A stretch of 64,000 nucleotides of DNA from Porphyrobacter sp. SLTP (GTDB lineage: Bacteria; Pseudomonadota; Alphaproteobacteria; Sphingomonadales; Sphingomonadaceae). Within the stretch, counting starts at the first letter, position 1, and each line of letters starts with the position of its first letter. Where the stretch lies: NCBI RefSeq assembly GCF_009905735.1, contig NZ_JAAALE010000005.1, forward strand, positions 62,001-126,000, in the 5' to 3' direction. The notes under the pieces are model-generated. The model was not told where the DNA came from, did no database searches, and saw only the letters and a program-made list of their open reading frames with translations. This document shows positions 1 through 64,000 of the stretch, one piece after another. Made by a program: the position numbers and the translations under genes.

Positions 1-518
1 CCATCGACAATCACCGGCACGCCATCCTGCATCAGCGTCATGCCCGCAGGTCCGGTAAATTGCGGCGGTATCACAAGGCCGAAGTCAGCAAGCAGGCTGA
101 CCACATAGCCGCCCCAGCCCACTGCGACCACCGACGCTGCCAAGCCATATTCCAGCAGCAGCAGCGCCCCCATGATCCAGGCGACGAACTCGCCCAGCGT
201 GGTGTAGCTATAGGTGTAGGCCGAGCCGGAGACCGGCAACGTCGAGCTGAGCTCGGCGTAGCACAACCCGGCAAAGGCGCAGACAATGCCCGCCACCACG
301 AAGGACAGCATCACGGCCGGCCCCGCATGGAGCGCCGCTGCACTGCCGGTGCGGACAAAAATGCCCGCCCCGATGATGCAACCGACGCCCAAGAGCAGAA
401 GGTTCCACTTGCCCAGCGTGCGTTTCAGCTCACTGGTCTGGGTTTCACGCTGGACTTGCGCAATCGACTTGCGCGCGAACATCCGCTGAAAAACGGTTCC
501 TCTGGGTGCACTCGCCAT
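1..518 (-). CDS. APC-family amino acid permease (N-terminal part, cut by window start)
   Basis: Inner-membrane amino-acid/cation symporter of the APC superfamily (CAT/YfnA-like). About 172 N-terminal residues are visible and the frame runs off the left edge. After a charged cytoplasmic leader, the first membrane helix carries the glycine-rich APC signature GCIIGAGIFV. Helices 2 and 3 follow (AVMLSFVVAGIVCAFAGL, then VAWIMGALLLLEYGLAA), with the conserved SGSAYTY region between them. The start at 518 has a purine-rich AGGGGG ribosome binding site just upstream. Substrate cannot be read from this fragment. It is divergent from panB across about 190 bp. Confidence 0.85.
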   Translation of the reverse strand, partial: MASAPRGTVFQRMFARKSIAQVQRETQTSELKRTLGKWNLLLLGVGCIIGAGIFVRTGSAAALHAGPAVMLSFVVAGIVCAFAGLCYAELSSTLPVSGSAYTYSYTTLGEFVAWIMGALLLLEYGLAASVVAVGWGGYVVSLLADFGLVIPPQFTGPAGMTLMQDGVPVIVD

Positions 519-709
519 TACAAATCCCCCCTGCGCGCCTGCACGGCGCACGGCTTAATCCGGTCAAGAAACATCTGGAATAGGTCTCCCACTGATCGCA
601 AGCAGATCCCCCGCGCGATCGAATGGCCGTAACGCTAGCGCAACAGGCTCGCAACACAAGCCGAAAGAGCGGGTTTCCCCCGGTGCGCGCAAGCGCTACA
701 CCGCCTGCC

Positions 710-1582
710 ATGTCCACGACCTTCCAGCTCGACACCAGCACAAGCCGCGCCAACCCCACCCCGCAGGTGATGAAGCGGCTGACCGTGCCCGCCCTTCGTG
801 CCCGCAAGAAGGACGGTGTCACCGCCACTCCGCTGGTGATGCTGACGGCCTATACCGCGCGTCAGGCCCAGTTGCTCGATGCGCATTGCGATATTCTGCT
901 GGTAGGGGATTCGCTCGGTCAGGTGATCTATGGCCTGCCCTCGACCGTTCCCGTGACGCTAGAGATGATGGCCAATCATGGCGCGGCAGTTGTACGCGGG
1001 TCGTATCATTCGGTCGTGGTCGTCGACATGCCGTTCGGTTCCTATGAGGCGTCGCCGGAGCAGGCGTTCGAAAGCGCGGCGTTCCTGCTGAAGCAGACCG
1101 GCGCTGCGGCGGTGAAGCTGGAAGGCGGGGCGGCGATGGCGCCGACGGTCGCCTTCCTGAGCCAGCGCGGCATTCCGGTGATGGGCCACGTCGGCCTCAC
1201 CCCGCAGGCGGTCAACGTGCTTGGCGGCTATGGCGCGCGCGGGCGGTCGGATGCCGAGGCGGAGAAGATCGTCTCTGACGCCAAGGCGCTGGATGAAGCA
1301 GGCGCCTTCGCGATCGTGATCGAAGGCGTGGTTGAGCCCATCGCGATTGCCGCCACGCAGGCCGTCACCTGCCCCACCATCGGCATCGGTGCCTCGGCGC
1401 AATGCGATGGGCAGGTGCTCGTCACCGAAGACATGCTCGGCATGTTCGAGCGGGTGCCGCGCTTTGTGAAGCGGTATGAGGATATCGCAGGCGTGATCGA
1501 CCGCACCGTCGCCCGCTATGCCGAGGAAGTGCGCAGCCGCGCCTTCCCGACCGAAGACCAGACCTACCAGCCCAAGGCCTAG
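710..1582 (+). CDS. panB: 3-methyl-2-oxobutanoate hydroxymethyltransferase
   Basis: First enzyme of pantothenate synthesis: transfers a hydroxymethyl group from 5,10-methylene-THF to 2-oxoisovalerate, giving ketopantoate in the cytosol. 290 residues against about 264 in E. coli; the extra length is a basic N-terminal tail. Visible family motifs are [22 protein letters not shown]-type Mg/substrate segment (first part), the KLEGG segment, the catalytic-glutamate stretch VIEGV, and IGIGAS followed by DGQVLV. The frame is open back to 623, but those 29 codons have no family similarity, so the ATG at 710 was chosen. panC is not in the window. Its stop overlaps the convergent carrier gene by 4 bp. 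Confidence 0.95.
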
Positions 1583-2556
1583 CCCGCGTCCTTGGCAAGG
1601 CGCAGCGCCAGCGGCGCAGCCAGCACCAGCTGTGCAAGGTGATAGAGCAGCAGCGGCGCGATCACGAAACCGGCGGCTGATGCCGGAAACAGGATCGCGG
1701 CAAGCGGCGCGCCGATGGCCACGCTCTTTTGCGATCCGGCGAACAGGAATGCGATCCGGTCAGGCCGCGGCAGGCCGAGCAGGCTCGCACTGCCCCAGGC
1801 CCCTGCCAGCGCCAAGGCCAGCATCGCCAGCACCAGCGCGATCATGACTGCCCAATCGGCGGGCGCGAACATGGTGGCCAGCCCTTGCTCGACCGCGCCG
1901 GAGAAGGCGACATAGACCGCAATCCCGATCACCGCCCGGTCAAGCCATGCGATCCGGGCGCGGTGGGCGGCGATGCGGTCGATAACCCGGTCCTGCACCA
2001 CCTGCCCGATGACGAAAGGCAGCACCAGGATCACTCCGATCCGGATGACCGCCTCGCTCCCAATGTCGCCCGCGCCGCCACCGCCCAGCAGCGCAAACAG
2101 CGGCGCGCTCACAAACACCCCGGCGATGTTGATCAGCGCCGCGCCGACCACCGCCAGACCGACGTTGCCCTCGGCCAGGCTCGTGTAGCTTGTAGCTGAT
2201 TGCACGGTGGACGGCAGGCAGCCGAGATAGATGAAGCCCAGCGCCACCATCGGCGGCAAGACCTGCCCGGCAAGGCTCGCAAAGCCCATCCCGCCCAGCG
2301 CCATCGCCCCGAACACGAACAGCAGGAGTGGCCCGAAATAGCGCCAATTGGCCATGCCCCGCGCGATCTCGGAGCGGCGGATGCGCATCCCGTTGACGAG
2401 GAACAACAGAAAGATACCCGCATTCGACACCATCGTTGCAGCCGCCCGCGCTTCCCCTGCGGCGGGCACAAGCAGGGCGAGTCCGGTTGCGATCACCAGC
2501 ACGGCGATCATCGGATCGGACAGGAACGGGAAGCGGGATGCAGCAGGCTTGGACAT
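1579..2556 (-). CDS. Bile acid:sodium symporter-like carrier (SBF-like, YfeH type)
   Basis: 325-residue integral membrane protein with about nine or ten hydrophobic helices, resembling the SBF-like/YfeH branch of the BASS carriers. The segment [20 protein letters not shown] and the following [17 protein letters not shown] resemble the conserved crossover region of the fold. An AGGGGG ribosome binding site precedes the ATG at 2556. BASS carriers move organic anions with sodium; some plant members carry pyruvate or pantothenate-pathway intermediates, which makes the tail-to-tail position with panB suggestive only. Substrate is unknown. Confidence 0.8.
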
Positions 2557-2607
2557 AGGCGCGAGCCCCCTGCCCTGCCCGCGCGCGCTTGTCGAGCGGC
2601 AGCGCGG

Positions 2608-4075
2608 TTAGCGCTGCACGAGATGGCGCGGATGGACCTCTGCAAGCCATGCGGCAAAGCGGCGTGCCTCATCCGGCTGGTTCAGCGCCCGCGCCGCGCG
2701 CAATCGCAGGCGGAGCAGCGCCGGATCATGCCCTGCCCCCAGCGCGATGGCGTGATCGAGCAGCCGCGCCGCCTGCGTCCAATCGCCGCGCTGGCCATAG
2801 CGGTCGGCCAGAGCTATCAGTGCGCTCGCATTGTCGGGCTCACCCGCCACATGGCGTACCAGCAATGTGTCGGCCGACGCCTCGTCCCCCGAGCTTGCAT
2901 AGGCCAGCACCGCCTTGCGCGTGAGTGGCCAGGGACGTTTCACTTGAGTAGCCACAGCATAGACTGAAAGCGCGGCTTTCGGATCGCCGGCCCCGAGCAG
3001 AACATCGCCGCTCAGCGCTGCAACATCCGCCGACGCCGGAAAGCGCTTGCCAAGTGCCTGCGTGCTCGCCCGTGCGGTGCCCCAATCGCCTACCAAGCCT
3101 GCCTGCCGCGCTGTTGCCGTCGGTGCTGGCAGGCCTTCACGCACCGCAAGCACCATCGGCGCCGTGCTTGCGCCCCGCATCGCTCGCGCCAGCAAGGGGG
3201 CCGCGCTCACCCGGTCACCGCGCTGTTCATAGGCCCGCGCGACCAACATCACGAGGTAGGGCGATGCCTCCCGCAGCCCCGCTTCCGGCCCGAAGCGGGC
3301 GATCAATTCGTCCCCGCGCCCTGATTCGAGCATCGCCTTGGCCAGCAGTTCGCGCAGTTTGGCATGGGAGGGCTGGCGCGCGACGAGCCCTTCGAGGATC
3401 ACCGCCGCGCTATCGGCATTGCCTTCTGCAAGGCTGATCACCGCATCCAGCTGCAACGCCGCAGGCACGCCGCGCGCCGCCATGCCACTGCGCGCCAGCA
3501 GGCTGCGAGCGAGCGCGTATTCTCCACCACGTGCCGCCAGCACCGCTTGCAGATAGAGCACCCGTTCATCGCCGGGCGCGACCTCGGCGAGCTTGCGCAC
3601 CGCTGCAAGCATGGCCCCGGCCTCCCCGGCATCGCCAAGGGTTGCGGCATATTCGGCCCATCCGTCGCGGTAGTAGGGATCAGCCGCCAGCGTCGCCTTG
3701 AACCAAGGAATGGAAGCAGCAAAGCCATGCGCGTCGCGCACCATCACCGCGCGCATCAATAGCGCGGGCGGATAATCGGGGCCGAGTTCCAGCGCGCGGT
3801 CGGCGGCTTCGATTGCGGTCAGATGCTCCCCGCCGCGAAAGCGCAGCCGCGCAATGGCGACCCACAGCGCCGGATCGTCCGGAGCGAGCCCACGTGCCTC
3901 ATCCAGTTTCCGCCCGGCATCCGCCAATTGGCCTGCCGCCATCGCCCGGTCAGCATCGCCCAGCAGCTGCACTACCGCGGGTTTCCGCGCCTCGTCACCA
4001 GCGGACACTCCCGCCTCGTTTTCCTCCGAGCAGCCCGCCAGTGCCAAGACCAGCGCGGTCAGCCCGGCGGCTGTG

Positions 4076-4092
<17 letters not shown>
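2608..4092 (-). CDS. prsT: TPR-repeat lipoprotein of the PEP-CTERM/XrtA system (PrsT-like)
   Basis: 494 residues. The ATG at 4092 gives a lipoprotein signal with lipobox LALAGC (Cys21); codons upstream to 4212 are open but unlike a signal peptide. The rest is tandem tetratricopeptide-like helical hairpins (for example GELADAGRKLDEARGL-type repeats), so it is probably an envelope-anchored scaffold. It overlaps the prsR stop by 17 bp and sits last in an operon with PrsK, PrsR and a sugar transferase, which is why it is named PrsT-like. Known PrsT proteins of the exosortase system are much longer (about 900 residues), so this is either a short relative or a different TPR lipoprotein in the same slot. 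Confidence 0.75.
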
Positions 4093-5439
<1,347 letters not shown>

Positions 5440-5440
<1 letters not shown>

Positions 5441-7560
5441 TATGCGACCCCTTGTTCGATGTCGGCGTCTTGCGCGCCCAGCAACTGCACCGCATCGGCC
5501 AGCGGCAACACCAGGGAGAAGCGCGTGCCGAGCCCTTCACGGCTCTCCACCGCAATCCGCCCGCCCATCGCCTTGACGAGTTCGCGCGCTTCGAAGGCGC
5601 CAATGCCGAACCCGCCCGACTTGGACGAGACGAACGGTTTGAACAGCCCGCTCCGCACAAAGGCCGGGCTCATGCCCTTGCCGGAATCGACCACGTCGAT
5701 CGCGCCGTGCAAGCCTTCACTGGTGACGTCGAGGAACACCGGCATGTCCGGCTCGCTCGCATCAATCGCGTTCTGCACAAGGTGGATGAGCGCCTGTTCG
5801 AGCGCTTCGCGGTTGCCCATCACGCGGACGGGCTGTTCGCGGGTCAGCGCGACGGGGTGAACCCCCTTGAACCGCTCGGCAATGCCGCGCGCCAAATCGA
5901 CGAGTTCGATCGCACCGAGCGCGTTGACCTGCCCGGAGCCATAACGCCCAAGCCTTGCGAGCAGCGCGGAAAGCTTGTCCGCCGAATTGCGCAAGGTCAC
6001 CAGCATATCCGCGCGAAAGGCGGGATTGTCTGCGTGCTTTTCGGCATTGGCCGCCAGCAGGGAAAGCTGGCTGACCAGGTTTTTGATGTCGTGCATCACA
6101 AAGGCCATGCGGCGGTTGAATTCGTCAAACCGGCTCGCATCCATCAGTGCCTGCTGCCCGGCCTGTTCAGAAAGATAGCTGGCCAACTGCTGCCCGGCGA
6201 CACGCAGCAGATCGAAATCCTCCCAATCGAGCTGGCGAGGATTGCGCGGCCGCGCGAGGACAATGACGCCGACCAACCGGTCAAAGTGGAGCAGCGGCAC
6301 CAGCGCCCAGGCGTCCTCTGCCTCAATCAACCAGTCCGGCACTTGCGCCGCTTCGCCATGATGGTCGATCCCGCCGCGCGCCTCGTCGATGGCAAGGATG
6401 AAGTTGTGCCGTTCGAGCAGTCCCGACAACGCATAGTCGCCCGCCACAGCCGGGATTGCGATGGTCGGCCAGTTCCAGCGCGCGGTGAGTTCCAACTGCG
6501 CTTCCTCGTTGGGCATCAGCAGCAGGCCGGCGGGGCTTTCGGTGATGTCGGCGAGCGCCTTGACCGCGCGTTCTTCGAGGCTGGCATTGCCTGCGCCGCT
6601 GCGCCCGATGGTGCGGGTGAAGCGCAGCCATTCCTCGCGGTAATCATAGCGGTGCTGGAACAGGTGCTTGGTCGCAGTCACACGCAGCCATCCGCGCAGA
6701 CGCGCCGACGGCAGCGCCAACACCGCTCCCATAATTGCGATCACCACGAAGGCCGCCTGACTGGCACGGGCCATATCGCCCCCCAGCAGCGCCAGCGACT
6801 TGGTCACCAGCACCATCCCGACCAGATAGCCGCCGATCAGCAATAGCGAGAGCGTGCGGAACGTGACCGCGCGTGACGGGCTGAATTGCGCCCGCGGACC
6901 GGCGGCATTCATCCCGAGCGCAAACAGCGCCGCCATGATCCCGGCGAACAGCCCGCGCGCATCGCCGAGCGCTCCGGCCGTTGATCCACCGAGGTAGGCC
7001 ACGGTCTGAAGGTTGAGATCGTAGGCGAATATCCCCGCAAGTGCGATGCCGGTCCAGCGCAGAACCGGGCGCAAGGCGCTTGCCGCGCCGGCATAGAGGT
7101 TGTGCAGCAGCATCAGCGCGCCGATGGCGACCAGCATATCGGTCAAGGCCCGCGCCTCGAACACCGCCTGGCTTACCTCAGGCACCCCTGTGAACCTGAA
7201 CCCGACCAGCAGCAACACGGGCTGAAGCAATTGCACCAGCACAAGCGCGATGATGACCGGGCGAACTGGCTTGAGGCTGGCCGCACGGCCATCGGCGCCA
7301 AACAGGCAGAAGATCGTGGCGATCAACGCGAGATTGCGCGCCATGGCTGCGATGATGGCAGCATCATGCTCGGTGCCCAGTCCGGCTGAGAGCGCGCACC
7401 ACACGCTGCTTGCGCCGGCAGCGATCATCAGCGTGGTCCGGTCAGGCCGCGCGCGCTCACCGTGGCGCCAAATCCATAGCATCGCGCCCGCGCTCAGCAC
7501 TGCGCCCACGACCCATGCAAGGAAGCCCGCCAAGGGCACGATGCCGCCCAGCCAGATCAT
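5440..7560 (-). CDS. prsK: XrtA/PEP-CTERM system histidine kinase
   Basis: 706 residues. The N-terminal about 290 residues form eight or nine membrane helices, followed by a GAF-like domain (about 300-470), a phosphorylation motif VMHDIKNLVSQL (His near residue 489) and an HATPase domain with DSGKGMSPAF and a GFGIGAFEARE glycine-rich lid. HDIKN in place of the common HE.R.P box is typical of PrsK. The ATG at 7560 forms ATGA with the stop of the upstream sugar transferase; an ATG six codons earlier is possible. It presumably senses envelope or lipid-carrier status and phosphorylates PrsR. Confidence 0.92.
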
Positions 7561-8942
7561 CGCGCACCCTCCGGCCACAGGACCACGCGCAGCGTTTGCA
7601 GCAGGATCACAAAATCGAGAAAGGGCGTGTAATTCTTGGCGTAGTAGAGATCATATTCGAGCTTGCAGCGGCTATCCTCGACCGACGCGCCGTAGGGATA
7701 GTTAATCTGCGCCCATCCGGTAATGCCGGGCTTCACCATGTGCCGCTCGCCGTAAAAGGGAATTTCCTCTTCGAGACTTTCAACGAAGGACGGCACTTCC
7801 GGACGCGGGCCAACGAAGCTCATCTCGCCCTTGAGGACGCTCCATGTCTGCGGGAGTTCGTCAATCCTGACCTTGCGGATGAACCGGCCGAGACGGGTAA
7901 TGCGCGGATCGTTTTCCTCGGCCCACTTGGCCCCGTCCTTTTCGGCATCGGTCCGCATCGAGCGCAGCTTGATGAGTGTGAAAGGCTCGCCATAGAGCCC
8001 CACCCGCGTCTGACGGAAGAAAGCCGGGCCCTTGCTGTCGAGCTTCACCAGCAAGGCGAACAGAACGATCAGCGGCAGCGTAAGTGTCAGCAGGATCACA
8101 CTCGCGGTGATGTCGAAGATGCGCTTGACCGCGCTTGAGAACATCCGGCTGCTGGAAAAGCCGTCGGAGAAAATCAGCCAGCTGGGATTGATCGTATCAA
8201 GGTCGACCCGTCCCGTCTCCCGCTCGATGAAGCTGGAGAAATCATTGACGTGGACGCCCTTGGTCTTGATCCGCAGCAGGTCTTTCAAAGGCAGCGCGTT
8301 GCGGCGCTCTTGCAGTGCAAGCACCACTTCGGACACGCCGAGATTCTCGACGAACCGGCCAAGATCGTGGATGGCCGAGCGCGGGATCGCTTCTTCAACG
8401 ACCCGGGCATCATCGCTCATGGCTATGTAGGAGACGATGACAAAGCCGGTCTCGGGCTTTTCGCCCAGTTCGCGCAGGCGCTGAGCCCGGTTGCCAGCAC
8501 CCAGCACCATCACGCGGCGGCGAAACGCCGAGGAACCGAGGAAAGAGTTAAGCAGCAGCCGGTCCGCCACCAGCACCACGATGGCAAGCCCCATGGTGTA
8601 GAGTAGAGTCGAACGCCAGAACAGGTCGCTCGGCAGGACGAAATCAACCACCGCCAGCGCAATGATGCCCAAGCTGATGGCCACCAGCACCCGTGCGCCT
8701 GCAAAGCGGAGGGATCGCAGCGAATTGGGGCCGTAAACCCCGACCGCAATCATCGCCAGCCAGATCACCGAAGCCGTGCCCAACAAGGCAAGGCCGCGGC
8801 CGCTGAAATCGCCCAGGTCCATCCCGATTTGATGCGCGCGCCATTGCCAGGCGATCTCGCTCGCCAGCACCAGCAAGCCAAGATCGAGCAGTCCGAGCAG
8901 CAGCACGGCGTGCGGGATATAATGCTTGAACAGGCGGATCAT
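7557..8942 (-). CDS. Exopolysaccharide polyprenyl glycosylphosphotransferase (XrtA-system sugar transferase)
   Basis: 461 residues. Four N-terminal membrane helices, a CoA-binding-like cytoplasmic middle domain ([18 protein letters not shown]) and a C-terminal bacterial sugar transferase domain starting at KRIFDITAS. The catalytic region shows [31 protein letters not shown] and GITGWAQI. Proteins of this type transfer a sugar phosphate to undecaprenyl phosphate at the inner membrane, starting exopolysaccharide repeat units. It is first in the prs operon and overlaps prsK by ATGA. No other EPS assembly gene or exosortase lies in the window. The donor sugar is unknown. Confidence 0.9.
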
Positions 8943-9148
8943 TTCAGGGGCGGCCTCTGGTGCATGCCCTGCCGCTTCTAGGCCCGAGACCTTAAGTGTC
9001 GGTAAACTTTACACCGCTCGCGAAGCGCACAATTCTGCGCCTCGCAAGGGTTAATGCCGTCTTTTCATGCTCTCCGCCGATGGGGTGGCTTCACCGCCAT
9101 TTTAAGCTAGGCTTCGCTCAAAGATGGAGTGGCAAAGGAAGGCGGGCA

Positions 9149-9637
9149 ATGGCTGGGCGGAGCAACCGACGCGAGGCTATCGGGATCGGATTGGCGGTGA
9201 CGGCAACCCCGTCGCTAGCCCTGGGTGGCGACGAGGCGGCCTCGGCAGAGATAGCGTTGATGAGGTTCCTGCGCAGTTTCGCTGCGTGCGACCTTGCCGC
9301 AATGGAAGCGGCCTTCGCATCCGATGCAACTAGCTTCGACGGGATCTATGCCGGCACGGATGAACCTGCGCCCTCACGAGAAGGCCTGAAGCGGGTGAGC
9401 GGAATGCCAGCTGGGATGCGACGCATCGCACTCACCTTGCCAATGGAGCGGCCCGGTCCGCCCTATCATCGACCTGACCTCATTCAGGATCTACACGTAC
9501 AGACGGTCGGAGAAATGGCGCTTTGCACTTTCCATTTCGACAATCCTGAGCGGCTCGGACGCCGCACCATCGTACTGGTGCGGCGCGGCGCTGACTGGCG
9601 TATTCTCCACATCCACGCCTCCAACCAGCAGTTCTGA
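9149..9637 (+). CDS. Exported NTF2-like (SnoaL-type) protein
   Basis: 162 residues. The ATG at 9149 has a good AAGGAAGG ribosome binding site; in-frame codons upstream to 8996 look non-coding. The N-terminus SNRREAIGIGLAVTATPSLALG resembles a twin-arginine or Sec signal, so the protein is probably periplasmic. The remainder fits the NTF2/SnoaL fold: an N-terminal helix (EIALMRFLRSFAACDLAAM) facing a curved sheet ending in LVRRGADWRILHIHAS. Such proteins range from isomerases to ligand-binding domains, so no reaction is assigned. It is convergent with scfR, with 4 bp between stops. Confidence 0.7.
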   Translation: MAGRSNRREAIGIGLAVTATPSLALGGDEAASAEIALMRFLRSFAACDLAAMEAAFASDATSFDGIYAGTDEPAPSREGLKRVSGMPAGMRRIALTLPMERPGPPYHRPDLIQDLHVQTVGEMALCTFHFDNPERLGRRTIVLVRRGADWRILHIHASNQQF

Positions 9638-9641
9638 ACCA

Positions 9642-10994
9642 TCAAACACTAAGGCGCGGGCGCGGTAGCGCGCTGGCGATCCGCGCCGGAGCCGGGGTCA
9701 GGCACTCTGCCCGGCCGCACCGGCCACACGGCACCCCCAGCGGCACAGCGTCGAGCCGGTCGAGTGAGACGCCGCGGGCATGAGCAAGATCACCGGCAAA
9801 GCGCGCCTCGATCCCAAGCACCACCGCGCGGCGACCTGCGCACATCACGCCGTCGCCATCAACCGTGCGGGTGATCGTAAACCAGTGCCGTGCTGCCGCT
9901 TCACCCTCGCCGAAGGTGACGGCTTGGGTGAGGACGGTTCCTGGACGTTCGAACGCGGCAAAGGGGACCCATGCGGGCCAGCGCGCGCCTTCGAGCGGAT
10001 ACATTGCGCCGCTCCCACCAGCGGTGAAACTGGTCATCCGCCCCGCCCGGTCGATCACCGCCATGAAGAACGGCAACCCCCGCTCGCCGACCCGCCCCAG
10101 CGTGGTGAGCCGCTGGGCGACCTGATCAAAGCTGACCGCAAACCGGCGTTGCAGAACCGCCAGATCATAACCCGTCGCCTCGCAAGCGCGCAGGAAGCGG
10201 CGATAGGGCAGCAGCAGCGCGCCTGCGAGATAATCGGCGATATGCTCCCGAAAGGCGTCCCGCGCGTCGGCACTGGCAAGGTTCGCGCCTGCTACCAGTG
10301 TCTCGATGCCCTCGCGCATTTCCAGCTGGCCCACTTGCCGGGCAATCTGAAAGCGTCGTGCTGCGCCGGGGAGCATTTCTGAGAGCTGCAATTGCCGCGC
10401 GTGGAGATCGAGCCGATGGACTTGCCCCGGCATGACCTCGGCAGGGAGAATGCGCACCTGTAGCTGATGCTTCTCCCGCAGGCGTTCACCCAAGGCGGCG
10501 CTGATTTCTCCGCGCGAGAGCCGCAATTCATCGGCAAGGTCCTCGGCAGCGTGGTCAAGATCGGCAAAGTGGTTCTGCCAGCGTTCCACCGCACGGCGCG
10601 AAGCAGCCGCGACATCCTCAACCACGATCCGTTCACCCCCGCCCGTGTCATACAACCGGGCGAAGGCGGCGGCGATCTGCGGCGCGGCGGCGAGAAATTC
10701 CTGCACTTCCTCACGGTCGATTCCGAGATCGCCGAAGCGCTTGTCAGCCATGCGCCTGACGAGGCCGTCAAGCCCGCCGATGGCGTCATCTTCGCGCAAG
10801 GATCGCGGATCGAAATCGAATCGCTCGATCACCTGCACCAGCACGCGGGCTGACAGAGGGCGCTGGTTGCGCTCGATCAGGTTGAGGTAGGACGGCGAGA
10901 TCCCGAGGATACCCGCCATTCCGGCTTGGGTCAGGCCTTCGCGCTTGCGCAGACGGCGCAAGGCAGGCCCGGCGAGGAGATTGGTGTCAGCCAT
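9642..10994 (-). CDS. XRE/ScfR-type short-chain acyl-CoA-responsive regulator (RamB-like)
   Basis: 450 residues with the layout of the RamB/ScfR family: N-terminal XRE helix-turn-helix (about 7-62, GLTQAGMAGILGISPSYLNL), a central IrrE-like domain (HIADYLAGALLLPYRRFLRA) and a C-terminal domain ending in a cysteine cluster (VPCGRCGRAECL). Characterised members sense short-chain acyl-CoA and control glyoxylate or methylcitrate genes. Its divergence from aceA, with a perfect 14-bp palindrome in between, supports a role controlling isocitrate lyase and itself. The IrrE-like segment lacks an obvious HEXXH, as is usual for this family. Confidence 0.85.
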   Translation of the reverse strand: MADTNLLAGPALRRLRKREGLTQAGMAGILGISPSYLNLIERNQRPLSARVLVQVIERFDFDPRSLREDDAIGGLDGLVRRMADKRFGDLGIDREEVQEFLAAAPQIAAAFARLYDTGGGERIVVEDVAAASRRAVERWQNHFADLDHAAEDLADELRLSRGEISAALGERLREKHQLQVRILPAEVMPGQVHRLDLHARQLQLSEMLPGAARRFQIARQVGQLEMREGIETLVAGANLASADARDAFREHIADYLAGALLLPYRRFLRACEATGYDLAVLQRRFAVSFDQVAQRLTTLGRVGERGLPFFMAVIDRAGRMTSFTAGGSGAMYPLEGARWPAWVPFAAFERPGTVLTQAVTFGEGEAAARHWFTITRTVDGDGVMCAGRRAVVLGIEARFAGDLAHARGVSLDRLDAVPLGVPCGRCGRAECLTPAPARIASALPRPRLSV

Positions 10995-11004
10995 AGGTCG
11001 GTTT

Positions 11005-11018
11005 GTAAATTAATTTAC
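11005..11018. promoter_or_regulatory. Palindromic operator candidate between scfR and aceA
   Basis: The 14-bp sequence GTAAATTAATTTAC is a perfect palindrome 10 bp upstream of the scfR start, in an AT-rich patch. Read with flanks (TTTGTAAATTAATTTACC) it contains TTTGTAAA, one base from the TTTGCAAA core described for RamB sites in actinobacteria. A TTGACA hexamer (11022-11027) on the aceA side lies immediately next to it. Position and symmetry suggest autoregulation and aceA control; binding is inferred. Confidence 0.45.
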
Positions 11019-11174
11019 CGATTGACACAAGAATGCAGGCGATTGTCGGCATAGCGACACGATTATCTGTAAGTTTTCCTGTCATGCTGCGCCGCACCAC
11101 GCCAAAGCCTGCTCATCCAGCGGCGCGAGTCTGCAAGGCCTCAAACCCCTCCCCAGGATGGACAGGAGACACTT

Positions 11175-12773
11175 ATGACCTACCAGAACACCATCACCCG
11201 GATGCAGGGCATCGTTTCGACGAACGGACCGAGCTGGGCCGCGATCGATCCCGAAAGCGCCGCGCGCATGGCGATCCAGAACCGCTTCCCCACCGGCCTC
11301 GACATCGCCAAGTACACCGCCAAGATCATGCGCGCCGATATGGCCGCCTATGACGCGGACCCGGCGCAATACACCCAGTCGCTCGGCTGCTGGCACGGCT
11401 TCATCGCGCAGCAGAAGCTGATCGCGATCAAGAAGCACTTCGGCACCACCAAGCAGCGTTACCTCTATCTCTCGGGCTGGATGGTTGCCGCGCTGCGCAG
11501 CGAGTTCGGCCCCCTGCCCGACCAGTCGATGCACGAGAAGACCTCGGTGCCCGCGCTGATTGAGGAGCTCTACACCTTCCTCAAGCAGGCTGATGCCCGC
11601 GAACTGGGCATGATGTTCCGTGCCCTCGATGCTGCCCGCAAAGCTGGTGACGCGGTGGAAGCCAAGCGCATCGAGAACGCCATCGATAACTACGAAACCC
11701 ACGTGGTGCCGATCATCGCCGATATCGACGCAGGCTTCGGCAATGCGGAAGCGACCTACCTCCTTGCCAAGAAGATGATCGAAGCGGGCGCTTGCGCGCT
11801 TCAGATCGAGAATCAGGTCTCGGACGAAAAGCAGTGCGGCCACCAGGACGGCAAGGTCACCGTGCCGCATGAAGACTTCCTCCAGAAGATCCGCGCCTGC
11901 CGCATGGCCTTCCTCGAAATGGGTCTCGACGACGGCGTCATCGTCGCCCGCACCGACTCGCTCGGCGCTGGCTTGACCAAGCAGATCGCTTTCTCGAAGG
12001 AGCCGGGCGATCTGGGCGATCAGTACAACAGCTTCCTTGATGCCGATGAAGTCGATCCGGCCAACATCACCAATGGTCAGGTCTTCATCAGCCGCGACGG
12101 CAAGCTGCTTGCCCCCAAGCGTCTGCCCTCGAACCTCTATCAGTTCCGCGCCGGAACGGGTGTGGACCGCGTGGTGCTCGACTGCATCACCAGCCTTCAG
12201 AATGGCGCGGACCTGCTGTGGATCGAGACCGAAAAGCCGCACGTTGAACAGATCGCCGAAATGGTCGACCGCATCCGCGAAGTCGTGCCCAATGCCAAGC
12301 TGGTGTACAACAACTCGCCCAGCTTCAACTGGACGCTGAACTTCCGCCAGCAGGTGTTCGACGCCTGGGAAGCAGCGGGCAAGGACGTGTCGGCCTATGA
12401 CCGCGCCAAGCTGATGAGCGTCGATTACGACGGTACGGAACTGGGCGCCGAAGCCGATGAGAAGATCCGCACCTTCCAGCGCGACGCTGCTGCGCGGGCC
12501 GGCATCTTCCACCACCTCATCACTCTGCCGACCTACCACACGGCCGCCCTCAGCACCGACAACCTCGCCCGCGAGTATTTCGGCGAACAGGCGATGCTGG
12601 GTTACGTCAAGAACGTGCAGCGTGAGGAAATCCGTCAGGGCATCGCCTGTGTGAAGCACCAGAACATGTCGGGCAGCGACATCGGCGATGATCACAAGGA
12701 ATACTTCGCTGGGGAAGCCGCTCTGAAGGCGGGCGGCGCGCACAACACGATGAACCAGTTCGAGGCGGCATAA
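11175..12773 (+). CDS. aceA: Isocitrate lyase (long form)
   Basis: Glyoxylate-shunt enzyme splitting isocitrate into succinate and glyoxylate. The 532-residue length matches the long Pseudomonas-type subfamily rather than the about 434-residue E. coli enzyme. The active-site loop appears as EKQCGHQDGK (KKCGH in E. coli), with ADIDAGFG upstream binding the metal and substrate. An AGGAGA ribosome binding site lies just before the ATG at 11175. It is divergent from the ScfR-like regulator and followed by a 59-codon gene and a hairpin terminator. Malate synthase is not in the window. Confidence 0.96.
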   Translation: MTYQNTITRMQGIVSTNGPSWAAIDPESAARMAIQNRFPTGLDIAKYTAKIMRADMAAYDADPAQYTQSLGCWHGFIAQQKLIAIKKHFGTTKQRYLYLSGWMVAALRSEFGPLPDQSMHEKTSVPALIEELYTFLKQADARELGMMFRALDAARKAGDAVEAKRIENAIDNYETHVVPIIADIDAGFGNAEATYLLAKKMIEAGACALQIENQVSDEKQCGHQDGKVTVPHEDFLQKIRACRMAFLEMGLDDGVIVARTDSLGAGLTKQIAFSKEPGDLGDQYNSFLDADEVDPANITNGQVFISRDGKLLAPKRLPSNLYQFRAGTGVDRVVLDCITSLQNGADLLWIETEKPHVEQIAEMVDRIREVVPNAKLVYNNSPSFNWTLNFRQQVFDAWEAAGKDVSAYDRAKLMSVDYDGTELGAEADEKIRTFQRDAAARAGIFHHLITLPTYHTAALSTDNLAREYFGEQAMLGYVKNVQREEIRQGIACVKHQNMSGSDIGDDHKEYFAGEAALKAGGAHNTMNQFEAA

Positions 12774-12873
12774 GCCGCCCGGGAGAGGAGCCGGAAGGTC
12801 GCGTGATTGTGGCCTTCCGGTAGCCTGCAAAGCCGCCTAAGGGCGTGAGACCATCACCCCGAGGAGAGTGACG

Positions 12874-13053
12874 ATGACCGATACCGAAACCCCGAACCCC
12901 GAGCCTGCACGCGCCCGCGCGCTGCTCTCGACCGCGGACATGAAGCTGCTGCGCCGCGCGCTGGAGAGCCATGCCCGCAACACCGAAGACCGTGAGGAGC
13001 TGGCCAAGATCAACGCTCTGCACCACCGTCTGGGCACTTACGTTCCCTCGTAA
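12874..13053 (+). CDS. Small conserved-looking protein downstream of aceA
   Basis: 59 residues, with AGGAGAG placed correctly before the ATG at 12874 (a GTG two codons earlier is possible). Acidic, proline-rich start (DTETPNPEPA), then one predicted amphipathic helix (TADMKLLRRALESHARNTED) and a polar tail. No membrane segment or known domain is recognised. It lies 100 bp after aceA and before the only strong terminator of the unit, so co-transcription with aceA is likely. Coding status rests on the ribosome binding site, GC-rich third positions and context. Confidence 0.6.
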   Translation: MTDTETPNPEPARARALLSTADMKLLRRALESHARNTEDREELAKINALHHRLGTYVPS

Positions 13054-13093
13054 GGCCACACCCCGTTTTACAGTTCTCCTGGGGAGGAGAAAC

Positions 13094-13132
13094 GGCCGTC
13101 GGAATGCGCCCCAAAGGCGCGCTCCGGCGGCC
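13094..13132 (+). terminator. Hairpin terminator after aceA unit
   Basis: A 17-bp imperfect stem: GGCCGTCGGAATGCGCC pairs with GGCGCGCTCCGGCGGCC around a CCAAA loop, with two G-U pairs and one mismatch. It is followed by GCATTATTTG, a weak U-rich tail. A smaller 7-bp hairpin (TTCTCCT/AGGAGAA, 13074-13091) precedes it. It ends the aceA-12874 unit and also shields it from the convergent amidohydrolase. Confidence 0.6.
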
Positions 13133-13146
13133 GCATTATTTGTGCG

Positions 13147-14466
13147 TTAGGGCTTGCCCATCAGATCAAGCGTTGCCGCCGTCAGTGCTTCGGTTGCGGT
13201 GGCGATTACCACGGGGGCATCCGGCGCCCAGAACGGGGAGTGGAGCGATGGCAGCGTGATTTCGCCCTTCTGTGCCTTGGCCCATTCCTCAGCCCGCACG
13301 CCGCCGACCCACAGAATCAGCGATTCCACGTTCTCGCGGTCAGCGCGGTAGAACTGGCTGAAGTCCTCGCCGCCCATCACGGCAGGCACCTCGAACACCC
13401 GGCCTTCGAAACGCGGTTTGAGCCTTGCGACCACCCGCTGGGTAAGTTCAGGCGTGTTGTAAGTGGCTGGAACGTAAGGATCAGCAACCGTGACCTTGGG
13501 CATCTTGTTCTCGGGCATTCCGGCGGCAATCGCCTCGCCCCGCGCGATCCGGGCGATGCCTTCGAGGAGCTGTTTGCGCGCGCCATCGGAATAGCTGCGC
13601 ACCGTGATCTGGAGGCGGGCTTCATCGGGGATGATGTTGTGCTTCGATCCCGCCTGGAAGCTGCCGACCGTGACCACCGCCGAATCGGTGGGGTTCAGCT
13701 CGCGGCTCACCAGCGTCTGCAAGCGCATGACGATAGCCGAGGCGAGCACCACCGGGTCTTTGGTCGTGTGCGGATAGGCACCGTGACCGCCGACTCCGGG
13801 CACCACGATATCGACCGAATCCACATTGGCGAGCGCGAAGCCATTGGCGTAGCCGATATGCCCCGCCGGAGCCTGCGCGGCGTCGTGGAATGCCAACACA
13901 TAGTCGGGCTTGGGAAAGCGGGTGTAGAGCCCGTCGTCCAGCATCGCCTTGGCACCCTCCCCGATTTCCTCCGCAGGCTGGAGGATCATGACGAGCGTGC
14001 CCGACCACTGATCCTTGCGCTCTGACAGCAATTGCGCAGTGCCGATCCATGCGGCCATGTGGGTGTCGTGCCCGCAGGCGTGCATCACCCCGGTCTCGAT
14101 CCCTGTCTGCGGCACCGCGCGGCGCTTGGAGGCGTAGGGCAGCCCGGTCTGCTCGATCACCGGAAGCCCGTCCATGTCGGCGCGCAGCATCACGGTGGGC
14201 CCGTCGCCGTTTCTCATGACCGCGACCACGCCGGTCTTGCCGACACCTTCGGTCACCTCGAACCCCATCGTCCGCGCGCGCGCGGCCAGCTTCTTGGCGG
14301 TTTCGACCTCCTGAAAGCTCAGCTCAGGGTTGGCGTGCAGGTCCTTGTAGAGCTCCACGAGCGCGGGCAGGTCTGCCGTGACCGCATCGCGCAGTTCATC
14401 CGCTTGCGCTGGTGCCGCTGCCAACACCACCAAGCTCGCTCCCGCCCATCGCCATACCCGCCTCAT
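13147..14466 (-). CDS. Exported M20-family amidohydrolase/peptidase
   Basis: 439 residues with a cleavable signal peptide (hydrophobic core ASLVVLAAAPAQA, then DE), so periplasmic. Zinc-ligand motifs of the M20 amidohydrolase group are visible: ACGHDTHMAA, QPAEEIGEGA, a mid-domain AFHDA, and the C-terminal LHSPFW; VMGGEDFSQF is the usual glutamate-containing loop. Members remove amino acids or acyl groups from N-acyl amino acids, hippurate or short peptides. It is encoded 22 bp after an SLC13 permease on the same strand, suggesting hydrolysis outside and uptake of the released anion. Exact substrate unknown. Confidence 0.88.
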   Translation of the reverse strand: MRRVWRWAGASLVVLAAAPAQADELRDAVTADLPALVELYKDLHANPELSFQEVETAKKLAARARTMGFEVTEGVGKTGVVAVMRNGDGPTVMLRADMDGLPVIEQTGLPYASKRRAVPQTGIETGVMHACGHDTHMAAWIGTAQLLSERKDQWSGTLVMILQPAEEIGEGAKAMLDDGLYTRFPKPDYVLAFHDAAQAPAGHIGYANGFALANVDSVDIVVPGVGGHGAYPHTTKDPVVLASAIVMRLQTLVSRELNPTDSAVVTVGSFQAGSKHNIIPDEARLQITVRSYSDGARKQLLEGIARIARGEAIAAGMPENKMPKVTVADPYVPATYNTPELTQRVVARLKPRFEGRVFEVPAVMGGEDFSQFYRADRENVESLILWVGGVRAEEWAKAQKGEITLPSLHSPFWAPDAPVVIATATEALTAATLDLMGKP

Positions 14467-14488
14467 CGCACGCTCTCCCTGTCAGTCG

Positions 14489-16324
14489 TCACAAGCCATA
14501 CCACACCACCAGCAGCACCGAGAGCACTGTCACCATCAGCGCCACCAACGGCACGCCTGCGCGTATGTAATCGCCGAATTCGTAGCCGCCTTCGGACATG
14601 ATCAGCAGGTTGGTCTGATAGGCAATCGGCGTGGCAAAGGAGAGGTTGCAGCCGAACAGCACCGCCAGCACCAGCGGCTCTGGCGGCAGTCCGAGCTGCA
14701 TGGCGATGCTATAGGCAATCGGCGTCCCTATGGTGGCGGCCGTGGCGTTCGAGGCGAAGTTCGTCAGGATCGTCACGAACAGCATGATCGCCGAAAGGAT
14801 GAGAGCAGGCGGCAGGTAGGCAAGGCCGAGCGAAAGCGCCTGACCCAGCCAAGCCGCCGCTCCGCTCTCATCGATCACCCGGCCGATGGCGAGACTCGCC
14901 GCGATCAGCACGATCACCTTGGCGGAAAGCGCGCGGCCGACCCGGTCGAACTTGACGCAGCCGGTCACGAACATCGCAATCGCACCCGCCAGCGCAGAAA
15001 TCGCGATCGGCAGCTTGATCGGCGCATAGCTCATGCCGTCGAACCACGGCAGGCCGAGCGAGGCGGTGGCGATTGCGCCGAGCATGATCGCACCCGCCAG
15101 CACTGCCTTGGACCGCCGCGGCAATTCTCGCGCGCCCTCGAGCCGCAGCAGCCCGTCGTTGCGGGCAAAGGCCTGCAAATCCTCTTCGATCCCCATCACC
15201 AGCAGCACGTCGCCATCTTGAATCCGGCGATCACCCGCTTCGGAGTCCATGTCGCGCTCTCCCAACGCGCGATTGGGTCGGTGGATGCCCAGCACGGCCA
15301 CACCATAGAGATCAGCGATCCCCGAACTGGCGAGCGTGCGCGTGACCAAGCGCGAATCCGCGGTGACGGTCATTTCGACAGCCACGATGTCGTCACCTTT
15401 CGTCTTGGAAACGCGGTGGATACGGTCGATCACCCAGCTTGGCGCAAGATCGCCCTTCAGCGCCCGTGCAGCCTCCTCAAGCGCGCCATGCGTGCCGGAA
15501 ATATGCAGCCGGTGATCCGGTTGAAGCGGACCGGGCGGCACATCGTGAAACGTGATGCCATCGGGAAGCTTGTCCTTCAGCGATTCAAGATCGGCTCCGG
15601 CCAGAAGGCTCGTGGCCCCTGCTCGAAAGCGGGTATGGAACGTGCGCCGCATGTTGTCAGGGACAACGCTGTTGTCGCGCAGCATCCGCGGCATCACCAA
15701 CCACAAATAGGGAATCGCGACCAGACCGGCCATCAGCACGATCGGTGTAAATTGGAACACGCCGAAAGCCGGAATTCCGAGATCGCTGGCGATACTGACG
15801 ACGAGAATATTCGTCGACGTGCCGATGGTCGTCGCCATGCCGCCGAGCAGCACGGCCGTATTGACCGGCATCAGAATTTTTGAAGACGCCATCAGGCCCC
15901 TGGCGGCGATCCCAACGATGATCGGGATCAGCAGCACCATCACCGGCGTGTCGTTGACGAACATCGACATGAAGAAGGCCAGCAGCAGGGCCGTCAGCAG
16001 GCCGATCTGCGGACTGAAGCGGAACACAGATTCCAACAGCCGCGCAAAAGGCTCCAGCGCGCCCGTCACCACCAGCCCACGCCCCATGATCATCAGCGCG
16101 CAAATCGTGATCAGCGCCGAATGACCGAACCCGCCAAACGCAATCGCCAGACCGTCGGTCGGCTTGGTGCCTTCGAGCGGTGCAAAGTAGAGACCCACCG
16201 CGATCACAGCGATGGTGACGAGCGAGATGATCTCCTCAGGGTAACGACCCCGGGCAAAGCCGATAAACATGGCGATGGTCACTGCCATGGCCGCTATCGC
16301 GTGATAGGATGGAGATTCCAGCAT
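14489..16324 (-). CDS. SLC13-type anion permease with two TrkA_C (RCK) domains
   Basis: 611 residues: an N-terminal half of five or six helices including FMSMFVNDTPVMVLLIPI, a cytoplasmic middle segment with two TrkA_C-like domains (PDGITFHDVPPGPLQPDHRL region and DRRIQDGDVLLVMGIEEDL region), and a second membrane half with FVTILTNFASNATAATIG. The duplicated NDT/SNAT motifs flanking RCK domains are the standard layout of DASS/SLC13 permeases annotated for sulfate, citrate or dicarboxylates. Probable co-transcription with the exported amidohydrolase 22 bp downstream. Substrate not determinable. Confidence 0.9.
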   Translation of the reverse strand: MLESPSYHAIAAMAVTIAMFIGFARGRYPEEIISLVTIAVIAVGLYFAPLEGTKPTDGLAIAFGGFGHSALITICALMIMGRGLVVTGALEPFARLLESVFRFSPQIGLLTALLLAFFMSMFVNDTPVMVLLIPIIVGIAARGLMASSKILMPVNTAVLLGGMATTIGTSTNILVVSIASDLGIPAFGVFQFTPIVLMAGLVAIPYLWLVMPRMLRDNSVVPDNMRRTFHTRFRAGATSLLAGADLESLKDKLPDGITFHDVPPGPLQPDHRLHISGTHGALEEAARALKGDLAPSWVIDRIHRVSKTKGDDIVAVEMTVTADSRLVTRTLASSGIADLYGVAVLGIHRPNRALGERDMDSEAGDRRIQDGDVLLVMGIEEDLQAFARNDGLLRLEGARELPRRSKAVLAGAIMLGAIATASLGLPWFDGMSYAPIKLPIAISALAGAIAMFVTGCVKFDRVGRALSAKVIVLIAASLAIGRVIDESGAAAWLGQALSLGLAYLPPALILSAIMLFVTILTNFASNATAATIGTPIAYSIAMQLGLPPEPLVLAVLFGCNLSFATPIAYQTNLLIMSEGGYEFGDYIRAGVPLVALMVTVLSVLLVVWYGL

Positions 16325-16509
16325 GGCGATGCCTTAAGGGCTAGCCAATCGGCTGGGTGCCGGGCAAGCGGTTTATGATTGCAGCGGCTTAGCGGTGCCT
16401 GTCGCTCTGCACCAAATCTGCACGACAAGCGCGCAGCATCAGCACAGCCTCCACCACCTTCGCACCATCCCATGTTGGCAAGACACCGTCAAACAGACGG
16501 AGAAATTGC

Positions 16510-18072
16510 ATGCCTGGTGCTCTGACAATACCCTCTTGGTCCCGTTACAGTTTCGCGATGAAGCTGGGCGGCGCGCTGGCCGTACTCGCCGCCGCCGATG
16601 TGCTGCTTTACGGATTTGGTGGAGGGTCGGTCATCGGCCTGTTCGCGCTGATCTGGCTGGCGGTCATGGTGCTGGTGCGGCCCGCGGTGCGCAATAGCCG
16701 CGGAGGGTGGGTCGCCATCATTTGCGGCGCGGTGTTTGCGGCGAGCCTGATCCTTGATCCCGGACCTTTGGCTGCCTTCCTGTTCTTGATTGCTATCGGC
16801 ACTGCGGCGCTCTTGCCCCGCCACGTGTTTGATCATGCCGGGCTGTGGTTCTTGCGGCTGACGACGCTGGGAGTGGGAGCGCCATTCTGGCCGCTTGCAG
16901 ATGCATGGCGGCTCGCCAGCATGTCTGGCCACCGGGGGTCACTGGGCAAATCCTTTCTGCTCAACATCGCGTTGCCGCTCATCGGCGGGGCGCTGTTCCT
17001 CAGTCTGTTTGCCAGCGCCAATCCGGTGCTCGGCAATGCGTTTGCGGCGATTGAATTGCCCGACTTCACCACGCTCATCGGCCACGCCCTGCTGCTTGGC
17101 GTGACGCTCGTCTTCGTCTGGCCAACCTTGCGCCCCCGCGCCCTGCGCTTTGCCAGCGCGCGGCAGGCGTGGTTGCCGCAGATGCCCGATCCTTCGGTGA
17201 CAATGATGCTGAGCACGCTGGTGATCTTCAACGCGGTCTTCGCGCTGGAGAACGGCCTCGACATCGTGTTCCTGTGGAGCGGAGCCTCATTGCCCGATGG
17301 CATCACGCTGGCCGATTATGCCCACCGCGGCGCCTATACCTTGATCGCCACCGCGTTGCTGGCCGGACTCTTCGTGCTGATCGCGCTGCGACCGGGTTCA
17401 CCCTCCGCCCAGACCCCGGTGATCCGCCGTCTGCTGCTGGTGTGGGTCGCGCAGAACCTCCTGCTGGTCGCGTCGAGCATCCTGCGTGTGCTTGACTACA
17501 TCGATGCCTATTCGCTCACCGAATGGCGGATCGCAGCGCTTGTGTGGATGGTGCTGGTGGCGACCGGCCTCGTGCTGATCTGCTGGCGCTTTTTCCATGG
17601 GCAGTCGGCGGCGTGGCTGATTAATGCCAACGCGCTGGCCGCCGGGATCGTATTGGCCGGTTCGACGATGGCCGATTACGGTGCGATCGCGGCGCGGTGG
17701 AACATCGACCACCTGCACGATCCGGCGCGGCTCGACCTGTGCTATCTGGAGGGGCTCGAAAGCTCGGCGCTGATCCCGCTGCTCGAATTGCACAATGCGC
17801 CGGTGGGCAACAAGCTGCGCGATCAGGCCACCTATCTGAGCGCTGAAGCCTACCGCAGGCTTGGCGAAAGCCAGAGCAATTGGCAAAGCTGGACCTTGCG
17901 CGGCGCACTGCAGCTCGCCGAAGCGGAAGCACTGCTGGCGGTCGATGCTCGCATACCGCTGCCCGCGCCCTATGGCCGGATGTGCGGGGGTGAGATCCTC
18001 CCGCCCCCTGCACCGCCGATTGCGCTGCCTACGCCGCCAACTGCAACATTGACGCCGGGAGAAAAGCCGTGA
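16510..18072 (+). CDS. DUF4173/DUF4153-like polytopic membrane protein
   Basis: 520 residues. About twelve hydrophobic segments fill residues 15-390, followed by a soluble tail rich in Ala/Leu and Pro (ends in PTPPTATLTPGEKP). Loops such as NAVFALENGLDIVFLWSG and ADYAHRGAYTLIATALLAGLF match DUF4173 proteins as I remember them; function is unknown. The ATG at 16510 has ACGGAG upstream; an ATG at 16558 is the alternative. The stop overlaps the next gene (GTGA), coupling it to a response regulator and kinase, so a sensory or signalling-accessory role is plausible. Confidence 0.75.
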   Translation: MPGALTIPSWSRYSFAMKLGGALAVLAAADVLLYGFGGGSVIGLFALIWLAVMVLVRPAVRNSRGGWVAIICGAVFAASLILDPGPLAAFLFLIAIGTAALLPRHVFDHAGLWFLRLTTLGVGAPFWPLADAWRLASMSGHRGSLGKSFLLNIALPLIGGALFLSLFASANPVLGNAFAAIELPDFTTLIGHALLLGVTLVFVWPTLRPRALRFASARQAWLPQMPDPSVTMMLSTLVIFNAVFALENGLDIVFLWSGASLPDGITLADYAHRGAYTLIATALLAGLFVLIALRPGSPSAQTPVIRRLLLVWVAQNLLLVASSILRVLDYIDAYSLTEWRIAALVWMVLVATGLVLICWRFFHGQSAAWLINANALAAGIVLAGSTMADYGAIAARWNIDHLHDPARLDLCYLEGLESSALIPLLELHNAPVGNKLRDQATYLSAEAYRRLGESQSNWQSWTLRGALQLAEAEALLAVDARIPLPAPYGRMCGGEILPPPAPPIALPTPPTATLTPGEKP

Positions 18073-18791
18073 TCTTGCATCCCATGCCGCGCTCCATCCT
18101 TGTCGTCGATGACGATCCCCACATTCGCCAGCTGCTGGTCTTTGCGCTGGGAAAGGCAGGCCTCGCCACGCTTGAAGCCGGTGATGGGGAGGAGGCGGTG
18201 GCGCTCATCACCGCGCTGAAGCCCGATCTGGTGATCCTCGACATCAACATGCCGCGGATGGACGGGCTGGAGGTGTGCCGCCGGGTGCGGGCGACGAGCA
18301 GCGTGCCGATCCTGTTCCTGTCCTCGCGCGATGACGAGATCGACCGCGTGCTGGGTATCGAACTTGGCGCGGACGATTATGTGGTCAAACCCTTCTCCCC
18401 GCGCGAAGTGGTCGCCCGGACGCAGGCAATCTTGCGGCGGGCCAGCACGGCTGCGCCTGAGGAGAAGCCCAGCGCGGCGATCATCACGCATAATTGCCTG
18501 ACGCTCGATTGCGAAAGCTGGCGCGCTACCTGGGATGGGCAGGACGTGCCGCTGACCGTGACCGAGTTCACGACGCTGCGCACGCTCGCCGCGCGGCCCG
18601 GTAAGGTGTTCAGCCGTGATGCGATCATCGACCAGCTCCACGGCCCCGGTTTTGCGGTGACCGATCGCACGATCGACAGCCACATCCGCAACGTCAGGGC
18701 AAAGTTTGCGGCGGTCGGCGCGGACGGGTTGATCGAGACGCGCGCCGGCATCGGCTACGCGCTCGGCCCCTGCAACCGCGCGGGCGGCTGA
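18069..18791 (+). CDS. OmpR-family response regulator
   Basis: 240 residues: receiver domain (about 8-120) with acidic pair VVDDD, phospho-acceptor Asp in DLVILDINMPRMDG and the lysine in DDYVVKPFSP, then a winged-helix DNA-binding domain (about 140-235) with DRTIDSHIRNVRAKF recognition helix and a RAGIGYAL wing. The GTG at 18069 overlaps the preceding stop; an ATG at 18084 (five codons in) is equally possible. The cognate kinase starts 9 bp after its stop. Targets unknown; the neighbouring DUF4173 gene is an obvious candidate. Confidence 0.92.
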   Translation: MILHPMPRSILVVDDDPHIRQLLVFALGKAGLATLEAGDGEEAVALITALKPDLVILDINMPRMDGLEVCRRVRATSSVPILFLSSRDDEIDRVLGIELGADDYVVKPFSPREVVARTQAILRRASTAAPEEKPSAAIITHNCLTLDCESWRATWDGQDVPLTVTEFTTLRTLAARPGKVFSRDAIIDQLHGPGFAVTDRTIDSHIRNVRAKFAAVGADGLIETRAGIGYALGPCNRAGG

Positions 18792-18800
18792 GGGCGAGGC

Positions 18801-20363
18801 GTGATCCGCGCGGTCAAGGAATGGCTCAAGGCCCGCTGGCCACGGCTGAGGCTGCGTACCATCGTCTTCGCCACGCTGTTCACGGTCGCTGCCCTGCCCG
18901 GCATCGCGGCGATGTTCCTGAGGGTGTACGAGAACACGCTGGTCCGCCAGACCGAAGCGGAGCTGGTCGCACAAGGGGCAGCGCTGGCCGCGGTGGCAGC
19001 AACGCAATGGCCGGGTGCGGCCGTCACCATGCCCGATCCGCAGGACTTCCGGCCCGAGCCGCCGACCATCGATCTCAGCAGCAGCGACATCCTGTCCGAG
19101 CGCCCTTTGCCGCAGCCCAGCCCCTCAGCGCCTGATGCCGATGCCGCCGCTGTCTGGACCAATCTCGCACCGGTCGCGGCGCGCACGCGCCAGGTCACGC
19201 TGTCTTCGATCCTGTTGCTCGACCGGCAGGGCCTGATCGCCTCCGACCCCAGAGGACAAAGCCTCGCCGCTCTCCCCGAAGTCGCCACCGCGCTTGCCGG
19301 CCGCCCAGAGACCGTCCTGCGCCGTAATGGCGATTACCGCGCCACCTACCAGTTCGAATGGCTGTCCCGTGCGGCAGCGGTGCGGGTGCATCATGCGCGC
19401 CCCGTCATCGTGAATGGTCGCGTCGTCGGCGTGTTGTTGCTGTCCCGTTCGGCGCGCAGCCTGTTCAAGGGACTCTACGCCGATCGCGGCAAGATCCTGC
19501 TCGGCATCGCGGCAATATTCATGCTGCTGCTTGTGCTGAGCAGCGTGTTGTCGCGCGGCATTGTGCGTCCGGTCGAAGCACTGGCACGCGCAAGCCGGGC
19601 GCTCGCCCTGGGACGGCAGGACTTCCCCGAACCGCCCCGCACCGCCGCCGCCGAAATTCAGGACCTCTACGCCGATTTCGCCCGCATGGCCGAAGCGATC
19701 GAGCGCCGCTCGCGGTACTTACGCGACTTCGCCCACGCGGTCAGCCACGAGTTCAAGACCCCCCTGTCGGGCATCCGCGGCACACTCGAAATTCTCGGCG
19801 ATCACGGCGACAGCATGGCCCCGGACGAGCGCCGCCGCTTCCTCGCCAATGCCGATGCCGATGCAGCGCGGCTGACGATGCTTTCGACCCGCCTGCTGGA
19901 ACTCGCCCGCGCCGACCTCAGCGCAAACGACCCCGCTGGACGCGCAGACCTCGCGGCGATCCTGAACCGGCTCGCGGATGCCTATCGGGCTGATGGGTTT
20001 GCTGTTGCGGCGACCCTGCCCGACAGCCTGCCACTCCTCGCCATCCGCGACGCATCGCTCGAAGCCATTGCCAGTGCGCTGATCGACAACAGCCGCCAGG
20101 CCGGGGCGAGCCGGGTGAGCTTCACCGCCGATCAGCAGGCAGGCGCCGTGCTGATCACGGTGGCGGACAATGGCCCCGGCATTGCCGAAGCCGATCGCGT
20201 GCGCATCTTCGAGCCGTTCTTTACCACGCGGCGCGCGACCGGCGGAAGTGGCCTCGGACTGCCGATCATCAAATCGCTGATCGAGGCAGCAGGCGGGTCG
20301 CTGGCACTGGTGGACAGCGATAGTGGAGCGGCGTTCGCGCTTGAACTACCGCTGGCCGATTAG
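18801..20363 (+). CDS. HAMP-containing sensor histidine kinase
   Basis: 520 residues from a GTG start. TM1 (about 17-39), a periplasmic domain of about 190 residues with a proline/serine-rich stretch (LPQPSPSAPDAD), TM2 (about 232-252), HAMP, dimerisation/phosphorylation box AVSHEFKTPLSG (His near 315) and HATPase domain with DNSRQAG, DNGPGIAEAD, FFTTRRATGGSGLGL. All catalytic motifs are present. It is the partner of the regulator 9 bp upstream; the large periplasmic loop suggests an envelope or extracellular signal. Confidence 0.92.
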   Translation: MIRAVKEWLKARWPRLRLRTIVFATLFTVAALPGIAAMFLRVYENTLVRQTEAELVAQGAALAAVAATQWPGAAVTMPDPQDFRPEPPTIDLSSSDILSERPLPQPSPSAPDADAAAVWTNLAPVAARTRQVTLSSILLLDRQGLIASDPRGQSLAALPEVATALAGRPETVLRRNGDYRATYQFEWLSRAAAVRVHHARPVIVNGRVVGVLLLSRSARSLFKGLYADRGKILLGIAAIFMLLLVLSSVLSRGIVRPVEALARASRALALGRQDFPEPPRTAAAEIQDLYADFARMAEAIERRSRYLRDFAHAVSHEFKTPLSGIRGTLEILGDHGDSMAPDERRRFLANADADAARLTMLSTRLLELARADLSANDPAGRADLAAILNRLADAYRADGFAVAATLPDSLPLLAIRDASLEAIASALIDNSRQAGASRVSFTADQQAGAVLITVADNGPGIAEADRVRIFEPFFTTRRATGGSGLGLPIIKSLIEAAGGSLALVDSDSGAAFALELPLAD

Positions 20364-20387
20364 GCAGCGAGGCAGGCCCACCGCCTT

Positions 20388-21284
20388 CTATTCCTGCCGT
20401 GCCGCGATCAGGTCAGCCGCCGCCTGTGCCATCAAGCCGTTCTTATGGCCGACGCCGGGCACCTGTTCCATTCGCCAGCCAAACGGCGTGTCTAACCGCG
20501 CCGCGAGCGCGCGCCCTTCGGCAAAGAAACTCTGCCCGCGCGCAAAGCGATGGGGGCCTTGCCGGTTCGCTTCGGGAGTGGTGCGCAGGTCGGGATCAGC
20601 AGTGTCCGTATCCGCCGTGCCGAGCAGCACCGTCAGCGGCTTGGCCAGCACGGCTTTGAGCGTGTCGGGTGCGACAGGTGCGCCTTCTACGCCATAGGGA
20701 AAGGCAATCGCGGGATCGGGCATCGTGTACCACCCGGCATTGGCCGCAATCGCCCGCTCGATCCGCGCCTCGGGCATGAACATGACGAAGCGGTGGACGA
20801 ACTGTGCGCCTGCTGAATGGCCGTAGATCGTATAGCGCTCTGCTGCCGTCCCGAAACGGCGGCGGGTCTCATCGAACAGCGGCTCGATCGCGGCAAAGGA
20901 CCAGCGGGTGCGCGGACGCAAGGTGCCGTCCTCCTCCGCAAAGAAGCCGGTGTTGTAGCCAGCAGCGCCGGGGAAGTCGGCGCGGCTGAACTCCGGGGCG
21001 ATCACGATGAGGCGGTGCTTCACAGCTAGGCCAGCCCATTCGTCGCGGTAGCGATCAGCATCGCGGTTGACGCCGTGCATGACCACCACGACCGGCGTGT
21101 CAGGCTTCACCTCTTCGGGTAGCTGATACCACACCGGCAGCGGCGGCCCGTCCCATCCGGTGAACATAAAGCGCCCTCGCCCATCCCCGGCCGAGGCGAG
21201 CGCGGCACTGCCGAGCATCAGCGCCATCGCAGCAGCGATCAAGCGGGACAGTATTCGCAAAACCAGTGCGGCACTCGGCATCAT
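20388..21284 (-). CDS. Exported alpha/beta hydrolase (PHB-depolymerase/esterase type)
   Basis: 298 residues. Start at 21284 has GGGAAGA upstream and leads into a signal peptide (LIAAAMALMLGSAALASA). Visible alpha/beta-hydrolase landmarks: oxyanion region VVVMHGVNRDAD, nucleophile elbow YGHSAGAQ, and catalytic histidine GVGHKNG near the C-terminus. LGTADTDTADPD probably holds the acid. This fits secreted feruloyl-esterase/PHB-depolymerase-like enzymes. Encoded 32 bp after the dctD-like regulator on the same strand, so probably co-expressed with dctBD and part of the same uptake locus. Substrate unknown. Confidence 0.82.
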   Translation of the reverse strand: MMPSAALVLRILSRLIAAAMALMLGSAALASAGDGRGRFMFTGWDGPPLPVWYQLPEEVKPDTPVVVVMHGVNRDADRYRDEWAGLAVKHRLIVIAPEFSRADFPGAAGYNTGFFAEEDGTLRPRTRWSFAAIEPLFDETRRRFGTAAERYTIYGHSAGAQFVHRFVMFMPEARIERAIAANAGWYTMPDPAIAFPYGVEGAPVAPDTLKAVLAKPLTVLLGTADTDTADPDLRTTPEANRQGPHRFARGQSFFAEGRALAARLDTPFGWRMEQVPGVGHKNGLMAQAAADLIAARQE

Positions 21285-21316
21285 CGCAGTTCTTCCCATT
21301 TGGCGTGACCAGCCCA

Positions 21317-22642
21317 TCACTCGCGGAACCGCGCCGGTTTCAGATCATACTTCGCGAGCTTGTCATAGATCGTCTTGCGCGGGGTTTGGAGCATGGCTTG
21401 CACCTCTGCAATGTCGCCCCGGCACTGGCGCAGCGCATCTTCCAGCACGGTCCGCTCGAAATCGGCGACAATCGCATGGAGAGGGCGCTGCCCGCTGAGG
21501 GGACTCGATGGCGTTTCTAGTTCCGACAGGCCCAGCACGAAGGCGCGGGCATAGCCACTAAGTTCATGCAGATTGCCCGGCCAGTCATGCGATTGGACAT
21601 GCCGCCATTGCGCTTCGCCGATAGCGGGCGCTGGCAAACCCGCCTCACGTGCATGGCGCGCGACGAACAGCCGGAAAATCTCTGGCACATCCTCGCGTCG
21701 GTCCGCCAGCGAGGGAAAGGCAATCTGCACCGCACCAAGCTTGTGCCATGCCGGATCGCGCAGACTGCCTTGCGGTTGCTCGGCAAGGCGGGCGATGATG
21801 ATGCGAATGTTGAGCTGACGCGCGTTCGCCGCGCCAATTGGCCAGATTTCCCGCTTTTCGACCAAGGAGGCAAGCCGCGTTGTCAGCACGTTGCTCGCTG
21901 CCACGATCTCGTCGATGAACAGCGTGCCGCCGTTGGCGCGCTCGACCAGGCCGGTGCGCGACAATTGGCCTGCGCCCGGATCCCGCCCGAACAGCAGCAG
22001 CTCCGCATCCTCATGCACCAGCACGCCAGCATCGACCGTGACGAAGGGACGGCTGCGGCGCGGGCTGAGGTCATGGATCAGCCGCGCACCGTGGCTTTTG
22101 CCCGTCCCCGCCGGGCCGGTCAGCACGACGTCAATTTCGGACCGCGCGACGCCATCAATCACGGACCGCAGTCGCTGAGCCGCGGCAGAAGAACCGGGAA
22201 TGGCCAGGCCAACACTGCGCCCAGCCTCCTCGCGCAGCCTCCGGTTCTCCAGCGCCAAGGCGCGCCGCTCGCTGGCCGCGCGCACGGCGCGGATCAAATC
22301 GGCCGAGGCGTAAGGCTTGGTCAGGAAATCTGCCGCGCCGTCCTTCATCGCCGCGACGGCCATCGCAATGTCGCCATGACCGGTGGTGAGGATCACCGGC
22401 AGATCGCGGTCGATCTCACGCAGCGCGGCGAAGAAGGCGATCCCGTCAATTCCAGGCATCCGCACATCGCTGACGACGACACCGGGGAAGTCGGCATCCA
22501 ACCATTCAAGCGCTGCACGGGCATCCGGGAAAGCGACCACGTCCGCCCCTTCGAGCGTCAGGGTCTGAAACGTCGCATCACGCAGATCGGGATCGTCCTC
22601 GACCAAGGCGACCTGGATCGGGGAGGCGGCAGCTGCGCTCAT
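21317..22642 (-). CDS. dctD: DctD-like response regulator with degenerate AAA+ domain
   Basis: 441 residues: receiver domain (VVVSDVRMPGIDG), AAA+ domain (Walker A GPAGTGKSHG, Walker B GGTLFIDE) and Fis-type helix-turn-helix (VQAMLQTPRKTIYDKLAKY). The stretch normally reading [10 protein letters not shown] is GRDPGAGQLS, so the sigma-54 contact loop is missing; the usual FREDLYYRL arginine-finger segment reads LRDPAWHKL. ATP may still bind, but classical RpoN activation is doubtful. Its start overlaps the dctB stop by ATGA. It probably acts on the tandem palindromes between dctB and dctA, either as a sigma-70 regulator or a repressor. Confidence 0.85.
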   Translation of the reverse strand: MSAAAASPIQVALVEDDPDLRDATFQTLTLEGADVVAFPDARAALEWLDADFPGVVVSDVRMPGIDGIAFFAALREIDRDLPVILTTGHGDIAMAVAAMKDGAADFLTKPYASADLIRAVRAASERRALALENRRLREEAGRSVGLAIPGSSAAAQRLRSVIDGVARSEIDVVLTGPAGTGKSHGARLIHDLSPRRSRPFVTVDAGVLVHEDAELLLFGRDPGAGQLSRTGLVERANGGTLFIDEIVAASNVLTTRLASLVEKREIWPIGAANARQLNIRIIIARLAEQPQGSLRDPAWHKLGAVQIAFPSLADRREDVPEIFRLFVARHAREAGLPAPAIGEAQWRHVQSHDWPGNLHELSGYARAFVLGLSELETPSSPLSGQRPLHAIVADFERTVLEDALRQCRGDIAEVQAMLQTPRKTIYDKLAKYDLKPARFRE

Positions 22643-24318
22643 GCTGCGGGCATCACCATAGTGAAGCGCGCACCGGCGGCGGTCGCTTCATGGACCAGAT
22701 CGCCGCCGAGCTGACGCATGATGTCATGCGAAATGGCCAGGCCAAGCCCGATCCCCTCGCTTTTCGACGTGACGAAAGGCTGGAACAGCGTTTCGCGCAG
22801 TTCGGCCGGAACGCCCGGCCCGTCATCGCTGACGCTGAGACGCACCGTGTCACCCTCGGACGCAATCGCGAGCGCGATCTGTCCGCCCTCCCCGCAGGCC
22901 TGCACCGCGTTCTGAAGCAGATTGACCAGCACCTGTTCAAGCTGAACGTGGCGCGCGCGCACCGTTGTGGCGGCGAGGTCTGCGGCGGGACGGTCGAGGG
23001 ACAGGCCTTTCTGTCCGATCTGATCGCGCAGCAACAGTAGCGATCCGTCGATCACCTCGGCGAGACGGATTTCGCGCGGCTCCTCCGGCGAACGGCGACT
23101 GAAGTGGAGCTGTTCGGCGGTGATCTCGCCGATCCGCCCGGCGAGCTGGGCAATCTTGTCGAAGTTGGCCGCAGCCTCGCTCTGGCGATCCGCGGCCAGC
23201 AGGCGTTCGCCATTCTCGGCATAGACCCGCATCGCAGCGAGTGGCTGGCGGATTTCGTGGCCTAACCCTGCGGTGATCTGGCCAAGCGTTGCGAGCCGGT
23301 TTGCTTGCTGCAATTGTTCGCGCAGCAGCGCGGTTTGTGCCGAAACCTGAGCAGCGGCGCGCGACTGCCGCTGGCGCTGCCACAGATAGGCCCCCGCCCC
23401 CGCCAGTCCCAGCAAAACCAGCGCGATCACACCCGCCAGCCTGCCATTGGCAAGCGCAACCGACAGGCGCGGCGCGGGGTCGGCGAGAAGGTGCAACTCC
23501 CAACCCACCGGGGCAATCGGCTGGATCTTTTCGATCATCTGCAAGGGTGAAGTCGCATCGCCGGTGGCAGGCAAGGCAAAGCGCTTGGGCTGCGCCACAC
23601 CAAAGCGCTTGGCGTTGTGGACCGGGTCGTCCGCCTGACCGTTAGCGTCGCTTCTCTCGGCCGTTCTGAAACGCCAATCGGGATTGCTCGCCAGCAACAC
23701 GATCCCGATCTCATCGGTCACGAATACGCCATCTTCGGCATCGCGCCATTTGCGTTCAAGACTGTCGAACTCAACCTTGACCGCGACCACCCCGAGCGGT
23801 TCCGATGCCGGGCCTACCCGTTCGGCAAGATACAGCCCCGGGCGGCGGCTGACAGTGCCGAGCGCGAATTCGCTCGCCGTGCCGCGGCTGGAAGCGCCGG
23901 AGAAATACTCGCGGAAACCGTAGTTGGAGCCGATGAAACTGTCGGGGCGGTCCCAGTTGCTGGCTGCCAGCGTCGTCCCCCGCGCGTCCATCAGGTAGAT
24001 CGCGGCGGCATTGGTCTGTCCCGCCAGCGCGGCAAGCCGACGATTGAGCACATCGCGCCCGGCGCTTTGCCCGCCCAGCAGCGCCGCGACCTCGGGATCA
24101 ACCGCCAAAACGCGCGGCACCAGACTGAACTTGTTGAGTTCGCTCTCTAGCCCTGCCGCGAGGATCGCCGCCTGACTTGTCGCCTCAGCGCGGGTCTCCG
24201 CCAGTGCATTGACCCGCACCGCCCGCTCGATCCCGAGCATGGCGAGCGCGGCCAGCAGCGTCAGGCCGATCAGCCCCACCGCGACCAGATACCACCGCCC
24301 AAGCCTGACCTGCCGCAC
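22639..24318 (-). CDS. dctB: DctB-like C4-dicarboxylate sensor histidine kinase
   Basis: 559 residues from a GTG at 24318 preceded by GGAAGGGG; the frame is open far upstream into the opposite-strand dctA gene, which is a shadow. TM1 at about 9-29, a periplasmic double-Cache-type domain (about 35-290, with SNYGFREYF and [11 protein letters not shown] typical of DctB sensors), TM2 about 290-312, coiled linker, H-box [12 protein letters not shown] (His near 352) and HATPase motifs [10 protein letters not shown] and [15 protein letters not shown]. DctB proteins sense C4-dicarboxylates; the ligand here may differ because the target operon is unusual. Confidence 0.9.
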
Positions 24319-24348
24319 ACATCCCCTTCCGATTCCAGCAGCGACTTG

Positions 24349-24362
24349 TGCGGATTTCCGCA
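24349..24362. promoter_or_regulatory. Operator-like palindrome 1 (dctB-dctA intergenic)
   Basis: TGCGGATTTCCGCA: 6-bp perfect arms around a 2-bp spacer, centred 32 bp (about three helical turns) from a second copy. Similar GTGCGGA-type dyads are, to my recollection, described as DctD binding sites upstream of rhizobial dctA. Located between divergent dctB (start 24318) and dctA (start 24532). Confidence 0.6.
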
Positions 24363-24378
24363 AGCGGCGCAACAAACA

Positions 24379-24396
24379 TGTGCGGATTCCCGCACA
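24379..24396. promoter_or_regulatory. Operator-like palindrome 2 (dctB-dctA intergenic)
   Basis: TGTGCGG and CCGCACA, 7-bp perfect arms around ATTC. With palindrome 1 it forms a tandem pair sharing the TGCGGATT core, as expected for an upstream activating sequence bound by two regulator dimers. No -24/-12 sigma-54 element with correct spacing follows before the dctA start. Confidence 0.6.
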
Positions 24397-24531
24397 GAGA
24401 ACTTGATAAGATCGTTTAATGCCCTGTTTTTGCGTGACGGTGTCACAGGCACCGAAAATCTTGCAACGCGCAGATGTGTGGCCGATTCTCGACGGTGGAG
24501 AGACACTGAAGGGGAGGGAACCGCGCAGCCC

Positions 24532-25920
24532 ATGGGTTTGCAAGCAGCCATGACGCCCGATGCACGCCCCGCGCCTGCGCCAAAGCCGTTCTATCGCCAG
24601 CTTTACGTGCAGGTGCTCACTGCGATTGCATTGGGGGCGCTGGTCGGCCACCTGTACCCGGAGACCGGTGCCGCGCTGAAACCGCTGGGTGACGGCTTTA
24701 TCAAGCTCGTGAAGATGATCATCGCGCCGGTGATCTTCCTCACCGTTGCCACCGGCATCGCCGGGATGCGCGACATGAAGGCCGTGGGGAGCGTTGCGGG
24801 CAAGGCCTTTGCCTATTTCCTGACTTTCTCCACCCTTGCTCTGATCATCGGTCTGTTGGTCGGCAACATCGTGCGCCCCGGCGAAGGGCTGAACATCGAC
24901 CCCGCCACGCTCGATACCGCCGCGGTCGCCGATTACGCCGACAAGGCTGAAGCGCAGAGCATCAGCGGGTTCCTGCTGAACATTATCCCCGACACTCTGT
25001 TCAGCGCGATGACCGACGGCCAGATCCTGCAAGTCTTGCTGGTCGCGATCCTTGCCGGGGTCGCCATTGCCATGACCCGCCCGGCGAGCGATCTGGTGAT
25101 GGATGTGCTCGCCTCGTTCAGCGAGGTGGTGTTCCGGCTGGTGCACATGCTGATGAAGCTCGCGCCCATCGGAGCTTTCGGGGCGATGGCTTTCACCATC
25201 GGCGAATTCGGGATCGGAAGCCTTGCCAACCTCGCCGCGCTGGTCGCGACCTTCTACCTCACTTCACTGCTGTTTGTGCTGGTCGTGCTGGGATTGGTCG
25301 GCTGGTTCAACGGCTTTTCGATCTTCGCGCTGATCCGTTACCTGCGCGAAGAGCTTCTGCTGGTGCTGGGCACGTCATCCTCGGAAGCCGCTCTGCCGAG
25401 CCTGATGGAGAAGATGGAGATCGCCGGGTGCCGCAAGGCGGTGGTCGGGCTGGTGGTGCCGACGGGCTATTCCTTCAACCTTGACGGCACCAACATCTAC
25501 ATGACGTTGGCCGCCCTGTTCATTGCGCAGGCCGTGGGGGTGGAGCTGAGCCTTGCCGAACAGCTCACGCTGGTACTGGTGGCGATGATCAGTTCCAAGG
25601 GCGCGGCAGGCGTCACCGGATCGGGCTTCGTGATCCTGGCCGCAACGTTGTCGGTGGTGCCGGGAGTTCCTGTGGCGGGTATGGCACTGATCCTCGGCAT
25701 CGACCGCTTCATGTCCGAATGCCGCGCGCTCACCAATTTCGTCGGTAACGCGGTGGCGACGATCGTGGTGGCGGGCTGGGAGAACGCGCTCGACCGTGAG
25801 CGGCTGGCCGCTGCCCTTGCAGGCGCGCCCATGCCGCTGCCCGAGGAAGACATCGAACGCCACGAACGCAGCGGCCCCGTCAGCGAGAAGATCGCCGACG
25901 CGCTGGAGAAGCAAGCGTGA
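24532..25920 (+). CDS. dctA: C4-dicarboxylate/cation symporter
   Basis: 462 residues, DAACS family: inner-membrane uptake of succinate, fumarate, malate or related dicarboxylates with protons or sodium. Landmarks are the serine-rich hairpin [18 protein letters not shown], the [10 protein letters not shown] motif and [33 protein letters not shown] is the C-terminal substrate site. ATG 24532 follows AAGGGGAGGG by a slightly long spacer; ATG 24550 is the alternative. Divergent from dctBD and followed, with GTGA overlap, by an exported esterase and then a TonB receptor, an unusual arrangement for dctA. Confidence 0.95.
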
Positions 25921-26864
25921 TCGCGCGGCGCTTTTTGATGGTGTTGACCGCGCTGCTGGCGCTGCTTGGAGCGGCGCTGCCGGTTGCCGCAGCCTCGCCT
26001 GAGGAAATCCTGCTGTGGCCGGGCACGCCTCCGGGCAATGGCACTGTCACCGGACCAGAGAAAATCGGCGGCGAAGGCGCTGGCTATGGTGCCGTCTCGA
26101 ACATCGCCACCCCCCGGATGCGCGTCTATCGCCCCGCTGTGCCCAATGGTGCTGCCGTGCTGGTGGCGGGCGGCGGCGGCTACTTCCGCATCCAGCTCAA
26201 GAAGGAAAGCTCCCCTGCGGCCGAGTGGCTGCAAGCCCAAGGCTTCACCGTGTTCGAGCTGATCTATCGTCTGCCCAATGATGGCTGGGACGCAGCGGCT
26301 CCCTTCATGGATGCCCAGCGCGCGATGAAGATCATCCGCACCCGCGCGGGCGAATTTGGCGTCGCGCCGGACAAGATCGGGATCATGGGCTTTTCCGCAG
26401 GCGGGCATCTGGCAGGCTTCACCGCCTACCAACCCGCCCGCGCACTCTACGCCGGGGCAGATCGCTATGAAGCGGCTTCCGCCCGGCCCGATTTCGCGGT
26501 GCTGCTTTTTCCGGTCGTCACGCTGCGCAAGCCCTACGACACCACCCGCACCCGGCGTGAGATCATCGGCGATAAGGCGAGCCCCGAGGCCGAGGATGAA
26601 TGGTCGCTCGATACCTATGCCTCCAAGGACGCGCCGCCGACGATCATCTTCGCCGCCGCCGACGATCCGACCACACCGCCGGGGCACGGGATTCTGTTGT
26701 TCCAGACCCTCATCGCTGCCGGCGCAAGCGCCGAGCTCCATCTGTTCCGCAATGGGGGGCACGGATGGGGTCTGGGCACGCCAGAGCAAGTCATCAGCCA
26801 ATGGCCCACGCTATTCGCGCATTGGGCGCAATCACTCAAAATAATGGAAAAACGGGGAGAATAA
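25917..26864 (+). CDS. Exported alpha/beta hydrolase (acetyl-xylan-esterase/BD-FAE-like)
   Basis: 315 residues from GTG 25917 overlapping the dctA stop (ATG 25938 possible). Signal peptide core [20 protein letters not shown], then a lipase/esterase fold: [12 protein letters not shown] oxyanion loop, nucleophile GFSAGGH, acid in ADDPTTPP and catalytic His in GGHGWG. Family members deacetylate sugars or cleave carboxylate esters. Its stop overlaps the TonB-receptor start (TAATG), so dctA, esterase and receptor are translated as a unit. A periplasmic enzyme releasing an organic acid for DctA is a reasonable inference. Confidence 0.85.
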
Positions 26865-29800
26865 TGATGTCGACGAAGTTTCTGAGCAGGCTCGCCTTGA
26901 TGTGCGGCGGCAGTCTGATCGCTGCCAGCGCTGCCTATGGGCAGGAGGCGCCACCGACCGCCCCTGCGCCCGAAGACGATGTTACGAGCGAGATCGTTGT
27001 CACCGGCACCCAGATCCAGGGCGCCAAGATCAACGATGTGCTCCCCGTCACCGTGCTGGACGAAACCGACATCGCCAATGTCGCAGCGACTTCGGGTGAC
27101 GAGCTGTTCCGCGCCATTCCGCAGGCGGGCGCGGTCGCGTTCAACGAACAGAACGATGTCAGCTCCAACAACGTGCGCGGCGACGCGGCCTCGATCAACC
27201 TGCGCGATCTGGGCACGGGCAATACGCTGCTGTTGATCAACGGACGACGCATGGTGCTCAACCCCGGCTTCCAGACCGAGTTGCTGGTGCCGGTCGTCAG
27301 CCCCGACACCAACGAAATCGCACCGGGCAGTGTGCGGCGCCTTGAAGTGCTGCGCGATGGCGCTTCGGCGATCTACGGCGCGGACGCGGTGGCGGGTGTG
27401 GTCAACACCGTGCTGCGCGGCAACCGCAAGGGCGGCTTCATCGAAGGCGAATACCGCAACTCGGACGGCACCGGCCTCTACAGCACCCAGATCAATGGCG
27501 GCTATGGCTTCGATTTTGCCGGCGGGCGCGCCAACCTGACCGTCTATGGCGGCTATTTCTACGAGAACGGAATGGACGCGTCAGAGCGGGCCTATTCTGC
27601 CGATGATGACAAGACCCCGCTGCTGGTCGGCACCCCTTTCGAAGGCGATACGCAGTTCAACAACCGCAACACCTTCGGCCCGTTCGGCCAGTTCGATATT
27701 CAGATCACGAACAACAACCAGACGCCGATCCGCGACGATGACTTCTATCTCCAGCCATCGACCCTGACCGGTTGTCGTCTTGAACTAGGGAACGGGCTGT
27801 GCGCACGCAATGGCGATAACCCGGCGGTCGGGGTGCGCTACAACCGCGCCTTCGGCACCACGCTGATCAGCGAGAAGACCCGCATCAACGCCGTCGCGCT
27901 GTTCAACTACGAGTTCAGCAACAATGTCGAAGGCTATTTCGAGGGCACTTATTACCGTTCGGAAAGCAGCCGCAACATCACTCCGGCCGCAATCCTCAGC
28001 GCGGTGCCTGTGGGGATTTCGCGCAATGCCTACTGGAACCCGTTTGGCCCGGTGACTTTCCCGGGCGGTGCGGCCAACCCCAACCGCGTGCCCGGCATCA
28101 CCGTACCCGCAGGCGGCGCGGATATCATCATGGAGCGGTACCGCTTCGTGGATGCCGGTAACCGCACTGTAGACGTCGACAAGGATTCCTTCCGCCTCGT
28201 TGCCGGTCTGCGCGGCAATTTCGGCGCGTGGGATTTCGATACGGGCTTTGTCTATTCCGAAGCCAAGGCGACCGACCTTGAAGGCAACCGCGTTTCGCTG
28301 ACCCTGTTGCAGCAGGCGATCAACAAGTCGACGCCGGATGCTTACAATCCCTTCAACGGTGGCTGCGTGACCGGCGATCCGGGCAATGACGATTGCACCC
28401 TCAACCCCGCCAGCTCAATCGACCCCTTCCGCATCAGCGTATTCCGCACCGGCGGCACCAGCCTTGCGCTGGCTGATTTCAAAGTCAGCAACAGTGCCTT
28501 GTTCGCCCTGCCCGGCGGCGATGTCGGGGTGGCCGCGGGGATCGAATGGCGGCGTGAGACCTTCTTCGATGACCGCGATCCGCGCATTGATGGCACCATC
28601 ACCTGGACCGACAGCGTCACCGGCGTATTTGACGGCAGCGACGTTGCCGGCACCAGCGCTTCGCCCGACACCCGCGGGGTACGCACGGCCTATTCGGCGT
28701 TTGTCGAAACCTTCGTTCCGCTGGTGAGCGAGGATATGGACGTCCCCCTGATCAGCGCGCTCAACCTGCAACTGGCGGGCCGGATGGAGCACTTCAAGGA
28801 TATCGGTGAGACGGCCATCGTCCCGCGTGCCGCCGCATCGTGGACCGTGGTCCCCGGCCTGATGTTCCGGGGCGCATGGTCGCAGGGCTTCCGCGCGCCG
28901 AACCTGGTTCAGGTCAATGACGAAGGCACCACCCGTTCCAACACCCGCGACGATTTCGTGCGCTGTCAGGCGCAGGTCGAAAAGGGCGTGATTGCCAATC
29001 TCGGGGTCTGCCCGGGCGAAGGCATCATCAGCTTCCGTTCCGGCACCGACCAGCTGCGGCCCGAAGATAGTGAGAGCATCAATCTGGGCACCGTGCTGGA
29101 GCCGGCGTTCATTCCCGGATTGACACTCACCGCGGATTATTGGCGCGTGAAGCAGACCGGTCTGGTCGGCGTCTTCGGCGATGATAACGCCATCGCGCTC
29201 GATCTGCTGCTGCGGCAGAATGGCAGCAGCAACCCCAACGTGATCCGTGCAGCGCCAAACGCGGAGCAGATCGCGCTCTATCAGGGCACTAGCCTTGCCG
29301 CGGCGGGCGATATCATCCGGGTGCTCGATCCCTATATCAACCTCGACAGCCGCGTATCGAAGGGCTGGGACTTCGGGCTTGCGTACAACGTCCCTGAATT
29401 TGGCCTCGGCCAGTTCCGGTTGCGCTTCAACGCGGCGCGGCTGGAGAGCTTCGTCCAGTCCGCCGGAACGGACGGACAGACACTGGTCGATGCGGTCGCC
29501 AACGGGGACTTGCCCCCCGAAGTCAGGATCGAGGGTCTGGGCCAGTTGCTGGAGATCGAAGGTCGCCCCAAGTGGCGTTACAGCGGTTCGATCAACTGGG
29601 GCAGCGGCCCGTTCGACGCGTCGGTGTTCGCCAGCTATGTCGGCGGGGTGTGGAACACCACTGTCAGCCGCGACGTGCCGCTGGTGTCGGACGATCCCAA
29701 CGCCAACTTCTTCCGCGTGGACGATATGCTGACGATCAATACTTCGATCAGCTACACCTTCGAGAACGGCGGCGCGCTGGATGGCACCCGCATCCGGCTG

Positions 29801-29920
29801 GGGGTGAACAACCTGTTCGACGTCGATCCGCCGCTGGCTGATGACACCTATGGCTTCTTCAGCGCCTTGCACTCACCGCGTGGGCGGGTGTTCCGGGTCG
29901 ATATCCGCAAGACCTTCTGA
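26864..29920 (+). CDS. TonB-dependent outer-membrane receptor
   Basis: 1018 residues. ATG 26864 has a GGGGAG ribosome binding site; open codons upstream belong to the hydrolase gene in another frame. Signal peptide ending ASAAYGQ, TonB-box-like start DVTSEIVVTGTQIQG, plug domain with LLLINGRRMV and SVRRLEVLRDGASAIYGADA, then a large beta-barrel ending in RVFRVDIRKTF with the terminal Phe expected of outer-membrane proteins. The layout matches peptide/carbohydrate-type receptors rather than classical siderophore ones. Ligand unknown; gene context suggests a carboxylate-bearing ester or peptide conjugate. Confidence 0.95.
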   Translation: MMSTKFLSRLALMCGGSLIAASAAYGQEAPPTAPAPEDDVTSEIVVTGTQIQGAKINDVLPVTVLDETDIANVAATSGDELFRAIPQAGAVAFNEQNDVSSNNVRGDAASINLRDLGTGNTLLLINGRRMVLNPGFQTELLVPVVSPDTNEIAPGSVRRLEVLRDGASAIYGADAVAGVVNTVLRGNRKGGFIEGEYRNSDGTGLYSTQINGGYGFDFAGGRANLTVYGGYFYENGMDASERAYSADDDKTPLLVGTPFEGDTQFNNRNTFGPFGQFDIQITNNNQTPIRDDDFYLQPSTLTGCRLELGNGLCARNGDNPAVGVRYNRAFGTTLISEKTRINAVALFNYEFSNNVEGYFEGTYYRSESSRNITPAAILSAVPVGISRNAYWNPFGPVTFPGGAANPNRVPGITVPAGGADIIMERYRFVDAGNRTVDVDKDSFRLVAGLRGNFGAWDFDTGFVYSEAKATDLEGNRVSLTLLQQAINKSTPDAYNPFNGGCVTGDPGNDDCTLNPASSIDPFRISVFRTGGTSLALADFKVSNSALFALPGGDVGVAAGIEWRRETFFDDRDPRIDGTITWTDSVTGVFDGSDVAGTSASPDTRGVRTAYSAFVETFVPLVSEDMDVPLISALNLQLAGRMEHFKDIGETAIVPRAAASWTVVPGLMFRGAWSQGFRAPNLVQVNDEGTTRSNTRDDFVRCQAQVEKGVIANLGVCPGEGIISFRSGTDQLRPEDSESINLGTVLEPAFIPGLTLTADYWRVKQTGLVGVFGDDNAIALDLLLRQNGSSNPNVIRAAPNAEQIALYQGTSLAAAGDIIRVLDPYINLDSRVSKGWDFGLAYNVPEFGLGQFRLRFNAARLESFVQSAGTDGQTLVDAVANGDLPPEVRIEGLGQLLEIEGRPKWRYSGSINWGSGPFDASVFASYVGGVWNTTVSRDVPLVSDDPNANFFRVDDMLTINTSISYTFENGGALDGTRIRLGVNNLFDVDPPLADDTYGFFSALHSPRGRVFRVDIRKTF

Positions 29921-29933
29921 TAGGCCCGGGCCC

Positions 29934-31100
29934 ATGGGGATGTCGCTGCGATACCTGTGGGCCGGTCTTGGATTGACGCTGGGGGCGTGCGCGCAAACGC
30001 CGCCCCCTGCTTCTGTGGCGGTGTCGGACAGTGCGTGCCGCACCGCCTCCGTCATGCTCGCCTTCGATTTCGACGGAGCCTCCCCGGCGCGCTGCGCGGT
30101 CACGGGGGAGCGGGCTTTCACGCTGCTGATCTCGCCCGAACACGCGCCGCCGATCAATCCCAGCCCGTGGTATGCGTTCCGCTACAAAGCCGATGGCACT
30201 GCGCCGGTCAGCGTGACGCTGCGCTATCTTGGCGGCGCACACCGCTATGCGCCGAAGTGGCACAGCGGGGATGCGACCCGCGATCTGCCGGTGACAGTCA
30301 GTGCTGAAGGCGCAGCGGCGAGCATGGAGCTGCCAGCAGGTGAGGCGATAGTCTCAGCGCAGGAGCTAATCACGCCGGCCGACACCAGCGCCGATCTGCT
30401 GCGTTGGAGCAAGATGCTTGGCACCGCCCATTTCACCCTCGGACGCTCGCTGGACGGGCGGGCCATCGAGGCGATCCGCATCGGCCGGTCGGATGCGCCG
30501 CGACTGGTGATCCTGCTCGGCCGCCAGCACCCGCCCGAGGTCACCGGGGCGATCGCAATGCAGGCCTTTGTCGAGACCTTGGTCCGCACCACCGCGCGGG
30601 GCGGGCTCGGCGATGTGCAGTTTCTGATCGTGCCGATGCTCAACCCCGATGGCACCGCGCGCGGGCACTGGCGCGCCAATCGCGGCGCGGTTGATCTCAA
30701 CCGTGACTGGGGCGATTTCTCCCAGCCCGAGACCCACAGCGTCAAGGCGTGGCTCGATGCCCTGCCCGCTGGCGTACGCCCGGTGCTGATGGTGGATTTC
30801 CACTCGACGGGTCGCAACCTGTTCTATGTGCAGGGTGATGAGGCCAGCCCGGCGCAGCAGCGCTTCCTCGCCGCATGGCTGGGAGGGCGCGAGCAGGCCT
30901 TTGCGGGCTACCCCTTCACGATCGAACCGCGCAACGCCAATCCGGGCAGCGGCACGGCGAAGAACTGGTTCCACGACCGCTATGCCATTCCGGCCTACAC
31001 CTATGAGGTCGCCGATACCGCAGATCGCAGCGCCACGCGTGCGGCTGCCAGCGGCTTGGCAGAGGGCCTGCTGGGAGCGTTAAAAACGCTCGACCGCTAA
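29934..31100 (+). CDS. M14-type zinc carboxypeptidase lipoprotein
   Basis: 388 residues. The N-terminus from ATG 29934 (or 29940) is a lipoprotein signal with LTLGAC lipobox. Residues about 25-140 look like the beta-sandwich that precedes M14 domains in cytosolic-carboxypeptidase-like enzymes. The catalytic part shows GRQHPPEVTG (zinc His and Glu), N-R pair in GAVDLNRDWG, third ligand in VDFHSTGRN and catalytic Glu in YTYEVADT. It starts 13 bp after the TonB receptor stop and probably trims peptide or amino-acid conjugates at the envelope. A hairpin or clear terminator is not visible before the convergent tRNA-Leu. Confidence 0.85.
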   Translation: MGMSLRYLWAGLGLTLGACAQTPPPASVAVSDSACRTASVMLAFDFDGASPARCAVTGERAFTLLISPEHAPPINPSPWYAFRYKADGTAPVSVTLRYLGGAHRYAPKWHSGDATRDLPVTVSAEGAAASMELPAGEAIVSAQELITPADTSADLLRWSKMLGTAHFTLGRSLDGRAIEAIRIGRSDAPRLVILLGRQHPPEVTGAIAMQAFVETLVRTTARGGLGDVQFLIVPMLNPDGTARGHWRANRGAVDLNRDWGDFSQPETHSVKAWLDALPAGVRPVLMVDFHSTGRNLFYVQGDEASPAQQRFLAAWLGGREQAFAGYPFTIEPRNANPGSGTAKNWFHDRYAIPAYTYEVADTADRSATRAAASGLAEGLLGALKTLDR

Positions 31101-31119
31101 TGTCGGGAAAATGCCGGAA

Positions 31120-31204
31120 TGGTGCCCCTGGCCAGACTCGAACTGGCACTTCTTTCGAAACTCGATTTTGAGTCGAGCGCGTCTACCAATTCCACCACAG
31201 GGGC
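31120..31204 (-). tRNA. tRNA-Leu (anticodon CAA)
   Basis: 85 nt including the encoded CCA. Acceptor GCCCCTG pairs with CAGGGGC; anticodon stem CTCGA/TCGAG frames loop CTCAAAA, giving anticodon CAA. There is a long variable arm (class II) and a T-loop GTTCGAGTC. Reads UUG codons. Confidence 0.96.
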
Positions 31205-31265
31205 GCCTGTGCAGGAGCGCAGGCTGTTAGCGCGGCTTCGCTGTCGCTTCAAGCGCCGCGCCTGA

Positions 31266-31281
31266 TGTTTCACGTGAAACC
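31266..31281. other. parS-like centromere site
   Basis: TGTTTCACGTGAAACC matches the widely conserved ParB-binding consensus TGTTTCACGTGAAACA at 15 of 16 positions and contains the complete 14-bp palindrome. It lies in the 142-bp gap between tRNA-Leu and the IMPase gene. Chromosomal parS sites cluster near the replication origin, so this region may be origin-proximal. parA and parB are not in the window. Confidence 0.75.
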
Positions 31282-31346
31282 CAAGGCCGCGACGGCAATG
31301 ACCGGGGTCAAAGCTGCAATGAACCGACAACTACCTCGCTATGACT

Positions 31347-32165
31347 CTACCGCAGCGCGCCAGCCAGAAGCTTGTGCAGCTTGGAATGCAGCGCATCATT
31401 TGCCGCCAGCACCTGATTCGCATGGATCGGTTCGGATCGGCCGCGATAGTCGCTGACAAAGCCGCCAGCCTCGCGCACCAGCAGGCAACCCGCTGCCGTG
31501 TCCCATTCGCTCAGGCCGCTTTCCCAAAACCCGTCAAACCGGCCCTGCGCCACGTAAGCCAGATCAAGCGACGCCGCGCCGAAGCGGCGGATGCCCGCGA
31601 CCTCGGGGCCGATGGCGCCGAAGATGCGACTCCATTCGGCAAAATCGCCATGCCCGAAGAACGGCACACCGGTGGCCACCAAGGCATCGGCGAGACGCGA
31701 GCGGGCCGAGACGCGCAGGCGCGCATCCTGAAGCCACGCCCCGCGCGACTTTTCGGCCCAGAAGGTCTGGTCGGTGATCGGCTGATAGACCACGCCCGCA
31801 ACCACATCGCCCCAGCCCTTCCCGTCGGCGCGCGGTTCCTGTGCGGCGATGGAGATGGCGAAGTGCGGGATGCCGTGGAGGAAGTTGCTGGTGCCATCGA
31901 GCGGATCGACGATCCAGCGCGGCATGCCGGGATCGCCCTCGATCACGCCGGCCTCTTCCATGACGAAGCCCCAACCCGGACGGGCCGCAAGCAGCTCGTC
32001 ATAGAGCGTGCGCTCGGCGCGGATATCGGCCTTGCTGACGAAATCGGCCGGGCCCTTGCGGCTGACCTGAAGATGCTCGACTTCGCCGAAATCGCGCCGC
32101 AAACGCCCGCCCGCCTTGCGCGCGGCGCGTTCCATGACGCGGATCAGGCCGGAAATAGCTGCCAT
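31347..32165 (-). CDS. suhB: Inositol monophosphatase family protein (SuhB-like)
   Basis: 272 residues with both family signatures: the metal-binding WIVDPLDGTSNFLHGIPHF and the C-terminal SEWDTAAGCLLVREAGG; the first metal ligand is in FVMEEAGVIE. Lithium-sensitive, Mg-dependent phosphatases of this family dephosphorylate inositol phosphate or related substrates; SuhB in enterobacteria also acts in rRNA antitermination. Encoded 9 bp after efp on the same strand, a common alphaproteobacterial pairing. The symbol is given on similarity and context only. Confidence 0.88.
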   Translation of the reverse strand: MAAISGLIRVMERAARKAGGRLRRDFGEVEHLQVSRKGPADFVSKADIRAERTLYDELLAARPGWGFVMEEAGVIEGDPGMPRWIVDPLDGTSNFLHGIPHFAISIAAQEPRADGKGWGDVVAGVVYQPITDQTFWAEKSRGAWLQDARLRVSARSRLADALVATGVPFFGHGDFAEWSRIFGAIGPEVAGIRRFGAASLDLAYVAQGRFDGFWESGLSEWDTAAGCLLVREAGGFVSDYRGRSEPIHANQVLAANDALHSKLHKLLAGALR

Positions 32166-32174
32166 GATGTGTGC

Positions 32175-32738
32175 TCAGCTCGCCTTGCCGACATAGGCTT
32201 GCTCATACACATCCACGATGATGCGCGTGCCGCTGCCAATGTGGGGGGGCACCATGATGCGCACGCCATTGTCGAGGATCGCAGGCTTGTAGCTGGATGA
32301 GGCGGTCTGCCCCTTCACCACGGCGTCAGCTTCAACGATGGTGGCTTCGATCTGCGAGGGCAGCTCGACCGAGATCGGCTTTTCGTCCCACAGCTCAAGG
32401 TTCACCTGCATCCCGTCCTGAAGGAAGGGGCGCGCATCGCCCAGCAGGTCGCCGGGCAGCGTGATCTGCTCGTAGGTGTCGTTATCCATGAAGACGAGGT
32501 CTTCGCCCTCGGCATAGAGGAACTGGAAGGGCTTGGTGTCGAGCCGCACGCGCTCGATCGTGTCGGCGCTGCGGAAGCGCACGTTGGTCTTGCGGCCGTC
32601 TTGCAGGTTCTTCATTTCGACCTGCATGTAAGCCCCGCCCTTGCCGGGCTGCGTGTGCTGGATCTTGGCAACTTTCCAGATGCCTTTCTCGTATTCCAGA
32701 ATGTTGCCGGGGCGGATATCGACGCCGCTGATCTTCAT
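32175..32738 (-). CDS. efp: Translation elongation factor P
   Basis: 187 residues in three beta-barrel domains: KOW-like N-terminal domain ([19 protein letters not shown]), then the OB domains ending in [21 protein letters not shown] relieves ribosomes stalled at polyproline. The conserved loop that contacts the P-site tRNA reads [12 protein letters not shown], with Lys at the position modified in EpmA-type systems; whether it is modified here is unknown. The start is ATG 32738; codons upstream are open but unrelated. Co-directional with the phosphatase gene downstream. Confidence 0.96.
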
Positions 32739-32913
32739 GGGGCTGTGGGCCTTCTTACGTGGTGGAAAGAGCGTTGAGGCGCGCCGCCGCAAAGGCGCAC
32801 GCCCGCAAATGATGCGCGCCCATAGCCGAGCGGACCCGTCCGGGCAAGCGCGGGCAAATGCCTCGCGAAAGACTTGGCCTTCCCGCCCGCCTGCTGGTAG
32901 AGGCGCGAGCATC

Positions 32914-33336
32914 ATGAAGACCCGATACGTGTTCCTGCTGATCGTCAGCGCTGCGGCTGCCGCCGCTTTCCTGCCCGGCGGTGCCCAAGGGCAAGACCGC
33001 AATGCGTCGCGCCCGCAAAGCCGTGCTACTGCGCCTGCCAGCGGGATGCTTGGCATTCTCCAGCACGGCAACTGGCAATGCGCGCTGCCGGGCGATGCCG
33101 GGGGTGAGGCCTTTGTTGAAGTCCCCGAAGAAGCCTTCCGGATCGGCACCGCTTCCAGCTATGAGAACCCCGAAGGCAACGGCATCTACTTGCTGCGCGG
33201 CACCGAGGTGGTCTTCACCCGCGGCCCCAAGAAGGACCAGCGCTTCCGTGTGCTAGGCGAGAACACCTTGCAGAAGCTCAACCCTGACGGGAGCCTCAGC
33301 AAGCTGATCTGCACGCGGGTCAGCAACGGCAACTAA
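32914..33336 (+). CDS. Secreted small protein of unknown function
   Basis: 140 residues, divergent from efp across 175 bp. N-terminal signal peptide with core [16 protein letters not shown]. The mature part is about 115 residues of predicted beta strands with two cysteines (NWQCALPGD and SKLICTRV) that could form a disulfide, and a central [18 protein letters not shown] stretch. I do not recognise a named domain. Coding status is supported by the signal peptide and uniform codon usage like its neighbours. Confidence 0.72.
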
Positions 33337-33385
33337 GCTTGGGGTGCTGACGCGGCGGCGGGAATCATGCCGCCGGCGATCGCCA

Positions 33386-34372
33386 TTAAAGCGTTTGCTT
33401 CAGTGGGACCGATAGGCCCGAAACTCGGGCGAGTTCTGCAATCCACCAGCTCACTTCGCGGATCTCGTCTTCGGTGACGGCACTGCGCGATCGTTCGCCA
33501 TCGCGTGCTTCTTTGGCGGCGTAATCAGCCCCTGACTTGGCGTCGGTGGCGAACACCGGCCCGTCCAGAATCGCGGTGATATCGCGCGTCTCCAACCCAA
33601 GCGCGAGATGCGCGGCCGATGATGCAAGCGTGGCGGCTCGGTTCTGGTCGAAATGGGCACTGTGCAGCACGGCGACGCGCGATGCGCCGATGCTGCGTTG
33701 GGACGTTTCGAACCAGTTTTGCATCAAGAGCCATCCCAGCGCGGCAACTTGCAGATCGGTCATGCCGGGAACAAGCGCCTCAAAAGCATCGACCTGGCCC
33801 GCATAGGTGGCGGCGACGAGATAGGTTTGTCTGCCCCATTGCCGACCCAACAATCCCTTGCGCACAATCGCCCACAGGAACTCGTCCAGCGCGTTGGTCA
33901 GCAGAATCGCTCGCATATCCTGGCGCGTCGCCATGATCTTGGGGATCAGACGGTTCTGGAAATTGCTCGGCTTGATCAGCATCGCCGCTCCGGCGGACTG
34001 TGGCCGCGACAAGAGATCAATCACCAAGGCGATCAGCTCATCACTGGGATCGGCAAGACGGGAAAGGCTGTTCAGTATCTCCGGCTCGTTGAGGCCGAGG
34101 ACCTTGCCCTCGACGCCAAGCGCCCTCAGCAGCAGCGTTGACCGGCAAAAGCCCGAATGGAAAATGAAGCTCACCGGCCCTGTTTGCAGGGACGCGCCGT
34201 GAAGGTCCTTGATCGGTACCCACTGTTGGTCCTTGCCCCTTTGATTGGCGAGGAATTCATGAGCCTTCATTTCGTCGCGGGTAAACCGGACAAACAGCAT
34301 GTCTTTACCAGACGGATCGATCTGATGCGGCAACCACTCAGGATTTGACAGAATCTGGTTTAGTGTAGCCAT
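33386..34372 (-). CDS. Sulfotransferase-like P-loop protein of unknown function
   Basis: 328 residues from ATG 34372. The segment VSFIFHSGFCRSTLLLRAL resembles the phosphosulfate-binding loop of sulfotransferases (usual form F..GS.RSGTTLL) but with Cys-Arg-Ser in the loop; SNFQNRLIPKIMA and a later RVAVLHSAHFD could be the 3'-phosphate region. No membrane segment. By eye the 5' part is AT-richer than its neighbours, and the gene sits among housekeeping genes, suggesting acquisition. Enzyme activity is an inference; a structural relative without transferase function is possible. Confidence 0.6.
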   Translation of the reverse strand: MATLNQILSNPEWLPHQIDPSGKDMLFVRFTRDEMKAHEFLANQRGKDQQWVPIKDLHGASLQTGPVSFIFHSGFCRSTLLLRALGVEGKVLGLNEPEILNSLSRLADPSDELIALVIDLLSRPQSAGAAMLIKPSNFQNRLIPKIMATRQDMRAILLTNALDEFLWAIVRKGLLGRQWGRQTYLVAATYAGQVDAFEALVPGMTDLQVAALGWLLMQNWFETSQRSIGASRVAVLHSAHFDQNRAATLASSAAHLALGLETRDITAILDGPVFATDAKSGADYAAKEARDGERSRSAVTEDEIREVSWWIAELARVSGLSVPLKQTL

Positions 34373-34436
34373 TCCGTCGACGTATCGACCGGAAAGCTTA
34401 CCTGCGCAATGACGTTCCCAGCAGTGAGCCCGCGCT

Positions 34437-35066
34437 TCAGCCGCGCATCGCCTTCGCAAACGCCTCGATCGCCGCAACCTCGTCCCCGTTCCACACCGCG
34501 CCTGACACCGCGAGAAAATCGGCCCCCGCTTCGATCAGCGGTTTGCAATTGTCCGGCGTGATCCCGCCGATGGCGACACAGGGGATTTCGAAGATCTGGC
34601 TCCACCATTGCAGCGTTTCGAGCTCGGGCACTTCGGCATCCGGGCCCTTGTCCTTGGTGGTCGAGGGATAGAAGGCGCCGAACGCGACGTAATCCGCCCC
34701 TGCCTCGCCCGCTTCCATCGCCATGTGGCGGCTGGCGTGGCAGGTGACGCCGATCTGTGCTTCCCGGCCCAATTCCTCGCGCGCATCGCGGGGCGATCCG
34801 TCGTCTTGTCCCAGGTGCACGCCGTCAGCCTTCAGACGCTTGGCCAGCGAGACCGAATCATTGACGATAAAGGCCACGTCATGTGCGGCACAGATGGCCT
34901 GGAGCGGCTCGGCCAGTGCGGCAGCTTCGTGGCTGTCGACGCCCTTCACCCGGAACTGGAACGCGGTGACAAGACCCTTGCCGGCTTCGAGCGCACGTTC
35001 GAGCCGCTGGGGAAAGGTGCCGCTGACGTCGAGCGGGGAGATGAGATAGAGTTGTGTTTCGGTCAT
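34437..35066 (-). CDS. thiE: Thiamine-phosphate synthase
   Basis: 209-residue TIM-barrel enzyme coupling hydroxymethylpyrimidine diphosphate with the thiazole phosphate to give thiamine phosphate. Visible landmarks: QFRVKG (pyrophosphate contact; usually QLR.K), VNDSVSLAKRLKADGVHLGQDD, TCHASRHMAMEA, and the phosphate loop AIGGITPDNCKPLIEAGADFLAV. Slightly divergent from E. coli ThiE, as common in sphingomonads. No TPP riboswitch is seen in the 80 bp upstream. The aldolase gene is the next one on this strand, about 1 kb upstream beyond a + strand lipoprotein gene. Confidence 0.88.
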   Translation of the reverse strand: MTETQLYLISPLDVSGTFPQRLERALEAGKGLVTAFQFRVKGVDSHEAAALAEPLQAICAAHDVAFIVNDSVSLAKRLKADGVHLGQDDGSPRDAREELGREAQIGVTCHASRHMAMEAGEAGADYVAFGAFYPSTTKDKGPDAEVPELETLQWWSQIFEIPCVAIGGITPDNCKPLIEAGADFLAVSGAVWNGDEVAAIEAFAKAMRG

Positions 35067-35146
35067 GGCCGGAACCGCTAATCGCTCGCGCGGTCGCTGT
35101 CACCTGTTCAGCCGCCACTCAGCCATTGGCGCGCTAAACGGAAGGC

Positions 35147-35554
35147 ATGAACCATCTGCTCCGCGCCGTCCTGCCCCTCACCCTCGCCGCTATGCTCGGT
35201 GCCTGCGCCGTCATCCCGGACCGCGCCGGGGTGGAGAGTATTCCGCTGCCTCAGGGGAGCCCCACCGCGCTGCTCCAGACCGTGACGGTCGGCGAACTGA
35301 GCGTGACCCCTCAGGAGGTCGTCGAAGACAGCCGTTGCCCGATCAACGCCCGCTGCATCTGGGCCGGGCGGTTGGTGGTCCGCACCCGGATCGACGGCGC
35401 AGGCTGGCGCGACACGGCTGACCTGACGCTGGGCGAGCCTTACGGCACGCACGGCACGGTGATCGCACTGACCTCAGGCGAACCGGCCCCCGAAGCCGGA
35501 GCCGGACGTGAGACCGCCAAAGAGGACTACCGCTTCACCTTCGAAGCGCGGTAA
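35147..35554 (+). CDS. Small lipoprotein with CPINxxCIWAG motif
   Basis: 135 residues with a lipoprotein signal peptide (lipobox MLGAC). The mature domain contains DSRCPINARCIWAGRLVVR, a cysteine pair motif I associate with widespread uncharacterised envelope proteins, and ends in a beta-rich tail (EDYRFTFEAR). Probably anchored in the outer or inner membrane facing the periplasm. Its stop is 3 bp from the convergent aldolase stop. Function unknown. Confidence 0.72.
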   Translation: MNHLLRAVLPLTLAAMLGACAVIPDRAGVESIPLPQGSPTALLQTVTVGELSVTPQEVVEDSRCPINARCIWAGRLVVRTRIDGAGWRDTADLTLGEPYGTHGTVIALTSGEPAPEAGAGRETAKEDYRFTFEAR

Positions 35555-35557
35555 GCG

Positions 35558-36442
35558 TCAGACGCTCGCGCTGGCAATCTTTTCAATTGCCTTGCCGAGC
35601 ACCGTGTTGAACTCCGCGTCCGACTGGCCCTTGCGCAGATCCTGCAACAACCCGCGGCTGAAGCTGGCGATCATCCCGGGGTTCTGGGCGAGGCGCGAAC
35701 AGGCATCGTCGGTCGAGAAGCCGCCCGACAGCGCGACCACGCGCAGCACCTTGGGATGCTGCGTCAGCGGCGTGTAGAGGCCAGCGGTAGCCGGGATCGA
35801 CAGCTTCAGCATCACCTGCTGGCCCTCAGGCAGCGCGTCGAGGTGCTTGCGGATTTCTTCGAGCAGAATGGCTTCGCCCGCCGCGCGGTCATCCGACGTG
35901 ATGTCATATTCCGGCTCGATGATCGGCATCAGGCCCGCAGCAATGATCTGCGCGCCCACTTCGAATTGCTGAGCGACCACGGCGGCGATACCGGCAGGAT
36001 TGGCCGACTTGATCACCGAGCGCATCTTGGTGCCGAACATCCCGGCCGCCACTGACTTTTCGAGCAGCGCCGCCAGCTTCACCATCGGCTTCATCAATTG
36101 GACGCCGTCCGCTTCGTCAGCCAGACCTTCGTCGACCTTGATGAACGGCACGATTCCGCGGGCCTTCAACGCATCCCCGGTCGAGACGCCATCCACAACG
36201 CCGTCCATCGTGCGCTCGAACAGGATCGCGCCGATCACCTTGCCGCTTCCAAAGCAGGGCGAGGTGATGACGCGGGCGCGCATCGCGTGGATCTGCGCGA
36301 ACATTTCCTCATCGCCCGACCACTCGGAGTCGTCCACCCCGTAACCGCGCAGCGCCTTGGGGGTCGAGCCACCCGACTGATCGAGCGCGGCAATGAATCC
36401 CTGTCCGGTGGCGATACGTGTCGTCATTTCGAGGGTGTTCAT
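35558..36442 (-). CDS. Class I fructose-bisphosphate aldolase
   Basis: 294 residues, Schiff-base (metal-independent) aldolase of lower glycolysis/gluconeogenesis. Landmarks: AALDQSGGSTPKALRGYG near the N-terminus, PFIKVDEGL and the active-site lysine strand VMLKLSIPATAG, then ALSGGFSTDDAC. ATG 36442 is chosen over an upstream open extension because alignment to the family starts there. It lies in the tkt-gap-pgk cluster, separated from pgk by two small genes. Bacterial relatives are annotated fda or fbaB; I leave the symbol open. Confidence 0.93.
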   Translation of the reverse strand: MNTLEMTTRIATGQGFIAALDQSGGSTPKALRGYGVDDSEWSGDEEMFAQIHAMRARVITSPCFGSGKVIGAILFERTMDGVVDGVSTGDALKARGIVPFIKVDEGLADEADGVQLMKPMVKLAALLEKSVAAGMFGTKMRSVIKSANPAGIAAVVAQQFEVGAQIIAAGLMPIIEPEYDITSDDRAAGEAILLEEIRKHLDALPEGQQVMLKLSIPATAGLYTPLTQHPKVLRVVALSGGFSTDDACSRLAQNPGMIASFSRGLLQDLRKGQSDAEFNTVLGKAIEKIASASV

Positions 36443-36577
36443 GGCTGGCTTTCTCCGGTGCGAGGATGGTCTGAAGTGCGGCCTGTTTGCGTCTATGCAT
36501 AGGTATGCACAGACCCGATGACGCGCCATTAGCGAGACGTCGCGGATGCTGCAACCGCGAAGGCGGCCGTGATGCGA

Positions 36578-37030
36578 TCAGCGGCGGGTCAGGCGCCGGA
36601 TAATGCCGGTGAAGCTCAGCGCGGGCTTGCCGTCGCCGGTGATGATCCCGCGCACGAAGATCGTCTTGCCCCCGCCGCGCGTGACCTCCCCCCGCGCCTC
36701 GACCAGCGCGCCGTCCGCGACCGAGCCGAGGAAATCGCCCGCAAGGTTCAAGGTGACCGCGTGGTCGCCGTTCAATTCGTCGGTCGCGATGGCGAACAGG
36801 GCGAAATCGGCGAAGGTCAGCAGGCAGCCGCCATGCATGAAGCCGCCACCGTTCATGTGGCGCGGTTCCGCGCGGAAGGCGCTGACATAGGAGCCGTCTT
36901 CCTCCCGCCGGTAGTAGAACGGGCCCGAGCGCGTCTCGAACGGATCACCCTGCCAATAGCGCCACCCGGCAAACTCGCCGCTCTCCATGACGCTCAACTG
37001 GCCGTAACTGGTTTCTACCGCTTCGCTCAT
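36578..37030 (-). CDS. PaaI-type hotdog thioesterase
   Basis: 150 residues. Hotdog-fold core with GGGFMHGGCLLTFADFALFA, where the HGG and the following Asp are the usual PaaI/4HBT active-site elements, then a beta-rich half with VARGEVTRGGGKTIFVRG-type strand (split here for brevity) and SFTGIIRR end. Likely hydrolyses an acyl-CoA in the cytosol; substrate unknown. Start ATG 37030 is 2 bp after the stop of the next gene upstream, so both are in one transcript with pgk. Confidence 0.83.
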   Translation of the reverse strand: MSEAVETSYGQLSVMESGEFAGWRYWQGDPFETRSGPFYYRREEDGSYVSAFRAEPRHMNGGGFMHGGCLLTFADFALFAIATDELNGDHAVTLNLAGDFLGSVADGALVEARGEVTRGGGKTIFVRGIITGDGKPALSFTGIIRRLTRR

Positions 37031-37032
37031 CG

Positions 37033-37458
37033 CTACTTCCACAATTGCAGACGGCTGACGGCCGCCGCGATGCTGTCGTCCTGATCGAGCCGCGCGAGGC
37101 TGCGTTCGGCCAGCTTCCAGCCTCCGATCGTGCCCTTGCGCCACATATCGGTGACAAGGAACCCGCCGCTCCAGACCTTCGGCCCGAACGCAAGTTCAAG
37201 CTCCGCCCCGGCGACGAACCACGCGCTCTTGCCATAGGGGCGCACGATCACTTCGCGCAAGGCAAAGCGGGTGCAGGCAAACCCGCGCTCCATCGCGGCG
37301 AGGAAACTCGGGCGATCAAGCAGTTGCGGCGGCATACTGCCAACCAGCAGCATGAAATCGCGAGCGGTGATCTTCTTCATCGCCTTCACATCGCCCGCCA
37401 CCCAGGCGCGCATTGCGCCGAGCGCCAGCGCTTCGATTTCGGCCGTAACGTCCGCCAT
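37033..37458 (-). CDS. NTF2-like (DUF4440/SnoaL) protein
   Basis: 141 residues; start ATG 37458, 2 bp after the pgk stop. Short N-terminal helix (EIEALALGAMRAWVAGDVKAMKKI) then a half-barrel sheet (SAWFVAGAELELAFG, GGFLVTDMWRK, GGWKLAERSLARL), the layout of NTF2/SnoaL domains. No signal peptide, so cytosolic. No catalytic residue can be assigned. Embedded in the glycolytic operon, tightly spaced with pgk and a thioesterase gene. Confidence 0.72.
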   Translation of the reverse strand: MADVTAEIEALALGAMRAWVAGDVKAMKKITARDFMLLVGSMPPQLLDRPSFLAAMERGFACTRFALREVIVRPYGKSAWFVAGAELELAFGPKVWSGGFLVTDMWRKGTIGGWKLAERSLARLDQDDSIAAAVSRLQLWK

Positions 37459-37460
37459 GG

Positions 37461-38666
37461 TCAGACTTCGAGGGCCGCCACGCCGGGCAACACCCGACCT
37501 TCCATCCATTCGAGGAAGGCCCCGCCAGCGGTTGAAATATAGGTGAAATCTTCCGAAACACCCGCCTGCGCGAGCGCCGCAACAGTGTCACCCCCACCCG
37601 CCACACTGATCAGCGAACCTTCCAGCGTCAACGCTGCCGCCGTGCGCGCCAAGGCGACAGTCGCGGCATCGAACGGCTCGGTCTCGAACGCGCCGAGCGG
37701 GCCGTTCCATACGAGCGTGCGACAGGTCTTGAGCACATCCGCCAGCGCTTCCACCGCCTGCGGGCCCACGTCGAGGATCATCTCGTCGGCGGCGACTTCG
37801 TGGACGTTGCAGATGCGCAGGCTTGCCGGGTTGGCAGCGAATTCCTTGGCTACCACGACATCATAGGGCAGATGGACAGTGCAGCCCGCCTTGTCCGCCT
37901 CGTCCATGATCCGGGTCACGGTTGCGGCCAGATCATGCTCGCACAGCGACTTGCCGACATCGACCCCGCGCGCGGCGAGGAAGGTGTTGGCCATGCCGCC
38001 CCCGATGATGAGGTGCTGCACCTTGCCGACCAGATGTTCGAGCACAGCAAGCTTGGACGAAACCTTGGCTCCGCCGACCACCGCAGCAACCGGCTGCAGC
38101 GGCGTGCCGAGCGCAGCGTCGAGCGCCTTCAACTCGGCCTCCATCGAACGGCCGGCATAGGACGGCAGGAAATGCGTCAGCCCCTCGGTCGTGGCGTGAG
38201 CGCGGTGCGCGGCGCTGAAGGCGTCGTTGACGTAGAGCGTGCCATGTGCGGCGATCGCCTGCGCGAAGTTCGGATCATTGCCCTCCTCACCCGGCCAGAA
38301 GCGGGTGTTGTCGAGCAACCCGATATCCCCGCTGCGCAGGATGGTGCTGACCGCCTGATCCACCACCGGCCCGGCGATTTCCGGGATGAACATGACTTCT
38401 TTGCCCAGCACCCGCTCGACATCGCCGATCACCATGCTGGTCGACAGCATCGAAGACCGCTGTCCGCCGGGACGCCCGAAATGCGCCAGCAGCAGCACCT
38501 TGGCCCCGCGCCCCGCGAGTTCGAGGATCGTGGGGCGCGCCGCCTCGACCCGCGTGACATCGGTGGCCGAGCCATCCTTCATCGGCAGGTTGAGATCGAC
38601 GCGAACGAGCGCGACCTCGCCGGTGAGGTCGGCGGGCAGATCATCGAGGGTCTTGAACTTGGGCAT
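37461..38666 (-). CDS. pgk: Phosphoglycerate kinase
   Basis: 401 residues, normal family length. Cytosolic glycolytic enzyme making ATP and 3-phosphoglycerate from 1,3-bisphosphoglycerate. N-terminal substrate-binding [12 protein letters not shown] and [12 protein letters not shown], the hinge region and C-terminal nucleotide site [12 protein letters not shown] are all present. It follows gap across a 147-bp spacer holding an inverted pair of repeats, which may modulate relative expression of gap and pgk. Confidence 0.97.
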
Positions 38667-38679
38667 TGCTCACTCCGAT

Positions 38680-38808
38680 CCTCCCCCACCGGGGGAGGGG
38701 GACCGCGCGCAGGACGCGCGGGGTGGAGGGGCACCCTCGAATGATCCGAACAGTGGCGGGTGCCCCTCCACCATCCTGCGGATGGTCCCCCTCCCCTGAA
38801 GGGGAGGA
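38680..38808. repeat. Inverted pair of intergenic palindromic repeats between gap and pgk
   Basis: Two copies of one element face each other. Copy A (38680-38735) reads TCCTCCCCCACCGGGGGAGG, then a GACC...GCAGGA...GGTGG block, then GAGGGGCACCC. Copy B (38761-38808) is its reverse complement with TTCA in the first hairpin and ACCATCCGCAGGATGGT as second hairpin. Each copy has two stem-loops. A third copy matching B lies at 43059-43104. It looks like a dispersed REP/MITE-type element. Confidence 0.8.
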
Positions 38809-38813
38809 TTACC

Positions 38814-39821
38814 TTACAAGAACTTCGCCATCACCCCGGCGGTGTCGATCATCCGGTTGGAGAAGCCCCATTCGTTGTCGTACCAGCTGACCACGCGGGC
38901 AAGCTTGCCCTCCATCACGCTGGTTTCGAGGCTGTCGACGGTCGAGGACGCCGGATAGTGGTTGAAGTCCGAGCTGACGAGCGGCTGATCGGTGTAATCG
39001 AGCACGCCCTTCATCGCCCCTTCGGCCGCCGCCTTCAGCGCGGCGTTGATTTCCTCGGCGGTGGTGTCGCGGCTCGGCACGAAGACCAGATCGACCATCG
39101 AGACATTCGGGGTCGGCACGCGGACCGACGAGCCGTCGAGCTTGCCCTTCAGCTCAGGGAGCACCAGACCCACAGCGCGCGCCGCGCCGGTGGTGGTCGG
39201 GATCATGTTCTGCGCACCCGCCCGCGCACGGCGCAGATCGGAGTGGATCTGGTCGAGCATCCGCTGGTCGTTGGTGTAGGAGTGGATCGTGGTCATGAAC
39301 CCGCGCTCGATCCCGATCACGTCATTCAGCACCTTGGCCACCGGCGCGAGGCAGTTGGTGGTGCAGCTTGCGTTCGAGATGATCACATCATCGCCGGTCA
39401 GCGTTTCGTGGTTCACGCCGTACACGATGGTCTTGGAAACGCCCGTGGCGGGTGCGGAGATCAACACGCGCTTGGCCCCGGCAGCAAGATGCGGGCGGCT
39501 CGCTTCGTCGGACTGGAAGAAGCCGGTGCATTCGAGCACGATGTCCACGCCCATCGCCGCGTGCGGCAGATTGGCGGGATCGCGTTCCTTGGTCACGGCA
39601 ATCCGCTTGCCATTAACGATGATCGCATCGCCATCGGCCTTCACCTCGCCCCCGAACCGGCCGTGGACCGAGTCATAGGCGAACAGCAGCGCGTTGGACT
39701 TGGCATCCGCCAGATCGTTGATCGCGACCAGTTCGAGATCGTGATCGGTGCGCTCGAGAATAGCGCGGGCGACGAGCCGGCCGATGCGACCGAAGCCGTT
39801 GATGGCAACTTTGGTGGCCAT
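38814..39821 (-). CDS. gap: Glyceraldehyde-3-phosphate dehydrogenase (type I)
   Basis: 335 residues, NAD(P)-dependent glycolytic dehydrogenase. Rossmann start [18 protein letters not shown], catalytic cysteine in [12 protein letters not shown], inorganic-phosphate site around [19 protein letters not shown], and C-terminal [13 protein letters not shown]. The residue after the second strand (VAINDLAD) is Asp, which favours NAD. It begins 15 bp after the tkt stop, so tkt-gap are one operon. Confidence 0.97.
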
Positions 39822-39836
39822 GAGAGGTTCTCCTGC

Positions 39837-41834
39837 TTAAGCGTTCAGTTTGTTCAGGATTTGCGGGACGATAGCCTCCGCGGTAAAGCCGAAATGGGCA
39901 AACAGATCTTCTGCTGGGGCCGAGGCGCCGAAGGTGTCGATCCCGATATTGATGCCGCTGCGCCCGGTGTAGCGTTCCCAGCCCAGCGTCGATCCGGCCT
40001 CGATCGAGACGATCAGCGCATCGGTCGGTAGCACATCGGCCTTGTAGGCTTCGGGCTGAGCGTCGAACAGCTCGGTGCAGGGCATCGAAACGACATCTGC
40101 GCCGATCCCCTGCGTTTCGAGCTCGTCAGCGCAGGCCATTGCGAGCTCCACTTCGGAGCCCGTCGCGACGATCACGACCTTGCGGGCCGCCGAAGCGTCG
40201 CGCAGGCGATAGCCGCCCTTGGCGCTACGATTGTTGGCCTGCGACCAGTTCTCGTCACCCTTGCCGCGCAGCTGCGGCAGATTCTGGCGGGTGAGGCACA
40301 GCACCGAAGGCGTCTCGGGTGTGGTGAGCGCCAGCGCCCAGCATTCCGCCGTCTCGATCACATCGGCCGGGCGATAGACGTTGAGGTTGGGGATCAGGCG
40401 CAGGCTCATCACCTGCTCGATGGGCTGGTGGGTCGGCCCATCCTCGCCCAAGCCGATCGAATCGTGGGTCATCACATAGACCACGCCGGTCTGCTGGAGC
40501 GCCGACAGGCGGATCGCATTGCGGCAATAGTCCGAGAAGATGAGGAAGGTGCCGCCATAGGGCACGATGCCACCGTGCAGCGCCATGCCGTTCATCGCCG
40601 CCGCCATGCCGAATTCGCGGATGCCGTAATAGACGTAGCGCCCCGCGTAATCCTCGGCGGACATCGGCAAGGTCGAGGGGGTCTTTGTATTGTTCGATCC
40701 GGTGAGATCGGCCGAGCCGCCGACCAGCTGCGGGATCGCCGACGTCAGCGGGCCGAGCGCCATTTCCGAAGCCTTGCGGGTCGCGACCGTCTTGGGATTG
40801 CGGGCAAGATCGTCAATGTAACTCGCAATCGCCGGGCCGACGAGACTGCCGATCGGCGCCATCTGGCTGGTGAAATCACCCTTCTTCGCCGAGGCTTCGA
40901 GCCGCCCGGCCCAGGCTCCATGCGCCGCGCGGCCCGGCTCACCCGCCAGACGCCAGTCGGCGAGGATTTCGGAGGGGATCACAAAAGGTTCAGCCGTCCA
41001 GCCCAGCGTCTCGCGCGCCGCGGCCACTTCGGCCCCGCCGAGCGCCGCGCCATGGACGCCGCTCGTGCCCTGCTTGTTGGGCGCGCCCTTGCCGATCATC
41101 GTGCGGCAGGCGACGAGCGAGGGACGCGGATCGGCCTTGGCCTCTTGCAGGGCGCGCTCGATATCGGCGAAATCGTGGCCGTCACACTCGGTCACGTGCC
41201 ATCCGGTCGCGATATAGCGCGCCTTGATATCTTCGGACGAGGACAGATCGGTCGCGCCGTCGATGGTGATGCGGTTATCGTCCCAAAGCACATTCAGGCG
41301 GCCGAGCTTGAGGTGTCCGGCCAGTCCGATCGCCTCGTGGTTGATGCCTTCCATCAGGCAGCCATCGCCCGCAATCACCCAGGTGCGGTGGTCGACCAGA
41401 TCGTCGCCATAAATCGCGTTGAGGTGCCGCTCAGCCATCGCCATCCCGACGGCCATTGCCAGACCCTGCCCCAGCGGACCGGTGGTGCATTCCACCCCGT
41501 CGAGCAGGAAGTTCTCAGGGTGGCCCGCGCAAGGGCTGCCCAGCTTCCGGAAGTTGCGGATGTCGTCAATCGTCGGCGCGGCATAGCCGGTGAGATAAAG
41601 CAGGCTGTAGATCAGCATCGACCCGTGGCCCGCGCTCAGCACGAAGCGGTCGCGGTCAGCCCAATCGGGCGCGGTCGGATCGAACTTGAGGTGGCCGGTG
41701 AACAGCACGGTCGCCACATCGGCCATGCCCATCGGCATCCCGGGGTGCCCGGAATTGGCCGCCTCGACCGCGTCCATCGACAGGGCGCGGATGGCGTTCG
41801 CCATCGGCTGGAGGCGGGCGGGCTCGAGGCTCAT
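39837..41834 (-). CDS. tkt: Transketolase
   Basis: 665 residues, thiamine-diphosphate enzyme of the pentose phosphate pathway. Motifs: GHPGMPMGMAD, the ThDP/Mg signature GDGCLMEGINHEAIGLAGHLKLG (first half), HGSMLIYSLLYLTGY, DSIGLGEDGPTHQPIEQ and the C-terminal EAGSTLGWERYTG. ATG 41834 follows AGGAGAA; the in-frame upstream extension to 41999 has no family similarity. First gene of tkt-gap-pgk; divergent from the zapA pair across about 220 bp. Confidence 0.97.
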   Translation of the reverse strand: MSLEPARLQPMANAIRALSMDAVEAANSGHPGMPMGMADVATVLFTGHLKFDPTAPDWADRDRFVLSAGHGSMLIYSLLYLTGYAAPTIDDIRNFRKLGSPCAGHPENFLLDGVECTTGPLGQGLAMAVGMAMAERHLNAIYGDDLVDHRTWVIAGDGCLMEGINHEAIGLAGHLKLGRLNVLWDDNRITIDGATDLSSSEDIKARYIATGWHVTECDGHDFADIERALQEAKADPRPSLVACRTMIGKGAPNKQGTSGVHGAALGGAEVAAARETLGWTAEPFVIPSEILADWRLAGEPGRAAHGAWAGRLEASAKKGDFTSQMAPIGSLVGPAIASYIDDLARNPKTVATRKASEMALGPLTSAIPQLVGGSADLTGSNNTKTPSTLPMSAEDYAGRYVYYGIREFGMAAAMNGMALHGGIVPYGGTFLIFSDYCRNAIRLSALQQTGVVYVMTHDSIGLGEDGPTHQPIEQVMSLRLIPNLNVYRPADVIETAECWALALTTPETPSVLCLTRQNLPQLRGKGDENWSQANNRSAKGGYRLRDASAARKVVIVATGSEVELAMACADELETQGIGADVVSMPCTELFDAQPEAYKADVLPTDALIVSIEAGSTLGWERYTGRSGINIGIDTFGASAPAEDLFAHFGFTAEAIVPQILNKLNA

Positions 41835-42053
41835 CGGCACGAAATTCTCCTGCTTCAGCAACCGGCCCCGCGCGCCATCGCGCCCGACTCGGCTCGGCTC
41901 AGATGGGCGTGCCATTGCCGAGGCCAACAGGGAGGTCAACCTTGCGTGCGTGCGCCTTCGCCCGATCGGCGTCCCCTGCGAGGGCGCATCACTTATCAAC
42001 AGCCCCGCCCAAGCCTTTGCACCCCATGCATTCTGTTGGTATCGCTAGCGCCC

Positions 42054-42284
42054 ATGACCGCCGACCGCATCGCCACTGCGCTTGCCCGTATCGAGACCGC
42101 AATCGCCCGGATCGACGCGGCGTCGAGCGATATCGCCCGCGAAGCCAGCGCCAACGCCGAAAGCAAGGCGGCGGGCAGCTCTGCCCGGGTGATCGAACTG
42201 GTCAATGTTCACGAGAGATTGCGCGAGCAAGTCGCCGAAAGCCTTCGCGAACTCGACGATATTCTCGCCAAGCTGGAAGACTGA
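42054..42284 (+). CDS. Small coiled-coil protein upstream of zapA
   Basis: 76 residues, almost entirely predicted coiled coil: ALARIETAIARIDAASSDIA, then VHERLREQVAESLRELDDIL with heptad Leu/Ile spacing. It ends 6 bp before zapA. Small coiled-coil proteins in this slot are common in alphaproteobacteria (some as DUF4164), and ZapB-like partnership with ZapA at the FtsZ ring is an attractive inference, unproved. No ribosome binding site stands out at ATG 42054. Confidence 0.72.
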   Translation: MTADRIATALARIETAIARIDAASSDIAREASANAESKAAGSSARVIELVNVHERLREQVAESLRELDDILAKLED

Positions 42285-42290
42285 CGCCTG

Positions 42291-42761
42291 ATGAGCACCG
42301 TCACGCTGAACATCGGCTCCAAAACCTACACCATCGCCTGCGCTGATGGCGAGGAAGCCCATATCGAGGCGCTCGGCGCCATGATTGCAGAGAAATATGC
42401 CCTGCTCGGCGCATCACGCGCACCGCTGGAAGCGCAGAACCTGCTGTTCGCGGCGCTGTTTCTTGCCGACGAATTGGCGGACGCCCGCAAACGCGGCGGT
42501 GAGGCCGAACCGGCGATTGTCCCTCAGTCCGATACCGCAGAAGCCGATGCGCTCCGCGAGACGATTGCCCAGCTTGAAGGCGAGCTCGAAGCCGCGCGCA
42601 AAGCCGCTGCCGCGCGTGCGGCTGCTCCGCAGCCAGACCTGTTCGTAGCCGCTGCTCCGGCGGAAGATCTGAACGAAGCGGTCGCCGAACAGCTCGAAGC
42701 GCTGGCGGCCCGCATCGAAGCCAGTGCCGCGGCGCTTGAAGCGGCGGCACCAAGCGCCTAG
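42291..42761 (+). CDS. zapA: Cell division protein ZapA
   Basis: 156 residues. The first about 70 match ZapA (VTLNIGSKTYTIACADGEEA, LLFAALFLADELADAR), a cytosolic dimer or tetramer that bundles FtsZ filaments. The rest is an Ala/Glu-rich coiled coil (LRETIAQLEGELEAARKAAA) and low-complexity tail, longer than the about 109-residue E. coli protein. Followed after 9 bp by 6S RNA and then 5-formyl-THF cyclo-ligase, the classical zapA-ssrS-fau order. Confidence 0.9.
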   Translation: MSTVTLNIGSKTYTIACADGEEAHIEALGAMIAEKYALLGASRAPLEAQNLLFAALFLADELADARKRGGEAEPAIVPQSDTAEADALRETIAQLEGELEAARKAAAARAAAPQPDLFVAAAPAEDLNEAVAEQLEALAARIEASAAALEAAAPSA

Positions 42762-42770
42762 ATAGGTAGG

Positions 42771-42950
42771 CGGCGGGACTGCCCGGCACGAGCCGATTGA
42801 ACATCCCTGAGGCTATAAGTAATCCAAATGGGAGCTGTCCCTGCCCTTGTTTGCCGGTTCGTCCGGAAAGCTTGGGCATACGGCGCCCACCTGACGTAAA
42901 ACGCGTCAGAGGATTTCTAGCGCAAACGACCCATGGTGGTTCCGTCACGT
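42771..42950 (+). ncRNA. ssrS: 6S RNA
   Basis: Located between zapA and 5-formyl-THF cyclo-ligase, the conserved site of ssrS. Sequence islands match 6S: TCCCTGAGGCTATAAGTAA on the 5' side of the central bubble, GGTTCGTCCGGAAAGC opposite it, and a CACCTGACG...CGTCAGAGG hairpin. The closing stem pairs GGCGGGACTGCC (42772-42783) with GGTGGTTCCGTC (42935-42946) through all 12 positions allowing G-U. A TTTTTGTTTT run follows at 42950. It binds sigma-70 RNA polymerase in stationary phase. Ends are estimates. Confidence 0.88.
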
Positions 42951-42993
42951 TTTTGTTTTCCGCAGCCCCTCCTGACTGCGGTCCTCGCTAGAA

Positions 42994-43058
42994 GCGCAGC
43001 AAAGCTGCGCCCGCTGCGGGCGGCCAGTCGGCCTTGCGGCCCTGTGGGCCGTTACAAT
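42994..43058. repeat. Run of GC-rich hairpins upstream of fau
   Basis: GCGCAGC-AAA-GCTGCGC is a perfect 7-bp hairpin (42994-43010), followed by CCCGCTGCGGG and GGCC-rich inverted repeats to about 43051. It adjoins the dispersed element at 43059 and may be part of the same composite repeat or the terminator region of 6S RNA. Confidence 0.45.
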
Positions 43059-43104
43059 TCTCCCCTTCAGGGGAGGGGGACCATCCGCAGGATGGTGGAG
43101 GGGC
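43059..43104. repeat. Third copy of the dispersed two-hairpin element
   Basis: TCTCCCCTTCAGGGGAGG followed by GGGACCATCCGCAGGATGGT and GGAGGGGC. Over about 44 bp it is identical to the reverse complement of the copy at 38761-38808, 4.3 kb away. Two stem-loops, no coding content. Confidence 0.85.
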
Positions 43105-43157
43105 GAGCAGGTGGTTGATCTTGCCGCCGTCCAGACTGAAGTCTACCGCCTGGATGG

Positions 43158-43736
43158 ATGACCGAACTCTCCAAATCCGAACTCCGTCGCTCCCTTCGCA
43201 CTGCCCGCAAGGCCCATGTCGAATCGCTGCCCGATCACATTCGCGGTCTGCTATTCCACCGCCCGCCCGCACCCTTGCTCGCCCGCATTCCGCAGGAGGC
43301 GGTGATCGGTGTGTATCACGCCGGTCCCTGGGAGGCCCCTGCGGCGGCCTATGCGCGGTTCTTCCATGAGGCGGGCCACCCCATCGCCCTGCCCCATTTC
43401 TCCGCACCTGACGCACCGATGACGTTCAGGCGGCACAGCGATCCCTATGGGCAGGACGATCTTGAAGTCGGCCCGTTCGGCGTGCTGCAACCCTCAGCCG
43501 AGGCTGAGGCGCTGGTGCCTGAAATCCTGTTCGTGCCGCTGGTCGGCTTTACCCCGGCGCTCGCGCGGCTCGGCCAAGGCGGCGGGCATTATGATCGCTG
43601 GCTGGCGGAACATCCGCCGCTGCTGGCCATTGGGCTGGCATGGGATGCGCAAGCCTGCGACGCCCTGCCGACCGAACCCCATGACGTGCCGCTCGATGCC
43701 GTCGTTACCCCCACCCGGATTTATGGACTGACCTGA
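43158..43736 (+). CDS. 5-formyltetrahydrofolate cyclo-ligase
   Basis: 192 residues, folate-salvage enzyme (also called MTHFS, fau/ygfA). N-terminal SKSELRRSLRTARKAH is the usual basic helix for ATP phosphate binding; GVYHAGPWEA and the C-terminal active-site strand FVPLVGFTPALARLGQGGGHYDR, here written in part as LARLGQGGGHYDRWL, are diagnostic. Follows zapA and 6S RNA as in most proteobacteria. Its stop overlaps the start of the next gene (TGATG). Confidence 0.93.
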   Translation: MTELSKSELRRSLRTARKAHVESLPDHIRGLLFHRPPAPLLARIPQEAVIGVYHAGPWEAPAAAYARFFHEAGHPIALPHFSAPDAPMTFRRHSDPYGQDDLEVGPFGVLQPSAEAEALVPEILFVPLVGFTPALARLGQGGGHYDRWLAEHPPLLAIGLAWDAQACDALPTEPHDVPLDAVVTPTRIYGLT

Positions 43737-43987
43737 TGCGCGAAACCCCGACCTGGCGAATTCCCTTCGGCATTGTCAGCCTCTTCATTGCGCTGATCAT
43801 CTACGGTGTGGTGATCGCCCGCTATGCGCCGGACATCATCGGCCGCTGGTCAGGCGGCGCGCAGACGGTCGTCTATGTCGTGCTGGGGCTAATCTGGCTC
43901 CTGCCGCTCAAGCGCTTCCTGATCTGGATGGAGACCGGCAGCTGGAGCCCGCCTGCTGCATCGCAGGCAAAAGAAAAGGCGAACTGA
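43736..43987 (+). CDS. DUF2842-type small membrane protein
   Basis: 83 residues with two membrane helices (IVSLFIALIIYGVVIARY and TVVYVVLGLIWLLPLKRF), then LIWMETGSW. The end of helix 2, YVVLGLIWLLPLKRFLIWME, matches the alphaproteobacterial DUF2842 family signature as I remember it. Translationally coupled to the cyclo-ligase by a one-base overlap. Function unknown. Confidence 0.8.
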   Translation: MRETPTWRIPFGIVSLFIALIIYGVVIARYAPDIIGRWSGGAQTVVYVVLGLIWLLPLKRFLIWMETGSWSPPAASQAKEKAN

Positions 43988-44031
43988 CGCCCGCCTTTAT
44001 CAATGCCGTTTCGGCTTCCTTGAGGAACAAG

Positions 44032-44108
44032 TGGCGCGAGTGACGGGGCTCGAACCCGCGACCTTCGGCGTGACAGGCCGACGCTCTAACCAACTGAGCT
44101 ACACCCGC
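44032..44108 (-). tRNA. tRNA-Asp (anticodon GTC)
   Basis: 77 nt with encoded CCA. Acceptor GCGGGTG pairs with CACTCGC (one G-U), discriminator G as expected for Asp; anticodon stem TCGGC/GCCGA with loop CTGTCAC gives GTC; T-arm GCGGGTTCGAGCCCCGT. Confidence 0.96.
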
Positions 44109-44227
44109 GCATCTTGTCCTTCCGAGCGTTCCGGCTGTGCCGTCCCGCCCGTGGAGCAGCGCCATTAGGCGCGGGCGTTCGGGCTGTCAACGGTCAGATC
44201 GGCAAAAAATCGAGTGCGCCGACATGC

Positions 44228-44791
44228 TCAACAATCCTCATACTTCCAATGACGCTTCTTGCCCTCGGTCAGCCATTCGATCGACTGCACAATGCGCTTG
44301 TCGCGCGTCTCTTCGCGCTTCGCGTCCGCAACCCATTCGACATATTCGCGCCGATGCGAGGGGGCCAAGGCGCCGAACACCCGCTTTGCTTCAGGCGCAG
44401 CGTCCAAGGCGGCTGCAAGCGCTGGCGGGACAGGCAATTCAGGCTTGGGCGCGCGCTTCGGCTTCGGAGTACCCGTGGCAGCAAGGCCCGCCTGGAAGCG
44501 CGCGATCAGCTCGCCTTCTTCAGGAAGGTCAGCAAGGCTTGCCAGCTTGCCGAGCGAGCCCATCCCCTCCCCGCGCTCCTCATGGTGGATCACGACCGAC
44601 GCATGAGCCTTGAACGCAGCGAGGCCGACGACATTCTTCCCGCCCACCACAAAGTGCGGCATCCCCCACTTGATGGTCTCCTCGGCGCCCGGCAGCGCCT
44701 GATGCACCAGCGCGCGGACATGGGTGAGGATCGGCTGCACAAAAGGCGCAGCTGCGGCGATGTAATCGTCGATGCGCGGATCGTGGGTCAT
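44228..44791 (-). CDS. YdeI/OmpD-associated, DUF1801-type protein
   Basis: 187 residues from ATG 44791 (GGGAGG upstream). N-terminal half is DUF1801-like: ETIKWGMPHFVVGGKNVVGL with AFKAHASVVIHH. C-terminal half is the YdeI/OmpD-associated module: PALAAALDAAPEAKRVFGAL, then YVEWVADAKREETRDKRIVQ. A KPKRAPKPELP linker joins them. Cytosolic; related proteins are linked to stress or antimicrobial-peptide tolerance but the mechanism is unknown. Confidence 0.82.
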   Translation of the reverse strand: MTHDPRIDDYIAAAAPFVQPILTHVRALVHQALPGAEETIKWGMPHFVVGGKNVVGLAAFKAHASVVIHHEERGEGMGSLGKLASLADLPEEGELIARFQAGLAATGTPKPKRAPKPELPVPPALAAALDAAPEAKRVFGALAPSHRREYVEWVADAKREETRDKRIVQSIEWLTEGKKRHWKYEDC

Positions 44792-44823
44792 GTCGGCACC
44801 TCCCGGCCCCGACATTACCTCAG

Positions 44824-46128
44824 TCAGTCGACCAGCAACAGCGCCGGTGTCTCGATCAGCGCCTTCATGCCTTGCACAAAGCTCGCCGCATCGTGGCCAT
44901 CGACCACGCGGTGATCGCAGGAGATCGAGATGTTCATCAGCTTGCGCTTGGCGATTCGCTCCCCGCCCATGCCGTCGCTGACGAACATCGGACGCTCGAC
45001 GATGCGGTTGGGGCCGATGATCGCGACTTCCGGACGGTTGATGACCGGCGTGGTCGCCACCCCGCCGAGCGGGCCGAGCGAGGTGATCGTCAGGGTGGAG
45101 CCGGAAAGCTCCTCCGACGTCGCCTTGCCGGTGCGCGCGGCCTCGGCCAAACGGCCAATCTCGCGCGCCAATTGCCACAGGTTGCGGCTCTGCGCGTCGC
45201 GAATCACCGGCACCATCAGGCCATTGTCGGTCTGTGCCGCCATGCCGAGATGCACGCTGCCATAACGCGTGACGACATTAGCCTCGTCATCATAGCGCGC
45301 ATTGATCATCGGGAACGCCGGGATGGTCTTGCAGATCGCGGTGATCAGCAGCGGCAGCAGCGTGAGCTTGGGCTTGTCACCGCGTGCCGCGTTCAACTGC
45401 GCGCGAAGGGTTTCCAGATCGGTGACATCGCATTCTTCGACATAGGTGAAATGCGGGATGTGACGCTTGGCCGCGGCCATGTTCTGGGCGATGCGCTTGC
45501 GCAGGCCGATGACCTTGATCGTCTCGTCTGCACGCGCCTTGCCCGCCGCGCTGAAGCCACCATTATAGGCGAGGAAGGCATCCAGATCGGCGTGGCGCAC
45601 GCGCCCGTCGGCGGCAGGCTTCACCTCGGCCAAATCAATCCCGAGATCACGCGCGCGCTGGCGCACTGCCGGGGAGGCCAACACCTTGATTTCTGTTCGT
45701 GCTGCGCTTGTTTCTGCATCCGCTCGTACTGAGCCTGTCGGAGCACTGTCCTTTTCTTCGAAAGTGGAGTGCAGCCCATCGACAAGCTCAGGGCGAACGG
45801 GGCTTTGTTCATCCGCCTCTCCGGCGTCGGAAACCTCGTCCTCAATCTGCTCGGCGGCGGCTTCGGCCTCCGCCTCGGACACCTCGCCCTCGACCTCGAT
45901 CACCAACAGCATCGAGCCGATGGCGATCACATCGCCAACCTCGCCAGCGACGTCGACGACCGTGCCGGCGACCGGGCTTTCGATATCGATCGTCGCCTTG
46001 TCGGTCATCACATCGACGAGGTGCTGGTCCTCCTCGACCCGGTCACCGACCTTCACGTGCCATTCGACGACTTCCGCCTCAGCCACGCCTTCGCCCACAT
46101 CGGGCATCTTGAAAATGAATCTCGCCAT
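44824..46128 (-). CDS. bkdB: Branched-chain 2-oxoacid dehydrogenase E2 (dihydrolipoyl acyltransferase)
   Basis: 434 residues: lipoyl domain (about 3-77, lipoyl-lysine in MTDKATIDIES), acidic linker, E3/E1-binding domain (about 146-180, LASPAVRQRARDLGIDLAEV), second linker, and acyltransferase core (about 205-434) with catalytic DHRVVDGHDAASF. It carries the acyl group in the complex that oxidises 2-oxoisovalerate and relatives to acyl-CoA. The first linker contains a translated pair of REP-like palindromes (PVRPELVDG and SAPTGSVRAD). Follows E1beta by 8 bp. E3 is not in the window. Assignment to branched-chain rather than pyruvate dehydrogenase follows the E1alpha subunit. Confidence 0.88.
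   Translation of the reverse strand: MARFIFKMPDVGEGVAEAEVVEWHVKVGDRVEEDQHLVDVMTDKATIDIESPVAGTVVDVAGEVGDVIAIGSMLLVIEVEGEVSEAEAEAAAEQIEDEVSDAGEADEQSPVRPELVDGLHSTFEEKDSAPTGSVRADAETSAARTEIKVLASPAVRQRARDLGIDLAEVKPAADGRVRHADLDAFLAYNGGFSAAGKARADETIKVIGLRKRIAQNMAAAKRHIPHFTYVEECDVTDLETLRAQLNAARGDKPKLTLLPLLITAICKTIPAFPMINARYDDEANVVTRYGSVHLGMAAQTDNGLMVPVIRDAQSRNLWQLAREIGRLAEAARTGKATSEELSGSTLTITSLGPLGGVATTPVINRPEVAIIGPNRIVERPMFVSDGMGGERIAKRKLMNISISCDHRVVDGHDAASFVQGMKALIETPALLLVD
45719..45803. repeat. REP-like palindrome doublet inside the E2 coding sequence
   Basis: CGTACTGAGCCTGTCGGAGC (45724-45743) and CATCGACAAGCTCAGGGCGA (45777-45796) are inverted relatives of the dispersed GTTCGTGCTGAGCCTGTCGA / TCGACAAGCTCAGGGCGAAC repeat seen between genes in many proteobacteria. 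Spacer about 30 bp. Both arms are read in frame in the flexible linker after the lipoyl domain. A weaker third arm may start near 45694. Confidence 0.7.
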
Positions 46129-46136
46129 GGCGCCGG

Positions 46137-47192
46137 TCAGTCCTTGAGAAGCTTGTCGATAGCCTCGCCGATGCGGACAGGGCCGGGGAAATAGGCCCAT
46201 TCGAGGCTATGGGGATAGGGCGTGTCGAAGCCGGTGACGCGTTCGACCGGGGCTTCGAGGTGGTAGAAGCAGCGTTCGGTGACTAGCGCTGACAATTCCG
46301 CGCCAAAGCCGGAGGTGCGGGTCGCCTCGTGGACAATCATGCAGCGGCCGGTCTTTTCGACCGAAGCCTCAATCGCCTTGATGTCGAGCGGTACCAGCGT
46401 GCGCAGATCAAGGATATCGGCATCCACACCCTTGGCCTCGCACACGGCCTGCGCGACGTGGACCATCGTGCCATAGGCGAGCACGGTCAGCGCCTCACCC
46501 TCGCGCACATACCGGGCCTTGCCCAGCGGCACCTTGTAATAGCCTTCGGGCACCACGCTGTCGGGGTGCTTCTTCCACGGCTCAACCGGCTTGTCGTAGA
46601 AGCCAGTGAATGGGCCATTGTAGATGCGCTTGGGCTCGAAGAAGATCACCGGATCATTGTCTTCGATGGCGGAGATCAAGAGCCCCTTGGCGTCGTGCGG
46701 CGTGCTTGGAATAACGGTCTTGAGGCCCGCCACATGGGTGAACAGCGCCTCGGGGCTCTGGCTGTGGGTCTGGCCGCCGAAGATGCCGCCACCAAAGGGC
46801 GAGCGCACAGTGAGCGGCGCGATATAATCACCTGCCGAGCGATACCGCAGGCGTGCGGCTTCACTGATGAGCTGGTCGAGGCCCGGATAGATGTAATCAG
46901 CAAACTGGATCTCCGGCACCGGACGCAGGCCGTAAGCCCCCATCCCCACTGCCGCGCCGATGATCCCGCATTCCGAAATCGGCGTATCGAACACGCGGTT
47001 CTTGCCATACTTGGCCTGAAGCCCCGCCGTGGCGCGGAACACGCCGCCGAAATAGCCGACATCCTCGCCCATGATGATCACGTCGGGATCACGCTCCAGC
47101 ATGATGTCGAGCGCTTCGTTGATCGCCTCGATCATGTTGAGGCGGCGTTCCGCGATGACCGCTTCGCCCACGTTTGCCGGGTTCTCGCTCAT
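46137..47192 (-). CDS. bkdA2: 2-oxoacid dehydrogenase E1 beta subunit
   Basis: 351 residues, thiamine-diphosphate decarboxylase beta chain. Visible: IMGEDVGYFGGVFRAT (ThDP-side glutamate), TPISECGIIGAAVGMGAYGL, a PFGGGIFGGQTHSQS loop, and VEKTGRCMIVHEATRTSGFGAE in the C-terminal half. Its ATG overlaps the E1alpha stop (ATGA), consistent with a heterotetrameric E1 made in equal amounts. Confidence 0.92.
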   Translation of the reverse strand: MSENPANVGEAVIAERRLNMIEAINEALDIMLERDPDVIIMGEDVGYFGGVFRATAGLQAKYGKNRVFDTPISECGIIGAAVGMGAYGLRPVPEIQFADYIYPGLDQLISEAARLRYRSAGDYIAPLTVRSPFGGGIFGGQTHSQSPEALFTHVAGLKTVIPSTPHDAKGLLISAIEDNDPVIFFEPKRIYNGPFTGFYDKPVEPWKKHPDSVVPEGYYKVPLGKARYVREGEALTVLAYGTMVHVAQAVCEAKGVDADILDLRTLVPLDIKAIEASVEKTGRCMIVHEATRTSGFGAELSALVTERCFYHLEAPVERVTGFDTPYPHSLEWAYFPGPVRIGEAIDKLLKD

Positions 47193-48484
47193 CCGAAGGG
47201 CCTTTCGGTGCCGAACTTGGTGATGCGTTCGCGGATCGCCTGATCGGCCTGTTCTTCAAGATGCCAGGGCAGATCCTCGTAAACATCCTCGAACATGGTG
47301 TGGAACGGGTGGTGTAGGCCGTGGCCGAGGATGCCGTTCTTTTCGGCCTCCTTGGTGGTCGCCTTGACCAATTCCGCGCATTCAAGGTCCATCGCCGCAT
47401 GGCGATCCTCGTCCCATTCGCCGATGGCGATGAGGTGCTTCTTCAGGCGCGTCACCGGATCGCCCAGCGGCCATTCCTCGCGCTCCTGCGCAGAACGATA
47501 GCCGCTCGGATCGTCCGAGGTGGAGTGGCCTTCGGCGCGGTAGGTGAAGTATTCGATCAGCGTGGGCCCGTGATTACCGCGCGCGCGGTTCGCCGCCCAT
47601 TCGGCGGCGGCATAGCACGCCAGCGCATCATTGCCGTCGACCCGGAGCGCGGCGATGCCATGGCCCAACCCGCGTGCGGCAAAGGTGGTGCGCTCGCCCC
47701 CGGCAAAGCCCGAGAAGCTCGAAATCGCCCACTGGTTGTTGACCACGTTGAGGATCACCGGCGCGTTGTAGACCGCAGCAAAGGTGCAGGCGGAGTGGAA
47801 ATCGCCCTCGGCGGTCGAACCTTCACCGACCCAGCAGGCCGCGATCCGGCTGTCACCCTTGGCCGCGCTCGCCATCGCCCAGCCCACGGCCTGCGGGCAT
47901 TGCGTGGCAAGGTTGCCGGAGATGCTGAAGAAGCTGTGCGCGCGGCTCGAATACATGATGGGCAACTGACGGCCCTTCAGCTTGTCGGCCCGGTTCGAAT
48001 AGATCTGGTTGATCATGTCGAGCAGTGGATAGCCCCGCGCGATCAGGATGCCCTGCTGGCGATAGCTGGGGAACACCATGTCATCGCTGGCGAGCGCCAT
48101 AGCGGGCGCGATCGAGGTCGCCTCCTCGCCGGTGCATTTCATGTAGAAGCTGGTCTTGCCCTGCCGCTGACCGCGGAACATCCGCTCGTCAAAGGCGCGC
48201 ACCATTGCCATGTGGCCGAGCATGGCGCGCAGGGTATCGGGCGCCAAGCGGGGGTTCCAGGGGCCGTGGGCCTGATCGTCGTCGCCCAAAACCCGGATCA
48301 GGCCATAGGCAAGGCCGGAGATCTGCGAGGGATGGACGCCTTCATCCGGGCGCGGTTGATCACCGGGCTGGCCGATGTCGAGATGCGAGAAATCCGCGCG
48401 ATCACCGGGCCGGTATTTCGGCTCAGGCACATGCAACGCAAGCGCTGGGCGATTGGTGTCCGCCGGTTTCGCTGGTTCGGCCAT
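47189..48484 (-). CDS. bkdA1: 2-oxoacid dehydrogenase E1 alpha subunit (branched-chain type)
   Basis: 431 residues. ATG 48484 has GGGGAAAG at proper distance; an ATG at 48532 is the alternative. The about 100-residue N-terminal extension (KYRPGDRADFSHLDIG, AYGLIRVLGDDDQAHGPWNP) is characteristic of branched-chain rather than pyruvate E1alpha. ThDP/Mg motif GEGSTAEGDFHSACTFAAVY followed by NVVNNQWAIS; phosphorylation-loop-like YRAEGHSTSDDPSGYR. Heads the E1a-E1b-E2 operon, behind an AT-rich promoter region. Confidence 0.92.
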   Translation of the reverse strand: MAEPAKPADTNRPALALHVPEPKYRPGDRADFSHLDIGQPGDQPRPDEGVHPSQISGLAYGLIRVLGDDDQAHGPWNPRLAPDTLRAMLGHMAMVRAFDERMFRGQRQGKTSFYMKCTGEEATSIAPAMALASDDMVFPSYRQQGILIARGYPLLDMINQIYSNRADKLKGRQLPIMYSSRAHSFFSISGNLATQCPQAVGWAMASAAKGDSRIAACWVGEGSTAEGDFHSACTFAAVYNAPVILNVVNNQWAISSFSGFAGGERTTFAARGLGHGIAALRVDGNDALACYAAAEWAANRARGNHGPTLIEYFTYRAEGHSTSDDPSGYRSAQEREEWPLGDPVTRLKKHLIAIGEWDEDRHAAMDLECAELVKATTKEAEKNGILGHGLHHPFHTMFEDVYEDLPWHLEEQADQAIRERITKFGTERPFG

Positions 48485-48546
48485 CCTTGCGCTTTCCCCT
48501 CGCGTCGTACCGGGCAGCGCCCGTGTTATCATTGCTTGAATACGTA

Positions 48547-48575
48547 TTTTTATTTCAACGTCATCAAGCGGTCAA
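48547..48575 (-). promoter_or_regulatory. Sigma-70-like promoter of the bkd operon
   Basis: On the minus strand TTGACC (48575-48570) and TAAAAA (48552-48547) are separated by exactly 17 bp, about 60 bp before the bkdA1 start. A 10-bp perfect palindrome AATACGTATT (48539-48548) overlaps the -10 end and expected start site and could be an operator. Strikingly AT-rich against the surroundings. Confidence 0.45.
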
Positions 48576-48595
48576 GCCCGCCGCAAGGCACGGCG

Positions 48596-49564
48596 TTAAA
48601 CCGCAACAGGCGCGCTGATGGGGGGGAGCGGCGCGTAATCATGCACCACGAAATCATTGATGGTATATTCGAATATTGTTTCGGGTGTCCGCGTGATCTC
48701 CAGCGTCGGACGTCCCTGCGGCTGGCGCGCGAGCTGTTCCTCGATCAGATGCGCGTGGTTGAGATAGAGGTGCACATCGCCCCCCATCCACACCAGCTCG
48801 CCCGGCTGCATCCCCACCTGCTGCGCGATCATCCGCGTAAGCAGCGCCGCCGACCAGAGGTTGAACGGCAGGCCCAGCGCGACATCGCAGCTACGCTGAT
48901 AGAGCAGACAGTTGAGGCGTGCGTCTGCGCCTTCTCCGGCAACATGGAACTGGTAGGTCTTGTGACACGGGGGAAGCGCCATGCGGTCAAGCTCGGCTAC
49001 GTTCCAGCCTTCGACGATGTGGCGCCGACTGCCGGGACTGGTGCGCAAGGATTCGATCACGGCGGCGATCTGGTTGATGCCCTCGCCCTTCTCGTAGAGT
49101 CCGTCAGCACGATAACGATAGGTCGGCCAATCGACCCACTGCTTGCCGTAAACCGGCCCGAGATCACCCCAGCGCGCGGCAAAGACTTCATCGTCAGCGA
49201 TTCGCGCGACGAATGCATCGAGGCTGATCGCATCACCCGTCTCGCGGACATAATTGGCGTGCGGCCACTCGTTCCAGATCTTCACGCCTTGCAGGACCAG
49301 CGGCCGGATGTTGGTTGACCCGGTCAGGAACCACAGCAGCTCGCGGGTCGCGGTTTTCCAATAGACCCGCTTGGTCGTGAGCAGCGGCATCGCGCCGCCC
49401 GCAAGATCGAATCGCAGCATGGCCCCGCACACCGACCGCGTGCCGATCCCCGTGCGGTCGACCCGCTCGCTCCCGGTTTCCCAGATGGTCCGCATCAGAT
49501 CGAGATATTGCTGCTCGGGATGCGGCAAGGCGGTTTCATTGAGAGGAATCGCAGCGCTGGCCAT
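48596..49564 (-). CDS. thyA: Thymidylate synthase
   Basis: 322 residues from ATG 49564 (ATGs at 49573/49576 also possible; no clear ribosome binding site). Folate-dependent conversion of dUMP to dTMP. Active-site ALPPCHKTYQFHV, dUMP-phosphate residues in YQRSCDVALGLPFN, N-terminal DRTGIGTRSVCGAMLRFDL and the tryptophan pair LLWFLTGSTNI are present. Longer than the 264-residue E. coli enzyme because of an insert in the small domain around the YEKGEGINQI region, as in Lactobacillus-type enzymes. Confidence 0.95.
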   Translation of the reverse strand: MASAAIPLNETALPHPEQQYLDLMRTIWETGSERVDRTGIGTRSVCGAMLRFDLAGGAMPLLTTKRVYWKTATRELLWFLTGSTNIRPLVLQGVKIWNEWPHANYVRETGDAISLDAFVARIADDEVFAARWGDLGPVYGKQWVDWPTYRYRADGLYEKGEGINQIAAVIESLRTSPGSRRHIVEGWNVAELDRMALPPCHKTYQFHVAGEGADARLNCLLYQRSCDVALGLPFNLWSAALLTRMIAQQVGMQPGELVWMGGDVHLYLNHAHLIEEQLARQPQGRPTLEITRTPETIFEYTINDFVVHDYAPLPPISAPVAV

Positions 49565-49676
49565 GCGGCGCATCATAAGCCGCAATTGCCCGCTTGCCAC
49601 CCTCGTCTTCCACACCTATAGGGCGCGCCTTGCCTCGACCCGCGTGGTGCTTTTGCCCAAGCGGGACCGACACGGT

Positions 49677-49753
49677 CGGGGAGTAGCTCAGCCTGGTAGA
49701 GCACTGTCTTCGGGAGGCAGGGGCCGGAGGTTCGAATCCTCTCTCCCCGACCA
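49677..49753 (+). tRNA. tRNA-Pro (anticodon CGG)
   Basis: 77 nt with encoded CCA. Acceptor CGGGGAG/CTCCCCG, discriminator A; anticodon stem CTGTC/GGCAG with loop TTCGGGA gives CGG; T-arm GGAGGTTCGAATCCTCT. Reads CCG codons. Confidence 0.96.
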
Positions 49754-49795
49754 ATTTCGCCACTTATGGCGCTTAAACCCACGCAAATCCGCCTT

Positions 49796-49814
49796 TTTCC
49801 TCACGTTGAGGAAA
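49796..49814. repeat. Inverted repeat between tRNA-Pro and the glycan operon
   Basis: TTTCCTCA-CGT-TGAGGAAA, perfect 8-bp arms. It lies 43 bp after tRNA-Pro and 76 bp past the stop of the convergent operon. No U-run follows on either strand, so terminator function is uncertain. Confidence 0.4.
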
Positions 49815-49889
49815 CTGGCCGGTTGGCGTTGTGGTTATGCGCGGCCCCGCTTGGCTGCGCAATACTGAGCCGAGTGGTCTCACACCATA

Positions 49890-50747
49890 TCAGAACGCAT
49901 TGCCGTCTGCGGGCCAAAGGCTCACGGCATCGTCGCGTTCGCGTTGCGTTGGCTGGCGCAGGATGCAGAGTGTGTCGTCCTGCCATGCCACCAGCCCCAG
50001 CGCGGCGAACTGTTCCAGCCAGCCTGCCATCGGCCAGAACCCGCGCTTGTCACGGAACCGCCGCGCATTGGCGACGATGTCCTCGAGATGTTGCAGCGGC
50101 GGATCAAAGCTCGGGTGATATTGGTGGCAGGCCAGCGCCCCGCCGAGAAAATGCAGCGGCACACCGGCATCGCGCGCAGCAAAGCCGAAATCGGTGTCTT
50201 CGGCCCCGTAGCCGGTAAAGCGCTCGTCAAATCCGCCGATCCGCTGAAATGTGCTGCGGCGGATGGCAAAGGCGAGCGACCAGAACAGGCCGGGATTGTC
50301 GACTTCCTCCAGTCCTTGCGCGGGAAACGGGCGAACCGGATGCACGGCGCCCTTGGCGAGCAACGAATCCTCGTCCCACGCGCCTGACGCATCGCCCGGC
50401 CCCAGATACCGCACCTCTGCGCAAACAAGCTGATCGTGCGCGCCGATCGCGTCCGAAAGCATACCCAGACAATCTCGCATCGGGATGCAATCAACGTCGA
50501 GAAATACCAGCCGCTCGCCTGCGGCGCAGGCGGCGGCGTGGTTGCGTGCTTGCGCCAGCGGGAGCCCATCGGTTTCAAGCCGCTCGAACCGCACAAGCGG
50601 ATGCTGCTCTTCAAGACGCACCGGCGTATCGCTCATGTCGACCACGATGATTTCGTCGGGCTGCAAAGCGCTGCGCGCCACACCTTCGAGCAGGTTGATC
50701 AGATGCTCGGTCCGGTTGCGGACGAGGGTGAGGAGCGACAGGCTCAT
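49890..50747 (-). CDS. Glycosyltransferase family 2
   Basis: 285 residues, GT-A fold: LSLLTLVRNRTEHL start, PDEIIVVDMSD nucleotide loop, metal-binding DVDCIPMRD (DXD-type), then GGFDERFTGYGAEDTDFGFAA with the ED catalytic-base region. This last block is typical of the galactosyltransferase-2/GT27-like branch. No membrane segment. Last gene of the seven-gene operon; start 50747 overlaps the methyltransferase stop by ATGA. Acceptor and donor unknown. Confidence 0.85.
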   Translation of the reverse strand: MSLSLLTLVRNRTEHLINLLEGVARSALQPDEIIVVDMSDTPVRLEEQHPLVRFERLETDGLPLAQARNHAAACAAGERLVFLDVDCIPMRDCLGMLSDAIGAHDQLVCAEVRYLGPGDASGAWDEDSLLAKGAVHPVRPFPAQGLEEVDNPGLFWSLAFAIRRSTFQRIGGFDERFTGYGAEDTDFGFAARDAGVPLHFLGGALACHQYHPSFDPPLQHLEDIVANARRFRDKRGFWPMAGWLEQFAALGLVAWQDDTLCILRQPTQRERDDAVSLWPADGNAF

Positions 50748-51325
50748 TGCCGCTCCCACAGATCAAGGCGGTAGCTCTCATGCCGCTCGGCAAGGCAGGG
50801 CGTGAATTGCCCGGATGTCCCCCGTTGGAGGGCGCCCACCGCCTCGTCAGCCGTGCACGGATAATCGGTTTCGCCGGTATAATGCACCAGCACCACGCGC
50901 CCACCCGGCACGAGGTGATCGGCCAGCCATAGCGCTGCGCGGGCAAGGTCGCTCGCGTCCCAGTAATAGGCGACCTCGGACATGACACACAGGTCAAATC
51001 GACTTTGCGGCGCTTCGGTCGGGAAGCCCATCTGGGCGAATTCGAGGCCGGGCTGCGTGCCCAGCCTTTGCTGAGCAAGGGCGAGAGCCGCCTGGCTGAT
51101 GTCGATCGCTAGCAACTGATCACACAGCCGGTGCAGCCGCTGTGTCAGCACGCCATGCGCGCAGCCAATCTCAAGCCCTGATGCGTAACGGCGATCATCC
51201 AGCGTTTTGATCGTCCGGTCGAACTTGCGCCGCTCATATTCGCTCGAGGCGAGATCCCACGGATCCGCATCGGAAGCGAAGATGCCTTCAAAGTAATCGG
51301 CCCCCAGGCTGCGCGCACCGCTCAT
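50744..51325 (-). CDS. NodS-like SAM-dependent methyltransferase
   Basis: 193 residues; start ATG 51325 forms ATGA with the upstream deacetylase. SAM-binding motif I is SGLEIGCAHGVLTQRLHRLC, followed by LLAIDISQAAL. The N-terminal block DADPWDLASSEYERRKFDRT and the glycine motif resemble NodS, the N-methyltransferase acting on de-N-acetylated chitooligosaccharide Nod factors (established for rhizobia). Pairing with a PIG-L deacetylase therefore suggests N-methylation of a freed amino sugar; this is inference. Could equally be an O-methyltransferase. Confidence 0.82.
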   Translation of the reverse strand: MSGARSLGADYFEGIFASDADPWDLASSEYERRKFDRTIKTLDDRRYASGLEIGCAHGVLTQRLHRLCDQLLAIDISQAALALAQQRLGTQPGLEFAQMGFPTEAPQSRFDLCVMSEVAYYWDASDLARAALWLADHLVPGGRVVLVHYTGETDYPCTADEAVGALQRGTSGQFTPCLAERHESYRLDLWERQ

Positions 51326-51987
51326 CTCGGCCAATCCACGGCAATAAGCTGGTCGGAAGATGCCATGCGCCGCATCGGCTTTGGCAGGCGGAACCCCTCG
51401 CCCATGCTGGGTGTCAGCTGACTGCGATGTGCGCTGAGCGCCCGGCGTCGCACCCCGCATGGCATGACCGGCGTCGCGAACCGCGTCCCGCGGCTGGCAG
51501 GCTCATGCCAGACCGAATAGGTGAAAATCTGCAAAGCCCGCCGCGATTGGTCACGGGCGGCGATTGCGAGTCGGAAAGCCGCAACATGATCGCAATGCCT
51601 GTCCCCCGGGTCAGACACTGCGAGCGCGTCAATCCGGCGGTTACGGATCATGATCCCCAGCTGCCTCGCCGAGCGATCAAAGGTTGTGCTCGCCTCATGG
51701 CTTGGGTTGCCGTCGGCCCATCCCAGCCAATCAATCGGGACAGGGTATTCCGCAAGCAGGCCCACCGCCCGCCGCGCTTCGCGCCTGCGCACGGTGCGCA
51801 GGTGAGGTGTGCCTTGCGGATGCGATCCGCCGCCGTCGGTAAGAAAGACCACCCCGCCCAGCCGATTGCGCGCCGCCGCATGATGGATCAGCGCGCCTGC
51901 TCCCAGCGTCTCATCGTCGGGATGCGGCGCGATCACGAGCCACCGCGCACTGCGCCAAGGGCTGCGCGCAAGCATGGCCGTCCTCAT
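51322..51987 (-). CDS. PIG-L/LmbE-family N-deacetylase
   Basis: 221 residues. N-terminal zinc motif APHPDDETLGAG (AHPDD type) and C-terminal ligand SDPGDRHCDHVAAF define the family, whose members remove N-acetyl groups from GlcNAc in GPI precursors, mycothiol (MshB) and bacillithiol (BshB). FLTDGGGSHPQ resembles the substrate loop. Cytosolic, no signal. Overlaps its neighbours on both sides by ATGA. Likely frees an amino group on a glycosyl intermediate made by the operon's glycosyltransferases. Confidence 0.9.
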   Translation of the reverse strand: MRTAMLARSPWRSARWLVIAPHPDDETLGAGALIHHAAARNRLGGVVFLTDGGGSHPQGTPHLRTVRRREARRAVGLLAEYPVPIDWLGWADGNPSHEASTTFDRSARQLGIMIRNRRIDALAVSDPGDRHCDHVAAFRLAIAARDQSRRALQIFTYSVWHEPASRGTRFATPVMPCGVRRRALSAHRSQLTPSMGEGFRLPKPMRRMASSDQLIAVDWPR

Positions 51988-53087
51988 GGCAAAGTGCCGA
52001 CCGGGGCAAACTCGCGCGTCAGGATGTCCTTTGCCGCCTCGTCGCGGGCGTAATCAGGGCCTGCCTGCCGCAGATACAGCGACAGATCGCGCGCAATCTT
52101 GTCCGCGCGCTGGCCATCGAAGGCACTGCGGGTGCCGAGAATTCGTGCGGCAGTCTCGATTGCGAGGAGGCCGGCATCCTCCACCACACCGCGCGCGATG
52201 CGGGCGGTCGTGATGGCGTCGTCGACCTCGGTGGCGGCTTTGCGGGCGGCTTCCTCGACCCAGAACCGCGCACTGCGGGCGGCGATGTGGGCCTTGGCAA
52301 AGCGTTGACGCAAGATCGCGTCTTCGCGGGATTTGGGGTGCATACCGCGCGCAGTCTCCGCAATCAGCGCCTCGACGCCGCCCAGCTGCACCGCGCAGAA
52401 CCGCCAAGCTCCGGCCGTGAAGCGCGGTTCACGGTCATATTCGCCCGGCTCACCGAGCAGCATCGCGTCCGTCACCGCCATGCCTTCAAGGTCATAGCTC
52501 CCACTGACGCTGGCCCGCATACCGCGGACCCGCCAGCCGGACAGATCGGTGCGCTCAGGATCATTGGCGCAGACGACAACCAAGCGGCGCGCTTCGCCTT
52601 CGCTGCCTGCGGTCACCACCGCCCAATCGATCCCGCCTGCGCCGCTGGCAAAGCTCTTACCGCCGGTTAAGCGCGGGCTTTCCGAACCATCGATCCGCAC
52701 ACCGGGGGGCGGTTCGCTCGCCCAGACCCCGAACCACGCGCCGCGTGCCAACTGCTTTCGCAGCCATTTCGTCTGCGATGCCGAGCCATACCAGCGAAAC
52801 AGCAGCAGCGCATTCACATGGCCTTCGAACAGCCGGCCCACGCTGAGATCGCCGTGGCCCACCTCGCCCAAAGCCGCGAGCATGCTGGCGCTGCAAGCCT
52901 CCTCATCAGCAAACGTTTCACCGCCCGCCTCCGGCGGCGCAAAGCGGCCATGCAGGCCACGGGCGACAAGCAGGTCGAGACTTTCTGATGGGAAGCGCGG
53001 AACGGCGTCATAGCGCTCGCCCAGTCGTGCCAGATCGTCAGACAGGCGCGCTGCCGGATTGTCGCGGGGTTTGAGAATGGCGGTCAT
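51984..53087 (-). CDS. Acyl-CoA-dehydrogenase-fold flavoprotein
   Basis: 367 residues from ATG 53087. ACAD fold: N-terminal helical domain (DLARLGERYDAVPRFPSESL), middle beta domain with GVWASEPPPGV and LTGGKSFASGAGGIDWAVV, and C-terminal four-helix domain ending in ARDLSLYLRQAGPDYARDE. The C-terminal part resembles the ACAD type-2 branch that includes flavin monooxygenases (DszC) and amino-sugar nitrososynthases more than fatty-acid enzymes. In a glycan operon it could desaturate an acyl chain or oxidise an amino sugar. Substrate unknown. Confidence 0.82.
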   Translation of the reverse strand: MTAILKPRDNPAARLSDDLARLGERYDAVPRFPSESLDLLVARGLHGRFAPPEAGGETFADEEACSASMLAALGEVGHGDLSVGRLFEGHVNALLLFRWYGSASQTKWLRKQLARGAWFGVWASEPPPGVRIDGSESPRLTGGKSFASGAGGIDWAVVTAGSEGEARRLVVVCANDPERTDLSGWRVRGMRASVSGSYDLEGMAVTDAMLLGEPGEYDREPRFTAGAWRFCAVQLGGVEALIAETARGMHPKSREDAILRQRFAKAHIAARSARFWVEEAARKAATEVDDAITTARIARGVVEDAGLLAIETAARILGTRSAFDGQRADKIARDLSLYLRQAGPDYARDEAAKDILTREFAPVGTLP

Positions 53088-54127
53088 GATCGGGCCTCTC
53101 GCAGGGCTTGCGGTGCTTGGGTGAGTTGTTCGAGCCAGCGGGCGACGCGCTCCGCTCCGTCCCTGACCCGCAGCGCAGCGGGGCGCTGGCTTGGCTGTCG
53201 CTCGGCCGCTGCGATCAGCATCCGCCATTGTTCAGCCTCGGGCCAGATCGCGGGGACGACCGCGGCACCAAGCGCGGCGAGCCTTTCGGCTTTGACCGCT
53301 TGCTCATCAAAAGCGCGGGGCTCGGGAAAGCAGATGAAGGGTCGCTCATGCGCAAGGACGGCGCTGACCAGCCCATCCCCCGCCGCGCCAATGACAACGC
53401 CCGCGCTGGCGATCTCGGCATCGGCGCCGTCGACCCAGCCGGCGAATTCGAGGTTCTCCGGTATGCGGGCAGGCACAACCGATGGCCCGATCACGCGCCA
53501 CGTCCGGTCCGGCACCGCAGCAGCAGCGGCGGCCCATCGCGCGCCGTCAGCCGCCTCCCCGCCCCTCCCTGCGACGACCAGCACGCGGGTAGGATCGACG
53601 CTGCGTGCTATCCCTGTCGGGATGATGCCATTGGCGTAAAAGGTCTTCTGCTTCACCCATTCCGGGATTTCCATATCATCCAGCGGCTCGGCAAAGGGTG
53701 CGAGCAGCGCCTGCGCCGATGCAAAGGCATCACAGTGTGGCGGATCGCTGCGTCTGCCGCTCAGTCGGACATAGGCCACCGGGACCGACGCCAGTCGCGC
53801 GAGCATCGCGACTTCGACCGAAACATCGACGATCATCAGATCGGGCTGAGCTTCCGCAATCCAGTTGGCAATCAGCGCAACCCGCTCGCGCACGCCTGTG
53901 TGATGCAGCGGAGCGTAATGTAGCGCAGGCGGGCGGATGGCCTTATCCCGTCCATCAAACTGGCCGTGCGGCAGGCGATCGTCGGGCAGGTCGAGGCAGG
54001 GTATGCCGTTCAGCCGTGCGCCCAGCCCAGTGCCGATCAAGGTCATCGGCCCGCGATAGGCCGCCGCAATCGCCGCGGCGCGCTGCCTGTGGCCCTCGCC
54101 CTGATGGTGGATGTAATATCCGATCAT
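53084..54127 (-). CDS. GT-B glycosyltransferase (MurG/GT28-like)
   Basis: 347 residues. N-terminal MIGYYIHHQGEGHRQRAAAI resembles the acceptor-side glycine loop of MurG-type enzymes (GxGGH). The C-terminal Rossmann domain has RVLVVAGRGGEAADG, LEFAGWVDGADAEIASAGVV and a donor-binding stretch AAGDGLVSAVLAHERPFICF, corresponding to the family's GG..T..E motif. No transmembrane helix. ATGA overlaps on both sides. Likely adds a sugar from an NDP donor to a lipid or small-molecule acceptor. Confidence 0.78.
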   Translation of the reverse strand: MIGYYIHHQGEGHRQRAAAIAAAYRGPMTLIGTGLGARLNGIPCLDLPDDRLPHGQFDGRDKAIRPPALHYAPLHHTGVRERVALIANWIAEAQPDLMIVDVSVEVAMLARLASVPVAYVRLSGRRSDPPHCDAFASAQALLAPFAEPLDDMEIPEWVKQKTFYANGIIPTGIARSVDPTRVLVVAGRGGEAADGARWAAAAAAVPDRTWRVIGPSVVPARIPENLEFAGWVDGADAEIASAGVVIGAAGDGLVSAVLAHERPFICFPEPRAFDEQAVKAERLAALGAAVVPAIWPEAEQWRMLIAAAERQPSQRPAALRVRDGAERVARWLEQLTQAPQALREARS

Positions 54128-55056
54128 GCCGACGAAGCCCGTAATCGCTTCGGCAGGGACATTTCGTTGGGCATGGGCGGCAGCTTGGCTTCGGCCAGCA
54201 TCAGCTCACCTGGGCCAAGCGCCCGGCGCATCGCGCGGCGCCACAAAGCGCGGGATTGCCAGTGGTTAAATGCCGGAACCTTGGGGTCAACGCCGTCCGA
54301 TCCGGCAGCGAGCCAGCGGCGCATTTCCTCTGCCATACCGCCATCCGCTCTCCCCGCAGGCCGCGCAGACGTGCGGGTCCACACGGCTTGGGGATGAATG
54401 AGCTCACCGCCCACAGCGAGCGCCGCAGCCACCAATGCGCGATCTTCGCCCGATGAGGTCAAGGGAACGCCCCCCGCAGCGTCATACAGCCCCGCCGTCA
54501 GAGCGAGGCTCGCTCCGGTGTGATCGCCGTGGCGGGGCGGCAGATCCCACGGAACCGGATCGACCGCGTCCTCGATTTCGCGAACCTTGCTCCAGTAATC
54601 ATCGAACCGACTGCGCAGATCGAATAGCAGGGGCCATGTGTCGGCCTCCCTCTCGTCAAGTTCGACCCGGCCGCCAACGATGCGCATCGGCCCAGCGCTC
54701 GCCAGATTGGCTTCGAGCCAGTCCGCAGGCGGGCGGCAATCCGCATCGGTGCTGACGAGCAAGGCATCGTCTTCATTCAGCCATCCAGCGCCAAGATCCA
54801 TTGCCGCCCGCCGCGCTGATCCAGCATGAGCACGCTCCGGCGGAAATTCGCAGGTCAGGAGGTTAAGCCGCAAGCGCCCATCGGCCTTTGCGACCGCCTC
54901 TTCCGCCGCCTCTGCACTCCCGTCGGTCGAGTTGTTGACGCACAAGGCGACATTGATCGGGGCCGAAAGGGTCTGGTGCGCCAAGGCCTCGAGCAGCAAT
55001 GGCAATCGCTTCGCCTCATTTCGGGCCGGGACACAGACGACGACCGGCCGCGTCAT
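54124..55056 (-). CDS. Glycosyltransferase family 2 (second copy)
   Basis: 310 residues; ATG 55056 overlaps the upstream stop (ATGA). GT-A start VVVCVPARNEAKRLPLLLEAL, nucleotide site NNSTDGSAEAA, DXD in LVSTDADCRPP and a TSSGEDRALVAAAL base region. C-terminal helix rich in Arg/Leu (RRAMRRALGPGELMLAEAKL). Differs clearly from the GT2 at the operon end, so not a recent duplication. Acceptor unknown. Confidence 0.85.
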   Translation of the reverse strand: MTRPVVVCVPARNEAKRLPLLLEALAHQTLSAPINVALCVNNSTDGSAEAAEEAVAKADGRLRLNLLTCEFPPERAHAGSARRAAMDLGAGWLNEDDALLVSTDADCRPPADWLEANLASAGPMRIVGGRVELDEREADTWPLLFDLRSRFDDYWSKVREIEDAVDPVPWDLPPRHGDHTGASLALTAGLYDAAGGVPLTSSGEDRALVAAALAVGGELIHPQAVWTRTSARPAGRADGGMAEEMRRWLAAGSDGVDPKVPAFNHWQSRALWRRAMRRALGPGELMLAEAKLPPMPNEMSLPKRLRASSA

Positions 55057-56159
55057 GCGCTCAGGGCCAACGCGGCCGCGCGGCCTCGCTGCCGAGCGAA
55101 ATCCGCGGTCCGGGCGGTCAGGCGGCGATAAAGCTGCTCGTAGGAATCGACCATCCGGTGTGCATTGCAATGCTTCTCGGCCCGGCGGCGGCAGGCGGCG
55201 CGATCCATGCTCAGCGCGGCGCGGATGGCAGCGGCAAGGCTCGCCACATCATCAGGCTCGGCCAAGGCGCCACAGGTCGCATCAACGATCGCCGGAATCC
55301 CACCCCGGCGAAACGCAGCTACCGGCGTGCCGCAAGACAACGCCTCGGCCACGACGAGGCCGTAGGGCTCCTCCCAGCACGGGGTGCACAGCGCCACACT
55401 GGCACCACCGATCAATTTGGCGAGGTCGCGGTGCGCCAAGTGTCCGAGGTAGGTGACATCATCACCCAGACGCGGCGCGATCCACTCGCTGAAATAGGCT
55501 TGGTTAGACCGTGGCCCGGCGATCTTCAGTGGCAGGCCAACCGCGCGGGCCGCATCAATGGCGAGGTGCAGGCCTTTTTCGGGAACGATCCTTCCATACC
55601 ACACCAGATAGCGATCCGCGGCGGCTTGCGGACTGAAGGGGAAAAGATCGAGGTCTATCCCGTTGGGGATGACGCTATCGACCGTTGTGACACTCTGCCA
55701 CAGATCGGCTGTCGCCTGAGAGACGGCGACAAGATGGCTCGACTTGCGGCTGAGCCTGACGCCGCTTTCCAGCCAGCAGAACGGCGGCGTGTGCAGCGTG
55801 GTGACAGTCGGCACACGCAGCGTCGCGGCCATGGTCAGCGGCAGATAGTGCAGCGAATTGTTATGGATGATGTCGAACGACCGGGTCTGCAGATCGGTCA
55901 TCAGGCGCAGATAGGCGTGGTGTTCGCGAAAGAAAGCGACATTGCCCGCTTCGGCAAGTCCGGTCTCCAGCAGCGATGTTTCCTCGCAGATCGCCTCGAT
56001 CCCCAGCGCTGGATCCGATGCCAGCGACGCAAACAAAGTCACATCATGGCCGCGTTCGCGCAGCGATTTGGCCAGCAGATGCGTGTGCATTTCGAGGCCA
56101 CCGGCAAAGGGTTCGGCAATCGCGTATTTGAGATGTGCGATGATCGCGATCTTGAGCAT
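55053..56159 (-). CDS. Glycosyltransferase family 4
   Basis: 368 residues, GT-B fold: IAEPFAGGLEMHTHLLAKSL acceptor loop, SVIPNGIDLDLFPF hinge, YGRIVPEKGLHLAIDAA phosphate loop and the EX7E donor motif in EEPYGLVVAEALSCG. First gene of the seven-gene operon. Start ATG 56159. Family 4 retaining enzymes include MshA and BshA, which start mycothiol and bacillithiol synthesis together with PIG-L deacetylases, a parallel worth noting though the rest of the operon differs. Confidence 0.88.
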   Translation of the reverse strand: MLKIAIIAHLKYAIAEPFAGGLEMHTHLLAKSLRERGHDVTLFASLASDPALGIEAICEETSLLETGLAEAGNVAFFREHHAYLRLMTDLQTRSFDIIHNNSLHYLPLTMAATLRVPTVTTLHTPPFCWLESGVRLSRKSSHLVAVSQATADLWQSVTTVDSVIPNGIDLDLFPFSPQAAADRYLVWYGRIVPEKGLHLAIDAARAVGLPLKIAGPRSNQAYFSEWIAPRLGDDVTYLGHLAHRDLAKLIGGASVALCTPCWEEPYGLVVAEALSCGTPVAAFRRGGIPAIVDATCGALAEPDDVASLAAAIRAALSMDRAACRRRAEKHCNAHRMVDSYEQLYRRLTARTADFARQRGRAAALALSA

Positions 56160-56554
56160 GGAGCCTCGGGGGGTTGAGCGGCCTGAGCTCAGAACCATGG
56201 GCCCTATCGTCCGTGCTGTCCCTAACTCCCGAAATGATCATGCGTTTGGAACACCAAGACCCTCAGCTCTGCTGCCCAATGGGACTCGCACGCGAGAGCG
56301 CGCGAAGGCGTTGGTGGTATCACCGAGTTCGACACGGGCGGGTCAAGTTTGAGAAGGCATGACGAACCTCAACTCGCCGACAAGGTGCGCCGATCCGCGC
56401 TAGTCGCCGATGTCGTCCCGTGCGGTGCAATGGTTAATGAGAATCGCTCAGCGACCGATTCCATCTCCAGAAGATCCGTCAAACGCGGGGCAACCAATGG
56501 GCCGTGCCATCCGGTTCGGAGCGCCTTTGGCCTAGGAAAACGCCGCCCCAGAAA
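56160..56554. other. Non-coding stretch upstream of the glycan operon
   Basis: About 395 bp with no convincing gene. An open + strand frame at 56349-56678 has no ribosome binding site, no family similarity and runs through a terminator, so it is treated as chance. On the minus strand TTGACC (56346-56341) might be a -35 element for the glycan operon, but no good -10 is seen. AATGAGAATCGCTC near 56433 is vaguely Fur-box-like; not supported further. Confidence 0.4.
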
Positions 56555-56583
56555 CGAAAAAAGCCCCGGTTTCCCGAGGCTTT
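56555..56583 (-). terminator. Rho-independent terminator after the tiny gene and EAL gene
   Basis: On the minus strand GCCTCGG-GAAA-CCGGGGC, a 7-bp stem capped by a GNRA tetraloop, is followed directly by TTTTTTCG. Located 24 bp past the stop of the 12-codon gene and about 125 bp past the EAL gene. Confidence 0.88.
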
Positions 56584-56606
56584 CTCCTATATCTGACGGA
56601 GCCGTC

Positions 56607-56645
56607 TTAGCGGCTGCCAAACATGTGTGTGATCCAACCCCACAT
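56607..56645 (-). CDS. Candidate 12-residue gene with hairpin-masked ribosome binding site
   Basis: Minus-strand ATG 56645 opens MWGWITHMFGSR then TAA. AGGAG lies 8 bp before the ATG, an excellent Shine-Dalgarno. The same AGGAG is the 3' arm of a hairpin (56654-56681). A strong terminator follows 24 bp after the stop. The peptide is Trp/Met/aromatic-rich and would be membrane-active or a regulatory leader. Coding is inferred from signals only; the alternative is a structured small RNA or 3' UTR of the EAL gene. Confidence 0.5.
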   Translation of the reverse strand: MWGWITHMFGSR

Positions 56646-56653
56646 AAAATACA

Positions 56654-56681
56654 CTCCTATCAGCGCAAAAAGCTGTAGGAG
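56654..56681 (-). promoter_or_regulatory. RBS-sequestering hairpin
   Basis: Minus-strand RNA CTCCTA-CAGC-UUUUUGC-GCUG-A-UAGGAG folds into a 10-bp stem with one bulged A. The 3' arm UAGGAG is the ribosome binding site of the 12-codon frame, so opening or closing the stem would control its translation. AT-rich sequence upstream (56682-56712) could hold a promoter, for example TTGATT and TTAAAT, but spacing is not ideal. Confidence 0.55.
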
Positions 56682-56706
56682 CTATTTAACACATTATTAA
56701 CCTTAA

Positions 56707-59079
56707 TCAACCGTTAATTGCGATGCGCCCTCCGCCCATCATGGCCAGCAGTTCTGCCATCGGAATGGCGCGCGAGAACAGATAGCCTTGCGCCTGATCG
56801 CAGCCCATCGCTTTGAGCGCCGCTGCAACCGAGATGTCCTCGACGCCTTCTGCGACGACGATCTTTCCAAGCGAATGCGCGATCTCAATCGTCGCTCGCA
56901 CCACAGCGCGGCTTTCCTCGGATGTGGCCATGTGCTGCACGAAGCGCTTGTCGATCTTGAGCTCGGAGCTCGGCAGCTTCTCGATATATTCGAGATTGGA
57001 TTGGCCGGTGCCGAAATCGTCGATCGACAGGCCGATACCACGCGCCTTTAGCGCCGCGATCTGCGGCGCGATCCGATCATCCTCAAGCTTGGCCGTTTCG
57101 GTCAGTTCCAGCGTCAAATTCTCGGGCGGGAAGGCGAAGCGGCCCAGCAAGGTCATGATATCGAACAGCAAGTGCGTATCCGACAGGCTCTTGGCCGACA
57201 TGTTGACCGCCAGCTTGAAGCGCGGATCAAGCGCGATCGCCTGCTTGCCCTCAAGCAGAGCCTGCTCCATCACAACCAGGGTAAGCTCGTTGATCCGGTC
57301 GCCCGCTTCGGCTGCGAGCACCAGTTCTTGCGGGTTGACCGGCTCCTCACCCTCGGGCTGCCAGCGAATCAAGGTTTCCGCACCGACGATCCGGCCTGAC
57401 GCCAGGTCGATCTTGGGCTGGTAGGCCACACCGATATCGCGGTCGCGCAGGCCCTTTTCCAACACCTTGATCAGCTGAAGGCGATTATTGCGCGCTTCGA
57501 GATACGCCGCGTCATTGATGATGAAGCGCACCCCGCGGTTCGCGGCTTCGTCGGCCGCCTGCATCGCTTTCTTGATCCGCGAGGCGACCGGCAAGTCGTG
57601 ATTGGTATCGATCCCGAGTGCAGGAGCACTGTTCGACGACTGCCAGTCATAGCTGATCGCGGTCTTCAGCATCATCGCAAGCCCATCGGCATGGCGTTCG
57701 AGCTCGCCATTCTCCATGCGCGGCGCGAGCCACACCAGCAGGTCCCGCTCGAACGCAACGTCGCCGACTTCGCCCGGTCCCTTCACGTAAGCGATGAGCG
57801 TGTTGACGAACTCCCCGATCTCACGTGCGGTCCATTCTTCCGAAAACTCGGCGAGATTGGCGATCTTGAGCGCGTAGACGTCGCGCTCTTCGCTCGGGCG
57901 ATCCGAGGCGATCGCCGATGTCGTCATCGCATCGACATCACTGCTGTAATATTTGCGATTGATCCTCTGGAAGCCGATGGCGGCCGCCCCCATGGCGAGC
58001 AAGGCGGACATGATGTCGATGTTGAAGGTGAATTCATCGAGCACGAATGTCGCGATCAGCAGCCCGAACGACGTGATCAGCAAGGACTTCGACGCGCGCC
58101 GCCGGCTCATCACCTGCACCGCCATGGCGACCGTCGCCAGCAGCATCGCCGGGTACCACATCAAGTCAAGCGGCACGCCGCGCTTCAGTGTGTGCGCGCC
58201 AAGAACATGAAAATAGGAACCCGGCACTTTCGTGTTCGGGCGGAACGGCAGGAAGTAGTAGTCGCTCGATCCGAAGAAGGCTTGCCCGATCACAACGTTT
58301 TTGCCGCGCAGTTCTGCCGCCGGGACGCGGCCATTCAGCACATCGACATAGCTGAACGAGGGAACGGTCGAAGCATCGAACGCGGTGTCGGGCCGATAGA
58401 GTCGCTCCGGCCCTTGGTAATCAGCAAGGACGGCAGAGATGGACCCTTCCTTTTTGCCCCCGAGGTCAATCGAGGTCGGGAAGATCACAGACAGGCCGAA
58501 AAGATTGGCGCGCCCGTTCATCGCTGCGAGATTGACGGTTTTGCGGAATTCTGGGAGCGGCGCGATCTCGTCGACCCTCTGGAAGCCGATATCGCTTGCC
58601 GGGACAACGCCCAACCACACCTTGCCCTGATGACGCGCCAGCATGTCGGCAAACATCGCGTCGGATTTGGGCGTTTCGGGATCGGCATGCGCGCGGTCGA
58701 ACACCACCCGGCGCACGCCGGAAGCGATCAGCGTATCGACCACCTTGGTATCTTGCACCCGATTGGGAAGGTTGCGCTTGTTGGCGGCGAGCGTCTTGTC
58801 GTCGATCGCGATCATCACAACATCGCGCGGCGCAGGGCGGGAACGCAGCTCTGCACGCGCGGCGCGGTAGACATCTTCGAGCGGCAGCGGAAGCTCGATG
58901 ACAGAGGAAACCACCCCGAACAGCACCGCTAGTATGGCGACTTTGGTGCGTTTGCGGCGCAGCAAGGCGGCCCCCGAACGCTGCGCTAGTTCCTGTTTGA
59001 ATCCAGTAACTTCCTCGCCGGCCAAGCCGAACGTGCGCCGTATCGTGTCGGCCAGAGACTGAAGCTTTCCGAACATCAA
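56707..59079 (-). CDS. CHASE2-EAL cyclic-di-GMP phosphodiesterase
   Basis: 790 residues. N-terminal TM (about 48-66), CHASE2 extracellular sensor (about 70-305; VMIAIDDKTL, VVFDRAHADPETP), three C-terminal TMs (about 310-375), a domain at about 395-520 that occupies the GGDEF place but has AFERDLLVWL instead of GGDEF, then EAL (about 540-785). EAL catalytic residues are kept: ETLIRW, NMSAKSL, LELTETA, DDFGTG, LKIDKRFV, VAEGVED. It should hydrolyse c-di-GMP in response to an envelope signal, the degenerate domain perhaps binding GTP as regulator. No overlap with neighbours. Confidence 0.9.
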   Translation of the reverse strand: MMFGKLQSLADTIRRTFGLAGEEVTGFKQELAQRSGAALLRRKRTKVAILAVLFGVVSSVIELPLPLEDVYRAARAELRSRPAPRDVVMIAIDDKTLAANKRNLPNRVQDTKVVDTLIASGVRRVVFDRAHADPETPKSDAMFADMLARHQGKVWLGVVPASDIGFQRVDEIAPLPEFRKTVNLAAMNGRANLFGLSVIFPTSIDLGGKKEGSISAVLADYQGPERLYRPDTAFDASTVPSFSYVDVLNGRVPAAELRGKNVVIGQAFFGSSDYYFLPFRPNTKVPGSYFHVLGAHTLKRGVPLDLMWYPAMLLATVAMAVQVMSRRRASKSLLITSFGLLIATFVLDEFTFNIDIMSALLAMGAAAIGFQRINRKYYSSDVDAMTTSAIASDRPSEERDVYALKIANLAEFSEEWTAREIGEFVNTLIAYVKGPGEVGDVAFERDLLVWLAPRMENGELERHADGLAMMLKTAISYDWQSSNSAPALGIDTNHDLPVASRIKKAMQAADEAANRGVRFIINDAAYLEARNNRLQLIKVLEKGLRDRDIGVAYQPKIDLASGRIVGAETLIRWQPEGEEPVNPQELVLAAEAGDRINELTLVVMEQALLEGKQAIALDPRFKLAVNMSAKSLSDTHLLFDIMTLLGRFAFPPENLTLELTETAKLEDDRIAPQIAALKARGIGLSIDDFGTGQSNLEYIEKLPSSELKIDKRFVQHMATSEESRAVVRATIEIAHSLGKIVVAEGVEDISVAAALKAMGCDQAQGYLFSRAIPMAELLAMMGGGRIAING

Positions 59080-59186
59080 ACGCGCATTCCCGAGGGCAAA
59101 GTCAAGCTTGTCCCTAGGATACGTTGGTTAATTCATCGCAAACGACAGGCGCAGCACTAACCTAAGCACCTGCCCAAACAGCGCGG

Positions 59187-59657
59187 TCAGATCACCCGGT
59201 CGGACAGGAAACCAAGCGCAATCGTCAGGCTGCCGAGCCCAATCGAGAGGTGCCGGCGCAGTCGCAGAAAGTCTGGCGCGGCATAGCCCAGCGCCCGGTC
59301 GATCAGTGGCGAACCCAGAATCAGCGCCCCCAGATAGAACAGCGCGGGGCCGGGCCATTCCCAGCCAAATGTCCAGGGGAGGAACAGCGCGAGGGTCAAC
59401 AGGCTCGGCATGACGGCGATCACATAGGCACCGCTGGTCGCGCGGCCGCTGGCGAGCGCTTGGCCCCACCAAACCCCACCCAGAAAGCTGAAGATCGCCG
59501 CCGCATAGGCAAACCCGCCTGCCAGCGCCGAATAGCGCCATTCGTGCCCCATCAGGATGAGCGCAATGCAGATGATCTGCGGCAACAGCCCGGCATAGCC
59601 CAAAGCGCGGGCCGCTGGGGAAAGCGAAGGCGGAGATTGTGGTGTTGCTGCGTCCAT
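59187..59657 (-). CDS. DUF3429 membrane protein
   Basis: 156 residues with five hydrophobic helices. LGYAGLLPQIICIALIL and FLGGVWWGQALASG match the DUF3429 pattern as I know it; LFYLGALILGSPLIDRAL and a final helix follow. Inner membrane, function unknown. Divergent from the SDR gene across about 80 bp. Confidence 0.82.
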   Translation of the reverse strand: MDAATPQSPPSLSPAARALGYAGLLPQIICIALILMGHEWRYSALAGGFAYAAAIFSFLGGVWWGQALASGRATSGAYVIAVMPSLLTLALFLPWTFGWEWPGPALFYLGALILGSPLIDRALGYAAPDFLRLRRHLSIGLGSLTIALGFLSDRVI

Positions 59658-59735
59658 GGCGGCTCAAACCCTGCCGCGCGTTGCGGTTCCCGATCCTCTT
59701 GCGAGCCACGCCGGTTTGCGCCACCACTCAGGCCC

Positions 59736-60509
59736 ATGAACATCTTCGATCTCACGGGCACTGCGGCCATCATCACCGGCGGCAATGGCGGGCTTGGCCT
59801 CGCAATGGCGCGCGGGCTGGCCAAGGCAGGCGCCGATATCGCGATCTGGGCCCGCAATCCCAGGAAGAACGCCGCCGCGCTGGAAGAGTTGGGCGCATTG
59901 GGCACCGGCCGCGTTATCGCGCTCGCCTGCGAGGTGACCGAGGAAGCGGCGATTGCCCGCGCCATGGCAGCGACGCTCGACACGCTCGGCCGCGTCGATG
60001 TGTGCTTTGCCAATGCCGGAATTCCGGGCGCAGGGCAGGCGATCCCCGAGATCACGCCCGAAGGCTGGGACAACACCATGGGGGTCAACACCCGCGGCGC
60101 GGCGCTGGTCTACAAGCACGTCACCCGCCATATGATCGCCCGCGCACAAGACGGCGATGCCGGGGGCAAGCTGATCGTGACGTCGTCCGGGCAGTCGATC
60201 ATGGGAGTCAACCGCTCGTCCGATTACGCCGCGTCCAAGGCAGCCGTAAACGGCCTCACCCGCGCCGCCGCGTTCGAACTCGCGCGCTACCAGATCACCG
60301 CCAATGCGCTGCTATTCGGCTTTTACGAGACCGATATCACCGCCCGTGCCGATCCCCGGTTCGGCGAATGGATGGCCAAGCGCATTCCGTTACGCCGTCC
60401 GGGGGATCACGCAGGGCTCGAAGGGCTGGCAGTGTTCTTCGCCTCGCCCCATTCCGATTACATCACCGGGCAATGCCTCCCGGTCGACGGCGGTCTGAGC
60501 ATTTCGTAG
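59736..60509 (+). CDS. Short-chain dehydrogenase/reductase
   Basis: 257 residues, classical SDR: nucleotide loop TGGNGGLGLAMARGL, NAG motif in FANAGIPGAG, catalytic serine VTSSGQSIMG, YAASK catalytic Tyr-Lys, and C-terminal GQCLPVDGGLS. IWARNP after strand 2 (Arg) favours NADP(H). Start ATG 59736. Substrate not predictable. Confidence 0.92.
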   Translation: MNIFDLTGTAAIITGGNGGLGLAMARGLAKAGADIAIWARNPRKNAAALEELGALGTGRVIALACEVTEEAAIARAMAATLDTLGRVDVCFANAGIPGAGQAIPEITPEGWDNTMGVNTRGAALVYKHVTRHMIARAQDGDAGGKLIVTSSGQSIMGVNRSSDYAASKAAVNGLTRAAAFELARYQITANALLFGFYETDITARADPRFGEWMAKRIPLRRPGDHAGLEGLAVFFASPHSDYITGQCLPVDGGLSIS

Positions 60510-60604
60510 TTGAGTATCCGCTGAGCGGTACCATTTCAGATGGAACGCTGGCGCGCCCCATCCGTTGCCCGCGAAAGCCTCTCGCAACTGGAACACCCCT
60601 CCCC

Positions 60605-61987
60605 GTGGCCGACGACGACATTCCCGACTTTGACAAGCTCCCCGAAGACAAGAGCCGCCAACGCGCCGTTCCTGCAGGGCGGATCGCGCGGTTCGGCACG
60701 TTCGGGCGGCTGGTCGGCGGCGTGGCGAGCGGCATGGTGGCCGAAGGCGCGCGCCGGATCGCCAGCGGCGAAGGCATCAACGCCCGCGACCTGATCCTCA
60801 CGCCCGGCAATGTCCAGCGGATGACCGACCGCCTGTCGCACCTGCGCGGCGCGGCGATGAAGATGGGGCAGATGATCAGCCTTGATGCGGGCGATTTCCT
60901 GCCCGAGGAATTGTCAAAGATCCTCGCCACCTTGCGCGATCAGGCCAATTTCATGCCGACCAAGCAGCTCGATACTGTGCTGCGCGCCGAATGGGGCCCG
61001 GACTGGCGCAAGCAGTTCCGTTGGTTCAACCCCCGCCCCATCGCCGCTGCCTCCATCGGTCAGGTCCACAAGGCCCTGACCCGCGATGGCGAGGAACTGG
61101 CGATCAAGGTGCAGTATCCCAGCGTCGCCAGGAGCATCGATTCCGACGTCGATAATGTGATGACCCTCCTGAAGGTGGCCGGCTTCGCCCCGCCCGAGCT
61201 GGAGATGGGCAAGCTGATGGCGGCCGCCAAGCAACAGCTCCACGAGGAGGCCGATTACACCCGCGAAGGCGCGCAGATGGCGATGTATCGTGAGCGGCTG
61301 GCGGGCACGCCGGGCTTCGTCGTGCCCCGCCTGCACGAAGGCCTGACGCGCGGGTCGATCCTGGCGATGAGCTTTGAAGACGGGGTGAGCATCGAGGAAC
61401 TCGGCAACGAGCCGCCCGAACGCCGCGACGAGGTCTTCGCCCGGTTGATACGGCTGGTCGCGCGCGAGCTGTTCGATTTCGGCGTCATGCAGACCGACCC
61501 CAACTTCGCCAACTTCCGCTACCGGCGGGAGACGGGCGAGATCATCCTGCTCGACTTCGGGGCATGCCGACCGGTCGATCCGATGGTGTCGAACGGCTAT
61601 CGCAAGATGCTCACCGCCGGCCTGCGCGGCAACGCCGAGGAAGTCCTCGCCGCCACCATTGAAGCCGGTTTCATGATGCCGATTGTCGCTGAAAAGCACC
61701 CCGAGCGGGTCAACAAGATGATCGAGATCGTGATTGGCGAAATGCGCGAGGATGCGCCCTTCGATTTCGGCGACCGGGCGTTTATCCCGCTGCTGCGCGA
61801 TGAAGGCTATGCCATCGCCCAGGACAAGGACACATGGGCCTTCCCGCCGATTGAAACATTGTTCGTCCAGCGCAAGGTTTCTGGCACCGCATTGCTGGGT
61901 GCGAGACTGAAGGCGAAGGTCAATATTCGGCGGATCACCGAGGACGTTCTGGCGACCACCGCGCCGCTTCCCGCCGCCGCAGCTTAG
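60605..61987 (+). CDS. ABC1/UbiB-family atypical kinase
   Basis: 460 residues from GTG 60605 (initiation uncertain; no strong ribosome binding site, and the frame is open upstream). Family motifs: KxGQ in AAMKMGQMISLD, Ala-rich loop PIAAASIGQVHKA, ATP lysine ELAIKVQYP, ExD in EEADYTREG, QTDPNFANFRY and LLDFGACRP. UbiB-like proteins support ubiquinone synthesis or lipid handling through ATPase activity. No C-terminal membrane helices, unlike UbiB itself, so it is nearer the eukaryote-like ADCK branch. Confidence 0.88.
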   Translation: MADDDIPDFDKLPEDKSRQRAVPAGRIARFGTFGRLVGGVASGMVAEGARRIASGEGINARDLILTPGNVQRMTDRLSHLRGAAMKMGQMISLDAGDFLPEELSKILATLRDQANFMPTKQLDTVLRAEWGPDWRKQFRWFNPRPIAAASIGQVHKALTRDGEELAIKVQYPSVARSIDSDVDNVMTLLKVAGFAPPELEMGKLMAAAKQQLHEEADYTREGAQMAMYRERLAGTPGFVVPRLHEGLTRGSILAMSFEDGVSIEELGNEPPERRDEVFARLIRLVARELFDFGVMQTDPNFANFRYRRETGEIILLDFGACRPVDPMVSNGYRKMLTAGLRGNAEEVLAATIEAGFMMPIVAEKHPERVNKMIEIVIGEMREDAPFDFGDRAFIPLLRDEGYAIAQDKDTWAFPPIETLFVQRKVSGTALLGARLKAKVNIRRITEDVLATTAPLPAAAA

Positions 61988-62134
61988 GCTGGGCCACCCC
62001 CGCTCGGCCAAGGCACGCCGGACGCTTCGATCTTCGCTGGTCCTTCTAACACTGGCCAACAAAGATGCATGTTCTGCATTAAACCAAGATGATAGGGCGT
62101 GGACAGGCATGATATTTTATACTAACGCACCCTA

Positions 62135-62635
62135 ATGCATGGGGGATTTGAGCACAGGGTCGGCGTCTTGTTTGTGTGTCTCGGCAATATCTGCCGGTCA
62201 CCGATGGCGGAGGGTGCGTTCCGCGCGGCCGCGCTGGAGCGGCAGTTTCCGTTTCATGTCGATTCCGCCGGAACTGCGTCCTATCACGTCGGCAGCCAGC
62301 CCGATCCGCGTGCCATCGCCATCGCCAGTCTGAATGGTATCGACATCACCGGACAGTCGGCACGGCAGATCGAGCGCGATGATTTCTACCGGTTCAGCCA
62401 CATCATCGCGATGGACCGCGCCAATCTCGAAGGTCTGCGCGCCCGCGCGCCGCGCGATGGCACGGCCACCTTGGCGATGCTGATGGACGCGGTCGATGGT
62501 CGCCGGGGTGAGCCCGTCGCCGATCCCTATTACGGTGATACCGCCGCGTTCGAGGAAGCGTGGCGCGTGATCTCGCTCGGCACAGGTGCCTGGGTTGACC
62601 GCTTCATCCGCGAAGGCGTGCAGCAGCGGGCCTAG
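62135..62635 (+). CDS. Low-molecular-weight protein-tyrosine phosphatase
   Basis: 166 residues. P-loop VCLGNICRSPMAEG (C-X5-R), then VDSAGT, and the general-acid Asp in VADPYYGD. ATG 62135 lacks a ribosome binding site; TATACT at 62118-62123 would put the transcription start within a few bases of the ATG. Such enzymes act on tyrosine kinases of exopolysaccharide export or on arginine phosphate. Overlaps the recG stop by 4 bp, convergent. Confidence 0.9.
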   Translation: MHGGFEHRVGVLFVCLGNICRSPMAEGAFRAAALERQFPFHVDSAGTASYHVGSQPDPRAIAIASLNGIDITGQSARQIERDDFYRFSHIIAMDRANLEGLRARAPRDGTATLAMLMDAVDGRRGEPVADPYYGDTAAFEEAWRVISLGTGAWVDRFIREGVQQRA

Positions 62636-64000
62636 CCACCGCGCAGCAACTGCACCCCCCAGTCGCGTTCGAACAGATAAAGCAGCAATCGTGCGGCCTC
62701 TCCGCGCGGGCTAGTGAGCCCGCCGTCACGATCCATCAGCAGCCGTGCATCGCCGTGCGCAATCGGCAAGAGGCGCTGCATCTGTTCCAGATTGGCGATC
62801 CTGAACGCCGCCTCCCCGGATTGCCGCGTGCCGAGCAATTCGCCGCCACCGCGCAGGGCGAGGTCTTCCTCGGCGATCCGGAAACCGTCCTGCGTCTCCC
62901 GCATCAGGGCAAGCCGCGCGCGGCCCGTTTCGGACAGCGCACTGCCGCGTAGCAGCAGGCAGGTTGATTTTTCCGCTCCCCGCCCGACACGACCGCGCAG
63001 CTGGTGAAGCTGGGCAAGACCGAACCGTTCAGCCTGCTCGATCACCATCAGCGTGGCGGACGGCACGTCGACCCCGACCTCGATCACCGTAGTGGCCACC
63101 AGCAACCGCGCCTGCCCGCTGGCGAAACGCTCCATCGCCGCATCCTTGACCTCGGGGCGGAGCTGGCCGTGGACGAGCACCACGGCCTCGCCAAACCGCT
63201 CCTTCAGTGCCGCATAGCGCGCCTCGGCCGCAGCGATATCGGCCAGATCGGGCACACCGTCGATCTCACGCACCATCGGGCACACCCAATAGGCCTGCTG
63301 CCCGCTCGCAAGGTGGCGTTCGACCCCGGCGACGACCTCGTCCATCCGTTCCTGCGGCACCACGCGCGTGTCAATCGCCTGCCGACCGGGTGGCAGTTCG
63401 TCGAGCCGGCTCACGTCCATCTCGCCATATTGCGCCAGCGTCAGCGATCGCGGGATCGGGGTTGCGGTCATCGCCAGCGTATGCGGCGCACGCCTGCCCT
63501 TGGCCGCAAGGGCCAGTCGCTGCGCCACACCAAAGCGGTGCTGCTCGTCAATCACCACCAGCCCCAGATCGCGGTAGTTGACGGTGTCCTGAAAGATCGC
63601 ATGGGTGCCGACCAGCATCTGGATTGAGCCATCCATCAACCCCATCAGAATGGACTCGCGCTCCCGCCCCTTCGCCCGACCGGTCAGCAGCGCGATCTCG
63701 ACCCCCGTCGGCCCGAGCATCTTGCGCAAGGTCTCGAAGTGCTGCCGAGCAAGAATCTCCGTCGGCGCGAGCAAGGCGGCCTGCTTTCCCGATTCAACCG
63801 CGATCAGCATCGCATTGAGCGCGACCACGGTCTTGCCCGCACCGACATCGCCTTGGAGCAGACGCAGCATCGGCGCTTCCTGCGCCATATCGCCCGCGAT
63901 CTCGGCAATCGAGCGCGCCTGCGCGCCCGTCAGCGCGAAGGGCAGTTGCAGCTTGGCGCGCAGACTCCCGTCGCCCGCCAACGCCTGTCCCTTGCGCCGC
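62632..64000 (-). CDS. recG: ATP-dependent DNA helicase RecG (C-terminal part, cut by window end)
   Basis: About 456 C-terminal residues are visible of roughly 690; the 5' end lies beyond 64000. Superfamily 2 motifs: GDVGAGKTVVALNAM (I), VIDEQHRFGV (II), AMTATPIPRSL (III), VATTVIEVGVDVP (V) and QLHQLRGRVGRG (VI), then the RecG wedge-associated C-terminal region FRIAEEDLALRGGGELLGTRQSG. Remodels stalled replication forks and Holliday junctions. Confidence 0.95.
   Translation of the reverse strand, partial: RRKGQALAGDGSLRAKLQLPFALTGAQARSIAEIAGDMAQEAPMLRLLQGDVGAGKTVVALNAMLIAVESGKQAALLAPTEILARQHFETLRKMLGPTGVEIALLTGRAKGRERESILMGLMDGSIQMLVGTHAIFQDTVNYRDLGLVVIDEQHRFGVAQRLALAAKGRRAPHTLAMTATPIPRSLTLAQYGEMDVSRLDELPPGRQAIDTRVVPQERMDEVVAGVERHLASGQQAYWVCPMVREIDGVPDLADIAAAEARYAALKERFGEAVVLVHGQLRPEVKDAAMERFASGQARLLVATTVIEVGVDVPSATLMVIEQAERFGLAQLHQLRGRVGRGAEKSTCLLLRGSALSETGRARLALMRETQDGFRIAEEDLALRGGGELLGTRQSGEAAFRIANLEQMQRLLPIAHGDARLLMDRDGGLTSPRGEAARLLLYLFERDWGVQLLRGG

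Follow-up and report, generated by a model that had tools for sequence, protein, structure and literature searches.

A predicted seven-gene operon in Porphyrobacter sp. SLTP probably makes a sugar compound bearing a modified amino sugar, judging from its gene families. We give a probability of about 45% to the reading in which its enzymes act as an assembly line in the cytosol and make an oligosaccharide or glycoside that is associated with stress, is probably soluble and bears a de-N-acetylated, N-methylated and oxygenated amino sugar. According to comparisons with homologous loci, the operon is a composite of two modules that also occur separately: module A, comprising a family 2 glycosyltransferase (GT2a), an ACAD-fold flavoprotein, a PIG-L-type de-N-acetylase and a NodS-like methyltransferase, and module B, comprising a GT4 enzyme, a MurG-like glycosyltransferase and a second GT2 (GT2b).

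In many bacteria, enzymes that have been annotated one by one, as acyl-CoA dehydrogenase, PIG-L deacetylase, nodulation methyltransferase and glycosyltransferase, seem to form a single pathway, and many hosts keep its genes beside those for DNA repair, catalase or trehalose. If this is true, a previously unknown metabolite would join those that bacteria use against stress and desiccation, the 'acyl-CoA dehydrogenase' label would be corrected as misleading and the chemistry would be directly testable. No published description of the gene set or the operon was found among the open-licence PMC papers listed, and word searches of PMC7083833, PMC3892343, PMC8092242 and PMC6180224 returned nothing relevant to it.

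Organization and genomic site of the operon

All seven genes lie on the minus strand of the window, the 64-kb stretch of DNA that was analysed (Table 1). Each of the six junctions is a 4-base ATGA overlap, read directly and re-found by script, as a reading made from the sequence alone had claimed. When open frames of 150 codons or more are considered, the whole window has nine such junctions, all on the minus strand, of which six belong to this operon. A single ATGA overlap is therefore ordinary; it is the uninterrupted series of six that stands out. Relatives retain many 4-base overlaps (ATGA or GTGA) together with gaps and other overlap types, indicating that the tight coupling is conserved and the all-ATGA layout is not. 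Pfam supported the gene families assigned in the sequence-only reading, five of them above the cut-off and the MurG-like and ACAD families slightly below it.

Table 1. The seven genes and the segment in which they lie, in window coordinates.
Feature	Position	Strand	Basis
GT4 glycosyltransferase (P0001), first gene, module B	55053..56159	-	PF00534/PF13439 above cut-off
GT2a glycosyltransferase (P0002), module A	54124..55056	-	PF00535 33.4 bits, above cut-off
MurG-like GT-B glycosyltransferase (P0003), module B	53084..54127	-	PF04101 20.8 vs 22 bits, slightly under cut-off
ACAD-fold flavoprotein (P0004), group D flavin monooxygenase-like, module A	51984..53087	-	PF00441 20.0 vs 22.4, PF02771 19.7 vs 22.9, slightly under cut-offs
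PIG-L-type de-N-acetylase (P0005), module A	51322..51987	-	PF02585 74.9 bits, above cut-off
NodS-like SAM methyltransferase (P0006), module A	50744..51325	-	PF05401 66.3 bits, cut-off 24
GT2b glycosyltransferase (P0007), last gene, module B	49890..50747	-	PF00535 45.3 + PF02709 30.6 bits, above cut-off
Segment missing from the corresponding site in relative G013 (L206), between tRNA-Pro and the EAL-domain gene	approx. 49762..56558	.	L206 alignment

By alignment, the operon is absent from the same tRNA-Pro site in the relative G013. The two sequences are identical for 85 bases through tRNA-Pro and realign from approximately position 56559 of the window, with ∼105 bases between. No repeat of the tRNA-Pro 3′ end was found in the window, and phage-like integration at this tRNA was rejected on that ground. 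An anti-phage defence reading was also dropped, the sole PADLOC match being that of P0006 to the methyltransferase part of mad2.

Distribution and co-inheritance of the modules

Comparisons of sequence indicate that module A recurs and is co-inherited. The ACAD, PIG-L and NodS genes occurred together in 55 of 80 loci, these 80 being the best of at least 429 confirmed relatives and fetched by PIG-L similarity alone. From their genus names, we take the triple loci to span Alpha- and Gammaproteobacteria, Bacteroidota, Nostoc and Verrucomicrobia. The distance matrices of the three proteins correlated with r values of 0.86–0.92 over 58 loci. This test omitted L022 and L065, in which PIG-L and NodS occupy a single reading frame, a fusion that is read from script-chosen protein ends.

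The full set of seven genes, in the same order and direction, was found in the window, in G001, in L012–L017 (L012 apparently being the same genome as G011) and on plasmid L092. Among laboratory strains, Novosphingobium resinovorum HR1a has the seven-gene set and the plant-associated Pseudomonas capeferrum WCS358 has module A. Modules A and B co-occurred in 28 of 397 Sphingomonadales genomes versus 6.5 expected. Exclusion of nine genomes with linked modules, chosen by eye from gene coordinates, left 19 of 388 versus 4.5 expected; neither comparison includes a phylogenetic correction. MurG-like relatives (E 1e-20) were present in at least 55 of the 397 genomes. The genome surveys took no more than five candidates from each genome, and their counts are lower bounds. 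The sequence-only reading had looked to co-occurrence across Sphingomonadales for corroboration and had allowed that the gene set might be confined to close strains. The two halves do occur together beyond expectation, one of them recurs in several phyla, and conservation reaches well past close strains.

The module A enzymes

In its profile and predicted structure, P0004 resembles the group D flavin monooxygenases of the DszC/MsuC type. The profile matched DszC (4.5e-31), MsuC (3.7e-25) and KijD3 (4.7e-16), with TdsC also near the top, and KijD3 was accompanied by two further aminosugar nitrososynthases, ORF36 and DnmZ. The predicted structure (pLDDT 93.2) yielded TdsC and DszC as the best Foldseek matches, while VIA-align Z scores tied the monooxygenases with true dehydrogenases and gave no separation.

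In acyl-CoA dehydrogenases, the catalytic Glu is contributed by a C-terminal YEG[T/S] motif or by helix G. In the P0004 family, the YEGT Glu column corresponds to Gln341 in 42 of 42 members, a column that rests on a one-residue gap, and helix G contains no Glu (10 members). For comparison, 8 of 12 frames around PF00441 matches in the same genome had one of the two Glu residues and 4 had neither, some of the 12 being distant types or wrongly chosen frames. Because the dehydrogenase Glu is missing and the closest relatives are DszC, TdsC and MsuC, we rejected acyl-CoA dehydrogenase function. The ACAD-fold flavoprotein of the sequence-only reading thus keeps its fold and changes its enzyme type, to a monooxygenase-like one. 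P0004 shares with DszC/TdsC, MsuC and KijD3/ORF36/DnmZ an ACAD fold without the dehydrogenase Glu; it differs in being only ∼20% identical to them and in coming from a family whose members are repeatedly found with PIG-L and NodS. KijD3, ORF36 and DnmZ act on aminosugars, and nitrososynthases belong to antibiotic pathways.

The remaining module A proteins carry conserved candidate active-site residues or have informative relatives. In PIG-L, His22, Asp24, Asp25, Glu26, His131, Asp133 and His134 were invariant in 42 of 42 sequences (the HPDDE and HxDH zinc/catalytic motifs), and the best solved relative was diacetylchitobiose deacetylase (5.5e-26). Among solved chains, the P0006 profile matched 4isc, named 'Methyltransferase' (1.6e-60), and NodS, 3ofj (1.1e-30); against the NCBIfam NodS equivalog, P0006 scored 72 bits with a cut-off of 300. 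In GT2a, Asp104, Asp106, Glu204 and Asp205 were invariant in all 31 aligned sequences.

Nod factors are tailored by sugar transfer, de-N-acetylation and N-methylation, catalyzed by NodC, NodB (a CE4 enzyme) and NodS, respectively. The same three steps are proposed here, with a methyltransferase whose profile finds NodS itself. The operon differs in its PIG-L-type deacetylase in place of NodB, its lack of NodA, its extra flavin monooxygenase-like enzyme and its four glycosyltransferases; Pfam and NCBIfam detected neither NodA nor a NodB-type deacetylase with NodC among the seven genes. The parallel between NodC/NodB/NodS and the GT2, deacetylase and NodS-type N-methyltransferase, together with the nitrososynthase relatives of the flavoprotein, would suit a product that diffuses as a signal or is a secondary metabolite, resembling a Nod factor or an aminoglycoside, instead of a stress protectant. 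We consider such a product improbable: the seven genes include no NodA acyltransferase or exporter, although an HlyD-type efflux gene lies near module A in locus L027, and the neighbours in many hosts are stress genes instead.

The module B enzymes and the nature of the acceptor

The closest solved chain to GT4 was 7fg9, the glucosylsucrose synthase TeGSS (2e-43), followed by a UDP-glucose:tetrahydrobiopterin glucosyltransferase (4.5e-35); both glucosylate soluble acceptors. TeGSS is tll1591, which lies beside the sucrose-phosphate synthase tll1590, and its key residues are Tyr18 and Arg179 (PMC9909042). In the alignment, P0001 retains Arg179 and Lys184 (GRxxPEKG) and has Ala at the position of the catalytic Tyr18, so its acceptor may differ. 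The likeness extends to gene context, as module B elsewhere adjoins a sucrose-phosphate synthase gene (an SPS-S6PP fusion), to which some genomes add a pyruvyltransferase, and in other sphingomonads GT2b is again found next to the genes for the MurG-like enzyme and sucrose-phosphate synthase. S6PP was present in 19 of 19 genomes with unlinked modules, partly by construction, since these genomes were picked for the MurG-like gene, which adjoins SPS. The genome of the window strain, by contrast, gave no S6PP match. For P0001, the Tyr18 substitution and the missing S6PP match for sucrose supply do not fit a glucosylsucrose synthase, and sucrose as the acceptor in this strain was rejected on the missing match. 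Trehalose, considered via OtsA, was uninformative, as OtsA in 28 of the 29 genomes examined says nothing about this acceptor. The MurG-like P0003 weakly matched the MurG chain 7d1i (E 0.0013).

The pairing of GT4 with PIG-L evokes MshA/MshB and BshA/BshB, and a thiol cofactor analogue was among the products suggested by the sequence-only reading. The corresponding NCBIfam matches were weak (BshA, 46 bits; BshB1, 44.5; MshA, 43.4) and all far under their cut-offs, and the set, unlike the mycothiol and bacillithiol pathways, has no ligase step, there being no cysteine-adding enzyme among the seven genes. Such a pathway would also leave the NodS-like enzyme, the monooxygenase-like enzyme and three further glycosyltransferases unexplained. 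We therefore rejected mycothiol or bacillithiol synthesis and regard any pathway to a similar thiol cofactor as very improbable.

It is possible, if somewhat unlikely, that the seven enzymes synthesize or modify a membrane glycolipid or a surface glycan (an LPS core, an exopolysaccharide repeat or a hopanoid-type glycolipid), with the lipid or export part encoded elsewhere. In L183, L184 and L185, module B is followed by a polysaccharide pyruvyltransferase gene and another GT2 gene, and a pyruvyltransferase beside this module points to a surface glycan. The fifth gene of a Sphingomonas melonis Fr1 operon considered below is named 'Exopolysaccharide biosynthesis protein' (PMC6599016). Within the operon itself, the top NCBIfam match of GT2a is the hopene-associated HpnB (35.9 bits, cut-off 379), and the MurG-like protein has the most hydrophobic stretch (1.74) and comes nearest to having a transmembrane segment. 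However, a hydropathy scan found no clear transmembrane segment in any of the seven proteins, and the nearest solved relatives of GT4 act on soluble acceptors. According to Pfam, the seven genes include no flippase, polymerase or lipid-carrier transferase, as the sequence-only reading had stated. Neither these functions nor a ligase was found in the seven genes or in the ten neighbouring frames scanned, of which two matched no family at 1e-5, and an LPS or capsule locus was rejected; no LPS-core or capsule locus was recognized.

Proposed pathway

The gene families are most naturally read as building a modified amino-sugar conjugate stepwise, in support of what had been proposed from the window alone. 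For the preferred soluble product, GT4, the MurG-like enzyme and GT2b of module B would assemble or lengthen a chain of sugars carried by a small acceptor, and module A would transfer an N-acetylhexosamine through GT2a. PIG-L would then take the acetyl group off the transferred amino sugar and the NodS-like enzyme would N-methylate the freed amine, as NodB and NodS do in making Nod factors, except that the deacetylase is of another kind. The ACAD-fold flavoprotein, a putative group D-type monooxygenase, would oxygenate either the sugar or its nitrogen, with reduced flavin supplied by a reductase encoded elsewhere. From the gene families and their contexts we infer all of the substrates, the enzymatic steps and their order, the product and its solubility, and a stress role in this strain.

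A bolder version, which we regard as a long shot, is that module A represents a pathway, widespread but unnamed, for converting the GlcNAc of a glycoside to an N-methylated, N-oxygenated amino sugar (a hydroxylamine or nitrone) via the ACAD-fold oxygenase, on a trehalose- or sucrose-type oligosaccharide. The product would belong to a new class of stress protectants, perhaps redox-active, common to several phyla, to which sphingomonads would have fused a second glycosyltransferase module.

Stress context and regulation

Stress markers were found near module A in 27 of the 55 triple loci versus 2 of 25 other PIG-L loci, the markers being KatE, Ku, LigD, TreY, MalQ, GlgX/TreZ or SPS proteins taken from these same loci, mostly module A ones. 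Two of the comparison loci, L041 and L088, carry PIG-L and NodS without a marker, and their removal gives a control of 2 of 23. One of the two marker-positive comparison loci, L048, is a Pseudomonas PIG-L by Ku and LigD without ACAD or NodS. The enrichment is driven by Pseudomonas, with linkage in 19 of 19 Pseudomonas loci versus 8 of 36 other module A loci. The picture drawn from the window alone is changed to this extent: many hosts place stress genes nearby. In the window itself, no obvious stress gene was found among the ten neighbouring frames scanned (two without any family at 1e-5).

The EcfG promoter has the motif GGAAC-N15-18-GTT. An EcfG-type promoter was sought upstream of the window operon and rejected, as such motifs were found in none of ten six- or seven-gene operons (the window, L012–L017, L092, L106 and L182); nor did inspection by eye of the aligned DNA upstream of the seven-gene operons reveal a shared promoter. 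Where module A or B stands alone, EcfG-like motifs were found in 5 of 33 regions of a first alphaproteobacterial set (0.9 expected), all upstream of GT2a, and in 6 of 28 of a second set (6 of 29 including L182; 0.55 expected). The regions were set by script-chosen gene starts, that of L014 being slightly short, and many ACAD upstream regions in the first scan fall within GT2a and hence are not promoter regions.

Motifs similar to GGAAC-N15-18-GTT are reported in PMC6599016, according to which S. melonis Fr1 operon #3505–#3509 depends on EcfG (general stress response), with #3505 termed a putative indirect EcfG target. By annotation and order, as opposed to sequence, these genes correspond to the SPS, MurG-like, GT2b, GT4 and pyruvyltransferase genes of L184. 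In a difference from the window operon, the main text names no acyl-CoA dehydrogenase, deacetylase or PIG-L (PMC6599016).

Plasmid regions varied in content. The Nostoc region examined carries no annotation, and a Methylobacterium region has ACAD without an adjoining annotated PIG-L or methyltransferase. Ku, LigD or catalase genes were nearby in only 2 of 7 regions examined. Among named plasmids, the seven-gene set has LigD, catalase and Hsp20 genes close by, and module A has Ku, LigD and RpoH genes.

The window operon is conserved and composite

The sequence-only reading had described seven genes linked by consecutive ATGA overlaps. This arrangement was confirmed: the genes lie on the minus strand and all six junctions are ATGA, accounting for six of the nine such junctions that join open frames of 150 codons or more in the window. 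Pfam searches bore out the proposed gene families, with the MurG-like and ACAD-fold (acyl-CoA dehydrogenase-fold flavoprotein) matches falling slightly under the cut-offs. Across seven relatives, 4-base overlaps (GTGA or ATGA) are frequent at the junctions, the remainder being gaps or other overlaps. Among the papers listed in searches of the open-licence PMC literature, we found no description of the gene set. Overall, the operon is a real, conserved, composite biosynthetic operon, in which we define module A (GT2a, ACAD-fold, PIG-L and NodS-like genes) and module B (GT4, MurG-like and GT2b genes).

Coordinates of features in the window and in comparison loci
Feature	Sequence	Coordinates	Strand
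tRNA-Pro(CGG)	window	49677-49753	
Seven-gene operon, GT4 to GT2b	window	56159-49890	minus
Segment absent in genome G013 (locus L206)	window	~49762-56558	
CHASE2-EAL gene (putative c-di-GMP phosphodiesterase), directly upstream of operon	window	56707-59079	same as operon
SPS and MurG-like gene fragments	genome G003 (locus L105)	579-3755	
ACAD domain with fused N-terminal domain	Deinococcus radiodurans (locus L091)	10543-12882	

Module A recurs and is co-inherited

A PIG-L-only query of bacterial and archaeal species genomes yielded at least 429 confirmed relatives, of which the best 80 loci were analysed. ACAD-fold and NodS-like genes both accompany PIG-L in 55 of these 80. According to genus names, the 55 comprise 22 loci from Gammaproteobacteria, 21 from Alphaproteobacteria, 10 from Bacteroidota and one each from Verrucomicrobia and Nostoc. 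The ACAD, PIG-L and NodS-like distance matrices were correlated with r of 0.86-0.92 (58 loci), and GT2a distances correlated with these at r of 0.71-0.88 (35 loci). In loci L022 and L065, a single reading frame holds PIG-L and the methyltransferase. The N-terminal domain fused to the D. radiodurans ACAD domain is related (79 bits, 25% identity) to a GH1-matching protein encoded near module A in Spirosoma (L035). In the D. radiodurans locus, PIG-L lies next to the fusion and a helicase gene intervenes before the methyltransferase.

Module B occurs with and without module A

All seven genes were present in 12 of 97 loci examined, in the same order and direction in L012-L017 and L092 and rearranged in L025, L049, L065, L076 and L094. 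The gene order in genome G001 (L106) is also that of the window. In other sphingomonads, module B is accompanied by a fused sucrose-phosphate synthase (SPS)/phosphatase (S6PP), and in L183, L184 and L185 genes for a polysaccharide pyruvyltransferase and a further GT2 follow it. In L177, L178 and L180, three of the regions retrieved, the MurG-like gene is present with no GT4 or GT2b nearby.

Among 397 Sphingomonadales genomes, with up to five candidates scored per genome, at least 55 had a MurG-like match (E 1e-20) and at least 47 an ACAD match (E 1e-25). The two co-occurred in at least 28 genomes versus 6.5 expected and, after removal of nine genomes in which they are adjacent, in 19 versus 4.5, a statistic that ignores phylogeny in both cases. 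Genome G421 has a six-gene operon lacking the MurG-like gene, and two MurG-like genes elsewhere.

In a sample of 29 genomes, all 19 with unlinked modules had a strong S6PP match (E <1e-30), a count that arises partly by construction, as did one of the 10 carrying the seven-gene operon (G011); two others of the latter (G255 and G381) had weak matches (~1e-8). The window genome had no S6PP match and contains OtsA. In G003, the SPS and module B MurG-like genes match as several fragments, which suggests a decayed copy. A metagenome-assembled genome labelled Hyphomonas (L013) carries a sphingomonad-like seven-gene set (59-78% identity), possibly through lateral transfer or misbinning.

Predicted chemistry of the operon product

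The first solved match of the PIG-L profile was diacetylchitobiose deacetylase, and the motif residues were invariant in 42 of 42 members. The methyltransferase profile matched 4isc (1.6e-60) and NodS (3ofj; 1.1e-30). The acidic motifs of GT2a were conserved in all 31 sequences, and its solved relatives were weak matches (best 4.7e-10).

The profile of the ACAD-fold protein (P0004) matched DszC (4.5e-31), TdsC and MsuC first, followed by dehydrogenases interspersed with the nitrososynthases KijD3, ORF36 and DnmZ. A structural model (pLDDT 93.2) had TdsC and DszC as its best Foldseek matches; in VIA-align, monooxygenases and dehydrogenases tied. Dehydrogenases of this fold have two known positions for the catalytic Glu. 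Gln341 occupies the dehydrogenase Glu column in 42 of 42 members, in an alignment that depends on a gap of one residue. For comparison, 12 frames around PF00441 matches in the same genome were examined: eight had a Glu at one of the two positions and four had neither.

The closest solved relatives of the window GT4 (P0001) were glucosylsucrose synthase and tetrahydrobiopterin glucosyltransferases, which the GT4 of the SPS operon in L184 matched about equally. In the glucosylsucrose synthase TeGSS, Tyr18 and Arg179 are named as catalytic residues (PMC9909042); Tyr18 aligns with Ala in the window GT4. In a hydropathy scan of the operon proteins, none showed a clear transmembrane segment, and the peak value for the MurG-like protein was 1.74. 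We infer that the product is most likely an oligosaccharide, soluble or cell-associated, whose amino sugar is de-N-acetylated, N-methylated and oxygenated.

Association with stress genes

We scored KatE, Ku, LigD, TreY, MalQ, GlgX/TreZ and SPS as stress markers. Among the best 80 of at least 429 PIG-L loci, a marker lay near 27 of 55 module A loci versus two of 25 others. Pseudomonas supplied 19 of the 27, all 19 of its module A loci being positive; outside Pseudomonas, the count was eight of 36. In one of the two positive loci among the 25 others (L048, Pseudomonas), PIG-L adjoins Ku and LigD, and no ACAD or NodS-like gene was found there, Pseudomonas queries included. TreY and GlgX/TreZ-type genes adjoin module A in 13 Pseudomonas loci (L057, L058, L066, L069-L071, L073, L077, L079, L084-L086 and L090), with MalQ in 12 of the 13.

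Seven plasmid regions were also examined. The seven-gene set lies near catalase, Hsp20 and LigD in Novosphingobium, and module A near Ku, LigD and RpoH in Bradyrhizobium; the Komagataeibacter region has a nearby 'general stress protein' gene. The remaining regions contained no such markers; the Nostoc record carries no annotation, and the Methylobacterium plasmid has an ACAD gene without annotated partners. In many hosts, the proposed product is tied to stress genes.

In a study of EcfG (general stress response), the top 50 EcfG-dependent genes of Sphingomonas melonis Fr1 include #3506-#3509 as well as genes for Ku, MalQ, a malto-oligosyltrehalose trehalohydrolase, GlgX, catalase and a cAMP-binding regulator; #3505 is described as a putative indirect target and was assayed with a lacZ fusion (PMC6599016). 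The annotations given for #3505-#3509 are, in order, a glycosyltransferase, 'Predicted glycosyl transferase', 'Predicted glycosyltransferases', 'Glycosyltransferase' and 'Exopolysaccharide biosynthesis protein' (PMC6599016). By order and name rather than sequence, these fit the SPS, MurG-like, GT2b, GT4 and pyruvyltransferase genes of L184. An EcfG-like motif occurred in five of 33 module A upstream regions in a first alphaproteobacterial set (~0.9 expected), always upstream of GT2a, in six of 29 module A or B regions in a second (0.55 expected), and in none of the 10 operons with six or seven of the genes.

Possible insertion site and distribution

Among 61 relatives searched, ACAD was found in four and the MurG-like gene in eight, the window genome counting in both; in a phylum sample, at least 13 of 397 had ACAD. 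This patchy distribution fits lateral transfer or repeated loss. GC content is 0.655 versus 0.644 for the window, and composition therefore lends no support to recent foreign origin. A search of the window for a repeat of the tRNA 3' end found none.

The window and G001 share the order thyA, tRNA-Pro, operon, EAL gene and ABC1 gene. In G013, the EAL gene follows tRNA-Pro within 265 bases, so that the segment at roughly 49762-56558 is absent. In G011, the operon is located away from the thyA/tRNA-Pro match. What lies 3' of tRNA-Pro(CGG) varies between genomes: the window and G001 have the operon there, G013 has almost nothing, and G022 has ~6.3 kb of other sequence ahead of the EAL gene.
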